Source: a virus. Taken from it: 64,000 bases of DNA. This document shows, piece after piece, positions 1 through 64,000 of this stretch. The stretch spans positions 62,001 through 126,000 of the IMG/VR virus record IMGVR_UViG_3300032053_000011; one strand, given 5' to 3'. The position numbers and the translations under genes were made by a program. The notes beneath the pieces are model-generated. The model ran no database searches. It saw only the letters and a list, made by a program, of their open reading frames with translations, and had not been told where the DNA came from. The first letter of the stretch is position 1. Each line of letters starts with the position of its first letter.

Positions 1-788
1 CCTGGGGAATGAGGTGGATGAAGGAAGTCAGCCAGTGACGTTGTGAACCGACTCACGCCCGTTCCATCTGCGATCAGCACACGGATGTTTCCCGGGCACG
101 GCGCAATCATGGAAGCGATTCGATCGGTGAACCCAATCTCCCAGAGCAGGTCATGGAGCTCGTCCTCGGGACAGAACTCGATATGCAGGGTGGCGCCTGA
201 CGCGATCTCTTCAGACGTCGGCGGCTCGAACTCTGCGAGCACCATGGCGCTCACGAGGTCCGGGTAACTGCAATCAATGACCAGACCGATATGCGTATCG
301 GCCAAGTCGGGATTCTGCGGGACGGCCTGCAAGTAGAGATCCCACAGAGTCTCTGTCGCGTCTGAGAGTAGCTCGAGTCCTTCTTCGCTCGGCTGCTCAC
401 TGTCGGACTCGCCATCGTCTTCGTCGGGTGAGGCGTGGAGGAACTCGACCGTCGATCGTCGGAGCGTGCGCAAGCCATGGTCGTCCGCGACCACGCAGAC
501 GAAGAAACCGGGCTCCGGCGCCGTCACCCCCGCCAGTTTGCCGGTCCCGACAGAGCTTATGACGGCCAGAGCTTGGGCCTCGCTCACCAGTCCCACGAAG
601 CACAGCGCCTCCGCAGCGGGGTCATGGCGTGGAAGTATCCCCACCTCCGCCATGGCGGCACCGAGTGCGTCGGCCAACGGCGGCTGCGAGACATCGACGA
701 CCAGCCCCAGGTACTGCTCTGCGGTGGCGGGCTCTCTCTCGTGCGCCTGGATGCAGAGCTGTTGGAGCGTGCGTTGCGCTGGCGTCAT
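1..788 (-). CDS. Unknown acidic protein, runs off the left edge
   Basis: The frame is open from an ATG at 788 to the window edge, giving at least 262 residues. The ATG overlaps the stop of the DUF5131 gene upstream (ATGA), so the two are translationally coupled. The protein alternates hydrophobic strands (YLGLVVDVS, THIGLVIDCS) with an acidic, low-complexity stretch near residues 120-140 (EDDGESDSEQ). The strand-like segments VVDVS and VIDCS could be an internal repeat. No family is recognised. It is the most distal visible gene of the left minus-strand operon. Confidence 0.75.
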   Translation of the reverse strand, partial: MTPAQRTLQQLCIQAHEREPATAEQYLGLVVDVSQPPLADALGAAMAEVGILPRHDPAAEALCFVGLVSEAQALAVISSVGTGKLAGVTAPEPGFFVCVVADDHGLRTLRRSTVEFLHASPDEDDGESDSEQPSEEGLELLSDATETLWDLYLQAVPQNPDLADTHIGLVIDCSYPDLVSAMVLAEFEPPTSEEIASGATLHIEFCPEDELHDLLWEIGFTDRIASMIAPCPGNIRVLIADGTGVSRFTTSLADFLHPPHSP

Positions 789-1624
789 TGGCCCACCAGC
801 AAGGGCAAGTGCGTCTTCTTCAGATGCCGTTCGTGAAGACCGAGCGCGCGGCCGTCGGGCAGGCGCGGGAATTCATCGTGCGTCCGGCCGTCGAGAACAC
901 GACCCGCGCTCTCGGGCCGGACGCCGCCCCACTGCTTCCAATGGAAGGCCACGTGGGCACTCGCGCAGTCGTCCCGCAAGTGACGCGCCCAGTCCACGCG
1001 GTCCTCTCGCGGGGTCCAGTGCCCATGGTGATCCCGCACAGACATCCCGCGCTGCGCTCGGATCTCCGCGTCCATCAGGTGGAGACCAGACTCTCCACCT
1101 CCGATGATCCAGTTCAGTCCCGTGAGATCGAACCGCATGTCCGAGAGCATCGGCTCGCACGAGACGAAGCGGATCTCGGCTTCGATCTGGCGAAGAGTCT
1201 CGAGGAGCTTGTGCGACGAGACATGACCGGCGCTCACCCCGATCCATGCGTTGCCGGGCAGCTTGCGCCGCTCGCGCGTGTAGCGCAGGACGTTCTCGGG
1301 TCGCTTCGTCAGGATCTGGTACTGGTGCTGAGGCGTCTTCTCGATCACGTCCACGATCTTGTCGCGGTAGTCATCGGGCACGTCGACATGGCCGAAGTCG
1401 CTCATCGAGTTCACGAACACGAGGCTCGGCTGCTTCAACGCGAATGGTTCGCGCAGCTTGTGCGGCCGGAACGTCATGTCGAACCCGTTCGGGAACGCTG
1501 GCGTGCCGCGCTTCTTCTCCGCGAGCGTCATCGCGTAGCAGTGCTTGCACTCGGGTCCGGCGATGGTGCATCCGCTCATCGGATTCCACGTCGCGTCGGT
1601 CCACTTGATCGCCGTCTCGTTCAT
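785..1624 (-). CDS. Phage Gp37/Gp68 family protein (DUF5131)
   Basis: This 279-residue protein starts IKWTDATWNPMSGC and carries Cys19, Cys26 and Cys29 followed by Tyr, the signature of the DUF5131 family found in phages and plasmids. Later motifs fit the same family: SMSDFGH near residue 73, ILTKRPEN near 103, ISVGVS-like AWIGVS near 125, and CEPML and WIIGGGESG near 155-170. The three-cysteine cluster resembles a radical-SAM-like metal site, but the function of the family is not established. It lies at the distal end of the recombination operon and overlaps its downstream neighbour by four bases. A related cysteine-cluster family, GP88, occurs at 30.4 kb. Confidence 0.9.
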   Translation of the reverse strand: MNETAIKWTDATWNPMSGCTIAGPECKHCYAMTLAEKKRGTPAFPNGFDMTFRPHKLREPFALKQPSLVFVNSMSDFGHVDVPDDYRDKIVDVIEKTPQHQYQILTKRPENVLRYTRERRKLPGNAWIGVSAGHVSSHKLLETLRQIEAEIRFVSCEPMLSDMRFDLTGLNWIIGGGESGLHLMDAEIRAQRGMSVRDHHGHWTPREDRVDWARHLRDDCASAHVAFHWKQWGGVRPESAGRVLDGRTHDEFPRLPDGRALGLHERHLKKTHLPLLVGQ

Positions 1625-1764
1625 TAGAAGCCTCGGTTCTGACGGTAGATCGGCAATGCAGTCGACTGCAACCGCACGCGTGACATTCTCTGGCCGTGGA
1701 CATCACCGACGGATCGGCTCGGCCCACAGCAGCGCTATCACGATGCTAGCGCACGGTCAAGTGC

Positions 1765-1959
1765 TCAGTTCGGCAGGCTGGTCTTCATGCGCGTCACGAA
1801 TGGATCGGGCAGTGCCACGAACACAGGAACTGGCTGGAGCTGAGATGCGAGCAACGACAGGCGTGATGCGCGCAGCGCGCGCCAACACGAGTCGCAATGG
1901 CGTGAACCCTCGATCGACGTTGTCGACGGGTTGGCACAACGACAGCAGCGCGCGTTCAT
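1765..1959 (-). CDS. Small zinc-ribbon protein
   Basis: A 64-residue protein whose ATG overlaps the stop of the lysozyme-like gene (ATGA). It begins MNARCCRCANP and has HCDSCW about 15 residues later, a CxxC...CxxC pattern expected to bind one zinc ion. The rest is hydrophobic and Arg-rich. The 140 bases after it, up to the DUF5131 start, contain no gene. Function unknown; a small nucleic-acid or protein adaptor is possible. Confidence 0.65.
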   Translation of the reverse strand: MNARCCRCANPSTTSIEGSRHCDSCWRALRASRLSLLASQLQPVPVFVALPDPFVTRMKTSLPN

Positions 1960-2996
1960 CGCGCGGCCTGCTTCTCGGACTTGTCGTCGAATACGACCGA
2001 CAGAAAGCCAACCCACAACACACCCAGGCCGACGAGGACCAACGGATGCGGAAAGAGGCTGCTCCGGCCGCGCCCGGGGATGTCCGTGTTGTGGCTGCAA
2101 GGTCTCAGTTCGTACGAACCGATCGGATAGACATCCGAGTCTGCCGTACGCCCCCAGGCGATCGCTGACGGCGTGCCGAACGACGTAACTTGGAGCGCGA
2201 ACTGCTTCTGCGCTTGGCCCTGCGGTCGCAGCGCCTCCCGACTGCCGACACCCTCCAACTCCCAGTCCCCTCTCCCGGATGACTGTCGGATACGCAGGTG
2301 CGTGATGTGCGGATGCCGAGCCCAGTATGCCGCCGCCGATGAGGCGTATCCCCAACGCAGATGCGGCCGAAGAATGCTTGAGAACGTCGTGTCGTCGATC
2401 GGCGCCACGATCGTTCGTGTGCCGAAGGTTTGACCGCCTTCGCGGTTGCGCATCCACTGGTAGTATTCGGCCCCGGTCAGATGCACGGGCACGGTTTCTG
2501 TTGCCATGGACGCGAAGCTATCCACCGGCCACGGGAGCGTCAACCGTGTGGGTCTCGCCAACAGTTCACGCAGTGTTTCGAGGATTTCGACGCGCGCGTT
2601 GAGCCTTTCGGCGAGCCGCATCGCAGCGTCCGGCGTGTATCCGATCGGTGGGCTTCCACTACACCGGCCCGTTCGGAAGTGACTCAGTGCATCGAGCCAT
2701 GACGCGCAGCGTTCGTATCCGAGCGCGAGCGCTGACGCCGTGTGATCGCTGTTGCCTGCGACCAGACGGCGAGTCCTGCTGATCGGCGCGCCCCAGGATC
2801 CGCCGGATCGAGGGTCGCATCCGAGTGCGCTCTCGAGCATGCCTGTCGCGAGAAGGATCTCCGCTGGCACGCCGTATCGCGCGGCGCTGTCGTCTGCATG
2901 CGCAGTGATCTCGACGGCGCGGCTTGCGATGCACCGGGTGCGATCGGTTTCCGGGTACAGCGTTAGCAACGCTGCAAGCAGCGCTGCTGCGCTCAT
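1956..2996 (-). CDS. Lysozyme/transglycosylase-like protein with C-terminal membrane anchor
   Basis: This 346-residue protein has a hydrophobic N-terminus (AAALLAALLTLY) followed by a lysozyme-like domain at about residues 30-130. The segment ARYGVPAEILLATGMLESALG resembles the catalytic-Glu helix of soluble lytic transglycosylases and the glucosaminidase clan, with the Glu in MLES as the candidate catalytic residue. The downstream ALGYERCASWLDAL fits the same fold. The C-terminal half is unrecognised and ends in a membrane segment near residues 315-335 (PLVLVGLGVLWVGFLSVV). A role in cell-wall opening is inferred. Its place inside a recombination operon is unusual, and MATETV near residue 165 could be a second start within the frame. 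Confidence 0.6.
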   Translation of the reverse strand: MSAAALLAALLTLYPETDRTRCIASRAVEITAHADDSAARYGVPAEILLATGMLESALGCDPRSGGSWGAPISRTRRLVAGNSDHTASALALGYERCASWLDALSHFRTGRCSGSPPIGYTPDAAMRLAERLNARVEILETLRELLARPTRLTLPWPVDSFASMATETVPVHLTGAEYYQWMRNREGGQTFGTRTIVAPIDDTTFSSILRPHLRWGYASSAAAYWARHPHITHLRIRQSSGRGDWELEGVGSREALRPQGQAQKQFALQVTSFGTPSAIAWGRTADSDVYPIGSYELRPCSHNTDIPGRGRSSLFPHPLVLVGLGVLWVGFLSVVFDDKSEKQAAR

Positions 2997-3226
2997 CGCT
3001 TTTCATCTCGACCACGGTCTTCTGCACGGTCGATCGCATAGGCAAGCATCTCGCGGATGTTTGCACAGCACCGTTCGGCATCCTCTTTGCCGCCCGGCGC
3101 GATCAGCCACACGTCTCCGAACATCACACCGTAGACCGTGACGACACTACCCAGAAATGGGGCGGCGTCCGTTGATGCCGTTGCGACGTTCACGATCACC
3201 TCGGCCCTGCTCTTCGGTGTCATCAT
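2993..3226 (-). CDS. Small unknown protein
   Basis: A 77-residue protein beginning MMTPKSRAEVIVNV. Its ATG overlaps the stop of the exonuclease gene upstream, and its stop overlaps the ATG of the lysozyme-like gene, so it is embedded in a chain of coupled genes. The first half has beta character (GSVVTVYGVMFGDVWLI) and the second half a helix with a CC pair (DAERCCANIREMLAYAID). No family recognised. Confidence 0.7.
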   Translation of the reverse strand: MMTPKSRAEVIVNVATASTDAAPFLGSVVTVYGVMFGDVWLIAPGGKEDAERCCANIREMLAYAIDRAEDRGRDEKR

Positions 3227-3786
3227 GGTTGATCCAGGCGGTACTTGAGCATGTTGCAGAAGAGCGCGCCCTGCTCGATCGCGTCCTCGACGGCCACGTG
3301 CGTGTGCGGCGCCTCGTCGAACCACTCAGGCGGCATCGTGCGTTTCGATGTCCCGCGCAGCGTCTGCCGGAGCGTCGCCATCGCGTACGTCTTGATGTCG
3401 ACGGCGTTCGAAAAGCCGAACGGGCTACGACCGGCGAAGTTGATCAGGTACCAGTACGTCCATGTCCAGTCGAACACCGCCGGGTAGCCGACGAACACGG
3501 GCTTGCCATCGAATGATTCGACCCAGCGACAGAACCGATTCATCGCGACGTCCGGCGCTTCCATGCCGATGCGCGTCGCGTCATATGCGGCTTGGTTCTT
3601 CGACCAGAACTCCATCGTGTCCTTTTCGGGACGAGCGAGCGGCAGGAGTTGCAGATTGGCCGAGAACGTCCCGAGGAGACGCTTCTCCCAGTCGTACATC
3701 GCGGCACCGAGGCTCAGCATCGAGCTCGGGCCAGGGATGCGGCCATCCGCTTCGATGTCGACGCTGCAATAGAGTTCGGTGATCAT
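3223..3786 (-). CDS. DEDDh-type 3'-5' exonuclease
   Basis: A 187-residue RNase T/DNA polymerase III epsilon-like exonuclease. The four acidic metal ligands and the general-base His can be placed: Asp10 and Glu12 in SVDIEADG, Asp106 in FDWTW, and His163 with Asp168 in HVAVEDA, the HxAxxDA pattern of the DEDDh group. Length and motif order match short phage and Rv2179c-like 3'-5' exo(ribo)nucleases. It degrades DNA or RNA 3' ends in the cytoplasm; which substrate cannot be told. It sits with RecT, YqaJ and the SbcC-like ATPase, so a role in recombination or nucleic-acid trimming is inferred. Confidence 0.85.
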   Translation of the reverse strand: MITELYCSVDIEADGRIPGPSSMLSLGAAMYDWEKRLLGTFSANLQLLPLARPEKDTMEFWSKNQAAYDATRIGMEAPDVAMNRFCRWVESFDGKPVFVGYPAVFDWTWTYWYLINFAGRSPFGFSNAVDIKTYAMATLRQTLRGTSKRTMPPEWFDEAPHTHVAVEDAIEQGALFCNMLKYRLDQP

Positions 3787-3802
3787 CGCCTCATCCTCGT
3801 TT

Positions 3803-4093
3803 TCAGTGCTGACTGTACGTCTGTTGTACCGGTTTCATGGTGTACTTGGTTTCTGGACACGGGCACCGCAGGCACTTGGCGTGGCCATGAGTATGCTCGC
3901 CGAATGGATGGCCGCAGCCGTCGCGCTCGCAGATCAGGTCAGATGAGTTGATCATCCTGGCGCGGATCTGTTTCCATGCTCGTCGATGGCGCAAGATGTT
4001 TCGGATGGCGATGCCACAGCGCAGGAAGAGCCATGACAGGCACACGGCGCAGAAGGCGATCGATAGGTGGACGGACGCGTTGTGATGCGTCAT
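3803..4093 (-). CDS. Small membrane protein with Cys/His cluster
   Basis: A 96-residue protein whose ATG overlaps the stop of the SbcC-like gene. Residues 8-28 form a membrane segment (LSIAFCAVCLSWLFLRCGIA). It is followed by a basic stretch and a C-terminal metal-binding-like cluster: CERDGCGHPFGEHTHGHAKC and then CPC. The arrangement suggests a membrane-anchored zinc knuckle facing the cytoplasm. Function unknown. Confidence 0.7.
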   Translation of the reverse strand: MTHHNASVHLSIAFCAVCLSWLFLRCGIAIRNILRHRRAWKQIRARMINSSDLICERDGCGHPFGEHTHGHAKCLRCPCPETKYTMKPVQQTYSQH

Positions 4094-5616
4094 TCGCTGG
4101 ACTCCGGCTGAAGCGACTCGAAGATCACCTCGTTCGCTGACACGCGAGTCGCCAGGAGCTGCCACGAGTCGCGGGTACATTCGGCGACGAATTCCTCGAG
4201 CTGTGTGTCGTCGATTCGCTCGAGCCCGTCGACGATCAGGATCTTCGCCTTGGCGTTGGCGCGCTTGGCGATGTTGATCGCGAAGCGCAGGCGATCGCGT
4301 CCACCGAGGCCGCTCAGGCGGATCTTGTCGAGAAAGACCTCGTCGCCCTCGAAGGCGAGACCCTCGATGCCATCCGATTGCGTGAACAGATACCCGGGCG
4401 CGTCCTGGGTGAGCGCATGCACGATGCCATCGAGCGTCGCGGCAACTGCCGAGGTGCTCGCGACGTTGCTGGCGCATGTGTTCACGTGCTGCTCAGCACG
4501 GATGAATTTCGCCCATGCGAGTGCGCGATCTCGGATGCCGGTCCACTGGCGCACGACCGCCTCTGCGTTGGCAAGGCTGGCCGGGTCAACCGGCGGCGCC
4601 GCAGCCTGGGCAAGCGCGCCCTCGAGTTCATCCGCCTGTGTGCCGAAAGCTGTGGCGCGCTCCAGGATCGCGAGCTGCGAGAGTTCAAGCGCCTCGGCCG
4701 CTTGCAGCTCGAGAAGCGCGGTTCGCTGCGCGCTCTCTGCCTGCGCGAGTTCCTCCCGCAGACGTTTGACCGTTGCATCGGCCTTGCCCACGCGTTCCTG
4801 GTGCCATGGGACAGCAGGTAGCTCCCGCTGAACAAGAAGATTGCGTTCGAGTTCTGCCTGTTGCCGAAGGCTGGCAATTCGCGTGCGGGTCTGGGTCGTA
4901 CGCTGGTTGGCGCGAACCGCCTCCGCCGCCTGCGCTTCCAATGTCGTGCGCTGCGCTTGAAACTCGCTGAGCGCTCGCTCTGCCTCTTCCACGGGCATCG
5001 CGTCGCCGGGATCACTGGCCTCTCGTGCGGTGAGCGCGTCATCCATGGCCCGGGAGGATTCCTCGACCGCTGCCTTGGCGGCAGCGTTGGCGACAGTGCG
5101 CTTGTCGTAGTACACGCCCCGCACCCGTTCCAGCACTTCCACGGCGTGGCCCTCCACGTCGGTGTCATCGGGCAGATCCGGCGCGAACCGACGGAGGGTC
5201 TCAACGGTCACCGTCATCGGCACCGCCTCGAGGATCATCTTGCGACGCTCTTTCGGAGCGGCCTCGAGCAGGGCGATCGGATCGATGGATGCACCGAACA
5301 GATCCGAAAGCCACGTCTGTGGCTTGCTCACCGTCTGACCCTCGGAGTCGGTGACCTTGAGGGTGGTCCCGCGCTTCGAGATCGCACGCCGCACACTGGC
5401 GTTGTCCATATCGATCAGGATCTCGGCACGATCCCAACCAATCCGAATAGCATCGGCGCCGACGTCACGGCCTTGCAGTCCAGCATGCAGCGCGTTCAGG
5501 ACCGACGTCTTGCCACCGCCACTTTTCCCAGTGACCAGCACGCCTGCATCGGGGATATCCTGGTCGACCTCTTCGATTCCGCGGAAGGTCCTGATACGCA
5601 GTCGTTTGATCTTCAT
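4090..5616 (-). CDS. SbcC/RecF-like AAA (SMC-type) ATPase
   Basis: A 508-residue protein starting MKIKRLRIRTFRGI, the usual opening of SMC/RecF/SbcC-type ATPases. Walker A is GKSGGGKT at residues 30-37. The middle (about 180-380) is a Glu/Ala/Gln/Arg-rich coiled coil, too short for a full SbcC. The C-terminal half has a signature-like segment (IRLSGLGGRDRLRFAINIAKRA) and a Walker B strand ending in Asp (KILIVDGLERID). It probably remodels DNA ends with the nearby exonucleases, as phage gp46-like proteins do. The start was chosen because the Walker A must lie about 30 residues in; the upstream in-frame region is non-coding in character. Confidence 0.85.
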   Translation of the reverse strand: MKIKRLRIRTFRGIEEVDQDIPDAGVLVTGKSGGGKTSVLNALHAGLQGRDVGADAIRIGWDRAEILIDMDNASVRRAISKRGTTLKVTDSEGQTVSKPQTWLSDLFGASIDPIALLEAAPKERRKMILEAVPMTVTVETLRRFAPDLPDDTDVEGHAVEVLERVRGVYYDKRTVANAAAKAAVEESSRAMDDALTAREASDPGDAMPVEEAERALSEFQAQRTTLEAQAAEAVRANQRTTQTRTRIASLRQQAELERNLLVQRELPAVPWHQERVGKADATVKRLREELAQAESAQRTALLELQAAEALELSQLAILERATAFGTQADELEGALAQAAAPPVDPASLANAEAVVRQWTGIRDRALAWAKFIRAEQHVNTCASNVASTSAVAATLDGIVHALTQDAPGYLFTQSDGIEGLAFEGDEVFLDKIRLSGLGGRDRLRFAINIAKRANAKAKILIVDGLERIDDTQLEEFVAECTRDSWQLLATRVSANEVIFESLQPESSE

Positions 5617-5659
5617 CGAGTCCTCTCCAGTACGCGTTCCCAGGCTGCCGTATCCGATC

Positions 5660-6097
5660 TCAGGCGCGCCATTCGGCTTCCAGTCTTGCGACCGTCTCCT
5701 CTGCCTCGCGCAACCACTGGGCAAACCGTGGGGCAAAGGTATCGTCATCATCGCGCGGTGCGTTCGTCTCGGCGAGCTGACGTTTGTAGATCGCGATGCG
5801 CTCCTGGTAGTTCGCCAGGACTGCGGGCCGCCAAGTCTTGACGATTGCCTGCGCCGCAGCGCGGTGGTGTTCGGGCGCGCTGTCGACCGTGCGTTGACAA
5901 CGTCCGAGGTCCCCCTCATCGGAGGGTCGGTGCCCGAGATCGATGTTCTCGAGCACGAGCACGAGCAGCGTCTCCGCCGACATGCCGAGATCACCATCGA
6001 CGAGGACACGTACGATCCAGTCCAAGTCTGCACTATGCCGATCGCGTTGCTCGGTGAGATGGTCGACGATGCTCGCGAGGTCTTCGTTGAGTTTCAC
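5660..6097 (-). CDS. Unknown helical protein
   Basis: A 145-residue protein, start GTG at 6097 overlapping the stop of the preceding gene (GTGA). It is helical and charged, with LNEDLASIVDHLTEQRDRHSADLDW at the front and a C-terminal coiled coil (WLREAEETVARLEAEW). No family recognised. It lies directly before the SbcC-like ATPase with a 43-base gap, so it may be a partner of that protein. Confidence 0.7.
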   Translation of the reverse strand: MKLNEDLASIVDHLTEQRDRHSADLDWIVRVLVDGDLGMSAETLLVLVLENIDLGHRPSDEGDLGRCQRTVDSAPEHHRAAAQAIVKTWRPAVLANYQERIAIYKRQLAETNAPRDDDDTFAPRFAQWLREAEETVARLEAEWRA

Positions 6098-6309
6098 TTC
6101 GCCGCCTTGGTCCGCGCCGAGAAGTAGCGCGTGCGAGCGCGGGATTGCGCGAGCAATGCCGCATCGCGCCTCGCTACGAGCCGATTCCATAATGGCGACC
6201 GATCGACCCCGGGGACTTCGAGCGCACGTTGAGCGGCTTCGGCCGAGACCATCGCGTCGAGCAAACGCTGCCCGAAGATTACGACGCTGCCGCGCTTCGC
6301 AGTAGTCAT
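6094..6309 (-). CDS. Small basic unknown protein
   Basis: A 71-residue, Arg/Ala-rich, helical protein (MTTAKRGSVVIFG...). Its ATG overlaps the stop of the preceding gene and its stop overlaps the GTG of the next, so it is part of the coupled gene chain. No family is recognised; the many Arg residues suggest contact with nucleic acid. Confidence 0.6.
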   Translation of the reverse strand: MTTAKRGSVVIFGQRLLDAMVSAEAAQRALEVPGVDRSPLWNRLVARRDAALLAQSRARTRYFSARTKAAK

Positions 6310-6644
6310 GGTGTCGGCACCGCGACATCAAGCCGGAGAGCCCGCCATCCACGGACATATCGGCAGTCTGACTCATGCACGAGTGCGCCGATGTTGTGGT
6401 CCCCGCGACCGCGCGGGATACCGCCGTCGCATCCGAGGCAGCGCCACGTCTCGGGATTCACCCACGCGGGCGGGCCGTCTGGCGTGCCGACGAACTCGGC
6501 GAGCAGCGTCTCCGCCTCCTCGGCACGGGCGAGGAGAGAAGCCCGCGAGGGCTCCGAGGCGCGGCGGATCTCGACGATGTCGCGAACCGTTGCCATCTTC
6601 TTGTAAGCGTAAGTCCCGGCGATCCAGACTTTGCCCGCGCTCAC
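6306..6644 (-). CDS. Unknown protein with a CxxC motif
   Basis: A 112-residue protein read from a GTG at 6644. The N-terminal half is a charged helix (ASLLARAEEAETLLAEFVG); the C-terminal half has CLGCDGGIPRGRGDHN and HESDC, a Cys/His set that could bind one metal ion. A 73-base gap separates it from the previous gene. No family recognised. Confidence 0.65.
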   Translation of the reverse strand: MSAGKVWIAGTYAYKKMATVRDIVEIRRASEPSRASLLARAEEAETLLAEFVGTPDGPPAWVNPETWRCLGCDGGIPRGRGDHNIGALVHESDCRYVRGWRALRLDVAVPTP

Positions 6645-6717
6645 GTCGGCACCATCTCAAGCGCGAGATGGGTGCGCGCGAACCAGTTCTGACATACGCC
6701 CGCCGGTTCACGAGTAT

Positions 6718-7128
6718 TCACTCGGCGCCTCCAGTCTCGATCCGCCGGGTCAGTCGTTGTCGCGCTTCGAGCAATGCGTCGAATCGTTCGAGCGTTTCCT
6801 GCCAGTCGACGGGATCATTCGGGATCGCGACCGCGCGGCACACATGGTCCTCAGCGGTACCGCATCCACATTGAACGACTCGCAGATAGGCTAGCGCATC
6901 AGAGAACGCCACCTGCCGCTGGATTATCGCAGTGTGCTGGTCATCGGATCCGGGACACTGTGCGACGACCAATGGAACCGGGCGCTGGGTCGATCGGATC
7001 GCTACATCAGCCGGGATCACGCCGGTCAGGCCGAGATGGGCGCCGATCGGGATGCCCAGCGCAATGCCGCCTGCCGTGAGCAGCATGGCCTCGAGTGTTC
7101 GGATGACCTTGTATGTAGGATCCGTCAC
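6718..7128 (-). CDS. Unknown protein with hydrophobic N-terminus
   Basis: A 136-residue protein starting with GTG (VTDPTYKVIRTLEAML). Residues 12-35 are hydrophobic and glycine-rich (AMLLTAGGIALGIPIGAHLGLTGVI), probably a membrane helix. The C-terminal part contains CGCGTAEDHVC and a charged helix. Gaps of 65 and 73 bases flank it, larger than usual for this operon. Function unknown. Confidence 0.6.
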   Translation of the reverse strand: MTDPTYKVIRTLEAMLLTAGGIALGIPIGAHLGLTGVIPADVAIRSTQRPVPLVVAQCPGSDDQHTAIIQRQVAFSDALAYLRVVQCGCGTAEDHVCRAVAIPNDPVDWQETLERFDALLEARQRLTRRIETGGAE

Positions 7129-7193
7129 GTTGCACTCAACTCGAACTTGCGATCGCCGTCACTCATCGTCCGTTCAACCTTTTCGTCGTCTGT

Positions 7194-7595
7194 TCAGACC
7201 GGCGATGCTGCGTGCTGGTCCGGCAGCGTCCGACGCTGTGCGTCATCAATGTGATACGGCGATTCAAGTGGCTGATCCGATGGCCCAATCCACTTGTCAT
7301 CCAGCCCGAAGAACGTGTGACTTGATGCCTTGAATCCGAATTCCTTGAGCAGACTGGCGCCATCGTGGGCATCCTTCACCGCGATCCTCTTCGCGCGCGG
7401 ATGCAGGAAGAACCGTGCTCTGAACTTGCTCGCACGCAGTACGTTCGTGAGCACGATCATGAACCACAGCGGTACGCCTGCGTCGCAGATCGCCGCCAGG
7501 ACTGGCGCATTCTCGGTCTCACTCAGGACCTCGCTGAGAACGCGATGCAGGATCGTATTGAATCGCTCGTCGTTCTCATTCTTCCATGCGGTCAT
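7194..7595 (-). CDS. Unknown protein between RecT and distal genes
   Basis: A 133-residue protein. Its ATG shares bases with the RecT stop (TGATG), so translation is coupled to RecT. The core has ILHRVLSEVLSE, then VPLWFMIVLTNVLRASKFR and KDAHDGASLLKEFGFK. The last segment resembles a short helix-turn packed against a hydrophobic core, but no family can be named. Position suggests an accessory recombination factor. Confidence 0.65.
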   Translation of the reverse strand: MTAWKNENDERFNTILHRVLSEVLSETENAPVLAAICDAGVPLWFMIVLTNVLRASKFRARFFLHPRAKRIAVKDAHDGASLLKEFGFKASSHTFFGLDDKWIGPSDQPLESPYHIDDAQRRTLPDQHAASPV

Positions 7596-8767
7596 CAGTA
7601 GTCTCCCTTGATGCGAACGCCGTCTCCGTCGTTCTGCTCACCTGGAGCTGGACCGGCCGGAGGTCCATCAGCCTGCGGGATGAGACCGGCATGGACCCCG
7701 CCGATGACAATGACGTCGCCGTGGCCAGTGGCTCCGGTCGGCGCATCCGGCGCATTTCCCGTGAGCTTGGAGAGCAGATCAGCACCGCGGTTGCCTGTCC
7801 TACGCAGACCGGGCGCCGAGGACGCCGCAGTGCGCGGCGTCGGCGTCGCCGCTGCGACGACGTGACCAGCGCGCGTCACGGAGAGACCCGGGCGCTGCTG
7901 GGCCGCCTTCGCGGGCGGAGCCGCTGGCGATCCGATCGTTGGCGCGGGGGGAAGCGGCGCTCGTACCGGCGGCGGAGGCGTGACGGTCTCGGGCCCTGGC
8001 GTCTGCATCTCGAGCAAGCTGACGAGATCAACGTCGCCATCATCGTATTGGGCGCTGATGGTGAGCGCCGTCGCCAGTTCGGCTGAGAGCGGCAGTGATT
8101 GGATCAGCCGCCGCACGACGAGACTTCGTCCCAGGCCGATCCGACGACCGGTTTCATCGGTGGGGTCGCCCTTCCATGCCGCGTCGAACTCATCCCCGGC
8201 GCGCGCCGCCAATCGCGTACGAATGCGCTCGATCTGCGCTAGCGACATCACCTCGAAGGGCGCGCCACCGTCGCGCAGTCGCGCCACTGCGTACACGCAG
8301 ACGAGGTTGCCAGGGTTTTCTTCGAACGTTGGAACATGCTCGAGCACTGGCTTCAGTCCCTGCGAGAAACGGAACTGATCACGCTGGAACACCGGGCGCG
8401 CCTCGATCGAGAGCACCTCGCCAGAACTACGTGCAAGCGCGATGAGACCGCGGTAGCCGGGCCGCATCTGGCAATCGAATTGGCCACTGACGCGATTCGG
8501 CACCGCGATCAGGTAGGCATGTCCGAGCGGGCTGCCCGGCTCGAGCCCGAGCTCGGCCGCTTGCAGCACAGCCTGGAGGAACGAGCCTTGGCTGCTGAGC
8601 AGGATGCGCGGTGACCGGGCGGCGGTCGCCAGGGCCACCTTGATGATTCGATCGGTGGTGAGCGTCGGCGGCAGCACGGCTGCGATGTGATCGCGCGATC
8701 GCTCGAGCAGCTCGCGAAACGCTTGCAGTGGATCCGATCCGGCTGGTGCTGGGGGCGAGTCAATCAT
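7595..8767 (-). CDS. recT: RecT family single-strand annealing protein
   Basis: A 390-residue RecT homologue. Characteristic motifs are the helix QAVLQAAELGLEPGSPLGHA followed by YLIAVPN (about 58-85), MRPGYRGLIALARSSG (about 95-112), the strand around VFQRDQF, VCVYAVARLRDGG, and GLGRSLVVRRLIQSLPLS (about 210-225). RecT binds single-stranded DNA and anneals complementary strands during phage recombination. The Pro/Ala-rich tail after residue 260 is extra and likely disordered. The start is supported by GAAAGG seven bases upstream. The YqaJ exonuclease gene lies 15 bases upstream and provides the partner nuclease. Confidence 0.93.
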   Translation of the reverse strand: MIDSPPAPAGSDPLQAFRELLERSRDHIAAVLPPTLTTDRIIKVALATAARSPRILLSSQGSFLQAVLQAAELGLEPGSPLGHAYLIAVPNRVSGQFDCQMRPGYRGLIALARSSGEVLSIEARPVFQRDQFRFSQGLKPVLEHVPTFEENPGNLVCVYAVARLRDGGAPFEVMSLAQIERIRTRLAARAGDEFDAAWKGDPTDETGRRIGLGRSLVVRRLIQSLPLSAELATALTISAQYDDGDVDLVSLLEMQTPGPETVTPPPPVRAPLPPAPTIGSPAAPPAKAAQQRPGLSVTRAGHVVAAATPTPRTAASSAPGLRRTGNRGADLLSKLTGNAPDAPTGATGHGDVIVIGGVHAGLIPQADGPPAGPAPGEQNDGDGVRIKGDY

Positions 8768-8782
8768 GGTGCGCCTTTCAGA

Positions 8783-9757
8783 CTACAGATCATCGGCTAC
8801 CCCGAATCCCGCCATCCGCACGACGCGGTTCGGCATCCCGGCGTACTGCTCGATCAGTTCCGGCGTCGCGCCAAGCTCCATGGCGAGCTCTTTCCACATG
8901 GGCTTGCCGCGGGAGTCCAGCTTCCATGTGACCCGCCGAGCATCGCCCTCACCGAACCCGGCAGTGTCGCCGATCAGCGCCTTGATCTGGTTGATGAGCA
9001 GCGCTTCTTCCTGCTCGGCTTGCTTGCGGATGCGTTTCGCGGAGGCCAGAAGTTCGCTCAGTGCCAACGCCTCTTCGGTCCAGACGCGCAAAGGCAGCCG
9101 GTCGGCCGGGTGCGTCTCGCGGAGGTACTCGCCCGTATCGCGCGAGGCAGTGATGGGCGGCGCGACATTCGCGACGATGTAGTCGCGCCAGAACCGCGCG
9201 CCGATCTCGAGCAGCGCATCGCCGACGCGCGGGTCGCGCTCGATTGGATACGTGCGGAAGTCCTCGTTGCCGATCAGCACCGCCACATCGCAACGCTCGA
9301 AGCCTGCAACGGCCATCTCCTGCTCGATCTGTGCGCGGTAGTAATCCGGGACCGCGTCCGTGCCATCTTCGCCCCAGTGATGCTCGACCCGGATGCTGGC
9401 GGTCTTGCACTGGACGAGTTTTTCGCGATCGCCGCTATCACGCAGCACCACCCCGTCTGGCGTGCACAGCGCACTCGGCACCGTTGCATGACGGAGCGTG
9501 CCGTTCACGCTGTTGGGCCAGTACGTCGCCGCTGGGATCACCGTGTACCCAGTCTTCTCGGCATAGAGCTCGAGGACGAACGGCTCGTTGAAGGTCCCGA
9601 ACCGCATCGGCAGCGTCGGCTTCCGGTTGACGAGTCCCTTCTTGACGCACCAGATGTCGAATGGACTCTGGTACGGACTGATTCCCGCGACGGCCGCCAC
9701 CTCTGATGCCCCAATCCCTGACTTCCTGAAGAGGAGCTGAGCATCAGTGAGGCTCAT
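8783..9757 (-). CDS. YqaJ-like viral recombinase (lambda exonuclease fold)
   Basis: A 324-residue protein of the YqaJ/lambda-exonuclease family. It opens with SGIGASEVAAVAGISPYQSP, the family N-terminal motif; MRFGTFNEPFVLELYAEKTG supplies the early helix and conserved Glu; CTPDGVVLRD supplies the active-site Asp and LVQCKTAS the QxK-type motif (Asp-Glu-x-Lys nuclease core). YYRAQIEQEMAVAGF is the conserved Gln-containing helix. These enzymes resect double-stranded DNA 5' to 3' to feed RecT. It lies directly before recT and overlaps the preceding gene by four bases. Confidence 0.92.
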   Translation of the reverse strand: MSLTDAQLLFRKSGIGASEVAAVAGISPYQSPFDIWCVKKGLVNRKPTLPMRFGTFNEPFVLELYAEKTGYTVIPAATYWPNSVNGTLRHATVPSALCTPDGVVLRDSGDREKLVQCKTASIRVEHHWGEDGTDAVPDYYRAQIEQEMAVAGFERCDVAVLIGNEDFRTYPIERDPRVGDALLEIGARFWRDYIVANVAPPITASRDTGEYLRETHPADRLPLRVWTEEALALSELLASAKRIRKQAEQEEALLINQIKALIGDTAGFGEGDARRVTWKLDSRGKPMWKELAMELGATPELIEQYAGMPNRVVRMAGFGVADDL

Positions 9758-10104
9758 GGCCGGTCCTTCTTCACGCGGGCGTCATGCCGTTGTAGATCCG
9801 AGGTCACGTTGACGAGATGGCCGCTCATCAATGGCGCCTCACGAAGGAGGGTCACGGCACACCGCGTGGCATGGCCCATGGCAGCACACGCGCTGAGGAT
9901 CGCGCTGTCCGGGTCCGTCCCTCGTGCCACCAGAATCGCATCGGCGAGGATCTGCGCTGTTCGCGATGTACGCTCGGCGAGGTGATGCTCGCAGGCATCG
10001 AGCACGCGCGGTACGAGCTGTTCCTCTTCCGATGTCGTCGGGCAGCGCGCACCGATCGCGGCAATCGCGGCACGGATCTGCACTTCGATGAGATCGTTGC
10101 TCAC
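9754..10104 (-). CDS. Unknown helical protein
   Basis: A 116-residue protein read from a GTG at 10104 that overlaps the previous stop (GTGA); a start twelve bases further up would overlap more. The sequence is helical and Ala-rich (IRAAIAAIGARC, HLAERTSRTAQILADAILVARG, LSACAAMGHATRCAVTLLRE) with several Cys residues in no clear metal pattern. It precedes the YqaJ exonuclease with a four-base overlap. No family recognised. Confidence 0.65.
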   Translation of the reverse strand: MSNDLIEVQIRAAIAAIGARCPTTSEEEQLVPRVLDACEHHLAERTSRTAQILADAILVARGTDPDSAILSACAAMGHATRCAVTLLREAPLMSGHLVNVTSDLQRHDARVKKDRP

Positions 10105-10487
10105 CGCGTCCTCCACGTGCGCTTCACCAGCGCGACGTATCCGTCGGCGACCACGCCGGTAAACTCGTCGGCGAATCTGGTCGTCACCGTGATCGACCCG
10201 GGCAGGTCGAGAAAGACCTCAATGAGGCGTTCCGGGGTCTCTGTCTGCGCACGCTGCCGGTTCTTCGCACTGGAAGACCTCAAGACCCGGTGCAGCGGAA
10301 ACGTGTTGGTGCCCTGGAGGGTCACGACCCAGCACCTGCTCCCGAAGTCGACGGTTCCCGCGCCGCCGAGAAAGTCCTGGAGCGCGAGCTGCAATAGACG
10401 CGGCGATGGCGGCGTCTTCAGCCAGACATCTTTCCGCGTGGCCCGGCCAGCCGAACGACGGAATCTCACGATACGATCGTGCCCCAT
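10101..10487 (-). CDS. Unknown protein, beta-rich
   Basis: A 128-residue protein (MGHDRIVRFRRSAGRATRKD...). The central and C-terminal parts alternate short strands (FGSRCWVVTLQGTNTF, GSITVTTRFADEFTGVVAD), suggesting a small beta domain. It begins one base inside the stop of the previous gene and overlaps the next by four bases. No family recognised. Confidence 0.65.
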   Translation of the reverse strand: MGHDRIVRFRRSAGRATRKDVWLKTPPSPRLLQLALQDFLGGAGTVDFGSRCWVVTLQGTNTFPLHRVLRSSSAKNRQRAQTETPERLIEVFLDLPGSITVTTRFADEFTGVVADGYVALVKRTWRTR

Positions 10488-11008
10488 CAGCCGCTCTTGC
10501 CGAGTGCTGCGCGCACCAACGCAAGGATGCCAGTGTTCTTGATCGCCGCGTCTTCGGCACTCTCAGCGCGCGAGCCATCAACGAGTCGAGCGCTGACAGC
10601 AGCACACCATCCGACCAGCGGTTCTGCTGCCTCCAACGCAGCTCGCATCTGCGCACGGTCCCGAATGGCAATGGCCCATCTCTTCGCCATGATGAAAAGC
10701 GAGGCACGCCAGTCGGGCGCCTCGCCGCTGTTCGCGAACACCAGCAATGCCTCGGGCCCGCGCAGCTCATACTCGAGCGTGGTGCACTCGTTCACATCGA
10801 TCGGCGACGTGAGCGACTCTTCCAGCGCATCGCGCTGGCCCTCTTCGTAGAATCCTTGTAGCGCGTTCGCGAGGATCTCGTGCTCGGTCAGCCCGCCGGA
10901 GTGATCGCTGAGCGATCCGGTCAGCAGCTCGTTCGCCTTGAGGCGCATCGCCGCGTGCGGCCCACCGGCCGTGATCCACGCCGCGATCTGATCATCGTGA
11001 ATCGTCAT
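10487..11008 (-). CDS. Unknown helical protein
   Basis: A 173-residue helical protein (MTIHDDQIAAWITAGG...). The ATG at 11008 has GAGG about eight bases upstream, one of the few clear ribosome-binding sites of the operon. Segments such as ALQGFYEEGQRDALEE and LFIMAKRWAIAIRDRAQMRAALEAAE are amphipathic. No family recognised. Confidence 0.65.
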   Translation of the reverse strand: MTIHDDQIAAWITAGGPHAAMRLKANELLTGSLSDHSGGLTEHEILANALQGFYEEGQRDALEESLTSPIDVNECTTLEYELRGPEALLVFANSGEAPDWRASLFIMAKRWAIAIRDRAQMRAALEAAEPLVGWCAAVSARLVDGSRAESAEDAAIKNTGILALVRAALGKSG

Positions 11009-11020
11009 TGTGGCCCCTCG

Positions 11021-11368
11021 TCATTCCATGACGCAGGAATCGCAGCCAGTGCGACAGCCCGGGGCGCCGCATCCATTCTCGTCGTCGTCGATGCTGAACA
11101 CCGCGATGCCAGGAATCGTCATCGGCACTGCCTGCTCGAGCGCATAGCGATCGTTCGCGTGTCTGGCCTGCTCCACGGTGCATACCGTCAGGCAATAGAC
11201 CGACTGCGGATGCACGAACTGGACGATCGGCGGATCGACCTGGATCTCCGCTCGCATCATCTTGATCCCGAAGCGCTCGACTTCGCTGACCTTCGCGCCG
11301 AATCGGCGATGTCCCATCAACTCCACGATCGCAAACTGGTCGTTCTCGTCCGCTGCCATGACGCTCAC
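11021..11368 (-). CDS. Unknown protein ending in a Cys-rich tail
   Basis: A 115-residue protein (MSVMAADENDQFAIVELMGHRRFGAKVSEVERFG). The first 60 residues, with GHRRFGAKVSEVERFGIKMM, recall small phage proteins of unknown role. The tail NGCGAPGCRTGCDSC has four cysteines in a short span and may bind zinc. Its ATG overlaps the stop of the ParB-like gene upstream (ATGA), and a 12-base gap separates it from the next gene. No family recognised. Confidence 0.65.
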   Translation of the reverse strand: MSVMAADENDQFAIVELMGHRRFGAKVSEVERFGIKMMRAEIQVDPPIVQFVHPQSVYCLTVCTVEQARHANDRYALEQAVPMTIPGIAVFSIDDDENGCGAPGCRTGCDSCVME

Positions 11369-12222
11369 TTCTTCCCCTGGAAGAAATGGAGCGACGACTC
11401 CGTCGCGTACATGTGACTGCGCCGCACCTTCTCACCGCGAAGATGGGCCTGGACCGCGCGTAGAATCTTCAAGGCTAACGGTCGGCGCTGACCCTTCACG
11501 TTGCCGATGGATCCGATGATGGTCTCCCGCGCGACCCAGATCGGCGAATCCTTGTCGAGCCCGGTGCCATCGACCAGTCCGCGCACGAATGCCTCGACCG
11601 CCGCCGGGTGTTTCTTGTGCGCGAAGACCAGAGCCGCGCCGACCATGGCGGGCTTGAACGGCGCCTTGTCGGGCAGCACTTCGAGGATCAGGTCGATCGC
11701 CTTGTGATTCCGCTGGTAGTACGCCTCGGTGTCCTCGACGCCGCCCTTGCCGCACATGTTGGTGAGGAGCTGGCGCTCGCCGTTGCACCATGCAGTCACG
11801 CGCTTCGGTCCGGGGATCACTCCATCCCGGCGCAGAACTTCGGCGATCGACCGGGTCGCACCGCGGTCGATCGTCTTGATCGCGTCCTTGGCGACGTTGT
11901 ACGCGACGGAGATCCGCACCGTGATGCCCGACTCGACGATGGCCCAGAGCCGATGCTGGCCGTCGATCAGGTTGCCATCGACATCGAATCCGATCGCCTG
12001 ATTGTTGACCTTCCAACCACCGTTCTTCATGACACGCGCGAAAGCCTCGACGCGGTTCTGGCCGATGGGTCGGTTGTCGGTGTTCTTGTCGAGGAACGCG
12101 GCAGCCGTTGTGGGATCGATGTCCATCACGTCGAAGTAGGTCTCGTCGTCCGCGCGCACGGTTGGCTTGGGCGCCTTGACGCTCCGAAGATCGGCTACTG
12201 CTTTGCGGGTCGTGGACTTCAT
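11365..12222 (-). CDS. ParB/sulfiredoxin-fold DNA-binding or nuclease-like protein
   Basis: A 285-residue protein and first gene of the left minus-strand operon. Near residue 65 it has RVEAFARVMKNGGWKVNNQA followed by GNLIDGQHRLWAIVESG, the phage-type ParB/Srx N-terminal core, with the Asp-Gly-Gln-His-Arg loop as the likely nucleotide- or metal-binding site. The rest is helical with no centromere-binding HTH that I can identify. Family members are DNA partition-like or nuclease-like proteins. Start at 12222 is supported by GGAG seven bases upstream; an ATG at 12243 with AGGTGAGG upstream is an alternative. Confidence 0.8.
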   Translation of the reverse strand: MKSTTRKAVADLRSVKAPKPTVRADDETYFDVMDIDPTTAAAFLDKNTDNRPIGQNRVEAFARVMKNGGWKVNNQAIGFDVDGNLIDGQHRLWAIVESGITVRISVAYNVAKDAIKTIDRGATRSIAEVLRRDGVIPGPKRVTAWCNGERQLLTNMCGKGGVEDTEAYYQRNHKAIDLILEVLPDKAPFKPAMVGAALVFAHKKHPAAVEAFVRGLVDGTGLDKDSPIWVARETIIGSIGNVKGQRRPLALKILRAVQAHLRGEKVRRSHMYATESSLHFFQGKK

Positions 12223-12261
12223 AACGGCTCCGTGTTCGATCATTGTGTGCTGCCTCACCTG

Positions 12262-12290
12262 GGGATAATCCCGAAGCCTGATCGGGTCAA
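12262..12290 (-). promoter_or_regulatory. Promoter of the left recombination operon
   Basis: On the minus strand TTGACC lies 17 bases before TATCCC, a good sigma-70-type spacing, about 20-40 bases before the two candidate starts of the ParB-like gene. This would drive the whole leftward operon. Recognised by eye; no start site is known. Confidence 0.55.
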
Positions 12291-12298
12291 CATCAAAA

Positions 12299-12317
12299 CG
12301 CTAGCCACTGGCTAGCG
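12299..12317. promoter_or_regulatory. 19-bp perfect palindrome, GCTAG-type operator
   Basis: CGCTAGCCACTGGCTAGCG is a perfect inverted repeat with 9-base arms and one central base. It sits in the divergent region, just upstream of the -35 of the leftward promoter. A closely related 19-mer lies inside the promoter at 14.49 kb, so it is probably the site of an element-encoded regulator. Confidence 0.6.
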
Positions 12318-12401
12318 CGGTACGATTCCGCGTGTCACCGACACGTACCGGCAACGACAGAGGTCCGCAACTCCGCGCCGGACATTGTCTGGCAGGACCT
12401 C

Positions 12402-12430
12402 TTGCACGCGCTACGAACGCGGCGTACAGA
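12402..12430 (+). promoter_or_regulatory. Promoter, leaderless type
   Basis: TTGCAC, 17 bases, TACAGA. The -10 ends six bases before the ATG at 12437, so the mRNA would begin at or next to the start codon. This is the rightward partner of the 12.28-kb leftward promoter. Confidence 0.5.
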
Positions 12431-12436
12431 CCGCGC

Positions 12437-12613
12437 ATGGAACCACTCTCGTACGAACAGCTTGTCGCCCTCGGTTGGACCGACGCCGAGATCGACGCCC
12501 GCCAGTCGGCCGAGTCAGACGAACTGCACGATGGTTCGATCGAGCCTCTGCCTCGGAAGCCCGATCCGGTCACTCCAGATGTGGCAACTCGGCGTCGGCA
12601 GGAGCGCCGCTGA
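12437..12613 (+). CDS. Small acidic unknown protein
   Basis: A 58-residue protein, MEPLSYEQLVALGWTDAEID. The N-terminal helix-turn (LSYEQLVALGWTDAEIDARQ) is followed by an acidic stretch and a basic tail (RRRQERR). The start follows a promoter -10 by six bases. It is the first rightward gene of the divergent region, opposite the ParB-like gene. Function unknown. Confidence 0.55.
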   Translation: MEPLSYEQLVALGWTDAEIDARQSAESDELHDGSIEPLPRKPDPVTPDVATRRRQERR

Positions 12614-12699
12614 CGTCGTCGTACTCGCTGCGCCAGCGCCCGGCTGAACACAGGCGCGCCGTTGTGGACGCCGCCCCCGACCTACGCCAGAATGCCTGG

Positions 12700-13026
12700 A
12701 TGCAGAACCTGTTGCGCCTATCCATCTCTCGCGGGTTGGGGATCGCGTTCGAGTCCCTGGGCGTGCTCGGCTCTGGCTTCGCGGTTCTGCGCGCCATCAC
12801 TCCGCTCTACTCACTGCCGGATGCTCAAGCGAGCACCAGTGCCCCGCGAATGATGCCGATCGGAACCCGTCTCAAGATCGACAGCGTGAGCACGGTCTCT
12901 GGCAGGCAGTTGTATCGAGTTCGAATGCTGCGTGGCAAAGGTCCATCTCCCGCGACGTGGGCCTACGACACCGGGAGTCTGACGCGCGGGTACGCGTACC
13001 TGACCGCGGCCGATCTTCGTCACTGA
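12700..13026 (+). CDS. Small protein with N-terminal membrane helix and SH3-like tail
   Basis: A 108-residue protein. Residues 12-33 are hydrophobic (LGIAFESLGVLGSGFAVLRAI), a signal anchor or membrane helix. The rest (MPIGTRLKIDSVSTVSGRQLYRVRMLRG...) reads as a small SH3-like beta-barrel. No ribosome-binding site is obvious. An extracytoplasmic position is inferred. Confidence 0.55.
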   Translation: MQNLLRLSISRGLGIAFESLGVLGSGFAVLRAITPLYSLPDAQASTSAPRMMPIGTRLKIDSVSTVSGRQLYRVRMLRGKGPSPATWAYDTGSLTRGYAYLTAADLRH

Positions 13027-13109
13027 GTCAGCGCCGCGCGTACGGTCACGATCGAGCCGACGTTCTCGGCGAGGCACGACCATAGTCTGCCACTCACCGC
13101 TGGAGTTCC

Positions 13110-14455
13110 ATGAGCAGCCCACAGAACAATCCACGCATCAAGGTCGGTCCCTACGCGCTGCGACCGGTGCCAGATCAGATCCCGATCGGAATGATCTATG
13201 TCGCCACGGATCAACCGATCATCTCGGTGGCGATTGGACCGGGCACGCCGCACATCTGGGAAGAGTTCGTTTCCATCCCCGCTCCTCAACCGTTGCGCAA
13301 CACAGTGTTCGTTGCCAAGAATGGCGATGACTCCACTGCGGATGGTTCGATCGGCAAGCCATTTCTGACCGTACAGGCCGGGATGGAATACGCCTGGAGA
13401 CGTACGTGGCGCCGCTCGGGCCGCAGCCCTATCCAGGCCCATACACCCGCCCGTGTGTCTTCATCAGCGCGGGGACGTACGACGGTCCGTTCGTGCTGCC
13501 GCCGCAGATCTGCCTGATGGGGGAGGGGTACAATCACTCTCGCCTCTCTGGCAACTGGTCGATCGATGATCGCTGGAGCAACTATGCTACGGCTACGGCT
13601 GCCGTCGCACCCAACGCGGTTTCCATTCCGGTCGCGCCTCTCCTGATCGCCTTCCCGGCAGGGCAAGTGATGACCTGGATCGTGGGCGGTGCGGTGACGG
13701 TCCTGACCGCGCCAGCTCTGGTTGGTGCGACGACGCTCAGCATCGCGCCACTCGTGGGGGCTATTGCCCCAGGAGAGGGTGGCGAATACGCGAACGACAT
13801 GCGGTCGTCGTGGATCAACGTTGGAGTGTTCGGTGACATCACCGTCGACTTCGCAACCGTGATCAGCAACGAGGGCAAGCTCTACGCATTCGGCGTTCGG
13901 TTTGGCGGGAACATCACGATCGACGAGAAGAGGGTCTTCCCTGTTTCCAACTCGCTCACAGTGATCGCCTCTGAACTTTTCGGCGACACGACCCTGGGCG
14001 GGATCCCCACGCTCCTGGAGGGCTGTGTGATGGGCGGCGGAACGCTGACGCTCAACCAGCTCGTGGGATCTGGCGTCGACAATCTCTTCGAGAGTTCTGG
14101 CGGATCGCTCGGAAACATTGTCGTAAACAACCTCTCGGGCCCCGTACAGGCATACAAATGCAAGTTTGGTCACTCGGTGCAGCCCGGAACCACCCTGACC
14201 ATGAACGGGCCGGATTCCCTGGTCAGTGGTGACATCTCGAGCATCCCGCTGCAAACGTCTGTGACGTTGAGCGGCCTCGCAACCCTCGATCAGATCGTTC
14301 GCACAAACCAGCCGAATTGGAGCGGCCCGACAGCTACACGGCCAACCAACGTGTACATCGGACTTCAGTTCTTCGACACGAGTCTGGGACTGGCTGGTCT
14401 CCCGATCTGGTATGACGGCACGAATTGGATCACCGCTGCTGGCGTGGTTGTCTAG
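13110..14455 (+). pseudogene. Beta-helix (DUF1565/spike-like) protein split by a -1 frameshift
   Basis: Two frames join into one protein. The first, from an ATG at 13110 with GGAG seven bases upstream, ends its homologous part in NTVFVAKNGDDSTADGSIG, the DUF1565-type motif that opens many right-handed beta-helix proteins. The second frame carries on with YVAPLGPQPYP, FISAGTYDGPFVLP, MGEGYNHSRL and long runs of beta strands with Gly/Asn turns to 14455. Reading is restored if one base is re-read at the Trp codon near 13400 (YAW to ETYVAPL). No classical slippery heptamer is seen, so an assembly error or a recent mutation is more likely than programmed shifting. Such proteins are often tail spikes or glycan-binding fibres. 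Confidence 0.65.
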
Positions 14456-14470
14456 CGCGTTTTTACGCGC
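14455..14470. terminator. Short hairpin after the beta-helix gene
   Basis: GCGCGT-TTTT-ACGCGC starts at the stop codon of the beta-helix gene: a six-pair stem with a T-rich loop. No U-tract follows, so it is at best a weak terminator. It separates this gene from the promoter at 14.49 kb. Confidence 0.35.
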
Positions 14471-14486
14471 GGGGCAGAAGCGCTTC

Positions 14487-14515
14487 TTGACGATACGCTA
14501 GCCAGACGCTAGCGT
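14487..14515 (+). promoter_or_regulatory. Promoter with GCTAG operator in its spacer
   Basis: TTGACG, 17 bases, TAGCGT, then seven bases to the ATG at 14523. The spacer and -10 contain CGCTAGCCAGACGCTAGCG, which differs from the palindrome at 12299 in two central positions. A repressor bound there would block polymerase directly. Confidence 0.6.
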
Positions 14516-14522
14516 GCGCTCG

Positions 14523-15113
14523 ATGGTGCACCCGAAAGAGGCTGCTGCGAGACAGGCGATCCGCTTCACGGACGAGCCGTTGATGGAGCTCGCGCTGAAG
14601 CTTGCGGGCGGTCTTTCACTACTGCCGTGGTTCGTGAACCACGCTGCAAGTGGCCCCGAGGCGATCGCGGTCTATTGGAGCTGTTCGCGGGATCCTGTGA
14701 GCATGACGTTGGTGCTGGCGATCGTTGATCGGAGTGCCCTGTCCGACGCTCTCAGGTCGCTCAAGACACGGATCGTGCCCGGCCCTCCAGGCGCCGACTA
14801 CATAGCATTCGGCATGACGTGGCAAGACGGGCCGGATTACACCAAGCCTATCCAGGGTGGTGGCTGGTTCCACGACATTCTGGTGCACCTCGACTGCGCC
14901 ATCCTGGGCCTCGCGTTCTGGACGTTCCGCAAAAATTACGAGCACCTCATTGATCTCGCACTCAACGCGGCGATCATGACCGGTGCGATTGAGGGCACCT
15001 GCCCGGGGCCGCAGCACGAATGCGTGGCGGCTGCCCTGTGCGAAGAGCTGCGCCGGGCGATGCCGGTGCTCAGTCCTGAGCGTATCCTCGCAATCGGTGG
15101 AGAAGATCAATGA
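14523..15113 (+). CDS. Unknown protein
   Basis: A 196-residue protein starting MVHPKEAAARQAIRF; a GTG nine bases upstream is less likely because it would lie only two bops or fewer from a usable promoter end. Hydrophobic stretches near residues 25-40 (LALKLAGGLSLLPWFV) and 115-130 (LDCAILGLAFWTF) suggest a compact alpha/beta domain, not a membrane protein. The next gene overlaps by four bases. No family recognised. Confidence 0.65.
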   Translation: MVHPKEAAARQAIRFTDEPLMELALKLAGGLSLLPWFVNHAASGPEAIAVYWSCSRDPVSMTLVLAIVDRSALSDALRSLKTRIVPGPPGADYIAFGMTWQDGPDYTKPIQGGGWFHDILVHLDCAILGLAFWTFRKNYEHLIDLALNAAIMTGAIEGTCPGPQHECVAAALCEELRRAMPVLSPERILAIGGEDQ

Positions 15114-15541
15114 CGGCGTACTTCGACAATCTTGGTTCCGCACTGCTTCAAGCGCGAGAGCTCGAGGGCGACCTGAAGCTCGACAATCGGCTACGCGAGA
15201 TTGAAGAGGGTCTCGTCTACGACGTGACGTTGTGTTTCGAGTCGCCCGGCTTTCCGGCCGACCTGCGCGAGCGTGGGCATCGCATCATCCTGAAACACGG
15301 TGTACATACTCGGCCACTCAACGATGCGACCCATCCCACGGTGGATTCGCTGTACGACGCATTCAGGGCTGTCGCGCAGATGGGTTCCGATCTGCACGAC
15401 CTGTTTCACGCCGTGTGCCGCCGCGAGACCGATGAAGGTCTGGTCGGGTTCAGCGATGACCCGCGCTCGCCGATGCGTGTTCTTGCGTGCCGTGGCGAGG
15501 AGTTCCGCGAAAACCTCGCGGCCGAAGCGAAGCCCGCATGA
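15110..15541 (+). CDS. Unknown protein
   Basis: A 143-residue protein (MTAYFDNLGSALLQARELEGD...). Start and stop overlap the neighbouring genes (ATGA at both ends), so it belongs to a three-gene unit from the promoter at 14.49 kb. The sequence is mainly helical with a His-rich centre (LHDLFHAVCRRE). No family recognised. Confidence 0.65.
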   Translation: MTAYFDNLGSALLQARELEGDLKLDNRLREIEEGLVYDVTLCFESPGFPADLRERGHRIILKHGVHTRPLNDATHPTVDSLYDAFRAVAQMGSDLHDLFHAVCRRETDEGLVGFSDDPRSPMRVLACRGEEFRENLAAEAKPA

Positions 15542-16194
15542 TCGACACCGATCCGTTCGTCGACTCGTTGACCGATCTGCTCGTCGGGATCGACGAGGAC
15601 GGATATCCACCACTCGCATGGGTGGTCCGCTGGAGCGACGGCGGGCGCGATCCGGTGCATGCAGCATGGGAGGCGGCAGAGTCGCCGCATGCAATGGTGA
15701 AGGTCGTCCGCCTTGGATGGGGTGATCGCGCGATCCCCTTGAAGGCGACTATGGTCGCCACATTCCAAGCGGTCTCCGACGGCGTAACGGAAGTTCTGCC
15801 ACCGGGTGGATGGCCCGCGAAGTCACCGCCACAACCGCCGCGCAAGGTGCGGCAGCGTCGACAGATGACCGGCGCCGAGTTCGTACGCGGCGCGCAGCGG
15901 TACCTATCATCGACGGCATCGACGGCGGCGCTGTTCCCTCCACCTCTTCCCGGTGCTGCTGCGGATATCACATGGAGCCTGCCGGGGATCGCAGGCCGCT
16001 CAAGTCATGGTCCCACGCGTCTCCGGTACATGGATTCCGCTGGTGAGAAGTGGTTCGAGCGCGTCCACCGTGACTACCAAGACGCGCGCGAGCGGCTCCA
16101 GTATCGCGTGGCAGTCGCCAAGATCCGCCGCGAGTGCCCTGTGCCGCCGACGCTGGAAGAGCTATTGCGCAGAGCTAGCACAGTGCTAACGTAA
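15538..16194 (+). CDS. Unknown protein
   Basis: A 218-residue protein (MIDTDPFVDSLTDLLVG...). The first half is alpha/beta; a Pro/Arg-rich linker (PPQPPRKVRQRRQ) near residues 98-112 separates a C-terminal helical part (EKWFERVHRDYQDARERLQYRVAVAKIRREC). The 3' end of the gene contains the promoter for the next transcript. No family recognised. Confidence 0.65.
   Translation: MIDTDPFVDSLTDLLVGIDEDGYPPLAWVVRWSDGGRDPVHAAWEAAESPHAMVKVVRLGWGDRAIPLKATMVATFQAVSDGVTEVLPPGGWPAKSPPQPPRKVRQRRQMTGAEFVRGAQRYLSSTASTAALFPPPLPGAAADITWSLPGIAGRSSHGPTRLRYMDSAGEKWFERVHRDYQDARERLQYRVAVAKIRRECPVPPTLEELLRRASTVLT
16165..16192 (+). promoter_or_regulatory. Promoter with GCTAGCAC spacer element
   Basis: TTGCGC, 16 bases, TAACGT, lying in the last codons of the upstream gene. 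The spacer and -10 contain GCTAGCACAGTGCTAAC, an imperfect palindrome with one mismatch in the 8-base arms. It would transcribe the RNase HI unit. Confidence 0.5.
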
Positions 16195-16226
16195 TCAACG
16201 CTGTCCAGGAATTGGGCAACACCCGC

Positions 16227-16421
16227 ATGATCCTCTACTTCAAAGTCGGCTCGCTGCCCGGGATGCACATGCGCGTGGTTCGCAAGCGCAAGCCGCCAGT
16301 CATTGGCGAGTGCTTCAAGATCGTCGACCCGAAGGAGAAGTACGCACGTCATGAGCCCGTGCGTCTTCTCGAGATTCGCGATGTGAGCAGCGGGACGCTC
16401 TACGTTGTGGAGCGTTTCTGA
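16227..16421 (+). CDS. Small basic unknown protein
   Basis: A 64-residue protein (MILYFKVGSLPGMHMRVVRKRKPPVIGEC). An AGGA lies about 14 bases upstream of the ATG; a TTG at 16212 in frame is possible. Beta-rich with a basic patch. It overlaps the RNase HI gene by one base (TGATG) and is cotranscribed with it. Confidence 0.55.
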   Translation: MILYFKVGSLPGMHMRVVRKRKPPVIGECFKIVDPKEKYARHEPVRLLEIRDVSSGTLYVVERF

Positions 16422-17212
16422 TGCCTCGTTACGTCGTGACGGCACGCAAGGACAGGCTCTATCTCGAACATGTCCGATTGCTGGCGGAGCTCGAGGAGCC
16501 TGCCTACGGCGGCTTTGACGCCGCCCTCGTGGCCGATCGGACAATGCTTTGCGGCGCGCCTCTGTTCCACGGGTGGGACACGCGGCTGCCGCTGCCACGT
16601 CCGAAGGGACGTCGCTCCGACACGTGGTGCACCGTCTGTCGAGATGCCTACCTCGCGGCGGTCCATCCGGCGGCGCCGGTGAAGCCTCCGCGCGTGAAGC
16701 GCTACCGTGGCGAGTACACGCATCCCGATACCGCAGCGGGACTCGAGGGCCTCGTCGCATGGACGGACGGCAGCGGTACGTTCCAGCATTCACCGGCGGC
16801 GATCGGTGTAGTCGTCAGCGCTGATGGCGAGGTGATCTGCGAAGCATCGCAGTACGTCGGTCGCGGCACCAACAACGTCGCTGAACTCTGGGCCATCGGT
16901 CGGACACTCGCGATCGTGTACGCGATCGCACGAACACGCGACGTGCCGTTGCAGATTCGCTCGGACAGCTCCTTCGCCATTGGTGCGGTCAGGCACGGTT
17001 CTGCATGGGAGCTCGACCCGGCGTCAACGGTCGGCGCCCTTGGCCTCAAGGTGCGTGCCGAAGTCGCCCGCTGGCCGCAGATCGACCTCACCCTGGTGGC
17101 GGGCCACAGCGGAGTGCTCGGGAACGAACGTGCGGATTGGCTTGCCGGACGTGCTCGCAAGGCATTCATCGCTGCCACGCAAACCGAGTCTCATGACGAT
17201 GGAGTGTTTTGA
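16421..17212 (+). CDS. rnhA: RNase HI with N-terminal Cys/His module
   Basis: A 263-residue protein. The C-terminal 150 residues are a type I RNase H: Asp116 in WTDGSG, Glu155 in NNVAELWAIG, Asp182 in IRSDSS, and His/Asp239 in AGHSGVLGNERADWLAG, the complete catalytic set. It cuts the RNA strand of RNA-DNA hybrids, for example in primers or R-loops. The first 100 residues are extra and include CGAPLFHGW and WCTVCRDAYL, perhaps a zinc-binding site for hybrid recognition. It lies upstream of the replication block, which fits a role in DNA synthesis. Confidence 0.9.
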   Translation: MPRYVVTARKDRLYLEHVRLLAELEEPAYGGFDAALVADRTMLCGAPLFHGWDTRLPLPRPKGRRSDTWCTVCRDAYLAAVHPAAPVKPPRVKRYRGEYTHPDTAAGLEGLVAWTDGSGTFQHSPAAIGVVVSADGEVICEASQYVGRGTNNVAELWAIGRTLAIVYAIARTRDVPLQIRSDSSFAIGAVRHGSAWELDPASTVGALGLKVRAEVARWPQIDLTLVAGHSGVLGNERADWLAGRARKAFIAATQTESHDDGVF

Positions 17213-17433
17213 TGGTCACCAACTATCGCACCCTGGCGTCCGTTCATCCTGGACCGCATCCACCGGGTTGCCAGTGCGGCACGAGTCTCGAGGTCCGCCA
17301 AGCCTATGCTGCCATCGGCGGCTGGTGGCACACCGAGGAGTGCAAACAGTGGAAGATCGCCGTCGAAATTTGGAAGCGCACCAATGAGCTGTCACCAGAG
17401 ATGGTCCGCGACTTCCAAAGTGCGAGCCTCTGA
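17212..17433 (+). CDS. Small unknown protein
   Basis: A 73-residue protein (MVTNYRTLASVHPGPHPPGCQCGTSLEVRQAYAAIGGWWHTEECKQW). The ATG shares bases with the RNase HI stop. CQC and a second Cys after a conserved-looking His/Glu segment could form a small metal site. No family recognised. Confidence 0.6.
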   Translation: MVTNYRTLASVHPGPHPPGCQCGTSLEVRQAYAAIGGWWHTEECKQWKIAVEIWKRTNELSPEMVRDFQSASL

Positions 17434-17478
17434 TCTCGGCGATCGTCGCGGCGCTCTGGGTTAGATGGTAGGAGACGC

Positions 17479-17547
17479 ATGACCAACTACAAACAGAACA
17501 CGAACCTGAAGTCCAACCTCACGCTGCTCCCATTGGTGCCCCAATGA
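17479..17547 (+). CDS. 22-residue peptide upstream of a Cys-rich protein
   Basis: A very short frame, MTNYKQNTNLKSNLTLLPLVPQ, with an excellent GGAG five bases before the ATG, better than most genes here. Its stop overlaps the ATG of the next gene (ATGA). It is Asn/Leu-rich and lacks acidic residues. It may be a real peptide or a leader that brings ribosomes to the next gene. Confidence 0.45.
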   Translation: MTNYKQNTNLKSNLTLLPLVPQ

Positions 17548-17846
17548 CTGCGCCAGAGGCAACGCACTGGATGTGCCGCTGCGTCGCGGCGCCGCGCAAC
17601 CGGGTCCACATCACGCACCCCGGGTGCCACGAGTGCGGCGCGAAGCAGACGGACCCGCCGCCGCAGGATCCAGTCGTCGCCGCCGAGCGCCGCGGTCGCG
17701 TCGTGGGCATGGAGGAAGCGGCTGCAATCCTCGAGTCCATGCGTGTCCCGAACAGCGACATGCCTTCGGTTCACGAGAAGAACAGGGCGCTGTACTACGC
17801 CATCGAACGTATCCGCGCCGCCATCAATGCACCGAGGACGCCGTGA
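17544..17846 (+). CDS. Small Cys-containing unknown protein
   Basis: A 100-residue protein. The N-terminal part has WMCRCVAAP followed by HPGCHECG, a CxC...CxxC set likely to bind zinc. The rest is helical (GMEEAAAILESMR, KNRALYYAIERIRAAIN). It overlaps both neighbours by four bases. No family recognised. Confidence 0.6.
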   Translation: MTAPEATHWMCRCVAAPRNRVHITHPGCHECGAKQTDPPPQDPVVAAERRGRVVGMEEAAAILESMRVPNSDMPSVHEKNRALYYAIERIRAAINAPRTP

Positions 17847-18046
17847 GCAAGAGGCGTCGCAAGACTCGCGGCTGGACGCTGGCCGGTGCACTCGTCGATG
17901 GCGACCCGCGCATGCCTGCCGCTGCCCTCGCGCATGACATCGCGGAGATCAAACAGGCGGCACAGTACTTCGCCGACATTCGGAAGATCGGCGGCGCGGT
18001 TGGCTCCGGTATCGCCAACGACAACGCCGGGCCAAGAGCGCCATGA
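17843..18046 (+). CDS. Small basic unknown protein
   Basis: A 67-residue protein from a GTG at 17843 overlapping the preceding stop (GTGA). It begins with a basic segment (SKRRRKTRGWTL) and continues with a helix (ALAHDIAEIKQAAQYFADIR). It ends a five-gene unit. A 140-base gap follows. No family recognised. Confidence 0.55.
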   Translation: MSKRRRKTRGWTLAGALVDGDPRMPAAALAHDIAEIKQAAQYFADIRKIGGAVGSGIANDNAGPRAP

Positions 18047-18186
18047 GCGTATCGCTCGATTTCTACATATTGCGCCAGCGGGCACGTTTGTATGGCCGCT
18101 GAACGGGATAAAGGGGGTATGGGGACAGCGACAAGATAGACCATGGTTCCAGATCGAGAACTTGATTGATTGAAGGAGTGAAGACG

Positions 18187-18687
18187 ATGGCTACGAAACC
18201 GAAGGCAGCGCTGAATGGTTCGGAGTGGGTTGGTGCAGCCGATGCGGCCCGGTTCGGGCAGGTGCATCAGAAGCAACTCACGCAGCACGCCAAGATGGAC
18301 CACTTTCGGAGGGCCAAGGACCCGACGACGGGTCGGTGGAAGTACAATGTTGCGGACCTGGAGGCCTATGCGGCCCGCGATCGCACCAAGGGTCGCAAGC
18401 GCAAGTACGTGCGGCCATCCAGCGTCGAGAGCGCGGCCAGCGAGAAGGCACCTGCGCCCAGGAACACCAGGAACGGCCATGCCAATGGCGACGTGGCTCC
18501 TGGTGTTGTGGCGAGAGTTGCAGGGCGGCACGCCGTATCAATCGCGCCGGTTCCACCCGTGACCAGCTCGCGCGCAGAATTCTTCGCGTGGATCGATGCC
18601 GGGATTCAGGCGAACTGGCTCGGTGGAGATGAGGCTCTCGAGGTCATCAAGCGCCAGCTTCCGATCGCTCCATCCGCCTCGCACTAG
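18187..18687 (+). CDS. Helix-turn-helix (MerR/excisionase-like) DNA-binding protein
   Basis: A 166-residue protein. The ATG at 18187 has AGGAG eight bases upstream. Residues 12-60 (VGAADAARFGQVHQKQLTQH...TGRWKYNVADLEAYAA) form a helix-turn-helix and beta-wing of the HTH_17/excisionase type, where ADAAR starts the first helix and YNVADLEAYAA closes the wing. A basic linker and Pro/Ala-rich region follow, then a helical tail. It may be an excisionase-like or transcriptional regulator. Confidence 0.65.
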   Translation: MATKPKAALNGSEWVGAADAARFGQVHQKQLTQHAKMDHFRRAKDPTTGRWKYNVADLEAYAARDRTKGRKRKYVRPSSVESAASEKAPAPRNTRNGHANGDVAPGVVARVAGRHAVSIAPVPPVTSSRAEFFAWIDAGIQANWLGGDEALEVIKRQLPIAPSASH

Positions 18688-18723
18688 CTGCCACCATCCG
18701 AGCGCATGCGGTAGCATCGCTCG

Positions 18724-19029
18724 ATGAGCAATCCGCCAAACCCGCCACCTCCCCCATCGGTTTTCAAGCACACTGATACGAACGGGCCGATCCTGATAGG
18801 CGCGCTGCCCAGCCGGTCCGAGATCATGCACGCGCTTGCGCGCCTTCCACACGCCGAGCGCGTTACGATTCTCGACGAAGCCGCACGCTACGGATCGACC
18901 ACGATCAGCGGCGATACAAGTACGAGGCCGATGAACGATTTCGAGCGCGTGCTACTCGATCGCGCGCTCGAGTCGCCGGTGCTCGCATCCAACCGCGCTG
19001 CCCGGCGCGCGGCACGTGGACGCCGCTGA
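18724..19029 (+). CDS. Small unknown protein, leaderless start
   Basis: A 101-residue protein (MSNPPNPPPPPSVFKH...). TAGCAT ends six bases before the ATG, with no Shine-Dalgarno, so a leaderless transcript is likely. The N-terminus is Pro-rich, the middle is helical (RSEIMHALARLPHAERVTILDEAARY) and the tail is basic (RAARRAARGRR). No family recognised. Confidence 0.6.
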   Translation: MSNPPNPPPPPSVFKHTDTNGPILIGALPSRSEIMHALARLPHAERVTILDEAARYGSTTISGDTSTRPMNDFERVLLDRALESPVLASNRAARRAARGRR

Positions 19030-19154
19030 CGGCGTTGTGGTGTCCGAGCGATCGGCCCACGACCCATGGTGTGCCGTCCTGCGACCGCGTAATGCAACGC
19101 GTTGCGATGCGTGTTCATGAGCGGGTGCACGGGGCGTCTGTCACGACCTCTTCG

Positions 19155-19247
19155 ATTCTTCTGGACACGACTTAACCGCTGGGAATTCCGTTTGAATGCG
19201 ATAATCGCATCAAAGTCTTGCCAATTCTTCTGGACCGCTGATAAGTC
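19155..19247 (+). promoter_or_regulatory. Promoter with direct repeats and a palindrome, upstream of the RHH gene
   Basis: The 12-mer ATTCTTCTGGAC occurs twice, at 19155 and 19224, and the perfect palindrome TGCGATAATCGCA lies between them at 19197-19209. The second repeat is in the spacer of TTGCCA-N18-TAAGTC, whose -10 ends six bases before the RHH start. This is the layout expected for autoregulation. The rest of the 19030-19253 gap holds no gene. Confidence 0.55.
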
Positions 19248-19253
19248 TCGTTC

Positions 19254-19487
19254 ATGACGCAGAACGCAGCGGCTCGATCTACCAAGCGGGGACGTCGGCC
19301 GCTCCACGGCGAGAGCATGATATCGGTCACGTGCGATGTTCCGAGAGCGGTCCATGACCGCGCCCGTGAGCTCGCGAAACGGACCGATCGAACCATGGCG
19401 TTCGTGATCCGCGAAGCACTATCGGGTTATCTGGATATCGCTGAGAGCAACGACGTGCAGCCGATGATTGAGCCGACCGGCATCTGA
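19254..19487 (+). CDS. Ribbon-helix-helix regulator (CopG/antitoxin-like)
   Basis: A 77-residue protein. After a basic arm (STKRGRRPLHG) comes ISVTCDVPRAVHDRARELAKRTDRTMAFVIREALSGYLD, a ribbon-helix-helix domain: one strand and two helices with the typical hydrophobic spacing. Such proteins bind direct repeats as dimers of dimers, and two 12-bp repeats lie just upstream. No toxin of a known class follows, so it is called a regulator, not an antitoxin. Confidence 0.75.
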   Translation: MTQNAAARSTKRGRRPLHGESMISVTCDVPRAVHDRARELAKRTDRTMAFVIREALSGYLDIAESNDVQPMIEPTGI

Positions 19488-19509
19488 CAGAGCGGTTGTT
19501 TGTGTCGGC

Positions 19510-20043
19510 GTGTTTGACGTGTCCGAGATCGGAAGCACTGGGCTGTCGATGCCTGTCATGGGGGTCATTGTGTCGCCATCCGACGCCGCGCGCGATGTCC
19601 GAGGTCCGCTGAAACTGGCGAAGCCAGTGGACCCATTGGGCCATCTGTCACGGACGGTGCACCTCGTACACCAGTTTCTGTTCGTTCGCGCAGCGGGCAG
19701 AGATCTTCCGGCCGCCGACGTACTGCCGTTGATCCGCCATGCCAATTCGGAACCGCTGCCGTTCGCCGAGGCGATGGCTCGGCAGGGCGCGACGGAGATC
19801 TTGGCCATCCTGGTGGCGGAGAGACTGGCGCTCGAACTGCCAAGCGGCGACTGGCAGATCATCAGGCTTGCGCAACGCGAGAACGCCGCGATCTTCGCGG
19901 GCAGCGCGAACCTCGCGCAGTGGGATGCCGACTTCGTGACCGTGCTGGCGCTGGTGGACGAGAACAACGCGCTCGATGAGATGCTGCCTGAGACATGGGG
20001 CGCAGCACTCGACTCGATTGCCAATGAGAGGATCACTCGATGA
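19510..20043 (+). CDS. Unknown protein
   Basis: About 177 residues if read from the GTG at 19510; a second GTG at 19519 and an ATG at 19549 are also possible, and the start is uncertain. The body is alpha/beta with MPVMGVIVSPSDAARD, HLVHQFLFVRAAG, ATEILAILVAERLALELP and FVTVLALVDENNALDEML. The stop overlaps the next ATG (ATGA). No family recognised. Confidence 0.55.
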   Translation: MFDVSEIGSTGLSMPVMGVIVSPSDAARDVRGPLKLAKPVDPLGHLSRTVHLVHQFLFVRAAGRDLPAADVLPLIRHANSEPLPFAEAMARQGATEILAILVAERLALELPSGDWQIIRLAQRENAAIFAGSANLAQWDADFVTVLALVDENNALDEMLPETWGAALDSIANERITR

Positions 20044-21056
20044 ATGAGCCAATCCGTGAGCTGATCCCCGATGTCCGATACTACTGGCACGGTGACCAGC
20101 ACGAATCCGAGTCACGCCTCCTTTATGATCGACCGTCGGACGCCTTTGTCGCGTGGAATACATTCCCGCTCACAGAGGATAGCGAGTACGCATACCGCGT
20201 TCAGGATGCCCTCAACTTCGTGCCGCGTGGCTATACACGCCCAGCCGACGCGCCAAACATCTTCGGGCATGAGCCTCCGATGGTGAGTACCGAGCTGACG
20301 GCATTGCCCGTGATCGAGTCTAGGAATTCGAGGGAGCATTGGCGCTACCCACCAGAGTTCTGGTGTTGCGGTAACTGGGACAAGGCTATCGAGGAGGGTT
20401 TTGAACGCAGCCTTCTGTACTTCGGCGACAGCGAGCCGATCGGTGTCGTTCTTCGCGCGGCATCGCGTGGAGCATTCGATCGGTTCGCGGATGCATGCGA
20501 CGTCGATGACTCACGCCTTCGATGCAAGCAGTGGCGCAAGACATCGATGCAAGCGGCACTATCGCTCAGGTCGCAATTGCATGCGGATGATGCCCGTCTT
20601 TCGAACGAACACCGCCCCATTGGTGGCGTCACGTTGGCATTCCATGATGGACAGCCGTGCTTCTTGTGGCGCCTCCGTTCTCAGCACTTCGCCGGGATCG
20701 TGGTGATCGTCGAGGCCGACCGCTGGACTGCTGAGCGGTGCAGACGAGAGTCATGCGCAGCCTGTTCGAGCGCGCACACTGTCAGGCTTCCCCCCACGGG
20801 ATGGGTCTACTTCTTCCGTGACACGTCGGGACGCATCAAGATCGGGACCACGATCACCATTCCAAAGCGGTTCGGGAACATCCAGACGGCGAGCGCTGAG
20901 AACATCATCATGATCGCCAAGATTCCTGGCGGCAAACAGGTGGAGACGATGCTTCACGAGCGTTTCAAAGCCGATCGTACTCGTGGGGACGGAGAGTGGT
21001 TCATGCCATCAAAGGACCTGCTCACGATGATCAAACAGTTGAAAGGCGGCGATTGA
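20040..21056 (+). CDS. Protein with C-terminal GIY-YIG (T5orf172-like) domain
   Basis: A 338-residue protein. Residues 1-250 are unrecognised, with several Trp-rich segments and CDVDDSRLRCKQW near 155. Residues 254-335 form a GIY-YIG nuclease-like domain of the T5orf172/MUG113 type: GWVYFFRDTSGRIKIGTT for the two motif strands, an Arg in the following helix (IPKRFG), the Glu in QVETMLHERF, and TRGDGEWFMPS at the end. The domain cuts DNA in homing enzymes. The next gene contains a diverged copy of it, and the two overlap by one base. Confidence 0.75.
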   Translation: MNEPIRELIPDVRYYWHGDQHESESRLLYDRPSDAFVAWNTFPLTEDSEYAYRVQDALNFVPRGYTRPADAPNIFGHEPPMVSTELTALPVIESRNSREHWRYPPEFWCCGNWDKAIEEGFERSLLYFGDSEPIGVVLRAASRGAFDRFADACDVDDSRLRCKQWRKTSMQAALSLRSQLHADDARLSNEHRPIGGVTLAFHDGQPCFLWRLRSQHFAGIVVIVEADRWTAERCRRESCAACSSAHTVRLPPTGWVYFFRDTSGRIKIGTTITIPKRFGNIQTASAENIIMIAKIPGGKQVETMLHERFKADRTRGDGEWFMPSKDLLTMIKQLKGGD

Positions 21057-22663
21057 TGTCGGGGCGCATCCGTACCATCAAGCCGGAATTGATCGACGAT
21101 GAGAAGACCGCCTCACTGTCACACCTCGAGTTCCGGCTGTTCATCGCGTTCATTGTCACGGCGGACGACTATGGGAATCTTCGTGGCGAGCCTTCGATGT
21201 TGCGTGGACAACTGCTCTGGGCACTGGGTACGCCGGTCGCCGAGGTGGTGGCAGCGATGGACGTTCTCGAAGAGGTCGGATTGATCGACGCGTACATTGT
21301 CCGTGGTCAGCGTTACCTCCATATCGCGGGCTGGTCGAAGCATCAGAAGGTCGATAAACCGGGCAAGCCGCGCGTTCCGAGTCCAACCGATCCAGAGCGG
21401 ATTGAGGAGCGGCGCTGGAAGACGTACTTCATCCGGCTTGGCGACGATGGCCCGATTCGCATCGGCAAGACGATTCACATGGCGACCTGCATCACCAAGC
21501 TCCAGGCGACTGCCAGGGCTCCGTTGCAAGTACTGCGGGTCGTTGATGCAAACGTCGAGGCCGTTTGTCAGAAGCGGTTCAAGGGCTCGCGCACCGAAGG
21601 CGAATGGTTCGCGCCCACGCGCGAGCTGCTGGAGTACATCGCGACTGAACCGTTCGCCGACGACGTGCCGCCCGCTCCCATCGTGACGCCGGGTCAGGGC
21701 GAGCTGGTGCTTCGCCATCCGCCAGTCGCGCCGCCAGCTCTCGCAAAACCACCCGGACCCACAGCACCCCCCATCGGTGCGACGGCGCCCATGATGGCGC
21801 ATACCGGCACGCCGACTGACACACAAGTTCTGCCTGTGGAAACTACAGCGGAACCTGTTGCTGCGAGCGATTCGCGAATCATTCGCGAGACTCTCGCGAC
21901 TGACCTCCGACCTCCGACCCCGAATCCGACCACGACCACGACCGACCAGTCGAGCGGTCTGGTCGCCCCGGTTCCAGCGATCCCGATCAAGTCGCAGACC
22001 GAGACCCAGGCCGAGACGGACTCGCAACGCGAGGCGCGGCTCGAGCGCATCACTCGGAGCCTGACCGATCGCCAGCACGGCGATGGTGTCGACTGGACGG
22101 CCGAAGGGAATCGGCTTCGGAAGGAATCCAAGGGGCGGTTGCGGACGTCATGCAGTCCGGTGCAGGCCGAGGAATTCGGACGTGCGATGCGATCGCTCGC
22201 GGACCAGCATGAACGGCCAGCATCCGAGCTCGTGACCCTGCTCGCCGATCACGCTCGCGAAACGGACACGTGGGCATGGATGACCACATCGAATCCCGGC
22301 ATGGGGTACCTGCTGAGAAATGGTGCAGAGGCGCTCGTCGAGGCGATCGAGAAAGCGCTGGCCTGGGAAGCTGCTGGGAAGCCGGAGTCATCTGGCTCAG
22401 CGCCATCCAGCGGACCGTCCAACGCGCCTTCTGGGCCGACCAATGAGGAATATCTGACATCCTTGCGTGCCCGTCGGGCCGACGTCGCCGAGATGCGCGC
22501 GCCACGGCCGATGTCCGCGGAGGATACACGCGCCGCCGCAGAAGTAAGTCGTACGGCTCTTCAAAAGCTCCGCGCTGACCGAGCCGAGACAGATCGCATC
22601 GCGAACTATGCGCGCTTTGGTGAGGTGGCGCCTACGCTCAACCAGCCAACGGAGCCCAATTGA
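21056..22663 (+). CDS. Replication initiator/helicase-loader-like protein with internal GIY-YIG domain
   Basis: A 535-residue protein. The first 115 residues (SGRIRTIKPELIDDEKTASL, LFIAFIVTADDYGNLRG, LEEVGLIDAYIVRGQRYLHI, WSKHQKVDKPGKPRVPSP) match the winged-helix N-domain of phage replisome organiser and DnaD-like proteins. Residues 120-200 are a GIY-YIG-like domain (YFIRLGDDGPIRIGKT, CQKRFKGSRTEGEWFAP) in which the YIG side is diverged. A long Pro/Thr-rich linker follows, then a helical C-domain (about 345-470). The start at 21056 shares bases with the upstream stop. It likely opens the origin or loads the DnaB encoded next. Confidence 0.75.
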   Translation: MSGRIRTIKPELIDDEKTASLSHLEFRLFIAFIVTADDYGNLRGEPSMLRGQLLWALGTPVAEVVAAMDVLEEVGLIDAYIVRGQRYLHIAGWSKHQKVDKPGKPRVPSPTDPERIEERRWKTYFIRLGDDGPIRIGKTIHMATCITKLQATARAPLQVLRVVDANVEAVCQKRFKGSRTEGEWFAPTRELLEYIATEPFADDVPPAPIVTPGQGELVLRHPPVAPPALAKPPGPTAPPIGATAPMMAHTGTPTDTQVLPVETTAEPVAASDSRIIRETLATDLRPPTPNPTTTTTDQSSGLVAPVPAIPIKSQTETQAETDSQREARLERITRSLTDRQHGDGVDWTAEGNRLRKESKGRLRTSCSPVQAEEFGRAMRSLADQHERPASELVTLLADHARETDTWAWMTTSNPGMGYLLRNGAEALVEAIEKALAWEAAGKPESSGSAPSSGPSNAPSGPTNEEYLTSLRARRADVAEMRAPRPMSAEDTRAAAEVSRTALQKLRADRAETDRIANYARFGEVAPTLNQPTEPN

Positions 22664-24069
22664 CTCTGCAATCGATCCGCACCAACAAACCGGCTGAATT
22701 GGCTGTTCTCGGTGATGCGATGGCGCACAAGGGTGCCATCGCGATCCTGAAAGGAATCCTCGGCATAGAGGACTTCTACTGGCCCGAGAACAGTACCATC
22801 TGGGCAGCAATGGTCGCGCTCGAAGAGCGCGGAGTAAGCATTGACCCGGTCACTATTGCCGACGAACTACGAACGATTCGTCGGCTGAATACGGTCAGTG
22901 GTCTCGTCGACATCGAGACACTGAAGTACCACGCCGGACGGGACATCGATGCTGTGGAATCCCATGCCCGCATCGTGGCTGGCCTCGCGATGGCGCGCCG
23001 CATCGAGTCCACTGCGCAGTCCATCGCAGCGCTCGCCCTCGATCCGTCCATCGCCGTGCCGGACTTCGCCGACCGCGCGATCACAGCATTATCTGAGGCC
23101 ACCAAACAGCGGGATGTACGGGCGCCCGCAGCGATGATCGACATGGCTGAAGATCTTACGAAGCGCATCGAGCAACAAGCAGATGCTCCAGAAGGCATCA
23201 CCGGTGTTCCTTCCGGGCTTACTCAACTCGATGCCATCACGTCTGGTCTTCAGCCCGGGACGCTCGTGATCGTCGCGGCGAGACCAGCGATGGGAAAATC
23301 CAGCCTCGCGACGAAGTTGGTGAAGGCCTGCGCGGAACGCAACAACTCAGGCAACAAGGCCTCGCTGCTGTTCTCTCTCGAGATGCCCAACAAAGAGCAG
23401 TTCGAACGCATCGCTTGTGAGCAGGCCTCGATCGATGCGAAGAAGATCAAACGGCGGCAGTTGACTTCGGACGATATGACAGGGCTCACCAGCGCTTTGA
23501 ACTACGTCGCAACGTTGCCGATTTTCATCGACGATGACTCGTCCGTGACCCCGCAGGACCTGCGCGCCCGCGCTCTACGGCAGCATTCACGCACGCCGCT
23601 CGGCCTGATCGCCATCGACTATCTCCAGCTCATCATGCCTCCGCGCACGATGGGGCGCGACACACGTGAACGACAGGTTACCGTCATCGCCGAAGCGCTC
23701 AAGGCGCTGGCCAAAGAATTGAATATTCCGGTCGTTGCCCTCGCACAACTGAATCGATCACTTGAGGAACGGCCAGACAAGCGACCGCGGCTTTCAGATC
23801 TCCGCGAGAGCGGAGGACTGGAGCAATCCGCCGACCTCGTGCTCTTCATCTATCGGGACGACTACTACAATAAGGACTCGGCCGACAAAGGCATCGCCGA
23901 ACTCATTGTTGCGAAGCAGCGCGGCGGCGATACGAGCACAGCCTATGCGCGATGGATCGCAACGCTGACGCGCTTTCAGGATCTATCAGACGAGGAACTC
24001 GAAGAACTCGATAATCGCAAGGCGGCGCCAAATAACGTCGTGCCAATGCGGCCAAGGAACAGAGCATGA
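22660..24069 (+). CDS. dnaB: Replicative DnaB-type helicase
   Basis: A 469-residue DnaB homologue with both domains. The N-domain (AELAVLGDAM...ENSTIWAAMVALEERGVSIDPVTIADEL) needs the TTG start at 22660, which overlaps the preceding stop (TTGA). The C-domain has Walker A (RPAMGKSS, about 210), the H1a segment SLLFSLEM, Walker B LIAIDYLQL, SRSLEERPDKRP-type motif H3 (LNRSLEERPDKRPRLSDLRESG), EQSADLVLFIYRDDYY and RGGDTSTA with the Arg finger. It unwinds DNA ahead of the replication fork. The upstream gene is its likely loader and a truncated paralogue follows. Confidence 0.93.
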   Translation: MTLQSIRTNKPAELAVLGDAMAHKGAIAILKGILGIEDFYWPENSTIWAAMVALEERGVSIDPVTIADELRTIRRLNTVSGLVDIETLKYHAGRDIDAVESHARIVAGLAMARRIESTAQSIAALALDPSIAVPDFADRAITALSEATKQRDVRAPAAMIDMAEDLTKRIEQQADAPEGITGVPSGLTQLDAITSGLQPGTLVIVAARPAMGKSSLATKLVKACAERNNSGNKASLLFSLEMPNKEQFERIACEQASIDAKKIKRRQLTSDDMTGLTSALNYVATLPIFIDDDSSVTPQDLRARALRQHSRTPLGLIAIDYLQLIMPPRTMGRDTRERQVTVIAEALKALAKELNIPVVALAQLNRSLEERPDKRPRLSDLRESGGLEQSADLVLFIYRDDYYNKDSADKGIAELIVAKQRGGDTSTAYARWIATLTRFQDLSDEELEELDNRKAAPNNVVPMRPRNRA

Positions 24070-24079
24070 GGGCAAGATC

Positions 24080-24940
24080 GTGAACGACAAATCGCAGTAT
24101 GGTGCATCAGACACGCCGGATGGCATCACCGGGATTCCATCCGGCCTCCGCCAGCTCGACAACATCACCGGTGGCTTCCAGCCAGGAACGCTCATCCTCG
24201 TCGCGGCGAAGTCAGCGATGGGCAAGAGCAGCTTTGGAACAAAGCTCGTGAGAAAGTGCGCGGAACGCACCAACGATGGCAAGAGCGCGTCGCTGCTATT
24301 CTCCATCGAGATGACAGGGGAAGAGCAGCACCTGCGCATTGTTTGCGAGGCAGCGTCGGTCGACGCGATGAGTATCAGGCGTGGCGACACAAGCGCACGG
24401 GCGTCGATGTTGGGCGCGGCGCGCTACGTCGCCACGTTGCCGATCTTCATCGACGACAATTCGTCCGTGACGCCGCAAGATCTCCGCGCACGTGCTCTTC
24501 TCCAGGACGCGCGCACGCCGCTCGGTCTGATCGTGATCGACAACCTCCATCTGATCCGTCCGCCGCGCACGATGAGCCAGAATACGATTGCCGAATCGCT
24601 CAAGGCGCTCGGCAAAGAACTCAACATCCCGATCGTCGCGCTCACACATTTGAATCGGTTCCAGGAGGACAGGCCGAACAGGCGTCCGGGGCTCTCGGAT
24701 CTGCCCGGTGACCTCGAGCAGTCCGCCGACGTCGTCATCTTCATCCACCGCGATGACTATGATGACAAGCATTCGTCAAACAAAGGCATCACCGAACTGA
24801 TCGTTGCGAAGCATCGCGGTGGCGAGACGAGCACCGCCTATGCGCGCTGGATCCCGACGCTGACGCGTTTTCAGGACCTCACCGACGAGGAGCTTGAGGA
24901 CATCGATACGAGCAGGTCAGCACGGAGGGGTTCGACATGA
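24080..24940 (+). CDS. DnaB C-domain paralogue lacking the N-terminal domain
   Basis: A 286-residue RecA-fold protein closely related to the preceding DnaB, from a GTG at 24080. It keeps Walker A (KSAMGKSS), the SLLFSIEM strand, a Walker B with Asp (LIVIDNLHL in place of IDYLQL), EQSADVVIFIHRDDYDD and RGGETSTA. It lacks the whole DnaB N-domain, and the RESGG loop before EQSAD is reduced to PGD. It arose by duplication of the neighbour. It could be a helicase regulator, a second ring component or an RadA-like ATPase. Confidence 0.85.
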   Translation: MNDKSQYGASDTPDGITGIPSGLRQLDNITGGFQPGTLILVAAKSAMGKSSFGTKLVRKCAERTNDGKSASLLFSIEMTGEEQHLRIVCEAASVDAMSIRRGDTSARASMLGAARYVATLPIFIDDNSSVTPQDLRARALLQDARTPLGLIVIDNLHLIRPPRTMSQNTIAESLKALGKELNIPIVALTHLNRFQEDRPNRRPGLSDLPGDLEQSADVVIFIHRDDYDDKHSSNKGITELIVAKHRGGETSTAYARWIPTLTRFQDLTDEELEDIDTSRSARRGST

Positions 24941-25725
24941 ACGAGCCGTCGCCGTCCGGTACCTCTGGGTACGCTGGTTCTCCTCCATACATCGGCGTCA
25001 CTGGGTTCATGTCCTCCGCCGAGGTCGCTGTGGTGTTGCGGGGGGTCCCGCTCACTGGCGCGCGCAAGCTGATGGTCGGCGTGCTTGCGAGCTCGAAGAC
25101 GCTGGCCGGATATCGGAACCGCCACCCACGCCGGTATCCGGTCATGAACGCGATCGCCGGGATCTTCCCGACCGACCCCCGCGCGCTGAACCTGATCCAC
25201 TACTTCACGGAGCAGCCGGACAGCCTCGCGGACCAACTCGAACAACTCACCGTGATTGGCGGCCCGAACCTGCATGGGTTCCAACTGAACGTCCGCTGGC
25301 CGAGCAAGAGCCAGATCCAGAAGCACCTCGAGAGGTACCCACAGCACCGGATCGTGCTCCAGCTCGGGCCGAGCGTGCTGGCGGCGTCGGAGCCCGAGTT
25401 GCTCCTACGTCAACTTGTGGACGTCAGCTATCCGGCCACGGACCTGTTGATCGACCCGTCCGGGGGTGTGGGGCGCCCGTTCGATCCAGCGGTCGCCCGG
25501 GAGTACGTCACAACGCTGTGGGGACGTCTGGGCACCGGCCTGGGGCTCGCCGGTGGCCTTGGGCCGGACAGCCTCGGCGCCCTCGCCCCACTCGCCACCG
25601 ACTTCCCTGGGCTGTCGATCGATGCCGAGGGACGGCTGCGCGATGAACAGGACTACCTTGATTGCGCGCGCGTTCTCGCATATCTAACCGCGGCGAGCAC
25701 GATGTTCGGCACCGGCACCGGCTAG
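24937..25725 (+). CDS. TIM-barrel protein resembling phosphoribosylanthranilate isomerase (TrpF)
   Basis: A 262-residue protein. The second half follows TrpF in order: strand RIVLQLGPSVL, strand LLIDPSGGVGRPFDP (TrpF has a Gly-Gly-x-Gly phosphate loop there), strand LGLAGGLGPDSL, and LSIDAEGRLRD in place of the DVSSGVE segment. The catalytic Asp equivalent is in LLID. The N-terminal KxCG motif with the catalytic Cys reads IGVTGF, so Cys is missing. Substrate is therefore unknown; a phosphoribosyl compound is a reasonable inference. It overlaps the helicase paralogue by four bases. Confidence 0.6.
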   Translation: MNEPSPSGTSGYAGSPPYIGVTGFMSSAEVAVVLRGVPLTGARKLMVGVLASSKTLAGYRNRHPRRYPVMNAIAGIFPTDPRALNLIHYFTEQPDSLADQLEQLTVIGGPNLHGFQLNVRWPSKSQIQKHLERYPQHRIVLQLGPSVLAASEPELLLRQLVDVSYPATDLLIDPSGGVGRPFDPAVAREYVTTLWGRLGTGLGLAGGLGPDSLGALAPLATDFPGLSIDAEGRLRDEQDYLDCARVLAYLTAASTMFGTGTG

Positions 25726-25732
25726 GGGATCC

Positions 25733-26110
25733 ATGGGCGGCAGCACGTACGTTTCGAGTTATGACGAGTGGCTCCAGCGCCAGAAGACCTCCAAGACCAC
25801 GCTGTCGTTCCTCTGGGCGGCTCGCATCTCGGCGACGGTCAGCGATGTTGCGGCGCCGCTCGTGCTGGCCGAGACGCTGTACCTCGCATTCGCCGACGTG
25901 GCTGTGGTGCGGCCCGAAGACAAGGAGCTCTTCAGTTTCTTCTGCGCGGCATCTTCGGAGTTCGCGCTCGAGGGCCGCGAGGCCGATTGCGCACGGATGC
26001 TGGTGCAGGCCCAGAAGCTCTCGGGACATGCCATGAGTTGGCTGCGCGCTGGCTGCGCGGCGATCCGCACCGAGATGGCTCGGCGCGGCGTGGCGCATCC
26101 GCGGGACTGA
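25733..26110 (+). CDS. Unknown helical protein
   Basis: A 125-residue protein. AGGGG lies five bases before the ATG. It is helical throughout (YDEWLQRQKTSKTTLSFLWAARIS, LVLAETLYLAFADVAVV, FSFFCAASSEFALEGREADC). Its genes on both sides are a TIM barrel and a SLOG protein, and spacing suggests one unit. No family recognised. Confidence 0.6.
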   Translation: MGGSTYVSSYDEWLQRQKTSKTTLSFLWAARISATVSDVAAPLVLAETLYLAFADVAVVRPEDKELFSFFCAASSEFALEGREADCARMLVQAQKLSGHAMSWLRAGCAAIRTEMARRGVAHPRD

Positions 26111-26113
26111 CTG

Positions 26114-26635
26114 GTGGTGGCGCAACCCGTCGCACGACAGGTTCTACTCATCACCGGCTCGCGCGCGCTCTGCGACAGTCCGGCAGCCGAGTCCTGGGCG
26201 CGGGAGATCTTGTACGAAACGATCCGCGTGCTGCCGCCGGATGCGGTCGTCGTGGCCGGTGATGCCGGGGGCCCAGATCACTGGGGCCTGCATGAAGCCG
26301 AGATCCGCGATCTCTACTGGACCCGATTCCAACTCGATGGGACCCGGCATGACTGGCGTGGGCTGCGGAAGCTACGCTGCGTGGAATGGTGCTCCATCGA
26401 CGCTGTCCCGGAACGTGGATCTCCGAGGTGGCGCCGGTGGCCACTCGAGCGCAACCGGGTGATGGTCGCGCAGATCGCGGCGGTGCGAGCGCCCATCGAA
26501 CGCAGCGCACTTGCCCTCCTGGCGCCATGGGCCAGCACGCATGGGACCGCACACACGGCCATGCTTCTCGATCAGCGCGGCATCGTGGTACGGCGCGAGA
26601 CCTGCCCGGTGGGACACGCGCCGTTCAGCCACTGA
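26114..26635 (+). CDS. SLOG-superfamily (DUF2493/YspA-like) protein
   Basis: A 173-residue protein from a GTG three bases after the previous stop. It has LLITGSRAL at the N-terminus, VVVAGDAGGPDHWGLHEAE about 55 residues in, and WPLERNRVMVAQ near 115, the order seen in DUF2493/YspA-type SLOG proteins, which bind nucleotides or nucleotide-like ligands at the Gly-rich loop. GTAHTAMLLDQRGIVVRR closes the fold. The family is common in phages and in conflict systems. Ligand unknown; it may act with the TrpF-like neighbour. Confidence 0.7.
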   Translation: MVAQPVARQVLLITGSRALCDSPAAESWAREILYETIRVLPPDAVVVAGDAGGPDHWGLHEAEIRDLYWTRFQLDGTRHDWRGLRKLRCVEWCSIDAVPERGSPRWRRWPLERNRVMVAQIAAVRAPIERSALALLAPWASTHGTAHTAMLLDQRGIVVRRETCPVGHAPFSH

Positions 26636-26679
26636 ACCGACTCTTCCTGTGTGGCTAGCAGCATGCAATACTCCGAACC

Positions 26680-27138
26680 ATGGCTCTGACGAAAAAACAG
26701 GCACACGACAAGATCTGCACTGATGGACTGCTGATGGGCGGGCAGATGCGGGCGTATAATGGCCTGTGGTCCCATGGTCCCATCACCGCGACCGGGCTCA
26801 GTAGAGCTATGCAGACGGAGCACGACAAGATCGAAGGACACCCCTGCTACCACAAGCGCCTCGCAGATCTGGAGAAGCGTGGATTGGTGTCGCGATCGGA
26901 GAATTCTGATCCAGCGCAACGTCGCCACGGAAAGGTGTGGAGCATCATCCCGGGCCAGTTGCCAGGGCCGATGCCGCCAGCCACAAAGGGTCCGCCGAAG
27001 CCGACCAGCGACGAGCTGAGGCTTTACAACGCGATCGTCGATGACCTCGCACGGAAGGGGAGGAAGGGCGGCTCCCACGGCGGTGCGTTCGAGAAGACTC
27101 GAGCGTGGTTGAAGTCTGGCGCTCGCCCGTCGAAGTGA
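26680..27138 (+). CDS. Winged-helix-like DNA-binding protein
   Basis: A 152-residue basic protein. Residues 25-90 (YNGLWSHGPITATGLSRAM, CYHKRLADLEKRGLVSRSEN, HGKVWSI) look like a winged helix: a helical pair, a recognition helix ending in KRGLV and a short wing. The C-terminal tail is basic and may be a second DNA contact. It may regulate the replication block or act at the repeats downstream. Confidence 0.6.
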   Translation: MALTKKQAHDKICTDGLLMGGQMRAYNGLWSHGPITATGLSRAMQTEHDKIEGHPCYHKRLADLEKRGLVSRSENSDPAQRRHGKVWSIIPGQLPGPMPPATKGPPKPTSDELRLYNAIVDDLARKGRKGGSHGGAFEKTRAWLKSGARPSK

Positions 27139-27146
27139 TAGTGGAA

Positions 27147-27743
27147 ATGGACGAGGACGAGGACGACATGGCCCGATGCGGAGTCTTTCACCGGATCATC
27201 GCTGAGGAGTCGAGAGGTCCGCGCGGTGGTGCCATCACGCACTATCAGGCGGAGTGCATCGGCTGCGGTCGCAAGACGGATCCAATCCGAATCACATCGG
27301 ATTCAATGGGCCGCGAGCGGAGCCTTGCCGCGCTTCACGAACACCAGTGCCCGACGCCACCAGTGGTCTCCGCGCAAGGTCTTCTGCTGAACGGCCTCGC
27401 GAAGTACATCGAGGATGAAGAGCCGATCCCTCTGACCTTCGCCATCGAACACTTCGGCGACCGCACGCCGGAAGATGCGCTGCGGCTGGCATGGAGCAAG
27501 TGTGTTGAGGGACACGCGCTCGGCGCGTTGATGTATGCGCTCCGCCAGAAAGTCTCGTGCGAATCGGCACCGCGCTACAGCCAGGATCGCGCAACGACGT
27601 TCGTCTCGTTCAACTGCGGCAACGTGTCGTATCAGTTGCGTGGGACCGACGCCAACGTCGCCGATGCGGTCCGTGGAATCGTCGATGCGGAAAAACTGAT
27701 CGCTGGGACCCTGCGCCGGTGCTTCAAACCGGCCGTGGGATAG
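27147..27743 (+). CDS. Unknown protein with CxxC
   Basis: A 198-residue protein from the ATG at 27147 (MDEDEDDMARCGVF); a longer in-frame start at 27105 would overlap the previous gene by 34 bases and is rejected. It has CIGCGRKT near residue 35, a Cys at HQC, and a C-terminal alpha/beta region (TTFVSFNCGNVSYQLRG). It is the last rightward gene before the repeat region. No family recognised. Confidence 0.6.
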   Translation: MDEDEDDMARCGVFHRIIAEESRGPRGGAITHYQAECIGCGRKTDPIRITSDSMGRERSLAALHEHQCPTPPVVSAQGLLLNGLAKYIEDEEPIPLTFAIEHFGDRTPEDALRLAWSKCVEGHALGALMYALRQKVSCESAPRYSQDRATTFVSFNCGNVSYQLRGTDANVADAVRGIVDAEKLIAGTLRRCFKPAVG

Positions 27744-28045
27744 GCGCTTTCGGTTTCTGCCGGGTTGAGGTTGCGCCTGAACATTGAGGTCGCGCCTGAA
27801 TACGCCGCGAACATCGCCAGAGCGGTTTGAGCGTCTCGGTTGCACCCTCTGGACAGTTGAATCGCCATTTCGACCCTTGACGACCAGTCATGCATCGGTG
27901 GACCCGCTACCTGCGGAAGATCATGAAATCTTCCGCACAGAGCGGTTTGAGCGATTGTAACGCCGTGTAACGCCGTTCTCCGATCACCGGGCGAGATGAT
28001 CGGATTGACATCGGCACGTTACGCCAAGCGTTGCCGCGTGAAGGC
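27744..28045. repeat. Repeat-rich intergenic region, candidate origin, partition site or attachment site
   Basis: This 302-base stretch between two convergent genes has no supported ORF. It contains TTGAGGTYGCGCCTGAA twice (27765 and 27785); CAGAGCGGTTTGAGCG twice, exactly 120 bases apart (27818 and 27938); a perfect 10-bp hairpin with a 6-base loop (arms 27912-27921 and 27928-27937) that abuts the second copy; and TGTAACGCCG twice in tandem (27956-27975). The layout is iteron-like and lies just beyond the helicase and initiator genes, as origins or centromere-like sites often do. An attachment site is the other possibility. Confidence 0.55.
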
Positions 28046-28261
28046 TTATTGGTCGAACTCGCACGCGTGCTGTTGCGAATCGATGTTCATCCGCCCGCAG
28101 TCTGGACACTGCGGCGCGAACTCGTGCGAGCGTGACTTTGCATGCTCGTCACGAGCGTCCACGGGCCCGTGGAACGCATGCGTTTGTTCGTTGCCACAGA
28201 TGCCGCACTTGATGTGTCCGCATGCGGGACAGAACGGGCACGCATCTTTCGTCTTAGCCAT
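28046..28261 (-). CDS. Small zinc-ribbon protein
   Basis: A 71-residue protein, MAKTKDACPFCPACGHIKCG, with three CxxC pairs (CPFC, CPAC/CGIC, CPDC) and His residues. It probably binds two zinc ions in a rubredoxin-like or ribbon fold. It is preceded by another Cys-rich gene on the same strand with a 5-base gap. Role unknown; such proteins often stabilise RNA polymerase or DNA contacts. Confidence 0.65.
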   Translation of the reverse strand: MAKTKDACPFCPACGHIKCGICGNEQTHAFHGPVDARDEHAKSRSHEFAPQCPDCGRMNIDSQQHACEFDQ

Positions 28262-28266
28262 GCCGA

Positions 28267-28641
28267 CTACGACTGGATTCGCGGCGTGAGGAACGGGGCC
28301 GGTGCACAACCGGTGGTGCGATCGCCGCTGAATGTCCCGGGTCCTACCCAGAACGGGCCAGGATTCGGCTGCCACGGTCCGATCGTCGGGGTCGCTGGCG
28401 GAAACGGCAACGGAAATGGCATCGGCATGATCGGCACGATCGGAAGCGGATAGACGTCGGGGTACATCCGTTGCGGCGCTATCGACACCGCGCGCAGCAA
28501 CTCGGCAAGTGCGGCGCCCGGGGTCGGCAGCCACAGGAGGCCCGTCGCGCCGCATCCCTTGCACTTCACGCGCATGCGTGGTGCTGAGCCAGGATGTGAA
28601 CCGCGTCCATCGCAGGCCGGGCACTTGATTGGATTGGTCAT
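28267..28641 (-). CDS. DnaJ-like zinc finger protein with Pro-rich tail
   Basis: A 124-residue protein. The first 35 residues (CPACDGRGSHPG...CKGCGATG) form a CxxCxGxG pair like the zinc modules of DnaJ. A hydrophobic Pro-rich segment follows (PLPIVPIMPMPFPLPFPPATP) and a Gly/Pro tail. No J-domain is present. It may be a protein-binding adaptor. Confidence 0.6.
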   Translation of the reverse strand: MTNPIKCPACDGRGSHPGSAPRMRVKCKGCGATGLLWLPTPGAALAELLRAVSIAPQRMYPDVYPLPIVPIMPMPFPLPFPPATPTIGPWQPNPGPFWVGPGTFSGDRTTGCAPAPFLTPRIQS

Positions 28642-28689
28642 CGATCGTCTCTCTTTCCGATCTCGAGACTACCATGCTACTGTCGACAC

Positions 28690-28801
28690 AACGCAGTAGC
28701 TCAGCGAGCTGTAAGTGGCGGCGAAGTACAAGCCACCCAAGCGACAGAAGAGCACCCGGTTCCTAACCGGTTGGTCGCCCGTGCAACTCGGGCCTGCGTC
28801 C
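28690..28801 (+). tRNA. tRNA-Arg(CCU)-like gene with a 37-nt D-loop insertion
   Basis: Acceptor 28690-28696 pairs with 28794-28800 (six of seven pairs; A28690-C28800 mismatch). D-stem GCTC (28699) and GAGC (28750) enclose 47 bases. Anticodon stem 28755-28759/28767-28771 (four of five pairs) holds the loop TTCCTAA with anticodon CCT (28762-28764). T-stem GCCCG/CGGGC is perfect and encloses TGCAACT. AGCGA occurs at 28703 and again at 28740; removing the 37 bases between the copies leaves a normal 75-base tRNA. The insertion holds a GTGGC/GCCAC hairpin. CCA is not encoded. It may be a functional tRNA with a processed insert, a disrupted pseudogene or an attachment target. A possible promoter, TTTCCG-N18-TACTGT, lies upstream. 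Confidence 0.6.
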
Positions 28802-28809
28802 TATTGTGG

Positions 28810-28815
28810 TACCGT
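28810..28815 (+). promoter_or_regulatory. -10 element of the gene at 28823
   Basis: TACCGT ends seven bases before the ATG at 28823, which suggests a leaderless start. No good -35 is visible; the element lies immediately after the tRNA-like gene. Confidence 0.4.
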
Positions 28816-28822
28816 GGCGCCC

Positions 28823-29197
28823 ATGAAGATCGTCCTCGTGCGCGGCGCCCAAGCTGATGACGCCAGACGGCATCTCGGGCTGTTGAAGGTGACGCGCGCG
28901 ACTGCCGAAGCGCTGTGGAACGTCGGCTTCCCCGTGATCCTGACCGGCAACAACGTCAACTCCCACCACTTCTTCACCGGCTGGAATCTGGCATACCCGA
29001 TGCGGCCGAAGAGCGAGGACGGCAACTTCTCGGTTGCGGCCAACGCCTTCGTGGCGAACCTCGAGCCCGAGCTCGGAACCGGACCCGCGTTCTTCCTCAG
29101 ACCCGAGCTGAGCGAGGACGAACTTCGGACGGTCGGACTGGCGACATATCTTCTGTTCGAGGCGGCTGTCGCCGCAGCGCTCTCGCCGAAACGATGA
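28823..29197 (+). CDS. Unknown protein
   Basis: A 124-residue protein (MKIVLVRGAQADDARRHLG...). A GTG at 28715 in frame is rejected because it would run through the tRNA-like gene. The protein has GFPVILTGNNVNSHHFFTGWNLAYPM in the middle and a C-terminal helix (LRTVGLATYLLFEAAVAAAL). Part of the layout (GFPV/I, FF/YF, then a closing helix) resembles the small protein at 51377 in the paralogue array; this is a weak similarity. Confidence 0.65.
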   Translation: MKIVLVRGAQADDARRHLGLLKVTRATAEALWNVGFPVILTGNNVNSHHFFTGWNLAYPMRPKSEDGNFSVAANAFVANLEPELGTGPAFFLRPELSEDELRTVGLATYLLFEAAVAAALSPKR

Positions 29198-29215
29198 TGC
29201 GATGATCCGTGTGTT

Positions 29216-29539
29216 TCACGGCGGTCCCACAACCTCGGTTTTCCCGTAACGGTTGACCTCGAGATCCCGGATTACGATGCGGAGACCGTTGATCACATGC
29301 TCGCGCGACTCAGCACAGTCCGCCATCGCCGCTCCGCCGCTTGGCGTCGCCACGAGGATGAAGATGACAGCGTCGGCGTGAAACCGCTGGCGCAGCACAT
29401 CAAGACTTTGATGCGTGGCCACCTGCAACTGCTCACTGTTCATCGGCACGAGCGCACGGAGACGCTGCACCGGTCTCAGGATCGGTCCGAACACTGCACC
29501 GAGGATGCACCCGAGCACCAGCATGATCGCGAGGTTCAT
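29216..29539 (-). CDS. Small membrane-anchored protein
   Basis: A 107-residue protein. Residues 1-20 (MNLAIMLVLGCILGAVFGPI) form a membrane helix; the rest is cytoplasmic-like, with ADAVIFILVATPSGGA. Its -10 (TACAAC) ends six bases before the ATG and overlaps the -10 of the divergent HTH gene by two bases, so the two promoters cannot both be occupied. Function unknown. Confidence 0.6.
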   Translation of the reverse strand: MNLAIMLVLGCILGAVFGPILRPVQRLRALVPMNSEQLQVATHQSLDVLRQRFHADAVIFILVATPSGGAAMADCAESREHVINGLRIVIRDLEVNRYGKTEVVGPP

Positions 29540-29562
29540 CGTTTCGTTGTACCATTGCTGCG

Positions 29563-29943
29563 ATGTCCAGGGAGCTCCAGATCGGCGAGAGACGGCCGCC
29601 GCAGATTCACGTAGCCGGGCCCGCGCGCCTGAAGCTCTACATGAGCCAGCGTGGCGTCAGCCAGACGAAGTTCGCGAAGATCCTGCGCGTCGGCCGAGTG
29701 ACGCTCTGCCGATGGCTGAACGAAGAACAGCGGCCGGACGGCGAGGGGCGCGAACGAATCGCACTCGCCACCGACGGCTTCGTTCGGCCGCCTGACTGGG
29801 AGACACCGGCGGAGTTCACCGCGCGCAGGGACAAGGAGCGTTACGTCGCCGAGCACCCGCGCAAACGGCAACGCAAGCCTCGACCGAAGCACTTCAGTTT
29901 CGCGCAGGCCATCTTCGATCCGCGTACAGGACAACTCCGGTGA
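29563..29943 (+). CDS. Cro/CI-like HTH regulator paired with a peptidase gene
   Basis: A 126-residue protein. Residues 24-53 (KLYMSQRGVSQTKFAKILRVGRVTLCRWLN) form an HTH: the SQTKFAKIL helix, a Gly turn, and the recognition helix TLCRWLN. The tail is basic (KRQRKPRPKH). Its stop overlaps the start of a HELGH peptidase gene. Adjacent repressor and metallopeptidase genes with a four-base overlap are the arrangement of ICEBs1 immR-immA, where the peptidase cleaves the repressor. TACCAT ends seven bases before the ATG. Confidence 0.7.
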   Translation: MSRELQIGERRPPQIHVAGPARLKLYMSQRGVSQTKFAKILRVGRVTLCRWLNEEQRPDGEGRERIALATDGFVRPPDWETPAEFTARRDKERYVAEHPRKRQRKPRPKHFSFAQAIFDPRTGQLR

Positions 29944-30338
29944 GCAAGCTCCTGCGGCTCTACGGGACCTTCAAGATCGAACGCGACCGGTTCGCGCGCG
30001 TCTTCCCGAATGTCGCCCATGCCACGCTGATGGTCTCGCCGCGCGCCTGCTCGCCCGCAAGCCGATGTGTGTGGCGCGACTTCGCCTGGGCGTTTCCAGA
30101 TCATGGTGAAGTGCATCTGTCCCATCGCGTCCTGTCGCTGCCGGTCGAGAATCAGATCGGCCTCATCCGTCACGAACTCGGACACCTCGCTGATGGGCAT
30201 ATTGCGGAGCCATGGGCAGAGCAGCGCGCCGACGATCTCGCCGAGAGAGCTACCGGCGAACGCATCTTCTACGACGCACGCGATCTTCAGACGATTGCGC
30301 GGGGCCAGTACCCGCGGCCCATGCACTTGCACCGGTGA
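29940..30338 (+). CDS. HExxH metallopeptidase, ImmA-like
   Basis: A 132-residue protein from a GTG at 29940. HELGH at residues 78-82 is the zinc-binding and catalytic helix, and Glu94 in EPWAEQRADDLA, about 12 residues on, fits the third ligand of the ImmA/IrrE (COG2856-type) group. No signal peptide is present. The family cleaves the cognate repressor encoded next to it. It would act on the HTH protein at 29563 to trigger induction, an inference from context. Confidence 0.7.
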   Translation: MSKLLRLYGTFKIERDRFARVFPNVAHATLMVSPRACSPASRCVWRDFAWAFPDHGEVHLSHRVLSLPVENQIGLIRHELGHLADGHIAEPWAEQRADDLAERATGERIFYDARDLQTIARGQYPRPMHLHR

Positions 30339-30406
30339 TTGCGTCGTGAGAGGAACGCGAATGCGCGGGAAGTGTCCGCACTACTCGTGCCGTGTAGACT
30401 GCCGAC

Positions 30407-31444
30407 ATGCACGAGAACCCACCACGGCGGCTCCCAGTGTTCGGCCAGAGCCGTGTCGCGCCCGAAGAGCACGCGCGCGAAGCGGAAGTGTTCGCCCGGC
30501 GAATGGAGCGACGTGAAAAATTCCTGGCCTTCGTTGCCGCACGCGACCTCGCACTGGTAGTGCGCCCGGTCGACCCGTATACCGGCCATGTCCATGAGCC
30601 GTGCATAGTCCCTGTCGGCGGGCCGCTTGTGATGCAGTACGACGACGGCGAAGGCGGCATCAGGACGAGCAGCCCGATCTGGTCCGCCGGTCTCTTCTCG
30701 GACACCACGAAGATGAAGGCGCCGAGCTTCTCTCTTCCGGCCGGACTCCCCTCGGCCGGAGGGACCTGTCCCGCATCCAAGCTGGATGGTGAGCCTGACA
30801 AAGTCTTCATCTGCCACGACTGTTACGCCACCAAGGGCGGATACCAGTGGCCCAGAAATGTCGCGCTGAGCCTCATCCGGCGTGACTGGACCATCTCCGC
30901 GGTGCGCGACAGCAGCTTCGCGCCGGGGATGATTGCTTCCATCGAGACCATCCTCGAGCGACCGCATGACCCACGCTGGGACTCACGCTACTTCCGAGTC
31001 CATGACTCTGGCGACTTCATGGGCAGCGCGGCGTACGTGCGTGCCTGGAACACCGTGGCGGCTCACTTCGTGAAACGCATCATCTTCTGGGCGCCCACCC
31101 GCGACTGGGTGTTCTTCCCCGATCAGGCCCAGACGGCACGGAAGTACGGCAACGTCCGACCGAACCCCGATCTCGCCGCGGCGATGCGAGAGCGCCCAGC
31201 GAACTTCGTGATCCGGCCGAGCGCGCTCCAGGTCGGCGATGCACCGCCGGTCGTGCATGGACTGGACGGCGGAACCAGCGTGGATACCCCGTCCATCCAC
31301 GCCGCGTTCACCACGTGCGGTCCTGCCGCCAAGGGCCACCAGTGCAGTTGCCCGGCGTACGAACGTAGCGTCAACTGCCAGAGCGCAGGATGCCGGACCT
31401 GCTGGATCTTCCCCAAACGCCAAGTCGGTTACAAACAGCACTGA
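30407..31444 (+). CDS. GP88 family protein
   Basis: A 345-residue protein of the GP88 family known from mycobacteriophages and relatives. It has the expected motifs: KMKAPSFSLPAG (family KxKMPxxSxxL-type segment), ICHDCYATKGGYQW and RVHDSGDFMG (family xHDSGDx), plus IIFWAPTRDW, ASRPANFVIRPSAL-like RPANFVIRPSAL, and a C-terminal Cys cluster (CSCPAYERSVNCQSAGC, CRTCW). The Cys clusters suggest a metal centre, possibly radical-SAM-like; function unknown. TAGACT ends six bases before the ATG. Cupin follows after six bases. Confidence 0.85.
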   Translation: MHENPPRRLPVFGQSRVAPEEHAREAEVFARRMERREKFLAFVAARDLALVVRPVDPYTGHVHEPCIVPVGGPLVMQYDDGEGGIRTSSPIWSAGLFSDTTKMKAPSFSLPAGLPSAGGTCPASKLDGEPDKVFICHDCYATKGGYQWPRNVALSLIRRDWTISAVRDSSFAPGMIASIETILERPHDPRWDSRYFRVHDSGDFMGSAAYVRAWNTVAAHFVKRIIFWAPTRDWVFFPDQAQTARKYGNVRPNPDLAAAMRERPANFVIRPSALQVGDAPPVVHGLDGGTSVDTPSIHAAFTTCGPAAKGHQCSCPAYERSVNCQSAGCRTCWIFPKRQVGYKQH

Positions 31445-31450
31445 GGTCCC

Positions 31451-32167
31451 ATGACCGGCGCCGATCGACTTCAACAGTTCTACGCACATTTTCTCGCCGA
31501 CGCGCCTGCTGGGCCACCGTTCCCAATGTCATCGGCGGACACGCTCTTCGAGGCATGGCTCGAAGGACACGAGATCGCCCCCGACGACTTCCGCGAGGAG
31601 GACTGGATCGAATTCCTGACGCGCATCGGGATCACCGACTCGCGCGATCAGGATGCCTACCTCACGCGCCTTTCAGAATGGGGAGGCGTCGTTCACGTGG
31701 ATCGGGAGACTGCCGCAGCCGCCGGACAGGTGTACTACGGCATGGTCGCCAATCCGAGTGCTGGATACCCAGCGCCGTACCAAGCCAACATCAGCAAGGT
31801 TGGCTCGCAGAACAGGAACTTCAGACGCGTGCTGCATACCGGGCAGCGCATGCAACTGGTCGTGATGAGTCTTCCGCCTGGGGGCGAGATCGGTGCCGAA
31901 ACGCACGCGCACGTCGAGCAGATGATCTTCGTTCAGAACGGCAAGGGTCGCGCGTGGATCGGCGATTCAGTCCGAACGATCACGACCGGCGATGTCGTCG
32001 TAGTGCCAGCAGGCGCACGGCACAATGTGCAGAACGACGGCAAGGATCCATTGCAGCTCTACACCGTCTACGGTCCGCCCAATCACATCGATGGTCGCGT
32101 GCATGCGACGCGTGCTGATGCCGATGCCGACAACGCTGACGAGGAGTTCGGACGGCAGGTTCGGTAA
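31451..32167 (+). CDS. Cupin-domain protein
   Basis: A 238-residue protein. Residues 135-200 form a cupin barrel: GGEIGAETHAHVEQMIFVQNG holds the first motif with His152, His154 and Glu156, and GDVVVVPAGARHNVQN holds the second with His191. These residues bind one metal ion. The first 130 residues are a helical extension of unknown role. Cupin enzymes act on small molecules or sugars; substrate unknown. It is coupled to the GP88 gene by a 6-base gap. Confidence 0.8.
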   Translation: MTGADRLQQFYAHFLADAPAGPPFPMSSADTLFEAWLEGHEIAPDDFREEDWIEFLTRIGITDSRDQDAYLTRLSEWGGVVHVDRETAAAAGQVYYGMVANPSAGYPAPYQANISKVGSQNRNFRRVLHTGQRMQLVVMSLPPGGEIGAETHAHVEQMIFVQNGKGRAWIGDSVRTITTGDVVVVPAGARHNVQNDGKDPLQLYTVYGPPNHIDGRVHATRADADADNADEEFGRQVR

Positions 32168-32179
32168 CTGGTATGCAGC

Positions 32180-32779
32180 TCAGCGCTCGCGGAGCGCCTC
32201 TTCGATTCGCTCGCGCTGTGCATGCACCGCTGAAACGAGCTTACGCATCTCCGCCTCGGTCGCCTCGATTCGTTGCTGATCGGTTCGCGCCTGACTCTCC
32301 GCCTGTGCTCGGACGCGATCCAGTTCGCGCCTGAGCATGGCGTTGTCGTTCTTGGCCCACTTGGCCATCGCTTGAATGATCGTCTTCGTGCGGACGTCGG
32401 GCCGCTCGATCTTGTCGAGATCGATCCGTAGCTCGCGCGCGCAGTCCTCGATGTTGGCCGTTGGATCACCATCAAGAGACGACGAAATCGGTGGTCGTTC
32501 ATACTTGCAGTTCCCGCAATCGATCCAGTCGGCAGGTCTGGGAACGTGCGGCTCACAGCCGCACTTCCATGTTCCGCTCTCGCACCACGTTCCGACCTTC
32601 GCTGCTTCCCTGGTCGCGACACGCTCTGGATACGCGTCGTCCAATCGCTGCCGTGCCGCAGGATCCCCCGGCATGAAGTGCCGATCGCAGGCATAGGATC
32701 CGCCGCAGTCGGTGCACGACGCGTTGAATCCGGCGTCTACTTCCCGCTGTTGAGTACCGTCACCGCGGTTCCCCATCAT
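32180..32779 (-). CDS. Cys-rich protein with C-terminal coiled coil
   Basis: A 199-residue protein from an ATG at 32779 overlapping the previous stop (ATGATG). The first 90 residues contain CTDCGGSYACDRH, CESGTWKCGCEPH and CGNCKY, enough for two zinc sites. Residues 105-199 form a charged helix and coiled coil (LRRELDRVRAQAESQARTDQQRIEATEAEMRKLV). Zinc-dependent nucleic-acid or protein binding is inferred. It is the last gene of its operon, tail-to-tail with the cupin gene. Confidence 0.65.
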   Translation of the reverse strand: MMGNRGDGTQQREVDAGFNASCTDCGGSYACDRHFMPGDPAARQRLDDAYPERVATREAAKVGTWCESGTWKCGCEPHVPRPADWIDCGNCKYERPPISSSLDGDPTANIEDCARELRIDLDKIERPDVRTKTIIQAMAKWAKNDNAMLRRELDRVRAQAESQARTDQQRIEATEAEMRKLVSAVHAQRERIEEALRER

Positions 32780-33246
32780 GGCCTCACGACTCGGCGAGCG
32801 GCATGATGAACGGCACAACACGACTGGCCGTGAACCGCGTCATTCTCGCAGTCCAGAACGGCGCACGGAGGAGCATCGGAGATCGCGCGACTCAGCACAG
32901 CGATCACCTCGAGATGCGAATGCGTGTCATTGTAGAGTCCGATTTGAGCATCGCTCTTCTTGCGCGACACAAACTCGATGTGGGTCAACAATATGACCAA
33001 CGCATGGATCTCGGCGCGGCGCGTTGGCGCCACGCGCTGGACCGCGCCACGAAGGCACCAGCATGCGGCGCGGGGATCGCTCACGCCGACTGATACACCG
33101 TCGCTGCTCCGAGCATATGCAACCTGGGACCAGCATCCAGGCGGCGAGATCAGATCACGTGCATCGCGCAGAACTCCGATGGCCAACGTGCGTTCCTCGG
33201 CGTTCATCGGCTTCCGGTCCTCAACATTGTAGAGAAACTCGGTCAT
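32776..33246 (-). CDS. DUF6197-like protein
   Basis: A 156-residue protein. GVLRDARDLISPPGCWSQVAYAR opens a DUF6197-like region: a helix, a Trp/Gln turn, then VGVSDPRAACWCLRGAVQRVA and later YNDTHSHLEVIAVLSRAI. The family occurs in phages and actinobacteria; its role is not known. It has a Cys-rich C-terminal tail (CAVLDCENDAVHGQSCCAVHH) that the family usually lacks. Start and stop overlap the neighbours. Confidence 0.65.
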   Translation of the reverse strand: MTEFLYNVEDRKPMNAEERTLAIGVLRDARDLISPPGCWSQVAYARSSDGVSVGVSDPRAACWCLRGAVQRVAPTRRAEIHALVILLTHIEFVSRKKSDAQIGLYNDTHSHLEVIAVLSRAISDAPPCAVLDCENDAVHGQSCCAVHHAARRVVRP

Positions 33247-33677
33247 CGCGAAGCCTCAAGCGGTCCGATGGGTCGAATGGCACCGCAACGCGGACACCGG
33301 TCGACGGCAGCCCCCACGACGCGCGCAAGATCACCATCGCAATGGCAGCACCAGAACTCTCCCTCCGCACCTACGATCCATATCCCGGCCACTGTTGCTT
33401 CTGCGGCCGAGTCATCGCCGCAGTGCGGACATGACCCGACTGAAGATCCGAAGCCGTCCGGGTGCGAGCACAGCGCGATGCGCAGAACGCCGGTGATCTG
33501 GGCGAGCGTCGATCGCACGGATAACAGATCCATCCAGTCGGGATCCTCTGCTGACGCCGCGAACGCCGCCACATCGCGGTCGCATTCGGCCAGCATGGCG
33601 AGGGCCTTCTCGCATGCCTTACGCACCGACGTTTCGAGAACAGCCGCGGGAGATGCCGATGGCGCGTCAGCGTCCAT
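33243..33677 (-). CDS. Zinc-ribbon protein
   Basis: A 144-residue protein. The first 80 residues are helical; the C-terminal half has CPHCGDD, WCCHCDGDL and CPRCGAI, three CxxC pairs, consistent with two zinc ribbons. The start at 33677 overlaps the stop of the Fis-like gene by 11 bases. Binding to nucleic acid is a guess. No family recognised. Confidence 0.65.
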   Translation of the reverse strand: MDADAPSASPAAVLETSVRKACEKALAMLAECDRDVAAFAASAEDPDWMDLLSVRSTLAQITGVLRIALCSHPDGFGSSVGSCPHCGDDSAAEATVAGIWIVGAEGEFWCCHCDGDLARVVGAAVDRCPRCGAIRPIGPLEASR

Positions 33678-34146
33678 TGCTACCCACCGCGATCCGCGGC
33701 CGTGCCGCTCGTGGCGCCTTCGCCGGTGTGCGCGCCGGATCACGCGCAGCCTTCGCACTCTTCACAGCGTCCTTCACCGCCGCCGCGGGCGCGGCTTTGT
33801 TTCGTGGTCGTCCACGAACGCGTGGATACTCGCGAGCGAGATCGTCCAAGCCGAGCCCCCGTGGATCGCTCAAGGGCAGCAGCCAGTAATGCAGCACGCG
33901 CTGTGAGACCTTCAACATGCGCGCGCTCTGATCCCTGTTGCCAGCATGCGTCTCGAGCGCCGCGCGAACGGCCGCACGAACGAGTTCCAGCGACGGAGCA
34001 TGACCAGACCGCGCGAACCGGGCCAAGACCGCCAGCTTGACCGGGATGACCGGGGCGGTCTTCGTCGCGTGCCGTTCCTTGTGGGAGCTCTCGCTGATGT
34101 GCTCGAAAGCACCGCCCGTCCTTGCACAAAAAACACAGCCGTTCAT
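33667..34146 (-). CDS. Fis-like helix-turn-helix regulator with basic tail
   Basis: A 159-residue protein. MNGCVFC leads to a helical part and then RAALETHAGNRDQSARMLKVSQRVLHYWLL (about 66-95), a Fis/NtrC-type (HTH_8) DNA-binding helix-turn-helix. The last 50 residues are a Lys/Arg/Ala/Pro-rich tail, like histone-like tails. Its own promoter contains the 13-bp palindrome found at two other promoters, so it is a candidate for the operator-binding protein, with autoregulation. It heads the operon down to 32180. Confidence 0.65.
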   Translation of the reverse strand: MNGCVFCARTGGAFEHISESSHKERHATKTAPVIPVKLAVLARFARSGHAPSLELVRAAVRAALETHAGNRDQSARMLKVSQRVLHYWLLPLSDPRGLGLDDLAREYPRVRGRPRNKAAPAAAVKDAVKSAKAARDPARTPAKAPRAARPRIAVGSNGR

Positions 34147-34154
34147 GGCCGAAC

Positions 34155-34184
34155 ACCATAACGCACGGGGCGTGCGGCTGTCAC
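34155..34184 (-). promoter_or_regulatory. Promoter with palindrome operator in spacer, Fis-like gene
   Basis: On the minus strand GTGACA, 18 bases, TATGGT. The palindrome GCACGCCCCGTGC (34163-34175) lies within the spacer. The -10 ends eight bases before the ATG at 34146. It matches the operators at 35841 and 40739 in all but one central base. Confidence 0.55.
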
Positions 34185-34233
34185 CGCAATGCGGACCGTC
34201 CGAGTACCGATCGTACTCGGACGGCATGCCCGC

Positions 34234-35793
34234 CTACTCGACATCGAGCGCTGCACTGCGCCCGCCGGAGCGCTCGGCTGCCTCGGGGGTGCTTGCCGGT
34301 CGCGCACGGCCCTTTGCCCAGGTTCGGAGCACCTCGAGCTTCTCGCTCGCGCTCTTGCTCTGCGGCACGACGTTCTTCGCGGCCTCGAGCAGGTCGGCCG
34401 AGGTGATCGCACGCTCGTTCTCGGCGAACGCCACGAACAGCGCATCGGGCACCAGGGCAGACAGCTCTGCGCCGGTGAATCCTGCGGTGGCGCGCGCGAC
34501 GCTGTCGATCTGGGCGTCCGGCGCGCGATCGTACTGACGAAGCGACGACGCCAGGATGGCGCTGCGCTCCACCGCGGTCGGCAGATCGAGGAAGAACACC
34601 TCGTCGAAGCGGCCCTTGCGCATTAGCTCGGGCGGCAGCGCGCGAACGTCGTTGGCGGTCGCGATCACGAAGACCGAACCGACCCGCTCTTGCATCCAAG
34701 ACAGTACCGCGCCAAGTGCATCGGCCGCCACGCCGCCGTCGCCCTGGGGCGAGGTGCTGCCGCCGAGCGCCTTCTCGATCTCGTCGAGCCAGAGCACGCA
34801 GGGGCTGACTGCTTCGGCCACCTGGAGCGCCTTGCGGATGTTGGCCTCCGACTCGCCGACCCACTTCGACTTGAGCGCGCCCATGTCCAGGCGCAAGAGC
34901 GGCATGCCCCAGGCGCTGGCGATGCACTTCGCCACGAGGCTCTTGCCGGTCCCGGGCGGACCGATCAGGAGCGCGCCCTTCGGCGCGGGCAGACCGAAGG
35001 CACGTGCGCGCGGCGAGAATGCCTGCTTGCGCGCGGAGAGCCAGTTCTTGAGCAGGTCCAGGCCGCCGACGGCCTCCATGCCGCGCGGATCCGGCTCGTG
35101 CCACGTAAGGACCTTCTCGCGAGCGATCACACGGCGCTTCTCAGCGCTGACGATCGCGGGATCGATCTTCTTGAGCGTGACGAGCGAACGTGCGTAGCAG
35201 TTGGCGGCTTCCTCCGAGGTGAGACCGACCGCCGCGTCGATCGCGGCCTCGCGGATCGGACCATCGGCGACCTTGTCGCGGATCTTCTCGGGGAGCGCCT
35301 CGATCACGTCCGAAAGAATCTGCGCGACCTCGGCACGGTCGGGGAGCGGATACTCGATCACCGTAGTATGGCCGGATAGCTCGGGCGGGACATCGCCGCT
35401 CGGCGTGAGGACGATGATCGTGCGGGCCACGTCGGAAGGCGCGCTTTGAAGCGACCGCGCGAGTGAACGTACGCCGCGCAGGACGACGGGATCCAACCAC
35501 TTGTGCAAGTCGCGCAGGACGTAGACACAACGCTCTTTGCTATCCCGGATGTAGTCGAGGACGGCGCTCGGGTCCTTGTCGCCAGAGACCTCCTCGCCCT
35601 CGAGGTCGGTGAGGCCAGTGGCGCAATCCCAGAACCGGGTCTCGTACTTCGCAACCGCGCACGCATCGGCGATCGCGCGTTCGACGCGCACTTCCTCGCG
35701 GGTGACGATCCACAACAGCGTGTTGCGCGCCTTGAGGAGCGCGGTGATGTCTGCGTTGGTCTTCTGTCCGCGGGTCTGGGTCTCGGTGGCCAT
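34234..35793 (-). CDS. AAA+ ATPase with Ycf46-like architecture
   Basis: A 519-residue protein. Residues 1-225 are the non-catalytic N-domain of Ycf46-like proteins (LLWIVTREEVRVERAI, YVLRDLHKWLD, TIIVLTPSGDVPPEL), and 240-450 are a classical AAA domain: GPPGTGKS at 278-285, Walker B VLWLDEIE at 333-340, sensor IATAND near 378-383, Arg finger in RKGRFDEVFFLDLP. The AAA sequence resembles FtsH/katanin-type modules. It probably remodels a partner complex. Start at 35793 has AAGGAG eight bases upstream. It is transcribed alone from the palindrome promoter at 35.85 kb. Confidence 0.85.
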   Translation of the reverse strand: MATETQTRGQKTNADITALLKARNTLLWIVTREEVRVERAIADACAVAKYETRFWDCATGLTDLEGEEVSGDKDPSAVLDYIRDSKERCVYVLRDLHKWLDPVVLRGVRSLARSLQSAPSDVARTIIVLTPSGDVPPELSGHTTVIEYPLPDRAEVAQILSDVIEALPEKIRDKVADGPIREAAIDAAVGLTSEEAANCYARSLVTLKKIDPAIVSAEKRRVIAREKVLTWHEPDPRGMEAVGGLDLLKNWLSARKQAFSPRARAFGLPAPKGALLIGPPGTGKSLVAKCIASAWGMPLLRLDMGALKSKWVGESEANIRKALQVAEAVSPCVLWLDEIEKALGGSTSPQGDGGVAADALGAVLSWMQERVGSVFVIATANDVRALPPELMRKGRFDEVFFLDLPTAVERSAILASSLRQYDRAPDAQIDSVARATAGFTGAELSALVPDALFVAFAENERAITSADLLEAAKNVVPQSKSASEKLEVLRTWAKGRARPASTPEAAERSGGRSAALDVE

Positions 35794-35832
35794 GTGAGAA
35801 ACTCCTTGCCGGGGTCCGATCCCGACTCCCAG

Positions 35833-35861
35833 AGAATAGTGCACGGGCCGTGCGTCGTCAA
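35833..35861 (-). promoter_or_regulatory. Promoter with palindrome operator in spacer, AAA+ gene
   Basis: On the minus strand TTGACG, 17 bases, TATTCT, an almost ideal sigma-70 promoter. GCACGGGCCGTGC (35841-35853) fills the spacer. Transcription reaches the AAA+ gene after about 35 bases of leader. Confidence 0.65.
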
Positions 35862-35865
35862 GCCA

Positions 35866-36078
35866 TTACGAGCGTTTTCGAATACGCCGGTTCGGAATGA
35901 TCGTTTCCGTGCGGATTCCCCACTTGTCTTTCACGTGGTGCCAGCCTGGGAAAGCACGGGATGGCGCCACGTAGGTACCCGGCTCCCAGCTATTCAGCGT
36001 GATCGGCGGCGGCGGGTTCGCCCGGATGAACTCGATGGGATCGCCCTCGAGAAACGCCTTCACGAATGGCTTTCTCAC
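35866..36078 (-). CDS. Small basic unknown protein
   Basis: A 70-residue protein read from a GTG at 36078 that overlaps the RNB stop (GTGA). It begins VRKPFVKAFLEGDPIEFIRANPPPPITL and ends with Lys/Arg (RRIRKRS). It is the last gene of the RNB operon. No family recognised. Confidence 0.6.
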   Translation of the reverse strand: MRKPFVKAFLEGDPIEFIRANPPPPITLNSWEPGTYVAPSRAFPGWHHVKDKWGIRTETIIPNRRIRKRS

Positions 36079-37895
36079 CGGCCGTCGCCGAGCACTCGGA
36101 TCATCTCGATCGCCGCGCCGCGCTTCGCGTCGATCTTGCTTCCGGCCCGGGCGTGGACAATCAGCTCGCGCACCTTGCACGCGCAGAGCATCACCGGAAT
36201 GTGCGGTGGACCGCTGACCTCGAACGTGTACGACGGCATCACGTTCTCGATCTGGCACCATTCCTGGAGTGTGGAGATGGGGTCCTTCGAGGGGTTCAAG
36301 GTCGGCACCGGCGCAGCGACGGGGACAGGCGCCGTCGGGCTCACCGGCGGACGCTCCATGTCCGCCTGGGGCACTGGCACGCCCGCCATGTTCGCGAGAA
36401 TGGCAACCGTCGCCAACTGCTCCGCGCGTTTCTTCTGCTTGGCACTGGCCTTCCCAGTCCACACAACACCGTCGATCGACACCGACGCAACGACCTCGAA
36501 CACCGGCACGGTACCGGGCGCGGTACTAGTGAGTTCGTATTGCGGCACGGTCCATCTCGGATCGAGCGACGCCGCCTGTGCGAGAGCGCTCACCGCATCC
36601 TCCGGGCGCTGAGCCAGCGCTGCGATGATGGCGGCGCGCATGGGCCGCCACGCATCGGTCATCGGCGCCTGCGTCAGGACGACCGTCATCGCCAAGAGTG
36701 GGGTCTTGTTCTCTCTGGTGCGAAGCAGGAACGCATCGGCGAACGCCGCGGACGGGTCGAGACCAGACCGGGCCTCGACCTTCGTCACTCGCTCGAAATC
36801 CTTGTGCGCGAGGCCATCGATCTGCCGAGCACCGATCGCGCGCGCGGCCTTCTGCTCGCTCTTCTCTTTCATCGCTCGAGATGTGGCAGCGTCCTCCGCC
36901 TTCATCACCGTCGCGATGTGCTCGGCGAACACCGTCATCTGATCCTTCGCGTAGAAGTGCGTGCCGTCTTTCAGCGCTCGGCGGATCTGGCGATGGTTGA
37001 TCAGATCCGCGTATCGTCGAATGGGAGAGGTGAAGTGCGTGTAGACCGGAAGGTTCAGCCCATAGTGGCCGAGCACCGAGCCGCCGTAAGATGCGCGGTC
37101 GAGCAGCAGATGCGTACGCTGACGGAGGGCATCGAGTCCCTGGAGCGGCGCAGTGATGGCGCCGCCGAGCTGTCGTTGTAACTCCGCCCGGTCAGGCGCC
37201 GCCGCGCGCGCGACGTGGTTGCGAAATAGGATCGGGATGTCTTGATCCACAGCCCAACGAGCGATCGCGCTGTTCGCGAGGATCATCAGCTCCTGGATGA
37301 GGATGTATCCGACGGTGGCGTCATGGCTCTCGATCCGTCGAAGGAATCCCTCCTCGCTGGCCACCCAGCCGTTGTTGAGGTCGTACAGGACGAAGGCTCC
37401 ATCCAACCGGCGCTTGTCGAGCAACGCTCGCGTGAGCGACGCCGCGGAGATCAACATGGCGCGATACGGCGGATCCATCTCTCCATTCAGGATCGCTGGG
37501 ATCTCTCGATAGGTGAGCTTCGCAAGGCTGACCAGGATCTCGTGCGACACGGTCACGTCTGTGTTCGTGAGGCTTTCTTTGTCGACGGCGATCGTCACCG
37601 CCAGCACGCGACGTTTCTGTCCAGGCCACAGCGAGATGTCCCCCTCACTCAGATCACGCCGAAGCATCGGGCTATTCCCCGAAGCGAAGTACCGCGTCTC
37701 GGCCATCACGCGCGCGCGCAGATCATCTTCGTCGCCATCCTTGACGAACGCAGCGACGTCCGCGATCGAAACGGTCACCTTCCATGCCGTCGCAGTCTCC
37801 TCGACCCAGATCGCATCGTCGATGTCGCGTGTCGAAGCGTCGTCGATCGTCAGCCCAGAGATCGTTGGCTCCCCATATACTTTCTCGGTCTTCAT
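36075..37895 (-). CDS. RNB-family exoribonuclease fused to two dsRNA-binding domains
   Basis: A 606-residue protein. The RNB core begins with TIDDASTRDIDDAIWVEE (residues 16-33), which carries the Asp metal ligands, followed by VSIADVAAFV and AETRYFASGNSPMLRRDLSEGDISL. HFTSPIRRYADLINHRQI near 305 is the C-terminal RNB signature. RNB enzymes degrade RNA 3' to 5'. The N-terminal cold-shock and C-terminal S1 domains of RNase II/R are absent; instead two double-stranded RNA-binding-domain-like segments follow: about 446-505 (PVFEVVASVSIDGVVWTG...KKRAEQLATVAILANM) and 540-606 (YTFEVSGPPHIPVMLCACKV...KRGAAIEMIRVL). The start overlaps the upstream stop. Confidence 0.8.
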   Translation of the reverse strand: MKTEKVYGEPTISGLTIDDASTRDIDDAIWVEETATAWKVTVSIADVAAFVKDGDEDDLRARVMAETRYFASGNSPMLRRDLSEGDISLWPGQKRRVLAVTIAVDKESLTNTDVTVSHEILVSLAKLTYREIPAILNGEMDPPYRAMLISAASLTRALLDKRRLDGAFVLYDLNNGWVASEEGFLRRIESHDATVGYILIQELMILANSAIARWAVDQDIPILFRNHVARAAAPDRAELQRQLGGAITAPLQGLDALRQRTHLLLDRASYGGSVLGHYGLNLPVYTHFTSPIRRYADLINHRQIRRALKDGTHFYAKDQMTVFAEHIATVMKAEDAATSRAMKEKSEQKAARAIGARQIDGLAHKDFERVTKVEARSGLDPSAAFADAFLLRTRENKTPLLAMTVVLTQAPMTDAWRPMRAAIIAALAQRPEDAVSALAQAASLDPRWTVPQYELTSTAPGTVPVFEVVASVSIDGVVWTGKASAKQKKRAEQLATVAILANMAGVPVPQADMERPPVSPTAPVPVAAPVPTLNPSKDPISTLQEWCQIENVMPSYTFEVSGPPHIPVMLCACKVRELIVHARAGSKIDAKRGAAIEMIRVLGDGR

Positions 37896-39346
37896 GACTT
37901 CTCCTGGTACAGCGACACATGAACGAGCCCTGCGGATGGGCAGATGGAAACTCTGGTGCCAGCGGGGTATCGCGTACACGCTTTCGGCACGAGTACGATC
38001 GGGATGTTGCGCTCGAGCGCCACCTGGGCGAGATGAGCCAACGCGCCTCCGGCTTCGGTGATCACGCCCTTCGCAGACAGGAGAGACTCGAGCCGGTCTG
38101 GATGCAGATCGGGCAGAACGATGATGTCCGTCCCAACGACGCCGTAGACGTCTGCGCCGCCAACGAGCACGGCACACTCGAAGTTGCCGAGCCGTTCCTG
38201 GAGCTCGTACATCGTGTGGTCCGCGCCCTTGCAGACCTCGGAATCGGGGTTGTAGGCGTCTTCGATCGGGAGTCCCGCGCCGAGCCACCAATCCGTGTGG
38301 TACGGATCATCGTTTGTCATCTTCGTTCCAGAATGGGCGACACACTTCCATGCCGGAGCGAGGTGGCGCAGCGAGGTTCGGTGGAGTGCCCAGTTCATGA
38401 ACGGCGCACGCGGAACCGAAGCCACCACCTTGCCGCCCTCGGTGGTCACGTCGAGCATGTCGCCATTCGCACGCTCGATGACGCCGAGGCGAATGCGGTC
38501 GAGTTCGGCACGGTACTCCACCTCTTGCGCGTCTTCGCGTAGCGCTCGTTCCATGGCCACCGCGGACCGCGACGGCCGCGGCAGCTCTTCGTCCGAGTCC
38601 TCATCAGGTACTGACCTCGCGCGGTCGCCACAGCGTGCGCTCCAGCCCTCTTTGGTGAGCGTGCGGCCAGCGGCGAGAAAGTCGGCGAGCGCCTTCGTCG
38701 GCGTCGTGTTCTCGGTCCACCACACCGGTGGTTCGCCGCATGCCTCGAAGATGATGCAAGCTTCCCATGGGTCACGATCGGGGCGGTCGACTCGGCAGAC
38801 GCGATCGCCTTCCCCTGCATAGAACGAGACACGATCGTCGTAACCACGCTCTGTGATACCGCGTGTGCGGACACGTCTCGAGTTCGCGTGATCGGCATCG
38901 TCCGGGCCCAAGTCCATCACCTCCGCGCTCGGCCGCCACCATGTCCCGTCGATGCGGATGCGTCCCGCATAGAGGTATCGGACCTGCGCGATGTACTCGA
39001 GGTCATCGTCATCGGCGGCGTCCATGCCCGTCTCGTCCCCGACCAACTTCTGTCTGCCGTCGAGTAGCTCCGAAGCAACATGCTCCGCGGCGCCGGGCGG
39101 GCCGCCACCGAGGCCATCGACGATCAGACGCCATGCCTTTCCGGGCATGTCAGATAGGAAGATGTCGCGCGCCGCGCGGGTGAGATACTCGCCCGAGATG
39201 CGGAAGTGCGTGACCCCGCACCTGCGCTCAGCGGGCTCCGCTGTTTCCTGGCGCGCTACCGACGTCTTGTTCTTCTTCGTTCGCATTCGTATCCCCTGGT
39301 CGATTGTCTGCGCGCCCGTGGCTCCGCGATCGGAGCGCGAACTCAT
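37892..39346 (-). CDS. Protein with C-terminal PEP-utiliser mobile (phosphohistidine) domain
   Basis: A 484-residue protein. The last 90 residues (DIIVLPDLHPDRLESLL, GVITEAGGALAHLAQVALERN, IPIVLVPKACTRYPAGTRVSI) follow the swivelling phosphohistidine domain of PEP synthase and enzyme I; the His in GGALAH is the candidate phosphoryl carrier. No PEP-binding or ATP-grasp domain is visible, and the first 390 residues are unrecognised. It overlaps neighbours on both sides by four bases. Start 39346 was chosen for the overlap; a second Met is at 39289. Confidence 0.6.
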   Translation of the reverse strand: MSSRSDRGATGAQTIDQGIRMRTKKNKTSVARQETAEPAERRCGVTHFRISGEYLTRAARDIFLSDMPGKAWRLIVDGLGGGPPGAAEHVASELLDGRQKLVGDETGMDAADDDDLEYIAQVRYLYAGRIRIDGTWWRPSAEVMDLGPDDADHANSRRVRTRGITERGYDDRVSFYAGEGDRVCRVDRPDRDPWEACIIFEACGEPPVWWTENTTPTKALADFLAAGRTLTKEGWSARCGDRARSVPDEDSDEELPRPSRSAVAMERALREDAQEVEYRAELDRIRLGVIERANGDMLDVTTEGGKVVASVPRAPFMNWALHRTSLRHLAPAWKCVAHSGTKMTNDDPYHTDWWLGAGLPIEDAYNPDSEVCKGADHTMYELQERLGNFECAVLVGGADVYGVVGTDIIVLPDLHPDRLESLLSAKGVITEAGGALAHLAQVALERNIPIVLVPKACTRYPAGTRVSICPSAGLVHVSLYQEKS

Positions 39347-39537
39347 CGTCCGAGCGTCATCCCCATGGACATGGCGCCCCGGAGTGAGCTGGCCTCGCCG
39401 CTGAAGACCTCGGTGCCATCCTTGAGTGCCCAGACACGAAATCGCTCATGGCCAACCTGCGTCGCAACGACGACGTAGGGACCCGATTCGTAGCGATCCA
39501 TCAGCTTTGATCTCGCCTTTCGGCTTTGGCTGTTCAT
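39343..39537 (-). CDS. Small basic unknown protein
   Basis: A 64-residue protein (MNSQSRKARSKLMDRYESGPYVVVATQVGHERFRVWAL). It reads as a small beta domain after a basic arm. Its stop overlaps the next start (ATGA). Five bases separate it from the gene upstream. No family recognised. Confidence 0.6.
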   Translation of the reverse strand: MNSQSRKARSKLMDRYESGPYVVVATQVGHERFRVWALKDGTEVFSGEASSLRGAMSMGMTLGR

Positions 39538-39542
39538 GTCTT

Positions 39543-39881
39543 CTACTTGTGGCCCGGGTGCCATGTGTTGCCACCGTCGTGCGAGTGCACGCCTGCTCCG
39601 ACCGCCTGTGGGTTGAGCTTGCGTCCGCTGGTCGTCTCGGCGCGCGAGACGGCTTGGCGGAGTGCCCAGGAATTCCTCGCCGCCAGCGCGCGGTACGCGC
39701 AGACGTCGGACACGCCATCGCTGTCCTTCCAACCGGAGAAGGCGATCGCGCCGTTCTGTCCGATGTTGGCGCGGACCCGCCCGGCCGTGAGAGCGACCTC
39801 CAGGCGGCTCAGTGCCTTGGTGATCTGGATGTTGCGCGTCTCGAGCGTCATGCCCTCGGGGATCTTGCTATCGCACGGCAT
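39543..39881 (-). CDS. Unknown protein
   Basis: A 112-residue protein (MPCDSKIPEGMTLETRNIQITKALSRLEVALTAGRVRANIGQNGAIAF). The first half is helical, the second mixed. It begins one base inside the stop of the previous gene. The C-terminal HSHDGGNTWHPGHK is His-rich. No family recognised. Confidence 0.6.
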   Translation of the reverse strand: MPCDSKIPEGMTLETRNIQITKALSRLEVALTAGRVRANIGQNGAIAFSGWKDSDGVSDVCAYRALAARNSWALRQAVSRAETTSGRKLNPQAVGAGVHSHDGGNTWHPGHK

Positions 39882-40681
39882 CAGACTGCCGCCGCGTGAA
39901 CAACCGGGGCATCCGTGGCCGCGTCGGCATCGGCATCGGCGCCGAGATCCGCGAACCGCTGAATGGTGACCGCGGGGAGCGACAGGGAGGTCTGAACGGC
40001 ATCCTCTTCGAGGTCGAGGAATGTGACCCGGGCGCGGTCGATTGCGCCGCGACGCATGTCCTTGAGAACGAGGGCAGCCTCTTCGCCGCCCTTCTCGATG
40101 CGGCGAACGATCTCGCGGGCATTGGCGCGGGCCGCCGTCACCGCCTCGGTCACGATCTTCTCGCGTTCCGGCGATAGCATCGCCGACAGCTCACGGGCGC
40201 GGGTCGCGGCGGCGCGGATCGATTCCGGGTTGAGCTTCTCGACGCTCGAGCCCAGCTCGTTGATCAGACCAGCCAACTCCGCGTTGATCGTCTTCACGGC
40301 CTGCTCGTCGGTCGCAGCGATCCGGCCACGAAGCATGTGCAGCTCCACGACGGAGCACTTGGCCTGCGCGTTGTGGGCATCGCGCATCTCGAGCGCCTTG
40401 GCGAACGCTGCGTCGAGCTCCGCTTCCTTTTCGGCGGGGCACAGCAGACCGAAACTCGTCGTAATGCATACGCCGCGTATCTGCGCGATCGCGTTGCTGC
40501 GAGCCTTCTGCGCCAGCGCGTGCTCCTTCGGGTCGTTGATCACGCGCGTTGTTTCCCAACGGACGGTCGCTTCCGAGTCGGACTCGAGGTTGACGCGGGT
40601 GTAGTTGACTCCACCGCGGACGGTGCTGCGCAGGGCGATGAGGAGGCCGGGCTTGATCGTGAGGGTCGCTGACGGTGCCAT
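39881..40681 (-). CDS. Unknown helical protein, first gene of the RNB operon
   Basis: A 266-residue protein. The ATG at 40681 has AAAGGAT eight bases upstream. After a short beta N-terminus (ATLTIKPGLLIALRSTVRGG) it is almost wholly helical: EAELDAAFAKALEMRDAHNAQAK, AVKTINAELAGLINELGSSVEKL, RARELSAMLSPEREKIVTEAV and IVRRIEKGGEEAALVLKDM. It may form filaments or rings. No family recognised. It is the promoter-proximal gene of the unit with the RNB nuclease and PEP-utiliser-like protein. Confidence 0.7.
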   Translation of the reverse strand: MAPSATLTIKPGLLIALRSTVRGGVNYTRVNLESDSEATVRWETTRVINDPKEHALAQKARSNAIAQIRGVCITTSFGLLCPAEKEAELDAAFAKALEMRDAHNAQAKCSVVELHMLRGRIAATDEQAVKTINAELAGLINELGSSVEKLNPESIRAAATRARELSAMLSPEREKIVTEAVTAARANAREIVRRIEKGGEEAALVLKDMRRGAIDRARVTFLDLEEDAVQTSLSLPAVTIQRFADLGADADADAATDAPVVHAAAV

Positions 40682-40731
40682 GTGACGGATCCTTTGGTTG
40701 GGCGCCAGCGGTGTTGCTGACGTTGGGTAGG

Positions 40732-40759
40732 TATATATGCACGGGCCGTGCGGTGTCAA
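40732..40759 (-). promoter_or_regulatory. Promoter with palindrome operator in spacer, RNB operon
   Basis: On the minus strand TTGACA, 16 bases, TATATA (or 17 bases and ATATAC), the strongest-looking promoter of the window. GCACGGGCCGTGC (40739-40751) fills the spacer and is identical to the copy at 35841. A leader of about 45 bases with a good Shine-Dalgarno follows. Confidence 0.65.
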
Positions 40760-40815
40760 GCGAGTCGAACGCTTTTCTCGTTCACCCCATGAACACGCAA
40801 GGCGCCTGGGCGGTC

Positions 40816-40844
40816 TTGCGCCGCGCGGGCGGGCGACCTACCAA
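40816..40844 (+). promoter_or_regulatory. Promoter of the YggL-like gene, leaderless type
   Basis: TTGCGC, 17 bases, TACCAA, then six bases to the ATG at 40851. Divergent from the RNB operon promoter about 60 bases away. Confidence 0.45.
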
Positions 40845-40850
40845 CGTCCG

Positions 40851-41183
40851 ATGAATCGCCGCCAGCGTCGAAAGAACGCACTGGGCGAGTTCGTCCAGTT
40901 CGGGTTCTCCGTCGACGGCTCGTTCGTTTCCGATGGGCTACGTGACACAGAGCCGTTCTGCGATGCGCTGATCGCTTTCGTGGAGAGCCGCGGACTCAGC
41001 TACGGTGGCAGCATCGACGCCTTCGGGATGGAGGGGTTCGTCGAGCGCTGGCGTCGGAACGAGCGTGGTCGTTGGAGCACGGTCACCAGCACCGATGCCG
41101 ATCGCGCTTTGGTCGGGCGCTGGTTGTGTGCTAGACAAGAGATAGCCAGCGTCGCTGTGGGTCCGCTGCGCGTGATCCGGTGA
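40851..41183 (+). CDS. YggL (DUF469)-like ribosome-associated protein
   Basis: A 110-residue protein. MNRRQRRKNALGEFVQFGFSV followed by GLRDTEPFCDALIAFVESRGLSYGG and a TDADRALVGRWLCA ending closely follow YggL/DUF469 proteins in length and layout: basic start, GEFxxxGF, DAxIxFxExxGLxxGG. YggL binds the 50S ribosomal subunit in Gammaproteobacteria. A mobile-element copy could tune host translation. The start is set by the family N-terminus and the -10 six bases upstream. Confidence 0.7.
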   Translation: MNRRQRRKNALGEFVQFGFSVDGSFVSDGLRDTEPFCDALIAFVESRGLSYGGSIDAFGMEGFVERWRRNERGRWSTVTSTDADRALVGRWLCARQEIASVAVGPLRVIR

Positions 41184-41207
41184 ACCACTGAGCTCGAGGT
41201 TCGGTCC

Positions 41208-42002
41208 ATGAAGATCAAAGAGAAGGTCCGCAAGCGCATCGTCCGCACCGTGGTGAAGGACATCCTCTGCAACCTATGCGGGGAGAGCTGCATGAAAACG
41301 CAGCATGAAGGGACGCCGCAGGCGCGTCAGTATCTGACGGGAGGATCCACAGTGGTGGACGGCGGCTACGAGAGTGCCTTCCCGCCGGACTATCACCGGT
41401 GGCGATTCGATCTGTGCGAGTCCTGCCTCGGTTTCCTCGTCTCGCGTTTCAAGATCCAGCCGACAGATTGCGACATGACTAACGCGGTGTTCCGCGGCGG
41501 GAAACCGGAAGCCATCGAAGACTATCACCCGACACGCGACATGCTCGCGAACGGGACGATCCACGACGCCGAGACGACGATCGGGGACCGCACTTTCGGC
41601 GCTACGCCAGACTGGATCAGAATCGCATACGCCAGGGCCATGGCGAAGGGCGCGCTGATCACCGGCGATAGCGTGGCGCAGCGCGCGGCCGATGCCGCCA
41701 ACGCGGTGAGCGACGAACTCGAGCGGCAGCGTGGAGCGCATCGTGGTGAGTGCTGGGCGACACACGAGGCGTTGAGCGCCATCGGCTGCCCAGGATCTGG
41801 CTCGGTGCTGGAGCGCGTTCAATTGCTTCGCGCCGAGACGGTCGATGAGAGGCTGGTCGGCCAACTCCGCCAGCTCCACGACGTTCTCGAGAAGATCTTC
41901 GAGACCGAGATGAAGCTTCTCTCGCCGACGTCTATCGATCGACATGCGGTCGCGGTGGCGCTCGACGATGCCAGGGCATACCTCGAGGAGCGCGCGAAGT
42001 AA
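41208..42002 (+). CDS. Protein with N-terminal zinc-binding motif
   Basis: A 264-residue protein. CNLCGESCMKT at residue 21 and LCESCLGF near 69 give a CxxC...CxxC zinc site. The middle is mixed; the last 100 residues are helical (DAANAVSDELERQRGAHRGEC, RQLHDVLEKIFETEMKLL, HAVAVALDDARAYLEERAK). It may be an adaptor or nucleic-acid binder. It is transcribed with the YggL-like gene. No family recognised. Confidence 0.65.
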   Translation: MKIKEKVRKRIVRTVVKDILCNLCGESCMKTQHEGTPQARQYLTGGSTVVDGGYESAFPPDYHRWRFDLCESCLGFLVSRFKIQPTDCDMTNAVFRGGKPEAIEDYHPTRDMLANGTIHDAETTIGDRTFGATPDWIRIAYARAMAKGALITGDSVAQRAADAANAVSDELERQRGAHRGECWATHEALSAIGCPGSGSVLERVQLLRAETVDERLVGQLRQLHDVLEKIFETEMKLLSPTSIDRHAVAVALDDARAYLEERAK

Positions 42003-42042
42003 CGGCCGCGCGACTTTCGCGCGGAGACAAGGGAAAGACGAC

Positions 42043-42255
42043 ATGGCGATCGAAGGATTGGAACGGATGTTCGGCGAGCTTCTCGGCGTGATTGGATCGG
42101 CCGACGAGACGGCCGTCTACGTGCGTGCGATCCGACGCGCATCCATCGAGGGAGCGAAGGCATTCGCAGCGTCTCTCGAGAGCTACGACGCGGCGGAAGT
42201 GAAGAGCCTCGAGAAACCAGCGCAGGTCGCGTTGCCACCGGGCGCCGAGCGTTGA
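42043..42255 (+). CDS. Small helical unknown protein
   Basis: A 70-residue helical protein (MAIEGLERMFGELLGVIGSADETAVYVRAIRRASIEGAKAFAASLESYD). AAGGGAAAG lies about 6-12 bases upstream of the ATG. No family recognised; its stop overlaps the next gene's TTG start. Confidence 0.6.
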   Translation: MAIEGLERMFGELLGVIGSADETAVYVRAIRRASIEGAKAFAASLESYDAAEVKSLEKPAQVALPPGAER

Positions 42256-42479
42256 TCTGTGCGCATGCTGCGCAGAGTGCGTTCGTGATCGAGCTCCGCC
42301 AGTGCGAGGCGATGGACTGGGTCCCGACCGAGGACGACGCGGAGTACCTGCGCTGCCCGAGGGATGGCGCGGTGATTGAAGAGCGGGATGAGTTCGGCCA
42401 TGTCCGGCATCGATCCGTGTGTGTGGATCACGGTCTCGATCTGTGCAGTGCGATTCTCGCGGATGTGTCCGATGGGTAG
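42252..42479 (+). CDS. Small Cys/His-containing protein
   Basis: A 75-residue protein read from a TTG at 42252 (TTGA overlap, as for dnaB); a GTG at 42285 is also possible. It has CPRDGAVIEERDEFGHVRHRSVCVDHGLDLC, a CPxxG...CxxH pattern likely to bind zinc. No family recognised. Confidence 0.5.
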   Translation: MICAHAAQSAFVIELRQCEAMDWVPTEDDAEYLRCPRDGAVIEERDEFGHVRHRSVCVDHGLDLCSAILADVSDG

Positions 42480-42512
42480 ATACGAAGTCAGTGGTGTTGG
42501 GCTGGAAGACGA

Positions 42513-42815
42513 ATGAGCGCTGCGCATGAGCATGCTGCATGGCTGACGCTCGTGCAGGTCATCGTGTGCGATGCGATCGAGGATGTCGTCGTCATTCACT
42601 CCTCGGCGCGGACCACGAGTGATGCGGTGAGACTGTGGATTGGGCGCGTCGATACACACCACACGGCATGGTTCGACGTGTCGGTGAACGGCGAGATCAC
42701 GGCGACGACGCGCGGCAACGGTGCCCGCCGTATGCTGGATGACGTCAGCATCGACGACATTGGCATCGAGTCGGCTCGACTGCTCGCATGGGTCCAGCGT
42801 GGAACTGCCGTCTGA
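42513..42815 (+). CDS. Unknown beta-rich protein
   Basis: A 100-residue protein (MSAAHEHAAWLTLVQVIVCDAIEDVVVIHSSARTTSDAVRLWIGRVDTHHTAW). It alternates strands and may form a compact beta domain. A 33-base gap precedes it. It meets the next, leftward gene tail-to-tail. No family recognised. Confidence 0.6.
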   Translation: MSAAHEHAAWLTLVQVIVCDAIEDVVVIHSSARTTSDAVRLWIGRVDTHHTAWFDVSVNGEITATTRGNGARRMLDDVSIDDIGIESARLLAWVQRGTAV

Positions 42816-42826
42816 CGTTCAGCCGG

Positions 42827-43480
42827 TCATCGCCGAGACTGCGCAGCGACAACGCCGGGCAGAAGTTCGTTCAGACGCAACCACTCACGCTGGAGCGGCG
42901 TCGGATACCAATACTGCTCACGTTCCTCGCCGAAGCGTGGATCGTAACGAGTGCCCTCGGGCGAGTCGCGGAACCGCTCCTCGGCCTCGCTCCAAGAGAC
43001 GTAGCGTCGGATCTGGTCCTCGTTGAGGACGTGATCGCCCTCGGCTGACAACTCAGCGAAGAATCCGTACTCAGCATCCCGAGCATCCCGAAGCTTCCAT
43101 GGATCGTCGACGTCAGGGCGAACGATCTCGAGCAGTCGTGGCGGTTCGGTCGCGATCGTATCGGCGAGGAGTCGTCGCCATGTTCGCTCGATCGAAGATC
43201 CGAATGCATACCCAGGCGTCTCGAAGTCGAGCGCACGGCGGCCGGTCTTCGTGAGGATGGCAATGGCCTCGCCGCGGGCGATGATGTCGGCGGCCATCTC
43301 CATCGCCTCGGGTGCGATTCCGATCGCGACGACGGACTGAACGAGGCGATACACGCCTGGATCCGCGATTTCGTACGGCCGTGGCGGCGTCTTGTCGAAG
43401 TCGATCGCGTACGGAGCATTGAACGTCGGCCGCAGGCTCTCCATGGTGACGGCAACCCAGAGTGGATACGGCGCGGTCAT
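42827..43480 (-). CDS. Unknown protein
   Basis: A 217-residue protein (MTAPYPLWVAVTMESLRPTFNAPYAIDFD...). Mixed alpha/beta with SVVAIGIAPEAMEMAADIIARGE and a C-terminal Arg/Tyr/Glu-rich region (FGEEREQYWYPTPLQREWLRLNELLPG). The start overlaps the stop of the membrane gene upstream (ATGA). No family recognised. Confidence 0.65.
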   Translation of the reverse strand: MTAPYPLWVAVTMESLRPTFNAPYAIDFDKTPPRPYEIADPGVYRLVQSVVAIGIAPEAMEMAADIIARGEAIAILTKTGRRALDFETPGYAFGSSIERTWRRLLADTIATEPPRLLEIVRPDVDDPWKLRDARDAEYGFFAELSAEGDHVLNEDQIRRYVSWSEAEERFRDSPEGTRYDPRFGEEREQYWYPTPLQREWLRLNELLPGVVAAQSRR

Positions 43481-43842
43481 CGTTGTGTCCGACGGTACTG
43501 CGCCGCGCGTTGCGCCGCGAGCGCGACGCCCGGCAGAGCCACGTTCAGCGAGAGCCACTTGTCCTGAACCGTGATCGGCGGTGACATCGGGATATACGTG
43601 GTGGCGAGCCAGAGAAGGATGCCGACCACTACGAGGACCTGGATGATCTGACCGAAGATGCCGAGGGCCACGAAGATTCCGAAGACCTGAAGGATCCAGA
43701 ACACGAGCGCGATCACCACGACAGTGACGAGGAGCTGTTTGATCGGTGGGGCCATCGGGACGTATGTGGTCACGAGTCCCAGCAGAAGGCCTGCCAGGAC
43801 GAGAACAACGATGATCGTGCCGATGGCGCCGAGGTGGATCAT
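43477..43842 (-). CDS. Membrane protein with duplicated Thivi_2564-like unit
   Basis: A 121-residue, very hydrophobic protein. Two copies of a unit are seen: TIIVVLVLAGLLLGLVTTYVPMAPPI and VLVVVGILLWLATTYIPMSPPI, each a membrane helix ending in (V/I)PM-x-PPI. This helix-plus-PM motif is that of the small Thivi_2564 family, here doubled in one chain. Topology may be four helices including VVVIALVFWILQVFG. Role unknown; a holin-like or envelope function is possible. Confidence 0.6.
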   Translation of the reverse strand: MIHLGAIGTIIVVLVLAGLLLGLVTTYVPMAPPIKQLLVTVVVIALVFWILQVFGIFVALGIFGQIIQVLVVVGILLWLATTYIPMSPPITVQDKWLSLNVALPGVALAAQRAAQYRRTQR

Positions 43843-43962
43843 CGTCCCAGACTGCTCGCTTCCACGCCAGAATGGTAGCGGTGACGGAACCGCCCCGGGC
43901 GCGTATCATGCGCGCGCCGCCGTTGACGCAGACCATACGACCGTGTTCAGCATGGTGTCGCG

Positions 43963-44700
43963 ATGCCCAACCCAATCGTGCACTGGCGCGACATCCTCAC
44001 GCTCGATTGGCCGCAGAACCCCAAGCCCTGGATCCTCCTGCCCGAGGGAGAGCGGTTGCCATCGGTCGTGATGTCGGTGGTCTGGGGCACCGTCTCGGAG
44101 GCACACGGACGCGCGCTCGAGTGCGGGATGCTGGTCAGCAGCGCCCGCGCGGCGGCACTCTCCGAACAACTTCAGCTCCTGGCGATCGACCTCTGCGAGA
44201 ACTGCATGGCGCATCGGTATTGCGTGCGGCTACTCCAGCGCGGCGATGAGTTCCGACGCCGGACGCTTCTTGCGGGAATGACCCGACCCGGCACCAGCGC
44301 CACCTGGGTGGGCGACCACGATCGCTTCATGCGCTTCGCGACAGCCCCGGCCGATCCGCCGCCTCCTCCATGGCGCACCGGCTTCGCGGACCCATATGGG
44401 TCGATGTGGGATAGCGGGAGATACGCCGACCGAGTCCGGGAAGCCATGGAGGACATGCATCGGCAGCGGCCACCCGGCCGAGCGATCTCGATACCGGCCG
44501 ACGAGCGCGAGGTGCGCAAGGCCGCCAAGACCCTCGGAGTTACCCTCCCCACGACGGTGGATGCAGTTCAAAAGGCCTGGAAGCGAAAGGCGAGACAGCA
44601 TCACCCGGATTCGCATCCCGACGGCAAGGATGGGTCGACAGAGAAAATGGTAGCTGTAAACGTCGCGCGCGACCTATTATTGCGTCACCTCCGCACTTGA
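43963..44700 (+). CDS. J-domain protein, C-terminal HPD
   Basis: A 245-residue protein. The first 170 residues are unrecognised and contain CENCMAHRYC, a likely metal site, and PADPPPPPWRTG. The last 60 residues (VRKAAKTLGVTLPTTVDAVQKAWKRKARQHHPDSHPDG) are a J-domain with the HPD tripeptide, the motif that stimulates Hsp70 ATPase. No DnaK is encoded nearby, so the host Hsp70 would be the partner. A second J-domain gene follows after 12 bases. Confidence 0.75.
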   Translation: MPNPIVHWRDILTLDWPQNPKPWILLPEGERLPSVVMSVVWGTVSEAHGRALECGMLVSSARAAALSEQLQLLAIDLCENCMAHRYCVRLLQRGDEFRRRTLLAGMTRPGTSATWVGDHDRFMRFATAPADPPPPPWRTGFADPYGSMWDSGRYADRVREAMEDMHRQRPPGRAISIPADEREVRKAAKTLGVTLPTTVDAVQKAWKRKARQHHPDSHPDGKDGSTEKMVAVNVARDLLLRHLRT

Positions 44701-44712
44701 AAGGCAAACCCA

Positions 44713-45108
44713 ATGGGTCTCCTCGATTACGTCCAGAAGTCCGTCCGCGTGGCCCAGGACGTGGCCGCCGCGGCAAAGCTGATCGCCGGAGCCGCCCCCG
44801 CGATGAAGTCAGCGATGGCGGACGTCGAGCAGGCTGCGAATCTGTTCCGCGGCGAGGCGCGCGTCGATCCGACCGCTGGCGGCGTCACCGATGGGATGAA
44901 CTACCCGCCCGAAGTGCTCCACGCGGCAGGCGTCCTGGGGCTCTCCCTGCCTGCTACGCGAGCCGATGTCGACGCTGCCTACAAGAAAGCAGCGAGGCTC
45001 GCACACCCCGATCGTCTGAACGGCGACACTGCCGCGATGGTGCGCGTAAATCGCGCAAAAGGAACGATGGTTCGCTATCTGGCACCTGTATCGGCTGCGC
45101 CGCGCTGA
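44713..45108 (+). CDS. Second J-domain protein
   Basis: A 131-residue protein. The first 45 residues form an Ala-rich helix (LDYVQKSVRVAQDVAAAAKLIAG). VLGLSLPATRADVDAAYKKAARLAHPDRLNGD is a J-domain with HPD, more compact than its neighbour's. AAAGG lies eight bases upstream of the ATG. The tandem pair probably recruits host DnaK for a step such as initiator remodelling, as with lambda DnaJ-dependent replication; this is inference. Confidence 0.75.
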   Translation: MGLLDYVQKSVRVAQDVAAAAKLIAGAAPAMKSAMADVEQAANLFRGEARVDPTAGGVTDGMNYPPEVLHAAGVLGLSLPATRADVDAAYKKAARLAHPDRLNGDTAAMVRVNRAKGTMVRYLAPVSAAPR

Positions 45109-45175
45109 TACAGGCTGTCGATACATCCACACGTTTTCCACACCTCGTTTCGGCGCCGCGTGTTACCTTTGAGGC

Positions 45176-46162
45176 ATGGGTGCTGACGCCGCCGCCTCCA
45201 GCTCTGCTGCTCCTGCATTCATGCCGCTGTTCCCCGAGGTTCCGGTCGACGCGTGCGCGTTCATCGAACTGTTCGGGATCTCGACGCGCGGCAAAGGCGA
45301 GGAGGACCTGTGGCTGATCGACAAGATCAAGCCCGCCTCCATCGAGCAGGACATCACCGATCAGTATGGAGGTGGCCGCTTTCAGCTCGGCGCCGTCGCC
45401 CCTGATGCCGCCGCGGGCGGCAAGAAGCGTTACGTGATGGAGCGGCAGCTCGCGCTGGTAGGCGAGGAGCGCTGGCGCTCGCTGGTACCGCAACTCCGCG
45501 AAGAATCAGAGAGAAAGGCGCGAGAAGCCAACATGAGCCGAGGATATCAGCCGCCCGCACCGGGAGCCCCCGCCGCAGGGTATCCCCCAGGTTACCCGCA
45601 GCAGGCCGGTGGCTATCCACCGGCGGGCTACGGTCCGCCGGGGTATCCGCCCGGCGGCTATCCACCGGCGGGCTATCCGCCCGCGGGGTATCCACCTGCC
45701 GGATACGGCGGCGGACAGGCCGCGCCGAACCGCCCGGACGAGTTCGAACGGACGCTGAACAATACGAAGGCGCTCACCACCCTGATTCAGGGTTCCGGGT
45801 CGCAGCACACCAGCAACGACCAATCACAGATCCAGTGGCTTCAGGGAGAACTGAACCGCAAGAACGGCGAGATCGAACAGATCCGTGGGACGCACCGTGA
45901 TCAGTTGGCCCAGCGCGATGCCGAGGTCTTCAAGCTGCGCAACGACTTCCTCACCCTCCAGGGCGAGCTGTTCCAGATGCGCGCCGAGCGCGCCGCGGGA
46001 GTTCGTCCCGGCGAAGCGCCGTCGATGGCCGGTCAGGTTGGCGTCGCCGCCGTCCAGGCAATGATCCCCAAGCTCATGGACAACCCCGCCATCGGACGTC
46101 TGATCGGCAGCCTCGCCACCTCGATGGGCGCGCCGCCTGCGGGCACGAGTGGTAGCGGCTGA
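45176..46162 (+). CDS. GYPPAG-repeat protein with coiled coil
   Basis: A 328-residue protein. Residues 1-110 are a mixed domain (MPLFPEVPVDACAFIELFGISTRGKGEEDLW). Residues 118-180 are a Gly/Pro/Tyr-rich region with GYPPAG-type repeats (GYPPAGYPPAGYPPAGY), as in proteins that phase-separate or bind surfaces. Residues 205-265 form a coiled coil (QIQWLQGELNRKNGEIEQIRGTHRDQLAQRDAEVFKLRNDF), with a short hydrophobic C-terminal helix. TACCTT ends six bases before the ATG. A scaffold or assembly role is possible. Confidence 0.65.
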   Translation: MGADAAASSSAAPAFMPLFPEVPVDACAFIELFGISTRGKGEEDLWLIDKIKPASIEQDITDQYGGGRFQLGAVAPDAAAGGKKRYVMERQLALVGEERWRSLVPQLREESERKAREANMSRGYQPPAPGAPAAGYPPGYPQQAGGYPPAGYGPPGYPPGGYPPAGYPPAGYPPAGYGGGQAAPNRPDEFERTLNNTKALTTLIQGSGSQHTSNDQSQIQWLQGELNRKNGEIEQIRGTHRDQLAQRDAEVFKLRNDFLTLQGELFQMRAERAAGVRPGEAPSMAGQVGVAAVQAMIPKLMDNPAIGRLIGSLATSMGAPPAGTSGSG

Positions 46163-46170
46163 GGGCTGAG

Positions 46171-46530
46171 GTGAGTGATCCGCTCGTTCCCGCCACGACT
46201 TGGGGCGAGGTCGTAGGGCGCGTACTGATCAGCACGCGCAATTCGATCTCGATGACCCAGGCCGAGATGGCACGTAGAGTCGGCCTCAGCAAGGGCGCAT
46301 GGTCGCGGATCGAACATGGCTCGAGAGCCTTCAGGATCGACCAACTCGAGAACGCAGCGCGCGCCATGGGCACCACGTCCGATGATATCCTGCGCCTCGC
46401 TCGGCTCGTTGCCGAACATCTCAGAGCGCGGGGCATTCGCGTAGAGACGGCACGCGAACTCACCGTTGGTCGCGTGGGGATCGACGGCAGTGCCCTCGCG
46501 ACGCTGGCCGATCAAGTCATGAACTCGTAG
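46171..46530 (+). CDS. XRE-family HTH regulator
   Basis: A 119-residue protein from a GTG at 46171. SMTQAEMARRVGLSKGAWSRIEHGSRAFRID (about 27-57) is a typical Cro/CI-type helix-turn-helix: the MTQAEMA helix, Gly turn, recognition helix SKGAWSRIE. The rest is helical and may mediate dimerisation. It precedes the tRNA-Met gene. Target unknown. Confidence 0.8.
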   Translation: MSDPLVPATTWGEVVGRVLISTRNSISMTQAEMARRVGLSKGAWSRIEHGSRAFRIDQLENAARAMGTTSDDILRLARLVAEHLRARGIRVETARELTVGRVGIDGSALATLADQVMNS

Positions 46531-46536
46531 CAGTGG

Positions 46537-46565
46537 TTGACGCCGATGCGCTAGGACGGCATTGT
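46537..46565 (+). promoter_or_regulatory. Promoter of tRNA-Met
   Basis: TTGACG, 17 bases, CATTGT, five bases before the tRNA 5' end. The spacer contains GCGCTAGG, a partial match to the GCTAG operator seen at other promoters. Confidence 0.45.
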
Positions 46566-46570
46566 ACTCG

Positions 46571-46645
46571 TACGAGCGGGGGGTGGAGTCATCCTGCCGG
46601 TCTCATAAGCCGGACAACTGGGCGCGACTCCCAGGCTCGGAACCA
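46571..46645 (+). tRNA. tRNA-Met(CAU)
   Basis: A 75-base cloverleaf. Acceptor TACGAGC/GCTCGGA (A2-G71 mismatch); D-stem GGGG/TCCT with two wobble pairs and a short 8-base loop; anticodon stem CCGGT/GCCGG around CTCATAA with CAT at 46604-46606; four-base variable loop; T-stem CTGGG/CCCAG around CGCGACT; discriminator A and encoded CCA. Position 1-72 is a T-A pair, so it is probably an elongator. The T-loop has G at the position normally T55, as does the tRNA-Arg-like gene at 28.7 kb. A strong terminator follows. Confidence 0.8.
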
Positions 46646-46651
46646 CACACC

Positions 46652-46690
46652 CAGAACGCCTCGGCATCCAATCGATGCCGAGGCGTTCTG
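46652..46690. terminator. Long perfect hairpin between tRNA-Met and the leftward gene
   Basis: A 17-bp perfect stem (46652-46668 and 46674-46690) with a 5-base loop, CAATC. It lies seven bases after the tRNA CCA and two bases after the stop of the leftward gene, so it can stop transcription from both sides. No long U-tract is present on either side. Confidence 0.75.
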
Positions 46691-46692
46691 CT

Positions 46693-46995
46693 TCAGCGCC
46701 GATAGCCGGGGCCGGGATGCTCTGCCGGATTCCACGGAAGAGCGACGCGAGCGGGAGCAGCCGGGTCCAATGCTGGGCCGCTCTTGGCCGACATCGAATA
46801 CTGGACCGTGTAACCCTCCCGCACGAGCTCGCGCGGAGTGATCTGGATCCCGTGCTTCGCGAACTCCGCAATCAACTGATGTGCGAACACCAGCGCATTA
46901 CGAAGGTCGGGTTCGCCGATTGGCTCATCTCGATTGGCGCGTCCAATGGCCTCGCAAACCGCGTCGGCGAGTGGCTGAAGGTGTTGAGGGATCAT
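46693..46995 (-). CDS. Small unknown protein, leaderless start
   Basis: A 100-residue protein (MIPQHLQPLADAVCEAIGRANRDEPIGEPDLRNALVFAHQLIAEF). The first 60 residues are helical; the C-terminal part is Pro/Ala-rich. Its promoter TTTCCA-N17-TACCGT lies seven bases upstream of the ATG, so leaderless initiation is likely. No family recognised. Confidence 0.65.
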   Translation of the reverse strand: MIPQHLQPLADAVCEAIGRANRDEPIGEPDLRNALVFAHQLIAEFAKHGIQITPRELVREGYTVQYSMSAKSGPALDPAAPARVALPWNPAEHPGPGYRR

Positions 46996-47002
46996 GCCGA
47001 CA

Positions 47003-47031
47003 ACGGTACCAGGACCATGTCTGCGTGGAAA
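47003..47031 (-). promoter_or_regulatory. Promoter, leaderless type
   Basis: On the minus strand TTTCCA, 17 bases, TACCGT, then seven bases to the ATG at 46995. Its -35 lies about 35 bases from the divergent promoter at 47065. Confidence 0.5.
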
Positions 47032-47064
47032 CATGATCTGGACCGACTGCTGCCTGCGTTGCGC

Positions 47065-47093
47065 TTGACGCGCGCTAGCACCAAGGCTACGGT
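47065..47093 (+). promoter_or_regulatory. Promoter with GCTAGCAC spacer element
   Basis: TTGACG, 17 bases, TACGGT, ten bases before the ATG at 47104. The spacer contains CGCGCTAGCAC, the element also present at 16.17 and 54.84 kb. Confidence 0.55.
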
Positions 47094-47103
47094 CCATTCT
47101 AAT

Positions 47104-47397
47104 ATGGCGAAATCATCGAAGACCCGGACCCCGCCGCGTCGGCCCGCGCGTGTCCTGTTTGTGCGCGTTCCCGAAGAAACACTCGCATGGCTGGACGATC
47201 TCGCCGCCGTACGTGAAACCGCGACGGGATTGCCGGTGAATCGCTCGGACGTGGTACGGCTGTTGATCGGTGAGGCGAAGAAAGCCGCCATGCCGACCGA
47301 GTCAGCGGAAACGCTGGCAGCGCTCTCTTCGGTCTCGAAGAAACCGAAGAGCAAGGTCGCCAAGAATGGCAGCAAGGCTCGTCACGCGACCGGATAG
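47104..47397 (+). CDS. Ribbon-helix-helix-like regulator
   Basis: A 97-residue protein. After a basic N-terminus (MAKSSKTRTPPRRPA) comes RVLFVRVPEETLAWLDDLAAVRETATGLPVNRSDVVRLLIGEA, a ribbon-helix-helix-like fold: an N-terminal strand and two helices. The C-terminal tail is Lys-rich. Its own promoter carries the GCTAGCAC element, so it is a candidate for the protein that binds there. Autoregulation is inferred. Confidence 0.65.
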   Translation: MAKSSKTRTPPRRPARVLFVRVPEETLAWLDDLAAVRETATGLPVNRSDVVRLLIGEAKKAAMPTESAETLAALSSVSKKPKSKVAKNGSKARHATG

Positions 47398-47409
47398 AGC
47401 TGGAATTCC

Positions 47410-47754
47410 ATGGCCAAGACGCACGTCTCTACGAGGGTGGCTGTGCGAGAAGAGCGGAGGCTCACGAAGCGAGCCCGCGCAATCATGCGGTTGATGGTCG
47501 AGCCGAAGGACGGCGACGATGGCCAGTTGGTTGGCGAGTCAGGCCAGTGGTGGGTCGATCTCGAGCGAACGTCGTGGTCTGTCGTCCGCCAGCTTCTGAA
47601 GCTCTGCCTGATCCGGCTGGAGTACGAAGACAATCGCGGCAACTACCAGCAGTATGCCGCGACGGATGAAGCTCGGAAGATTCTCGACGATCCTAGCTAT
47701 GTGACGATGATCGAGCGCGCAAAAGCGACCGGAAAGCCGGTGTACGCGTTCTGA
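47410..47754 (+). CDS. Winged-helix-like protein
   Basis: A 114-residue protein. Helices RRLTKRARAIMRLMV, SWSVVRQLLKLCLIRLEYED and a following beta-hairpin (YQQYAATDEARKIL) fit a winged-helix domain in which VVRQLLKLCLIR is the recognition helix. It follows the RHH gene after 12 bases and is probably cotranscribed with it. No close family is recognised. Confidence 0.55.
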   Translation: MAKTHVSTRVAVREERRLTKRARAIMRLMVEPKDGDDGQLVGESGQWWVDLERTSWSVVRQLLKLCLIRLEYEDNRGNYQQYAATDEARKILDDPSYVTMIERAKATGKPVYAF

Positions 47755-47759
47755 CGTCG

Positions 47760-48239
47760 TCAGTGATGTGGTCCGGGGCCGGGATGCGGACCTGGATGCG
47801 GGCCAGGGCCAGGACCCGGATGCGGGCCCGGCCCGGGATGTCCGGGATGCAGCGGGAAGTGCGCGGGCCGACCCTGCCAGAAATGATACGGCGCGTACTG
47901 CCGGGTGTACGCGTTGACGAGAAAGGTCTCGCTGCTCGGGTCGGCGAAGTAGAACGGGTGGAGGACGATCGGGTACACCGCATTCGGTGGGATCAGCAGG
48001 TCCTCGAGCCCGGTCACTTCGATCATGAAGCGGTGGGACTCCCAGACGCCGCCGACCTGAGAGACGTTGACCTCGGCCATCTGCCGTCCGCCTTCCGGCG
48101 CGAGGATCGTGACGTCGACGAGCCACCAGCCTGTTCCTTCCACGCCAAAGTGTGAGGACACGAGCTGTCGCACGTCCCGTGCGAAGTCATTCCAGGAGCG
48201 CGGCAGCGGATCGGTGCGGACCGTGATGAAGTCGCTCAT
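47760..48239 (-). CDS. Unknown protein with His/Pro/Gly-rich tail
   Basis: A 159-residue protein. The first 125 residues form a mixed domain (WWLVDVTILAPEGGRQMAEVNVSQVGGVWESHRFMIEV, LIPPNAVYPIVLHPFYF). The last 30 are repeats of PGPGPHP, which could chelate metal ions such as nickel or zinc. TACGAT ends six bases before the ATG, and its promoter faces that of the lipoprotein gene 28 bases away. Function unknown. Confidence 0.65.
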   Translation of the reverse strand: MSDFITVRTDPLPRSWNDFARDVRQLVSSHFGVEGTGWWLVDVTILAPEGGRQMAEVNVSQVGGVWESHRFMIEVTGLEDLLIPPNAVYPIVLHPFYFADPSSETFLVNAYTRQYAPYHFWQGRPAHFPLHPGHPGPGPHPGPGPGPHPGPHPGPGPHH

Positions 48240-48267
48240 CGGCCGATCGTACGCTAGGATGTTCACC

Positions 48268-48459
48268 ATGCTCAAACTTGCTGCTCTGCTCTCCATGCTC
48301 GCTCTCAGTGCTTGTGTGCCGCCCGCGGCCACTCCCGACGTCCTGGACGCCACCGCCGTGGAGGCATCGACGGTCGACGCCTCGGCCGAGGTGACCAGCG
48401 ACGAGCCCGCGCCGCGGCCCGACGGCGAGCTGCCGATGGATGCGCGCGTCGACTTCTGA
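48268..48459 (+). CDS. Small lipoprotein
   Basis: A 63-residue protein with a type II signal: MLKLAALLSMLALSAC, where LSAC is the lipobox. After the Cys the mature part is Asp/Glu/Val/Ala-rich (ATAVEASTVDASAEVTSDE) and ends in Asp-rich residues. TAGGAT ends seven bases before the ATG. An outer-membrane or periplasmic lipoprotein is expected. The lipoprotein at 57.2 kb has the same style of Asp/Val-rich mature region. Confidence 0.7.
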   Translation: MLKLAALLSMLALSACVPPAATPDVLDATAVEASTVDASAEVTSDEPAPRPDGELPMDARVDF

Positions 48460-48513
48460 GCGGCACTCTGCACGCAGGGTGACGGCGTCGCCGCGGGCGG
48501 CGATACTGCGCAA

Positions 48514-49170
48514 GTGCCCAAGCTGATCAAATGCCCGGAATGTGGACAGGCGTTGTCCGAACGGCGCATGCACGCTCACCGCGGGCTCCAGTGTCAGGTC
48601 GCTTGCGCAGAATCCAAGGCACGCGCCGAAGGACTCGATCGGCTCGACTCCGAATGGAGTGGCTGGCTGAACGAACTGTACGACACTGGCATGCGAATCG
48701 AGCGACGACCGACGGGTCTACCGGATCTCCATGGCTTCGGCGCCTACGAGCGCGCGGTTGAGGAATGGTGGACCGAGGCTTGGATCGCCAGGATCGCATC
48801 CTGGGAAGGGCTGTATCAGAACCAGAAGCGGGCTGCGGTTCGGCGTCTCATCGCAGACCCGGCCATGCTTGCCGATGCACGCGCACACATCGGGGCCTGT
48901 GCCTCGACCGTATTTACCGAGCAGGCAACAGTGCACCTGATCTCGGCGACCGGCGCCGAGGTGATGATGAAGGAACAGCCCGGCCTCCGGTGGATTCTGG
49001 TGTTCGACGATGACGGCCAGATCGTCGACTCTTTCCTTGGTGCACGCATGGGGAAGTACGAGCATGAGGGAAAGTTTCCCCCGTTGCACATCGTGCTCGC
49101 AGTGATGCCAGTGATTGAACAGTTCGCTCGGTGCAACGCGATGTTCAACTGGCTTGCAGGGACGCGATGA
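48514..49170 (+). CDS. Zinc-finger array protein A
   Basis: A 218-residue protein from a GTG at 48514, first of the array. An N-terminal finger (CPECGQALSERRMHAHRGLQC) with Cys-Cys-His-Cys ligands is followed by the shared core: EEWWTEAWIARIASWEGLYQNQKRAAVRRLIADPAM (about 75-110) and the C-terminal FPPLHIVLAVMPVIEQFARCNAMFNWLAG. The central third is beta strands with VFDDDGQIVD. GATACT ends six bases before the start. Function unknown; likely protein-protein or nucleic-acid contact via the finger. Confidence 0.75.
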   Translation: MPKLIKCPECGQALSERRMHAHRGLQCQVACAESKARAEGLDRLDSEWSGWLNELYDTGMRIERRPTGLPDLHGFGAYERAVEEWWTEAWIARIASWEGLYQNQKRAAVRRLIADPAMLADARAHIGACASTVFTEQATVHLISATGAEVMMKEQPGLRWILVFDDDGQIVDSFLGARMGKYEHEGKFPPLHIVLAVMPVIEQFARCNAMFNWLAGTR

Positions 49171-49952
49171 GCGCGCGCGTACGCTGCGAGGTCTGCGACG
49201 TGAACGTCGCATACAAAGGCTTGCGAGCGCATGAGCAGACGACCGGGCATCAGGAAGCGGCGCCGTTGTTCCTCGCATCGCGCGCGGCAGAAGCACAGGC
49301 ACACAATGACGGCCTCGACCGTCTGATCGATTTCGACTTCGCGCCGTACGACCAGGATGCTTTGTCGACTGCGAGCGCAGGCCATGATCGGCTGACGCCG
49401 GTCTTCGATGCCCTTGGTATTCCAGTTCTCGCGTTGCCAACCGGATTCCATCGCGGCACTCGATACAGCCACCGCTATGACGAGTTGTGGACCGTGTGGT
49501 GGGCAGCGAATGTCGCTAACTGGAAAGAGGTCGAGTTCAAGACGCGTGTCCGCGCGCTCGAGCGTCTTGCGGCCGAGCCGAACCTCCGCGAGTACGTGCG
49601 CGACTGGCCCCCCGTCATCGGCATGAGCGTCCGCCTCGTTGGCCTGGAATTCTCAAGCGGGCACGCCATCGCCGGAACTGCGCGAAGGGCCGGGATGCAA
49701 GTCTGGGTCAGCCAACCCGGGTCAGCGCATCTGATGATCTTGCTGGATCCGTCGGACAAGTGGACGTCCGTGGAATCCTGGGACCTCACTTTCAGCCCAC
49801 ACGGAGAGATCCTGGAGTTCCGGTCGAGCCATTGGCCACAGCACGAAGAGATGCCGATGCCGCCGCTGAACGTGATGATCGAAACTCAGGGTGCGATCGA
49901 GAAGTTCGCCCGGTGCAGTGCCACGATCCGTTGGCTGGCAGGTGGCACGTGA
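49167..49952 (+). CDS. Zinc-finger array protein B
   Basis: A 261-residue protein; ATG overlaps the stop of A. Finger VRCEVCDVNVAYKGLRAHEQTTGH with two Cys and two His, classical C2H2 spacing. Core DELWTVWWAANVANWKEVEFKTRVRALERLAAEPNLREYV and C-terminus MPPLNVMIETQGAIEKFARCSATIRWLAG. It is the longest of the set owing to inserted segments around YDQDALSTASAGHDRL. Function unknown. Confidence 0.75.
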   Translation: MSARVRCEVCDVNVAYKGLRAHEQTTGHQEAAPLFLASRAAEAQAHNDGLDRLIDFDFAPYDQDALSTASAGHDRLTPVFDALGIPVLALPTGFHRGTRYSHRYDELWTVWWAANVANWKEVEFKTRVRALERLAAEPNLREYVRDWPPVIGMSVRLVGLEFSSGHAIAGTARRAGMQVWVSQPGSAHLMILLDPSDKWTSVESWDLTFSPHGEILEFRSSHWPQHEEMPMPPLNVMIETQGAIEKFARCSATIRWLAGGT

Positions 49953-50644
49953 GCGCGACGTACTGCGAGGTCTGTGGCATGAAGGTCGCGCCCCATGGGA
50001 TGTGGGCTCACAAACACACCGCGGAGCATCTGAGGGCCGTGCCAGTGGTGCAGGCAGCTCAGGCTGAGACCGAGAATGCCGCTGCCGCTGGGCTGGTCCG
50101 ACTATATTACGCCGCCGAATTCTACGATCATCTCGCTGCAATCGGCGTCCGAACAGAGATGCTACCAACGTCGGTCGAGCACGAATCGGCGCGCGGCAGA
50201 GTTCGGCCACTACGTCAGCCATGGACAGAAGCCTGGGCTGGAGCAATCGCCAATTGGGATGCTGTGGATACCAAGACTCGCAAGCGCGCGCTGGCACGTG
50301 TGGCAGCCGATCCAGCGTTGCGTGCATCCGTGCCCGAGTGTCAGCAGGACGTAGACTTGCCGGGCGCTCGCGTGTCGCTCAAGAGCTTCGAGTGGAATCC
50401 TAGCGCGATGGCAACAATCTCGACTGAGCGCGAGCACGGACGGATCGCCGGTAGCAGCATGTGGAACCTCTACTTCGATGAAGTCGGACACATCCTGGAG
50501 ATCACGCGATGTGAGATCCCGCATCTGCGAATCGCAACGCACGACGCTGCGCCACCATTGCACCTGATGGTTCAGGCAGTGGACATCATCGAGCACTTCG
50601 CGCGCTGCAACGCTGCCATCCGTTGGCTGGCAGGTGCGCCGTGA
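49949..50644 (+). CDS. Zinc-finger array protein C
   Basis: A 231-residue protein from a GTG overlapping the previous stop. Finger TYCEVCGMKVAPHGMWAHKHTAEH, core RQPWTEAWAGAIANWDAVDTKTRKRALARVAADPALRASV, and C-terminus APPLHLMVQAVDIIEHFARCNAAIRWLAG. It is most similar to D. Function unknown. Confidence 0.75.
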   Translation: MSATYCEVCGMKVAPHGMWAHKHTAEHLRAVPVVQAAQAETENAAAAGLVRLYYAAEFYDHLAAIGVRTEMLPTSVEHESARGRVRPLRQPWTEAWAGAIANWDAVDTKTRKRALARVAADPALRASVPECQQDVDLPGARVSLKSFEWNPSAMATISTEREHGRIAGSSMWNLYFDEVGHILEITRCEIPHLRIATHDAAPPLHLMVQAVDIIEHFARCNAAIRWLAGAP

Positions 50645-51384
50645 GCGCGACGTACTGCGAGGTCTGCAAGACGAAGGTCATGTCCGGCGGCATGCGTGCG
50701 CACGAGCGTTCAGCGGGGCATCAACGCACGGCGCCGCTGGCGGCCGAGGCGAGACTTGCGACAGAGCAGGCGATCGCTCAGGGACTCGTTCGAATGACCG
50801 AACACGACTTCTCGAACTGGGATACTGGGACGCCATTTCTCGATTCCATTGGAGTGCGCACGGAACGGTTGCTCACCTCGTATGCGCGCAGCCGGAACCA
50901 TAGCTGGAAGTATCCAGAATGGTGGACCGAGGCCTGGGCAGCACCGATCGCTGACTGGCGAGGTCTCGACGTCGCCACTCGCGAACGGGCGCTCGCGCGA
51001 GTGGCTGCTGATCCGAGTCTGCGAGCCTACGTGCCGCACTGCCCGCTTGTCTTGGAATTCCAGGGTGTAACAGTGACCATCAACCACAAGCGCTACGTGC
51101 AAGATATGGCGATGTTGTCTGATGAACACGCGGCGGGCGCAGACGGGCTATCCATGGCAACAATCTCGATCTCGGGGCACGGACGCGGCAACACGAACAT
51201 GTGGCACGTCCACTTCGACGGCACCGGGAGCATCGTGGATATCGTCCCGTTCCGTGTCCCACATCTCGAGATCAACACGCCGGAGGATGCCCCGCCGCTG
51301 AGCGTGATGGTCGAGGCTCAGGGCGCGATCGAGCACTTCGCGCGCTGCAATGCTGCGATCCGATGGCTGGCAAGCGATGCATGA
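50641..51384 (+). CDS. Zinc-finger array protein D
   Basis: A 247-residue protein from a GTG overlapping the previous stop. Finger TYCEVCKTKVMSGGMRAHERSAGH, core PEWWTEAWAAPIADWRGLDVATRERALARVAADPSLRAYV, and C-terminus APPLSVMVEAQGAIEHFARCNAAIRWLAS. Near-identical start to C (SATYCEVC) points to recent duplication. Function unknown. Confidence 0.75.
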   Translation: MSATYCEVCKTKVMSGGMRAHERSAGHQRTAPLAAEARLATEQAIAQGLVRMTEHDFSNWDTGTPFLDSIGVRTERLLTSYARSRNHSWKYPEWWTEAWAAPIADWRGLDVATRERALARVAADPSLRAYVPHCPLVLEFQGVTVTINHKRYVQDMAMLSDEHAAGADGLSMATISISGHGRGNTNMWHVHFDGTGSIVDIVPFRVPHLEINTPEDAPPLSVMVEAQGAIEHFARCNAAIRWLASDA

Positions 51385-51745
51385 AGAGAGCTTCATCATC
51401 GGCGAGCATGTGATCGGTTTGCGTTGGCTCGAACGCAAGGGCGAGAGCGCGTTCTATAGAGGCGCTGGCCTCTTCTGGTTTCCTGGGTTCCCCATCGGTG
51501 TGCTCGGTGGTCGCTACTTTTCTTACCAGCGGGGAACCTTCCACCGGGACGAATTGTTCCCAGAGGGCCACGGAGTGGGCAGGAACTTCGATGATTTCAA
51601 GTCGTTGTCGGCGCACCATCAGAAAGCAGTGCGGCCGATGCTCCGTAGATTCTACGAGCTCGTCGGGGTAACGCCCGAGGCTCTCCAGATGATGGGGCTC
51701 GCAGGCTACATCGTACTCGAACAGATGGTTAAGGGTGCTGCATGA
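51377..51745 (+). CDS. Short unrelated protein inside the array
   Basis: A 122-residue protein overlapping D by eight bases. It lacks the core and finger and has FWFPGFPIGVLGGRYFSYQRGTFH and a C-terminal helix (EALQMMGLAGYIVLEQMVKG). Weak resemblance to the protein at 28.8 kb. It may be a co-partner or a degenerate member. Function unknown. Confidence 0.6.
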   Translation: MHEESFIIGEHVIGLRWLERKGESAFYRGAGLFWFPGFPIGVLGGRYFSYQRGTFHRDELFPEGHGVGRNFDDFKSLSAHHQKAVRPMLRRFYELVGVTPEALQMMGLAGYIVLEQMVKGAA

Positions 51746-52302
51746 GCCGGAAGACCGAAGACTTCGAGAAATCCTACTACGCGGCGGAGCGTTTCGCTCC
51801 GCTGCTGAGGGAGCTTGGAATCCCCGTCATCATGTTGCGCGATCCGGCGAACGCCGGACGTGGATATGACGATCGGCCCGTGCCACATGTCCCGTTCTGG
51901 GCAGTCCGAGTCGTCAACTGGATGGGGTTGAGCGTGGCGGAGATAGAGACAGCGTTGCGGCGGTTGGCCGCCGAGCCAGCCTTGCGGGCGACCGTGCGCG
52001 GCCTCGTCCAGGTCATGCGAACGGATACGGTCACAGTCGCTCTTCAGAGCACGTCATTCATGCGAGATCGAGAGGGTAGGTTCCCGACAGAGATGTTCGC
52101 GCAGGTGTGGACCAATGATCGGAACATTGGAGAGTGGGAGGTCCACTACGATCGCACCGGTGCGATTCTCAAGATTGGGCCGCGCTCGAGAGCGGGGGGG
52201 GAGATTGTCCCCATGCCGCTGCATATTGCGGTCGTCGTCCAGCAGGCCATCGAGGAGTTCGTGCGGGGCGACGCCGTGATGCACGCCTTGGGCGCGTCGT
52301 GA
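51742..52302 (+). CDS. Array paralogue F, no zinc finger
   Basis: A 186-residue protein (ATGA overlap). It has the core PHVPFWAVRVVNWMGLSVAEIETALRRLAAEPALRATV and the C-terminal MPLHIAVVVQQAIEEFVRGDAVMHALG but no Cys finger; the N-terminus is a helix (TEDFEKSYYAAERFAPLL). It groups with G. Function unknown. Confidence 0.7.
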   Translation: MSRKTEDFEKSYYAAERFAPLLRELGIPVIMLRDPANAGRGYDDRPVPHVPFWAVRVVNWMGLSVAEIETALRRLAAEPALRATVRGLVQVMRTDTVTVALQSTSFMRDREGRFPTEMFAQVWTNDRNIGEWEVHYDRTGAILKIGPRSRAGGEIVPMPLHIAVVVQQAIEEFVRGDAVMHALGAS

Positions 52303-52865
52303 ACCGCTCCGAAAGATTGATCGAGTGCTATGGGGCACGACAACACGAGGCCCTGCTCACAGAGCTTGGAGTGCCGATCACCTGGAAGGCGCCGCGCATC
52401 GTCGGAGCGGGGAAGTCCGAGCTTCCGGCGCCATACATCGCTGCCTGGGCAGGCGTGATCATCTACTGGATTGGTCTCGACGACGAAGAGCGTGAACGCG
52501 TGCTCCGCCGCGTGGCCGCCGATCCAGCACTGCGGGCAATCGTTGGAGATCTCACGCAACGATTCGGCACCGACGATATTCGAGTCACTCTCAATCGCGT
52601 CCATCGGTCGGACTGGCGTTCGCATGAGCGGCTGCATAGCGATGGCTCAGGAGAGGCGTCCGTCGGTTTTGCGGATGGCCCATGGGTCGATGAACGATGG
52701 TTGGTGAGCTACGATTCGACCGGCGTCATCCTCAATATCCTGCAACACGATGACGCGCAGGTGGAAGAGATGCCATTGCACATCGCGGTCATCGTTCAGG
52801 CGGCCATCGAGGAGTTCATTCGCGGCGGCTTGCTGATGCATCAGCTCGGAGCGAAGCAGCCGTGA
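52299..52865 (+). CDS. Array paralogue G, no zinc finger
   Basis: A 188-residue protein from a GTG overlapping the previous stop. Core PAPYIAAWAGVIIYWIGLDDEERERVLRRVAADPALRAIV and C-terminus EEMPLHIAVIVQAAIEEFIRGGLLMHQLG. Like F it lacks the finger and begins with a helical segment (RLIECYGARQHEALLTELG). Function unknown. Confidence 0.7.
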   Translation: MNRSERLIECYGARQHEALLTELGVPITWKAPRIVGAGKSELPAPYIAAWAGVIIYWIGLDDEERERVLRRVAADPALRAIVGDLTQRFGTDDIRVTLNRVHRSDWRSHERLHSDGSGEASVGFADGPWVDERWLVSYDSTGVILNILQHDDAQVEEMPLHIAVIVQAAIEEFIRGGLLMHQLGAKQP

Positions 52866-53500
52866 GCGACCACTCTGTCGAGTGCCCGATCTGTCACGAG
52901 CGCGTCGCCAGTTGGCGTGGGATGACGGCACATCAACGCGGCTTCCGCTGCATGGCCGCCCGCGCGACGAGCGAGGCGATCGCGGAGGGTCTCGGCCGTG
53001 TCGATCCACGCGACTTGGCCTCAGTCGGACTTGCATGCCAATACCGTTTCACCCGCCGCGAGAGAACAGCCCCGAGCGAATGCTGGACCGAGGCATGGAT
53101 CGCCGGGATCCTGAACTGGGTCGCGCTTCGTCGCGTGGTGCGGAGAGCTGCGGTGCGACATGTTCTGCGCGACCCGTCATTGCGAACGCGGGTACCGATC
53201 TGCCCGCCGAATACCTTCTACTTCGACGACAGCAGGATGCAGATCTGGCTCGGTCGCTCGAACGAACTTGGCTTCAAGGAGAACGATGCGCGGATGCATA
53301 TCCCGGTACCGAGTCCGCCGACCGGCGGTCCGAACTATGACGCATGGGATCTCATCTTCGATGACGATGGGTACATCGCATTCCCCGATGCGGTGGTCTA
53401 TCCACCGATGTTCGTCGTGCTCCAGGCACAGTCGGTCACGATGCAATGGGCCGCCTGCTCGGCGGCCATCCGCGCGCTGGCCGAGGGCGAGATACTGTGA
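52862..53500 (+). CDS. Zinc-finger array protein H
   Basis: A 212-residue protein from a GTG overlapping the previous stop. Finger VECPICHERVASWRGMTAHQRGFRC (Cys-Cys-His-Cys, like A) and core ECWTEAWIAGILNWVALRRVVRRAAVRHVLRDPSLRTRV. The C-terminus is diverged (MFVVLQAQSVTMQWAACSAAIRALAEG) but keeps the helix. Function unknown. Confidence 0.7.
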   Translation: MSDHSVECPICHERVASWRGMTAHQRGFRCMAARATSEAIAEGLGRVDPRDLASVGLACQYRFTRRERTAPSECWTEAWIAGILNWVALRRVVRRAAVRHVLRDPSLRTRVPICPPNTFYFDDSRMQIWLGRSNELGFKENDARMHIPVPSPPTGGPNYDAWDLIFDDDGYIAFPDAVVYPPMFVVLQAQSVTMQWAACSAAIRALAEGEIL

Positions 53501-54096
53501 CGCCGTCGATCGCACTGATCGAGACGTACGTCTGGTTCAGCGCCGGTCCGATGCCGCTCGAGCTCGCGATTCAGCTCACGCCAGAGCGGCTCCACAAGCT
53601 CTGGCACCGCACTACGAACTGGCGAGCGATGCTGCGCATCCTGCTCGTCACGCGATTGCCACTAGCGCGGCTCGCGGTAGTCGAGGCTGTTGCTCTCGCG
53701 CTCGAGAAAGAGCCGCGAGTATCCAATCCAATCGACGCGCAAGGTTCGTTGTCGCTCCTGCGGATGAGAGCGGCTGAGTTGTCGGTTGGGATTCCGCTCC
53801 AGCGTGCGTCGGAGGTCGTCACGGCGCGCGCGTTCGCCAACTCACAAGCGTCATTCGATGCCCGGTTCCGCAAGCTCACGAACTCTGGACTCGTATGGGA
53901 TGCGATCTACGATGCTCTGAGAAGTCTGCTTGAGAGTGATGACCTAGTGTTCGGTCAGCCGAAGTACGCCGCCGACCGTGCCATGTGTGCGGCGGAGAAA
54001 GCTGGCGTTACCGGCGGCGAGATCCTGCATTGGCTTCGACCACTGGGGCCTCCGACGCTCGAGGAAATCGTGGCTGCGAGCTTTCAAGGCATCTAG
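53497..54096 (+). CDS. Unknown protein closing the array operon
   Basis: A 199-residue protein from a GTG overlapping the previous stop. It is helical and lacks the array core, with AELSVGIPLQRASEVVTARAFANSQAS and EKAGVTGGEILHWLRPLGPPTLEEIV. Its last segment resembles a small helix bundle. It ends the coupled chain of nine genes; about 100 bases follow before the HNH gene. Function unknown. Confidence 0.65.
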   Translation: MTPSIALIETYVWFSAGPMPLELAIQLTPERLHKLWHRTTNWRAMLRILLVTRLPLARLAVVEAVALALEKEPRVSNPIDAQGSLSLLRMRAAELSVGIPLQRASEVVTARAFANSQASFDARFRKLTNSGLVWDAIYDALRSLLESDDLVFGQPKYAADRAMCAAEKAGVTGGEILHWLRPLGPPTLEEIVAASFQGI

Positions 54097-54196
54097 GCAT
54101 CCCGATCGTCGTCAGCCAGCCCATGTGACAACCAATGTCCAGCGGGCCGCAACTGCATGGTTGCCAAGACTCGTCATGGACTTCTAGGCTACCGTC

Positions 54197-54829
54197 ATGA
54201 CGGAGCGCAAAACGTATGGCGCATGGACTCGTCTCGGCCGCGAGAAACGCGAGAAACGACGCAGCGGCCGTGGCAACACGCTGTTCTGGGAATGCGAGTG
54301 CCGATGCGGGACCGTGAAGTGGGTGCGGGCATCGCAATTGAAGAACAACACATCAACCTGCTGCGGGTGCATCCGGCCTATCAAACATGGCAAGTGCGAC
54401 ACGCCCGAATACCATATCTGGGCGACCATGCTCGCGCGCTGCCGGAACCCATCATCGGACAGTTATTATCTGTACGGGGAACAGGGCGTTACCGTCTGCA
54501 CCGACTGGCTGCGCTTCGAGAATTTTCTTCGTGATATGGGTCCTCGGCCATCTCCTGAACTGTCAATCGAGAGGAAGAACAACGACGGCAACTATGAGTT
54601 GCTGAACTGCCGCTGGGCGACCGCTGGAGAGCAGTCACGAAATACGTGCAGGACAAAGCTGTTCACCATTGCCGGGAAGACACTGTGTATGAAGGACTGG
54701 GCCAAGGATCAGGGGATGGTCTATACCACGCTGCAAGGACGATTACGGCGAGGTCTCTCCATCGAGGCCGCTCTGAATCTGCCGCTTCAAGTACACAAAC
54801 CACGCCGGAACGTGGCACCAGTGCCATAG
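54197..54829 (+). CDS. HNH-type homing-endonuclease-like protein
   Basis: A 210-residue protein. CECRCGTVKWVRASQLKNNTSTCCGCI gives a Cys cluster (zinc ligands), then EYHIWATMLARCRNPSSDSYYLYGEQGVTVCTDWLRFENFLRDMG and SIERKNNDGNYELLNCRWATAGEQSRN, the order of phage HNH/AP2-type endonucleases (the Asn/Asp/Asn part of the HNH core). The tail (KTLCMKDWAKDQGMVYTTLQGRLRRGLSIEAAL) resembles a NUMOD-type DNA-binding helix. It probably nicks or cuts DNA. TTGCCA-N18-TAGGCT lies upstream, six bases before the start. Confidence 0.8.
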   Translation: MTERKTYGAWTRLGREKREKRRSGRGNTLFWECECRCGTVKWVRASQLKNNTSTCCGCIRPIKHGKCDTPEYHIWATMLARCRNPSSDSYYLYGEQGVTVCTDWLRFENFLRDMGPRPSPELSIERKNNDGNYELLNCRWATAGEQSRNTCRTKLFTIAGKTLCMKDWAKDQGMVYTTLQGRLRRGLSIEAALNLPLQVHKPRRNVAPVP

Positions 54830-54833
54830 CAGC

Positions 54834-54861
54834 TTGCAACGCGCTAGCACTGTGTTACCCT
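54834..54861 (+). promoter_or_regulatory. Promoter of the kinase cassette
   Basis: TTGCAA, 16 bases, TACCCT, then seven bases to the ATG at 54869. The spacer contains CGCGCTAGCAC, the element seen at 47.07 kb. Confidence 0.5.
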
Positions 54862-54868
54862 GTTTCGC

Positions 54869-56443
54869 ATGCTCAACGCGGCGGCCTTGGAAGCACGGAT
54901 TGGAACGATGCTGGCTGGCAAGTATCGGCTCGATCGAATTCTTGGCATGGGTGGCATGGGCGCGGTCTTCGACGCCGAGAACACATGGCTCACACGGCGG
55001 GTTGCCGTCAAGGTTATGCACCCCGACGTGAGTCGTGATCAGGCGCTCGTGGAGCGTTTCCTACGCGAAGCAAGAGCCGCCGCACGTGTGCATCATCCGA
55101 ATGTCGTCGACGTGCTCGACTTGGGGCAGGATGCCGATGGGACTCTTTTCATCGTGCAGGAATTCTTGCCGGGGACCGACCTCGAGCATCTGATGCGAGA
55201 TCGTGGGCCGCTTCCTCCGCGTGAAGCGCTCGAGATCATCGTGCCCGTGATGAGCGCGTTGATTGCTGCTCACCGCAGCGGCATCCTGCACCGCGACGTG
55301 AAGCCCGCCAACGTGCTCCTCGCGAATTCACCAGGAGGTGGTGTTGTCCCCAAGCTTCTGGACTTTGGTATCGCGAAGGTACAGGAGTCCGTCGCATCGA
55401 AGGACCTCACACAGACCGGCGTCGCACTCGGCACAGTGCATTACTTCTCGCCCGAGCAAGCCGCGGGCGCGCGCGACGTTGATGCGCAGACCGACGTTTG
55501 GGCCCTGGCAGTGATGTTGTACGAGATGCTCTCGGGACGCTGCCCCTGGGAAGGCGAGACGGTCAACCAGATCTTCGCAGCCGTGTTGACCGCAGAAGTG
55601 CCGCCGATTCAGTCGATCGCGCCGAACGTGCCCGATGCACTCGCGGCGGTGATCATGCGTGCGCTCGAGCGCGATCGGACGGTGCGCTTCCGTTCGATGC
55701 AGGAATTCCTTGGTGCTCTGCTCGACTGCCCGACGTTCGAGAAGGAGAGCTGGCACACCACTCTGCGGGTCACCCATCAGGCAGCCACTACATCGGTCGA
55801 CGGCCCAATCGAGATGGAGCGCGAACGCCGTGGGACGGACGTGCTGCAAGTGATGCCGAGCAAGGTAACGCCGCCACGCATGACTACGTTCGGCAGGACG
55901 GCGCGCGAGATCCTCGTCCCGTCGGACAACCATCTCGATACATCATCGCTCAGCGGATTCGTCGTGATGGCCGGGTTCCTGATGCTCACCGCATTCGGGA
56001 TGACCGCAATCGGTATTGCGTTTGGGATCGGTGGACTTGGCTCCCATGCCTCCGTCCCCGCGCCGCGTCCGGCTGCGACGTTCGAAGCGGTCTTCGATGT
56101 CCCCGGCGCCACGATCGAGATCGACGGTGTGCCGATGGGCACCGGTCATGTCGCCGTGGTGCTGCCGGTTGATGGCCGCAGCCATGTCGCGCGCTGCTAC
56201 GCCCCCGGACGTGTCGAACGTCGCGTGGAGTTTCGCAACCAGCTTCCGCCGGTTCGCATCGCGCTCGAGCCAATTGCGGTTCCGCCTCTCGTCGTGGAAC
56301 CACCGACGGCAGCGCCCACCATCATTCGCCATGTCCGGGCTGCGGCGCCAGTCGCGGTCCATCCGACGCCTCCACCGCCTGCCGCGGCTCATTCCGCAAG
56401 CCGCTCGCGCAATGGCGCACCGATCCTGGGGCTCGATGAATAA
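54869..56443 (+). CDS. Ser/Thr protein kinase with transmembrane helix and PEGA-like domain
   Basis: A 524-residue Hanks-type kinase. Gly loop GMGGMGAVF (about 26-34), the VAVK Lys near 49, HRDVKPAN at 141-148, DFG at 165, SPEQ in place of APE and the YEMLSGRCPW region follow in order. The catalytic domain ends near 290. After a linker comes a membrane helix near 364-386 (FVVMAGFLMLTAFGMTAIGIAF) and a PEGA-like beta domain (ATIEIDGVPMGTGHVAVVLP) outside the cytoplasm. It would phosphorylate Ser/Thr of target proteins in response to a surface signal. This architecture is typical of Myxococcota. A leaderless promoter precedes it. Confidence 0.92.
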   Translation: MLNAAALEARIGTMLAGKYRLDRILGMGGMGAVFDAENTWLTRRVAVKVMHPDVSRDQALVERFLREARAAARVHHPNVVDVLDLGQDADGTLFIVQEFLPGTDLEHLMRDRGPLPPREALEIIVPVMSALIAAHRSGILHRDVKPANVLLANSPGGGVVPKLLDFGIAKVQESVASKDLTQTGVALGTVHYFSPEQAAGARDVDAQTDVWALAVMLYEMLSGRCPWEGETVNQIFAAVLTAEVPPIQSIAPNVPDALAAVIMRALERDRTVRFRSMQEFLGALLDCPTFEKESWHTTLRVTHQAATTSVDGPIEMERERRGTDVLQVMPSKVTPPRMTTFGRTAREILVPSDNHLDTSSLSGFVVMAGFLMLTAFGMTAIGIAFGIGGLGSHASVPAPRPAATFEAVFDVPGATIEIDGVPMGTGHVAVVLPVDGRSHVARCYAPGRVERRVEFRNQLPPVRIALEPIAVPPLVVEPPTAAPTIIRHVRAAAPVAVHPTPPPPAAAHSASRSRNGAPILGLDE

Positions 56444-57224
56444 CCGCATCGTCCTCGCACTCGCGCTGATCGGACTCACGCTCGTCCTTGGAGTGTTTGC
56501 TGGGTCAGCGCACGCGCAGGCCAGTGATCCAGTCACCGAACAGATCCGGCATGGGATCGCTCTGCGCGAAGCAGGTGACGATGCGTCGGCGCTGCTGGAA
56601 TTCCAGCACGCGTTCGATCAATCGCACCGACCGCTTGCCGTGGCGCAGATGGGACTGGCGGAGCAGGCTCTTGGACACTGGACTGACGCCGAGGCTCATC
56701 TGCGCGCGGCGCTGGCTGCGCAGGGAGACACCTGGATTGACCGACATCGTGACGCGCTCCAAGCCGCCTATGCCGTGATCCTCCAGCATACGGCGCCGCC
56801 AACGGAGGCGCAGCCATCACGACCGGTGGCCGCGCTTTCGCCTGCTCCGTCCCCGGCGCCGCAGGTCTCGTCCACTCGTTCGAACACCCTGCCACTCGGC
56901 CTCGCCGCCGGGGCAGTAGTATTGCTGGGAGCTGGAGTGGCTGGTGCGATCGCGCGTGAATCGATCGCGCAGTCCTACAATCGGACCTGCCGTGGGATCG
57001 GTGACCCGACTCCGAGCAACGGCTGCCTCGAGAGCGCATGGGTCGGCAGCGCCAATGGCGCGGGGGCGCTGGCAGCCACCGGGCTGATCACCGGCGGATT
57101 GCTGGCGATTGTCGCGGCGATCGTCTTCGTCCGGCCTGCATCCGAGCATTCGCACCAGCAGGCCAGGATCTGGTGCGGCAGCGGTCCTGGGGATCTTGGA
57201 ATCGCTTGTGGAGGCTCGCTGTGA
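56436..57224 (+). CDS. Secreted or membrane TPR-like protein
   Basis: A 262-residue protein whose ATG overlaps the kinase gene by eight bases. MNNRIVLALALIGLTLVLGVFAGSAHA is a cleavable signal peptide. Residues 35-110 (RHGIALREAGDDASALLEFQHAFDQ, ALGHWTDAEAHLRAALA) are TPR-like. A Pro/Ala linker leads to two membrane helices (PLGLAAGAVVLLGAGVAGAI and LITGGLLAIVAAIVFV). Kinase plus TPR plus lipoprotein is a common Myxococcota set, so it may help form the kinase's periplasmic complex. Confidence 0.8.
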   Translation: MNNRIVLALALIGLTLVLGVFAGSAHAQASDPVTEQIRHGIALREAGDDASALLEFQHAFDQSHRPLAVAQMGLAEQALGHWTDAEAHLRAALAAQGDTWIDRHRDALQAAYAVILQHTAPPTEAQPSRPVAALSPAPSPAPQVSSTRSNTLPLGLAAGAVVLLGAGVAGAIARESIAQSYNRTCRGIGDPTPSNGCLESAWVGSANGAGALAATGLITGGLLAIVAAIVFVRPASEHSHQQARIWCGSGPGDLGIACGGSL

Positions 57225-57901
57225 AGACCATGAAGATCCATCTACTCCTGATCCTCGCGATCTCGGCCTGCACGCCCTTCAAGCTCTATGACTCGCGGGA
57301 GGATGCCGAGAGCGACGCCGCGCGCGACGAACGCGCAGAGAATTCCAGCGATAGTGGGTCCGGCGACGATGCCGTCGATGTCGCCGAATCTAGCTCCGAT
57401 GCCGTTGACGTTGTGACCGCCGCCGATGTCCCGGCATCCACCGACGTTGTGGATGTCGTCGACGTATCACTGCCTCCTGATGTCGTTCAGGACGTCGTCG
57501 TGGATGTACGGCCAGACGTTTCCATCGTCGATACCGCGCCCGACACGGCCTCGGACGTCCCGGCCGACGTACGGCCGGATGCGCCGGGCACCTGCACGGA
57601 CGGAATCCAGAACGGTCTCGAGAGCGACATCGATTGCGGCGGTGGCGTTTGCCGCCAATGCCGCCAAGGCAATCACTGTCGGGGCGTCACCGACTGTCTG
57701 TCATTCTCGGCCGAGTGCCGAGCTGGCTCCTGTTTCGAGCCCGCGTGCATCGATGGAAGACAGACCGGTCTCGAGACCGACATCGACTGCGGAGCGTACT
57801 GCGCGGCATGTGTGGTCGGCCGTCGCTGTCAGTTGCCAAGCGACTGCGCTTCGTCGCGCTGCTCCATCGGCGATGCGGGATTCCTGATCTGTATGCCGTG
57901 A
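57221..57901 (+). CDS. Cys-rich lipoprotein (Myxococcota-type)
   Basis: A 226-residue protein, GTG at 57221 overlapping the previous stop; an ATG nine bases on is possible. KIHLLLILAISAC has the lipobox ISAC. The mature region opens with a long Asp/Val/Ser stretch and ends in two cysteine modules: CTDGIQNGLESDIDCGGGVC and CIDGRQTGLETDIDCGAYC, each followed by C..G..C. These modules recur in outer-surface lipoproteins of Myxococcota. Its place after the kinase and TPR genes suggests a shared envelope role. Confidence 0.8.
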   Translation: MKTMKIHLLLILAISACTPFKLYDSREDAESDAARDERAENSSDSGSGDDAVDVAESSSDAVDVVTAADVPASTDVVDVVDVSLPPDVVQDVVVDVRPDVSIVDTAPDTASDVPADVRPDAPGTCTDGIQNGLESDIDCGGGVCRQCRQGNHCRGVTDCLSFSAECRAGSCFEPACIDGRQTGLETDIDCGAYCAACVVGRRCQLPSDCASSRCSIGDAGFLICMP

Positions 57902-57904
57902 CCC

Positions 57905-58483
57905 ATGTACGGCACCTTCCCGCTGGAATTCCAGGCTCAGATGCGACCGTTCATTGCAGAGCGGCGTGTGGTCGACTTGGGAGCTGGTGACGGGGAGCGC
58001 ACCCTCATCTTGCTGGCGCTCGGTGCCGCTTCGGTTCTCGCCGTCGAGAAGGACCCCGCGCCCTGGTATGCGACACCCATCCTCGGCATCGAATCGTTCC
58101 GCAGCCAATTCCGAGATGCGCGCGGCAAGATCAGGGACCGGGACATCGAAGTCGCTCATCTCGCATGGCCCTTGAACCACGACAGCCTTGGCTTGATCGA
58201 CATTCTCGAAGAGCTACGGATGGTGATCTACGTCGGCTCGAATACGAGCGGCAACGCTTGTGGCACGCAGGCGCTGTTCGCTCACTTCAATGCGCGTGAA
58301 GTTCTGGCGTATGTCCCGGCGCGGGCCAATACCCTGATCGTGTATGGGCAGCGATTGACCGGCCCGCGCGCCCTGCTCCACTGGGAAGAGCATCCATCGT
58401 TGTTTGGGCGGACGATTATCCCGTTCTCAGACACGATGGAACTCTTTCCGAGCACCCGAAAGTTGCCTGCGCGAGACGCATAG
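57905..58483 (+). CDS. SAM-dependent methyltransferase-like protein
   Basis: A 192-residue protein. VVDLGAGDGERTLILLALGA is motif I of the Rossmann methyltransferase fold, and SVLAVEKDP gives the acidic strand that binds the ribose of SAM. Motif IV is not clear; MVIYVGSNTSGNACGTQAL may be the central strand. DNA methylase motifs (DPPY, PC) are absent, so DNA is an unlikely substrate. It follows the kinase cassette and precedes the membrane proteins. Confidence 0.65.
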   Translation: MYGTFPLEFQAQMRPFIAERRVVDLGAGDGERTLILLALGAASVLAVEKDPAPWYATPILGIESFRSQFRDARGKIRDRDIEVAHLAWPLNHDSLGLIDILEELRMVIYVGSNTSGNACGTQALFAHFNAREVLAYVPARANTLIVYGQRLTGPRALLHWEEHPSLFGRTIIPFSDTMELFPSTRKLPARDA

Positions 58484-58497
58484 CCGACGATGTCGGC

Positions 58498-60246
58498 ATG
58501 CCCCCATCACTCTTCGGCAAGAGCACGCCCGCGCCGCTTCGTCGCACCGTCCGTCCCGCGGGTCAGGTCGAGACCCCGCGCGAGACGCTGAAACGAAAGC
58601 TTGGCGGGGTCGAGGTGCCGCTAGAGATGAGCGATGACGAGGTCAGTCGTCTGCTCGCGAATGATGACGCCCGCGCCGCGTGGCTGGCCGCCCGGACCTC
58701 GGGGCCTGCGGTGGCTCGGCAGACTCTGATGCTCCGGCTCGATGTCCACGACCTCCCGCCGGAACTCAGCGATGCCGATGTGACTGCGCTGCTGGCAATG
58801 GATGGCCCGACACGCACGACGTGGTTCCGCGCCCAGCCCTTTTGCACGCCGCCCGCGGAGGGCTTCGCCTCCGAAGCGCTGCGGCAGGCGTGGGCGGACA
58901 GTCATCGCTGGTGCCCGCCTCCCGCCCTCAGCACTGTCCGGGCACCCGGCGGCGCGCCTCTCATGGAAGTGCCGGATCTGCTCTCTCCCGGTGACGCGAA
59001 CCGCGTCCTCGCCAACAGCAACGTCACCTTCTCGTGGAAGACGGTTCGCGGCGCAGCGAGTTACGAGGTGCGGGTCTGCACCGACGCCGCCATGACCCAG
59101 GGATGCCTGCCCGGTGGCGCGGCACAGATCACAGGCCTGAACACGACCTTCGCTGTTCCCGCGGGCGACTACTTCTGGAACGTGCGCGCCATCGGCGCTG
59201 ACGGCACCGTGGGGCCGGTCTCCGCGACACGCCATCTGGCGTCGGCCGCGCCTGCCGCCTCACCAAGCCTCGCGGCTCCCACCCTCGCAGGGCCGACCGA
59301 TGCGGCTCTCGTCGTCGCGAATGGAACCGTGGCGTTCTCCTGGAATTCCGTGGCGAATGCAACCGGCTACGAGGTCCAGGTCTGCACGGATGCCGCCATG
59401 ACCCAGGGGTGTTTGCAGAGCGGCAACGGTCGGACGGCAGCGCCGGACGCGACGATGCTTCTCTTCGCGGTGCCCGCAGGCGATTACTTCTGGCGCGTGC
59501 GCGCGATCGCCGCCGACGGCACGCTCGGTCCGGCATCGGAAGTCCGCCATCTCGCGTCGGCCGCGCCGTCCGCGACGACGACGACCCCGCCCGGGCAACC
59601 CCTGCCACCGCCGACGCTGATTGCGCCTGCGGACATGACACATGCAGATCCCGACACCCTCGTGACCTTCTCTTGGGCGCTCGTGCCCGGTGCCGCAGGC
59701 CATGAATTGGTGGTCTGTACCGATCCCGGCATGACGGTCGGTTGCCTAACCGGACAGGGACGTCTGCCTGCGCCGCAGAGCACGCTCACCGTGAGTATTC
59801 CAGCGGGAACCTACTACTGGACTGTGCGCGGCATCGCCGAAGATGGCACCGTCGGTCACTCCGCTGGAGTGCGTCGGTTGCTCGGCGCGTCCGTGGCAGC
59901 ACCGTTTCAGACGTCGGTGGAAGCCTTGACCTCGGCGCCAGCGCCGACGACGCCCGCGGCGCCACAGGTGGCGGCGAAGGCCTCGGCAGTGCCATGGATC
60001 CTCGGCGCTGCCGCGCTGGCGGGCGCTGCATGGTGGCTCTGGCCGAAGAGTGATGGCCCGGGTCCGCATTCGAACCCGTCGCATTCGTTCATCGGCAGTC
60101 GGGTGACCAAGCTTGGACGGGGCGCCGGGCGCCGCGGCACGATCCTCTCGCTCGAGGGGTCCGGCCCAATGATGAACGCGACTGTCCGCTGGGAAGACGG
60201 CTCGGTGGGGACTGCCCACGGGAAAGATCTCGGACTGGTCGGCTGA
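58498..60246 (+). CDS. Large surface-type membrane protein with FN3-like modules
   Basis: A 582-residue protein. The N-terminal region contains two short helical units (EMSDDEVSRLLANDDARAAW and ELSDADVTALLAMDGPTRTTW). Residues about 165-460 hold three FN3-like modules, each with SYEVRVCTDAAMTQGCL-type strand and VPAGDYFWNVRAIGADGTVGP-type strand. A Pro/Ala linker leads to a membrane helix near 499-515 (PWILGAAALAGAAWWLW) and a C-terminal beta domain (SRVTKLGRGAGRRGTILSL, VRWEDGSVGTAHG) like SH3/KOW modules. Adhesive or virion-surface roles are possible. Confidence 0.7.
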   Translation: MPPSLFGKSTPAPLRRTVRPAGQVETPRETLKRKLGGVEVPLEMSDDEVSRLLANDDARAAWLAARTSGPAVARQTLMLRLDVHDLPPELSDADVTALLAMDGPTRTTWFRAQPFCTPPAEGFASEALRQAWADSHRWCPPPALSTVRAPGGAPLMEVPDLLSPGDANRVLANSNVTFSWKTVRGAASYEVRVCTDAAMTQGCLPGGAAQITGLNTTFAVPAGDYFWNVRAIGADGTVGPVSATRHLASAAPAASPSLAAPTLAGPTDAALVVANGTVAFSWNSVANATGYEVQVCTDAAMTQGCLQSGNGRTAAPDATMLLFAVPAGDYFWRVRAIAADGTLGPASEVRHLASAAPSATTTTPPGQPLPPPTLIAPADMTHADPDTLVTFSWALVPGAAGHELVVCTDPGMTVGCLTGQGRLPAPQSTLTVSIPAGTYYWTVRGIAEDGTVGHSAGVRRLLGASVAAPFQTSVEALTSAPAPTTPAAPQVAAKASAVPWILGAAALAGAAWWLWPKSDGPGPHSNPSHSFIGSRVTKLGRGAGRRGTILSLEGSGPMMNATVRWEDGSVGTAHGKDLGLVG

Positions 60247-60309
60247 GGCAAGAGTCGCGCAATCTGCGTGAAAGTTGACCGTTCTGCGGTGTCGCCAGAC
60301 GATGGGCGC

Positions 60310-61959
60310 ATGGAACCCTGCAAGCCCTGTGGGCGCGGTCGCCTCTTTCCTTCGACCGCGGGGACCTCGCCAGCGGGCATCTTGGCTCCGGGACTTGGAA
60401 ACAGGGCCGGTATCGTATTCCCTGGTCAGAAGAGACTCGGACCACAGCCGTCGGGACAGATCGTCAGCCGCCGTGAGCAACTGCGGGCCAGCCTGAACGT
60501 CACCGATCTGCCCGAGCAGAACAAGGACAACGGCCGAGGCGTCGTCTTCAACGATGCCCATGTGCAATGGCTGCTCGTGATGCCGCTCGATCAGCGACGC
60601 GCGCAGTTTCTCCACGACTGGTGCACCCTGCCCGACGCAGGGTTCATCAACGAGGCCGCCCGAGCAGCCTGGGCGCGAAGCCATGTCTGGTGTGAAGCCC
60701 CGGCGAGCGACACCGTGCGCGATGTCTCGCGCGCTGCCCTCAAGCTGATGCTCGGATTCGGCAATCAGAAGCTTCCGTCGGAGCTGTCGGATGCCATGGC
60801 GCGCGAGCTGATCGTGATGGGCCGTGATGCAGCAGCCCTGGAATTCCAGCGTCGATTCTGTGTGACGCCCCCGGGCGGATTCGCGACCGATGCGGACATG
60901 GCCGCCTGGATGACGGACCATGATTGGTGCACCGTTCCCGCGATCCGGGACGCGCGGCCCGGCGCACCCACGCCGTTGAGCGAAGCCGATCAGTACCTGC
61001 ATACGATGGGGATGGGGTGTCCGGCCTGGGCGCGAATCACCGACGCAGCCGCTCGGACGCTTCGGCTCCGTTCGTCGAATCCCGATCTCTCTCCCGAGGA
61101 AGCCGACCGTCGGCGCCGGGTCATCGATGCGCAGTGCGGCATCGTCTCCACGCGAGCGGCGTTCGTGGGCGCGACAACGCTTCTGCCCTCGAGCACGAGC
61201 ACTTTCACTCTGGTCGGTGGTGGTGGTGCCAAAGGGGGAACTCCAGCAGCTTCGCCGCCACGGACCGGGCCGTTGCCAGCCCCGGTCTTGGGCAACCCGC
61301 TTGCGGGCGTCCCTGTGGTGGCGGATGCCGACGTGTCCTTCAACTGGGCAGCGGTGGATGGAGCGCAGAACTACGAGTTCCGTCTGTGTCTCGATGCCGA
61401 TCTCCAGCTCGGGTGCATCACGGGAACAGGTGGCGGCATGATGCTCACTGGCCTCTCGCTCACAATGCGAGTGCCAGCCGGTTCCTACTTCTGGTCCGTG
61501 CGCGCTACGGGCAGCGACGGAACGCCTGGAATTCTTGCCGAAGCGCGTGCTCTTCGGTCTGTGCAGGCCACGACCCAAGTACCGATTCCGGTGCAAACAC
61601 CGGCGACGCTCCTGGCGAGCCTCGGCCTGACATGCGACGAGTGGAGCGCACTCACCGCCGATGACCAGGGCACTCGGCTCGCTCTTCTCATTCCGCCATC
61701 ACGTTCTGGCGATCCATCAGAAGCCCCGAGAGCGAACCCGATCCCGGCGCAGATCGCCGCCATCAACGTCTACTGCCAGAACCAGTCCATGCTCGATGGC
61801 AGAGGCACAAATCAAGACGCTATACTCCGCCAGACGATGGCACCGCCTGCCGTCGTGCGCAGTAGCCCACTGGTCCCCGTGCTTCTCGTTGCAGGCGCGG
61901 TGGGCGTCGTCGGCCTCGGCTGGTGGATGTTGCGCGATCCGACCCCGGCGCATCGGTAG
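60310..61959 (+). CDS. Second large membrane protein with FN3-like module
   Basis: A 549-residue protein related to the previous one. Start ATG at 60310 follows TTGACC-N17-GACGAT by six bases; a GTG 42 bases upstream is the alternative. It repeats the helical-unit/Trp-Cys pattern (RRAQFLHDWCTLPDAGFINEAARAAWARSHVWC, twice more with variation) and has one FN3-like module (YEFRLCLDADLQLGCI...VPAGSYFWSVRATGSDGTPG). A C-terminal helix (VPVLLVAGAVGVVGLGWWML) anchors it. The conserved Trp/Cys motif 'DWCTxP' is shared with the previous gene. Confidence 0.7.
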   Translation: MEPCKPCGRGRLFPSTAGTSPAGILAPGLGNRAGIVFPGQKRLGPQPSGQIVSRREQLRASLNVTDLPEQNKDNGRGVVFNDAHVQWLLVMPLDQRRAQFLHDWCTLPDAGFINEAARAAWARSHVWCEAPASDTVRDVSRAALKLMLGFGNQKLPSELSDAMARELIVMGRDAAALEFQRRFCVTPPGGFATDADMAAWMTDHDWCTVPAIRDARPGAPTPLSEADQYLHTMGMGCPAWARITDAAARTLRLRSSNPDLSPEEADRRRRVIDAQCGIVSTRAAFVGATTLLPSSTSTFTLVGGGGAKGGTPAASPPRTGPLPAPVLGNPLAGVPVVADADVSFNWAAVDGAQNYEFRLCLDADLQLGCITGTGGGMMLTGLSLTMRVPAGSYFWSVRATGSDGTPGILAEARALRSVQATTQVPIPVQTPATLLASLGLTCDEWSALTADDQGTRLALLIPPSRSGDPSEAPRANPIPAQIAAINVYCQNQSMLDGRGTNQDAILRQTMAPPAVVRSSPLVPVLLVAGAVGVVGLGWWMLRDPTPAHR

Positions 61960-61964
61960 GTCCG

Positions 61965-62552
61965 ATGATCCGGTGGCAGACTCCTGCGGAACTCCAGGAC
62001 GCATACGACGTACTGCCGCGGCTTTCGCCGGACATCGCGACGCGTCTACTCGACCCGTACTCGAAGCCCTATCGGATCCCGGACACCACCCAGGCGGATG
62101 ATCGCCTGCGCATGCAGGACATTCTCGTCCACATCACGATGCAGCAGCCCATCATTCAGGGGCTGGCAGCCACCATCGGGGAGGGGTTGAACACCGAGAC
62201 TGAGCGCGCGATGGCAGTGCTCAACTACGTGCAGCATCTCGGCTACATCCCGGATCCGCCGGGCGAGTGGTACCAGAGCGGTCTCTACACGATCGCCAGT
62301 CGTGGGAGGGCAGGCAACTGCAACGATCTTGGCGTCGTGGCGGTGGCTCTGCTGCGCTTGCTGGGCATCGAGGCTTGGGTCTGGTGGATCTTCCAGAAAG
62401 GGGCCGCCCTCAATCACATGACCGTGCGTGCCAGCGTCGACGGTCGGATGCGATGGGTGGAAACCACAATCGTCGACGCACGGCTCGGCGAGAACCCCTA
62501 TCGCGCCGCGGAACGAACAGGTCAGCAAGCGAACGTGGGCATCACCGCATAG
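61965..62552 (+). CDS. Transglutaminase-like cysteine peptidase/protein
   Basis: A 195-residue protein. Cys119 in GNCNDLGVVAVALLRLLGIEAWVW, His151 in NHMTVRASV and an acidic residue in VETTIVDARLGE make the papain-like transglutaminase triad in order and with usual spacing. No signal peptide is seen. It could process neighbouring membrane proteins or cross-link an envelope. It lies six bases after the FN3-like gene. Confidence 0.75.
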   Translation: MIRWQTPAELQDAYDVLPRLSPDIATRLLDPYSKPYRIPDTTQADDRLRMQDILVHITMQQPIIQGLAATIGEGLNTETERAMAVLNYVQHLGYIPDPPGEWYQSGLYTIASRGRAGNCNDLGVVAVALLRLLGIEAWVWWIFQKGAALNHMTVRASVDGRMRWVETTIVDARLGENPYRAAERTGQQANVGITA

Positions 62553-62639
62553 CTGCGCCAGTGCGCCTGCACGAAAATAGACAGCGAAGAGTTCTCGGCC
62601 GAGAGTTGACATCCAGACTCCAACCACGAGGACGATCGC

Positions 62640-62852
62640 ATGTACGCAACGACGACTGCACCCGCTGGCTACTCGAGCCGCATCGGTTCCAGCTCCATGG
62701 TCCAGGCCTCGGGACAGGCCGTCACCGCGACGCCTGCCGTCGATCTGACGCCCCACCAGATGCAGGTGCGATCCGACCTCGTGTCGTACTTCGCGCTCGG
62801 CGGCGCCATCCTCGGCCTCGCCATCGGCATCATGAACCGCCACCAGGGCTAG
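62640..62852 (+). CDS. Small single-pass membrane protein
   Basis: A 70-residue protein. GAGGA lies nine bases upstream, one of few strong ribosome-binding sites. After a Ser/Thr/Ala-rich N-terminus comes a membrane helix (YFALGGAILGLAIGIM) and a short basic end (NRHQG). Abundant expression is suggested by the strong site. Such proteins are typical of virion membranes or of envelope modules. Confidence 0.7.
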   Translation: MYATTTAPAGYSSRIGSSSMVQASGQAVTATPAVDLTPHQMQVRSDLVSYFALGGAILGLAIGIMNRHQG

Positions 62853-62933
62853 TTCATCGCGCTCGCCTATCGAGCGCCTCGCACGCCTTCTGTTTCCCAC
62901 AGGCTCTCAAACGATCGATTGACGGAGACGAAA

Positions 62934-63215
62934 ATGCCCGACGCGACCACGACTGACACGACCACGACCGAACCCCTCAACCTCCGCGGCTCCGAGTACG
63001 CGGCGCTCGCCGTCGGCACCGTTGTCGCTGGCGCGTTCGGCGCCGTCCTCGGCCATGCCATCGGCGACGCCATCAAGAGCATGAAGGACCGCAAGGCCCT
63101 CGGTGCCGGGGCGCACGACAACCCCTACGAGAATCCGCGCTACCACTACACCCGTGGTGGCCAGGGTCACTACGGCTACCGTCCGGCGGGCGATCGTCCC
63201 GGCGGCCGTCGCTAG
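62934..63215 (+). CDS. Small membrane protein with Gly/Tyr/Arg tail
   Basis: A 93-residue protein. GGAG lies eight bases before the ATG at 62934; a TTG 15 bases upstream is less likely. Residues about 23-43 form a Gly/Ala-rich membrane helix (YAALAVGTVVAGAFGAVLGHA). The C-terminal tail is Tyr/Gly/Arg/His-rich (YHYTRGGQGHYGYRPAG). Like its neighbour it could be a major membrane protein. Confidence 0.7.
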   Translation: MPDATTTDTTTTEPLNLRGSEYAALAVGTVVAGAFGAVLGHAIGDAIKSMKDRKALGAGAHDNPYENPRYHYTRGGQGHYGYRPAGDRPGGRR

Positions 63216-63256
63216 TCGTTCCGTCCCGTCGGTCCGTTCCAACGAGGATGCCTTTC

Positions 63257-63294
63257 GCGTGACGTGCCCGTCCGTTGAGTAGGCACGTCCACGC
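63257..63294. promoter_or_regulatory. Hairpin upstream of the last gene
   Basis: GACGTGCC (63261-63268) pairs perfectly with GGCACGTC (63282-63289); the stem extends four more pairs with one bulge. It ends about 12 bases before the ATG at 63306 and partly precedes GGAGG. It could be an attenuator or mRNA-stability element; no U-tract follows. Confidence 0.4.
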
Positions 63295-63305
63295 GGAGGC
63301 ATCTC

Positions 63306-64000
63306 ATGGCAGCGGTCTGGCAGCTCATTCACATCCGCGCACGCGTTGACGGTGACCGTGCCACCGTGGACCCGAACGGATCCTGGGATATCCTGCATTG
63401 GGCGGATGTCGAGCTCGCGCGTGCATGGATCCGGCAGGCCTCTGCCGCGATCGATCCGCAGCGAGTCCGCGATGCAGACGCTGGTGGTCATGCCGCACAG
63501 GTTGCGCTGCTCGTAGCCGTCACCTTCGCGATCGCCAACGCCTACAACGCCATGAACATCCTGTGGGAGAACGACCCGCTCGCACGCATGCGATACCGGG
63601 CGTCCCTCTCCGGGCCCCCCGCGAGTAGCAGCAGCGAATACTCCGCCTACGACAACTATGGCGGCGGGCATTGGTACCGGGCCAACGAGAGCTTCCCGAC
63701 AGCCGGTGGCATTCGTTTGTTGGATGGCGAGCAGGTGCACGCCGAGGACTTCACCGGCAGCATTCCAATGCTGGCGCGTCAGATCTTCCTCCAGGACTAC
63801 CCTCTCGGACGCCGTGTGGCGGAGATGCATCCCAGCGAGTTCCGGCAATCAGTCGGTGTCTACGTGGACTCGCAGGGCCGCCTGGACGCCCAGGGACGGC
63901 CCGCAGACGTATTCGAAGACGTCCGTACCTCGAGGAATCGGATCAACCGGCCCTTCGTGATGGGCGATCTGCCGCAAGAGATTCTCCCCGGAACTGATCC
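63306..64000 (+). CDS. Unknown protein, runs off the right edge
   Basis: The frame from the ATG at 63306 stays open to the edge, at least 231 residues. GGAGG lies five bases before the ATG. It begins with an alpha/beta domain and a helix (QVALLVAVTFAIANAYNAM) near residue 63, then a Ser/Tyr/Asn-rich segment (SSSEYSAYDNYGGGHWYRANE). No family recognised. It probably belongs to the same module as the small membrane proteins. Confidence 0.7.
   Translation, partial: MAAVWQLIHIRARVDGDRATVDPNGSWDILHWADVELARAWIRQASAAIDPQRVRDADAGGHAAQVALLVAVTFAIANAYNAMNILWENDPLARMRYRASLSGPPASSSSEYSAYDNYGGGHWYRANESFPTAGGIRLLDGEQVHAEDFTGSIPMLARQIFLQDYPLGRRVAEMHPSEFRQSVGVYVDSQGRLDAQGRPADVFEDVRTSRNRINRPFVMGDLPQEILPGTD

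What the first reader, a model, noticed from the sequence alone, without database searches (positions are those of the whole stretch)
48514..53500. Tandem array of seven zinc-finger/core paralogues in one coupled operon
Seven genes in an uninterrupted plus-strand chain share the core W(T)EAWAxxIxNW...RxAADPxLRxxV and a C-terminal IExFARCNAAIRWLAG-like helix. Genes A, B, C, D and H have an N-terminal C2H2/C2HC finger (for example CEVC...H...H); F and G do not. C and D have nearly identical starts, which indicates recent duplication, while the linker and central strands have diverged. This pattern (conserved fold, variable centre, copy expansion) is that of recognition proteins. I know of no described family with this core. 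The protein at 51377 and the helical protein at 53497 ride in the same operon.
Basis: partly seen in the sequence, partly recalled or inferred. Interest (0 to 1): 0.85.

Follow-up and report, generated by a model that had tools for sequence, protein, structure and literature searches.

The report
Seven-gene orphan paralogue array in virus
A 137-kb virus-like record, probably from a myxobacterial host, carries seven tandem genes for one old, still-conserved protein family, five with a likely zinc finger; no relative was found in any collection searched, which suggests a set of diversified binding proteins whose function is not known.

Summary
Genes A, B, C, D, F, G and H (48514-53500, +) are homologous: leave-one-out HMMs recover each at E 1e-26 to 1e-58, and no other copy exists in the 137.5-kb record. 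Five carry a CxxC...H...H/C finger-like N-terminus; F and G lack it. Gene ends overlap as ATGA/GTGA, so they are probably co-translated. C and D are not a recent duplication: they are 51% identical with saturated synonymous sites. Only 49 bp at the gene junctions are near-identical, and that stretch includes a Shine-Dalgarno-like site.

No usable Pfam, PHROGs, NCBIfam, PADLOC or PDB match was found, no relative in IMG/VR, GTDB, INPHARED, PLSDB or the Myxococcota genomes sampled, and no fold match for a fairly confident model (pTM 0.80). The coupled protein at 53497 belongs to a second, 18-gene family in the same record.

No invariant catalytic residues, near-neutral charge and length-variable loops suggest non-enzymatic binding proteins; 'recognition' is plausible but unproven. 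The closest precedent is the ~35-copy zinc-ribbon expansion of Bacillus phage G. This is a new orphan family and a new variant of a known kind.

The parts
48268..48462 (+). Small putative lipoprotein gene upstream of the array (63 aa, MLKLAALLSMLALSAC lipobox-like start); possible first gene of the unit, not a family member
   Evidence: translation; 51-base gap to gene A; no PHROG match
48514..49170 (+). Gene A, family 1, 218 aa, C2HC finger-like N-terminus
49167..49952 (+). Gene B, family 1, C2H2 finger-like N-terminus; ATGA overlap with A
49949..50644 (+). Gene C, family 1, C2H2 finger-like N-terminus; GTGA overlap with B
50641..51384 (+). Gene D, family 1, C2H2 finger-like N-terminus; GTGA overlap with C; modelled by AlphaFold2
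51377..51745 (+). Gene E, unrelated 122-aa protein, coupled (8-base overlap with D, ATGA overlap with F); weak C-terminal similarity to the protein at 28715-29197
51742..52302 (+). Gene F, family 1 core without finger
52299..52865 (+). Gene G, family 1 core without finger; GTGA overlap with F
52862..53500 (+). Gene H, family 1, C2HC finger-like N-terminus; GTGA overlap with G
53497..54096 (+). Gene I, member of the 18-gene helical family 2 of this record; GTGA overlap with H
49926..49974 (+). B/C gene junction, 46 of 49 bases identical to the C/D junction; contains SD-like GGCAGGTGG
50618..50666 (+). C/D gene junction, second copy of the same 49-base stretch
54197..54829 (+). HNH endonuclease-like gene that follows the operon (flank, not a family member)
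   Evidence: PHROGs phrog_374 HNH endonuclease E 1.4e-49

Best explanation
A multigene family apparently private to this element, formed by old tandem duplication and kept by protein-level selection. Its products are probably non-enzymatic binding (adaptor or decoy) proteins: a fixed scaffold (core helices, beta sheet, long C-terminal helix) that presents variable loops, with a zinc knuckle in five of seven. They are made together from one polycistronic message by stop-start coupling, alongside a helical protein from a second expanded family. The most likely use is interaction with different host proteins during infection or maintenance (host takeover or counter-defence), each copy having its own partner. 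Shown by computation: homology, copy number, coupled gene order, conserved core with variable loops, absence of known relatives. Inferred: zinc binding, absence of catalysis, partner binding, host-facing role.
For: Homology of all seven. The ten positions invariant in all seven are G, W, W, P, R, W, G, I, P, L: fold-type residues with no conserved catalytic set. Variability is concentrated in loops 149-171, 181-185, 205-219 and strand 172-180 of gene D, with lengths of 8-29 residues in loop 149-171. pI 5.3-7.0, against nucleic-acid binding by charge. NG86 dN is below dS in all pairs (C/D 0.43 against 1.40), although most pairs are saturated. ATGA/GTGA overlaps throughout. Gene I belongs to a second family of 18 copies in the record. 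A phage precedent for expansion of a small Zn-binding protein exists (Bacillus phage G, PMC7824862).
Against: No homologue outside the record, so no population variation, no partner and no phenotype can be read. Variable loops also arise by relaxed constraint. The operon is not near recognised anti-defence genes, and PADLOC finds nothing in it. The record has no recognised terminase or capsid gene, so even 'virus' is uncertain.
Confidence: 0.35

Rival explanations
1. The paralogues assemble with one another (and with gene I or E) into one hetero-oligomeric machine or virion substructure; copy number reflects subunit specialisation, and coupling keeps the stoichiometry.
For: Stop-start coupling of all genes; long conserved C-terminal helix and conserved core helices that could form the shared interface; old divergence with retention of every copy; candidate virion genes with TM segments lie 4-23 kb downstream.
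Against: Two members lack the finger entirely and length variation is large; no structural-protein match; no assembly prediction could be run.
Confidence: 0.25
2. They are nucleic-acid-binding regulators: the finger reads DNA or RNA and the variable part tunes specificity or effector binding.
For: CxxC...H...H/C N-termini, C-x2-C-x11-H-x5-H being close to the matrin/U1-like spacing (the comparison rests on my knowledge of those families); phage G zinc-ribbon copies were proposed as transcription factors or structural DNA-binding proteins (PMC7824862).
Against: One finger only, not basic (pI 5.3-7.0), finger below Pfam cut-offs, and F and G lack it.
Confidence: 0.2
3. Neutral or ratchet-like expansion of a dispensable gene by recombination between the repeated gene junctions, with no specialised function per copy.
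For: 49-base near-identical junctions at B/C and C/D; other families in the record are expanded too.
Against: All seven frames are intact after saturation of synonymous sites, and the core is conserved. The junction identity may instead reflect constraint on the ribosome-binding site: duplex energies -10.2 and -9.2 kcal/mol against a background 5% point of -7.1.
Confidence: 0.15

Closest known systems
Zinc-ribbon lineage-specific expansion in Bacillus phage G (~35 copies; PMC7824862)
   Same: Single-phage expansion of a small protein with a zinc-binding module, of undetermined function.
   Different: Zinc ribbon rather than CxxC-H-H/C finger; no sequence match of gene D, G or H to any INPHARED phage record; here the finger is dispensable (absent in F and G) and the shared part is an alpha/beta core with a C-terminal helix.
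C2H2 / matrin-U1-like zinc fingers (Pfam zf-C2H2, zf-C2H2_4)
   Same: Ligand order and spacing in B, C, D; weak zf-C2H2 hit in H.
   Different: Below Pfam cut-off; A and H are C2HC; the conserved unit of the family is the core, not the finger.
Multigene families of large eukaryotic DNA viruses (e.g. poxvirus accordion arrays, ASFV MGFs; from general knowledge)
   Same: Tandem, diverged, intact paralogues of host-interaction-like type.
   Different: No homology; host-interaction role not tested here; prokaryotic element.

Membership tests
zf-C2H2 (Pfam PF00096) | Profile match above gathering score | tested here: not met
   Best 15 bits (gene H) against cut-off 25.2
zf-C2H2 (Pfam PF00096) | C-x2-4-C-x12-H-x3-5-H ligand pattern | tested here: inconclusive
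   B, C, D C-x2-C-x11-H-x5-H; A and H end in Cys; F and G have none
zf-C2H2 (Pfam PF00096) | Bound zinc | not testable with these tools
   Needs metal analysis of purified protein
Any family in Pfam, PHROGs, NCBIfam or PADLOC | Significant profile match of the core | tested here: not met
   (only chance-level matches to fragments)
Any fold in PDB or BFVD | Foldseek match E <= 0.001 to the model of gene D | tested here: not met
   0 matches in either library; best E 0.27 (PDB) and 0.22 (BFVD); model pLDDT 83.4, pTM 0.80 from only 7 sequences
Bacillus phage G zinc-ribbon expansion | Sequence similarity | tested here: not met
   tblastn of D, H and G against INPHARED phages at E 0.1: no match; not compared with the named protein directly
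Known anti-phage defence proteins | PADLOC profile match | tested here: not met
   A, D, G, H, E and I: none

The most novel reading that the evidence does not exclude
A new protein fold used as a diversified binding scaffold: a virus-encoded set of paralogous adaptors, each neutralising or recruiting a different host factor, and working together with a second 18-copy helical family coupled to the same operon.
Probability: 0.2. Interest if true: 0.75.

Novelty: new variant of a known kind. Interest (0 to 1): 0.45.

Why it matters
Expanded private gene families of unknown function in viruses of bacteria are a place to look for undiscovered host-takeover and counter-defence factors. This record holds at least two such families side by side, one with no detectable sequence or fold relative, and both sit in one translationally coupled operon, which makes the functional link directly testable.

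Tried and rejected
Recent duplication of C and D: rejected, synonymous codons saturated. Common origin of family 1 and the helical family through the shared PLHxAV motif: not supported, hhalign probability 0.7%. Relatives by related phages: the AAA ATPase at 34234 found five IMG/VR contigs, but only a three-gene module is shared and neither family occurs in them. Candidate capsid protein and ParB-like protein as handles to relatives: nothing. Weak hits in Myxococcota genomes (E 0.001-0.05 per genome among 379) judged chance: partial coverage, some with internal stops. Diversity-generating mechanism: repeats in the array are coding paralogy only. Promoters and terminators: no more than in shuffled sequence. 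Fold search of the helical family: low-confidence model (pLDDT 68.5), no match.

Full report
The window is bases 62001-126000 of a 137,514-base IMG/VR record. The record has phage-like DNA metabolism: RecE/YqaJ, RecT, DnaB, Gp88, a DUF5131 protein and HNH endonucleases. No terminase (Terminase_6N) was detected, and no capsid, portal or terminase family is among the listed PHROG matches (in one search only 25 of 43 matched families are shown). Its Ser/Thr kinase at 54869 is closest to Myxococcota proteins, 44-47% identical, so a myxobacterial host is likely but not proven.

Observation. Genes A (48514-49170), B (49167-49952), C (49949-50644), D (50641-51384), F (51742-52302), G (52299-52865) and H (52862-53500) form one family. 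Pairwise identity is 18-51%. Leave-one-out HMM E-values are 1.2e-26 to 2.1e-58. Removing whole subgroups (F+G, A+H, B+C+D) still recovers them at 4e-18 or better, while the best unrelated ORF is at E 0.13. The profile finds no eighth copy in the record. The tree groups F with G (bootstrap 100) and separates A and H from the rest (96). Gene E (51377-51745) is unrelated and sits between D and F.

Coupling. Every family junction and H/I is a 4-base ATGA or GTGA overlap; D/E overlaps by 8 bases. The last codons of each gene lie where the next gene's ribosome-binding site would be. For B/C and C/D this is a strong Shine-Dalgarno-like sequence (duplex -10.2 and -9.2 kcal/mol; background 5% point -7.1), weaker elsewhere. 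This offers a plain reason why 49 bases at these two junctions are 46/49 identical while the gene bodies are saturated at synonymous positions. The region was picked after inspection, so its significance is only suggestive; local gene conversion is an alternative.

Protein anatomy. Five members begin with a CxxC-x11/12-H-x4/5-H/C element; F and G start directly in the core. AlphaFold2 on the seven-row alignment gives pLDDT 83.4 and pTM 0.80: finger, helix, beta hairpin, core helices (the WTEAWA...AADPxLR motif), further beta strands and a 25-residue C-terminal helix. Conservation follows this: 0.44 and 0.45 mean pairwise identity in the core helices and the C-terminal helix, 0.10-0.15 in loops 149-171, 181-185, 205-219 and strand 172-180; loop 149-171 ranges from 8 to 29 residues. 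Positions invariant in all seven are G, W, P, R, I and L only. pI is 5.3-7.0.

Relatives. None in Pfam, PHROGs, NCBIfam or PADLOC above chance; none in PDB by profile; no Foldseek match in PDB or BFVD. Pattern-plus-tblastn scans of IMG/VR with five different queries and of GTDB genomes found none, nor did tblastn of phage records and plasmids, nor HMM searches of 379 and 318 Myxococcota genomes. The pattern scans need an exact short peptide match and the genome searches score only a few first-look candidates per genome, so distant relatives can be missed. Metagenome contigs could not be searched.

Second family. Most lie on the minus strand at record positions 1522-14779, with others at 23462, 34950 and 35483. 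The family has an N-terminal PLHLAV...AW motif and a C-terminal GPPTxxEI motif with a variable helical middle. A third family of five genes (record 45883-48495 and window 15460-16194) looks related to it: hhalign probability 69%, E 4e-5. Families 1 and 2 are not detectably related.

Function. Absence of a conserved catalytic set, near-neutral charge, conserved scaffold and variable loops favour binding proteins; coupling and the shared operon with gene I favour joint action. I commit, at 0.35, to diversified adaptor or decoy proteins aimed at host partners, with a hetero-oligomeric machine (0.25), nucleic-acid-binding regulators (0.2) and low-function expansion (0.15) as rivals. Nothing here demonstrates a partner.

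Known context. Bacillus phage G has about 35 copies of a zinc ribbon, proposed as transcription factors or structural DNA-binding proteins (PMC7824862). Private expansions of small Zn-binding proteins in one phage are therefore a known kind; this family, its finger-free members, its unmatched fold and its coupling to a second expanded family are the new variant.

Noticed in passing
record G000:1522-14779 (L009), 23462-24265, 34950-36118; window 53497-54096: Eighteen-gene helical paralogue family, most of it in one minus-strand run near the left end of the record; no database match for the members tested.
   Followed up: partly
record G000:45883-48495 (L011:5883-8495) and window 15460-16194: Five-gene paralogue family (PPLAWAVxxSxGGQxDPVxAAW) that profile comparison links to the 18-gene family.
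   Followed up: partly
L013:10586-11575 and upstream genes; window 58498-64000: Run of proteins with a C-terminal transmembrane segment, peptidoglycan-binding-like and transglutaminase domains, ending in a strongly coding 330-aa orphan that could be a capsid protein; no terminase found. Possibly a tailless virus or a plasmid.
   Followed up: partly
window 34234-40759 (-): AAA ATPase plus two further genes (39543, 39881) conserved as a module in five otherwise unrelated IMG/VR contigs, 51-70% identical for the ATPase.
   Followed up: partly
window 22660-24069 and 24080-24940: DnaB helicase followed by a second, shorter DnaB-like copy lacking the N-terminal domain.
   Followed up: no
window 54869-56443: Host-type Ser/Thr kinase gene in the virus record, followed by a gene typical of Myxococcota.
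   Followed up: partly
L010:18664-19755: Full-length beta-1,3-glucanase (GH64, Pfam E 8e-62) encoded by the record.
   Followed up: no
window 43869-43938 (-): tRNA-Ile (GAT) gene, the only tRNA gene in the window.
   Followed up: no
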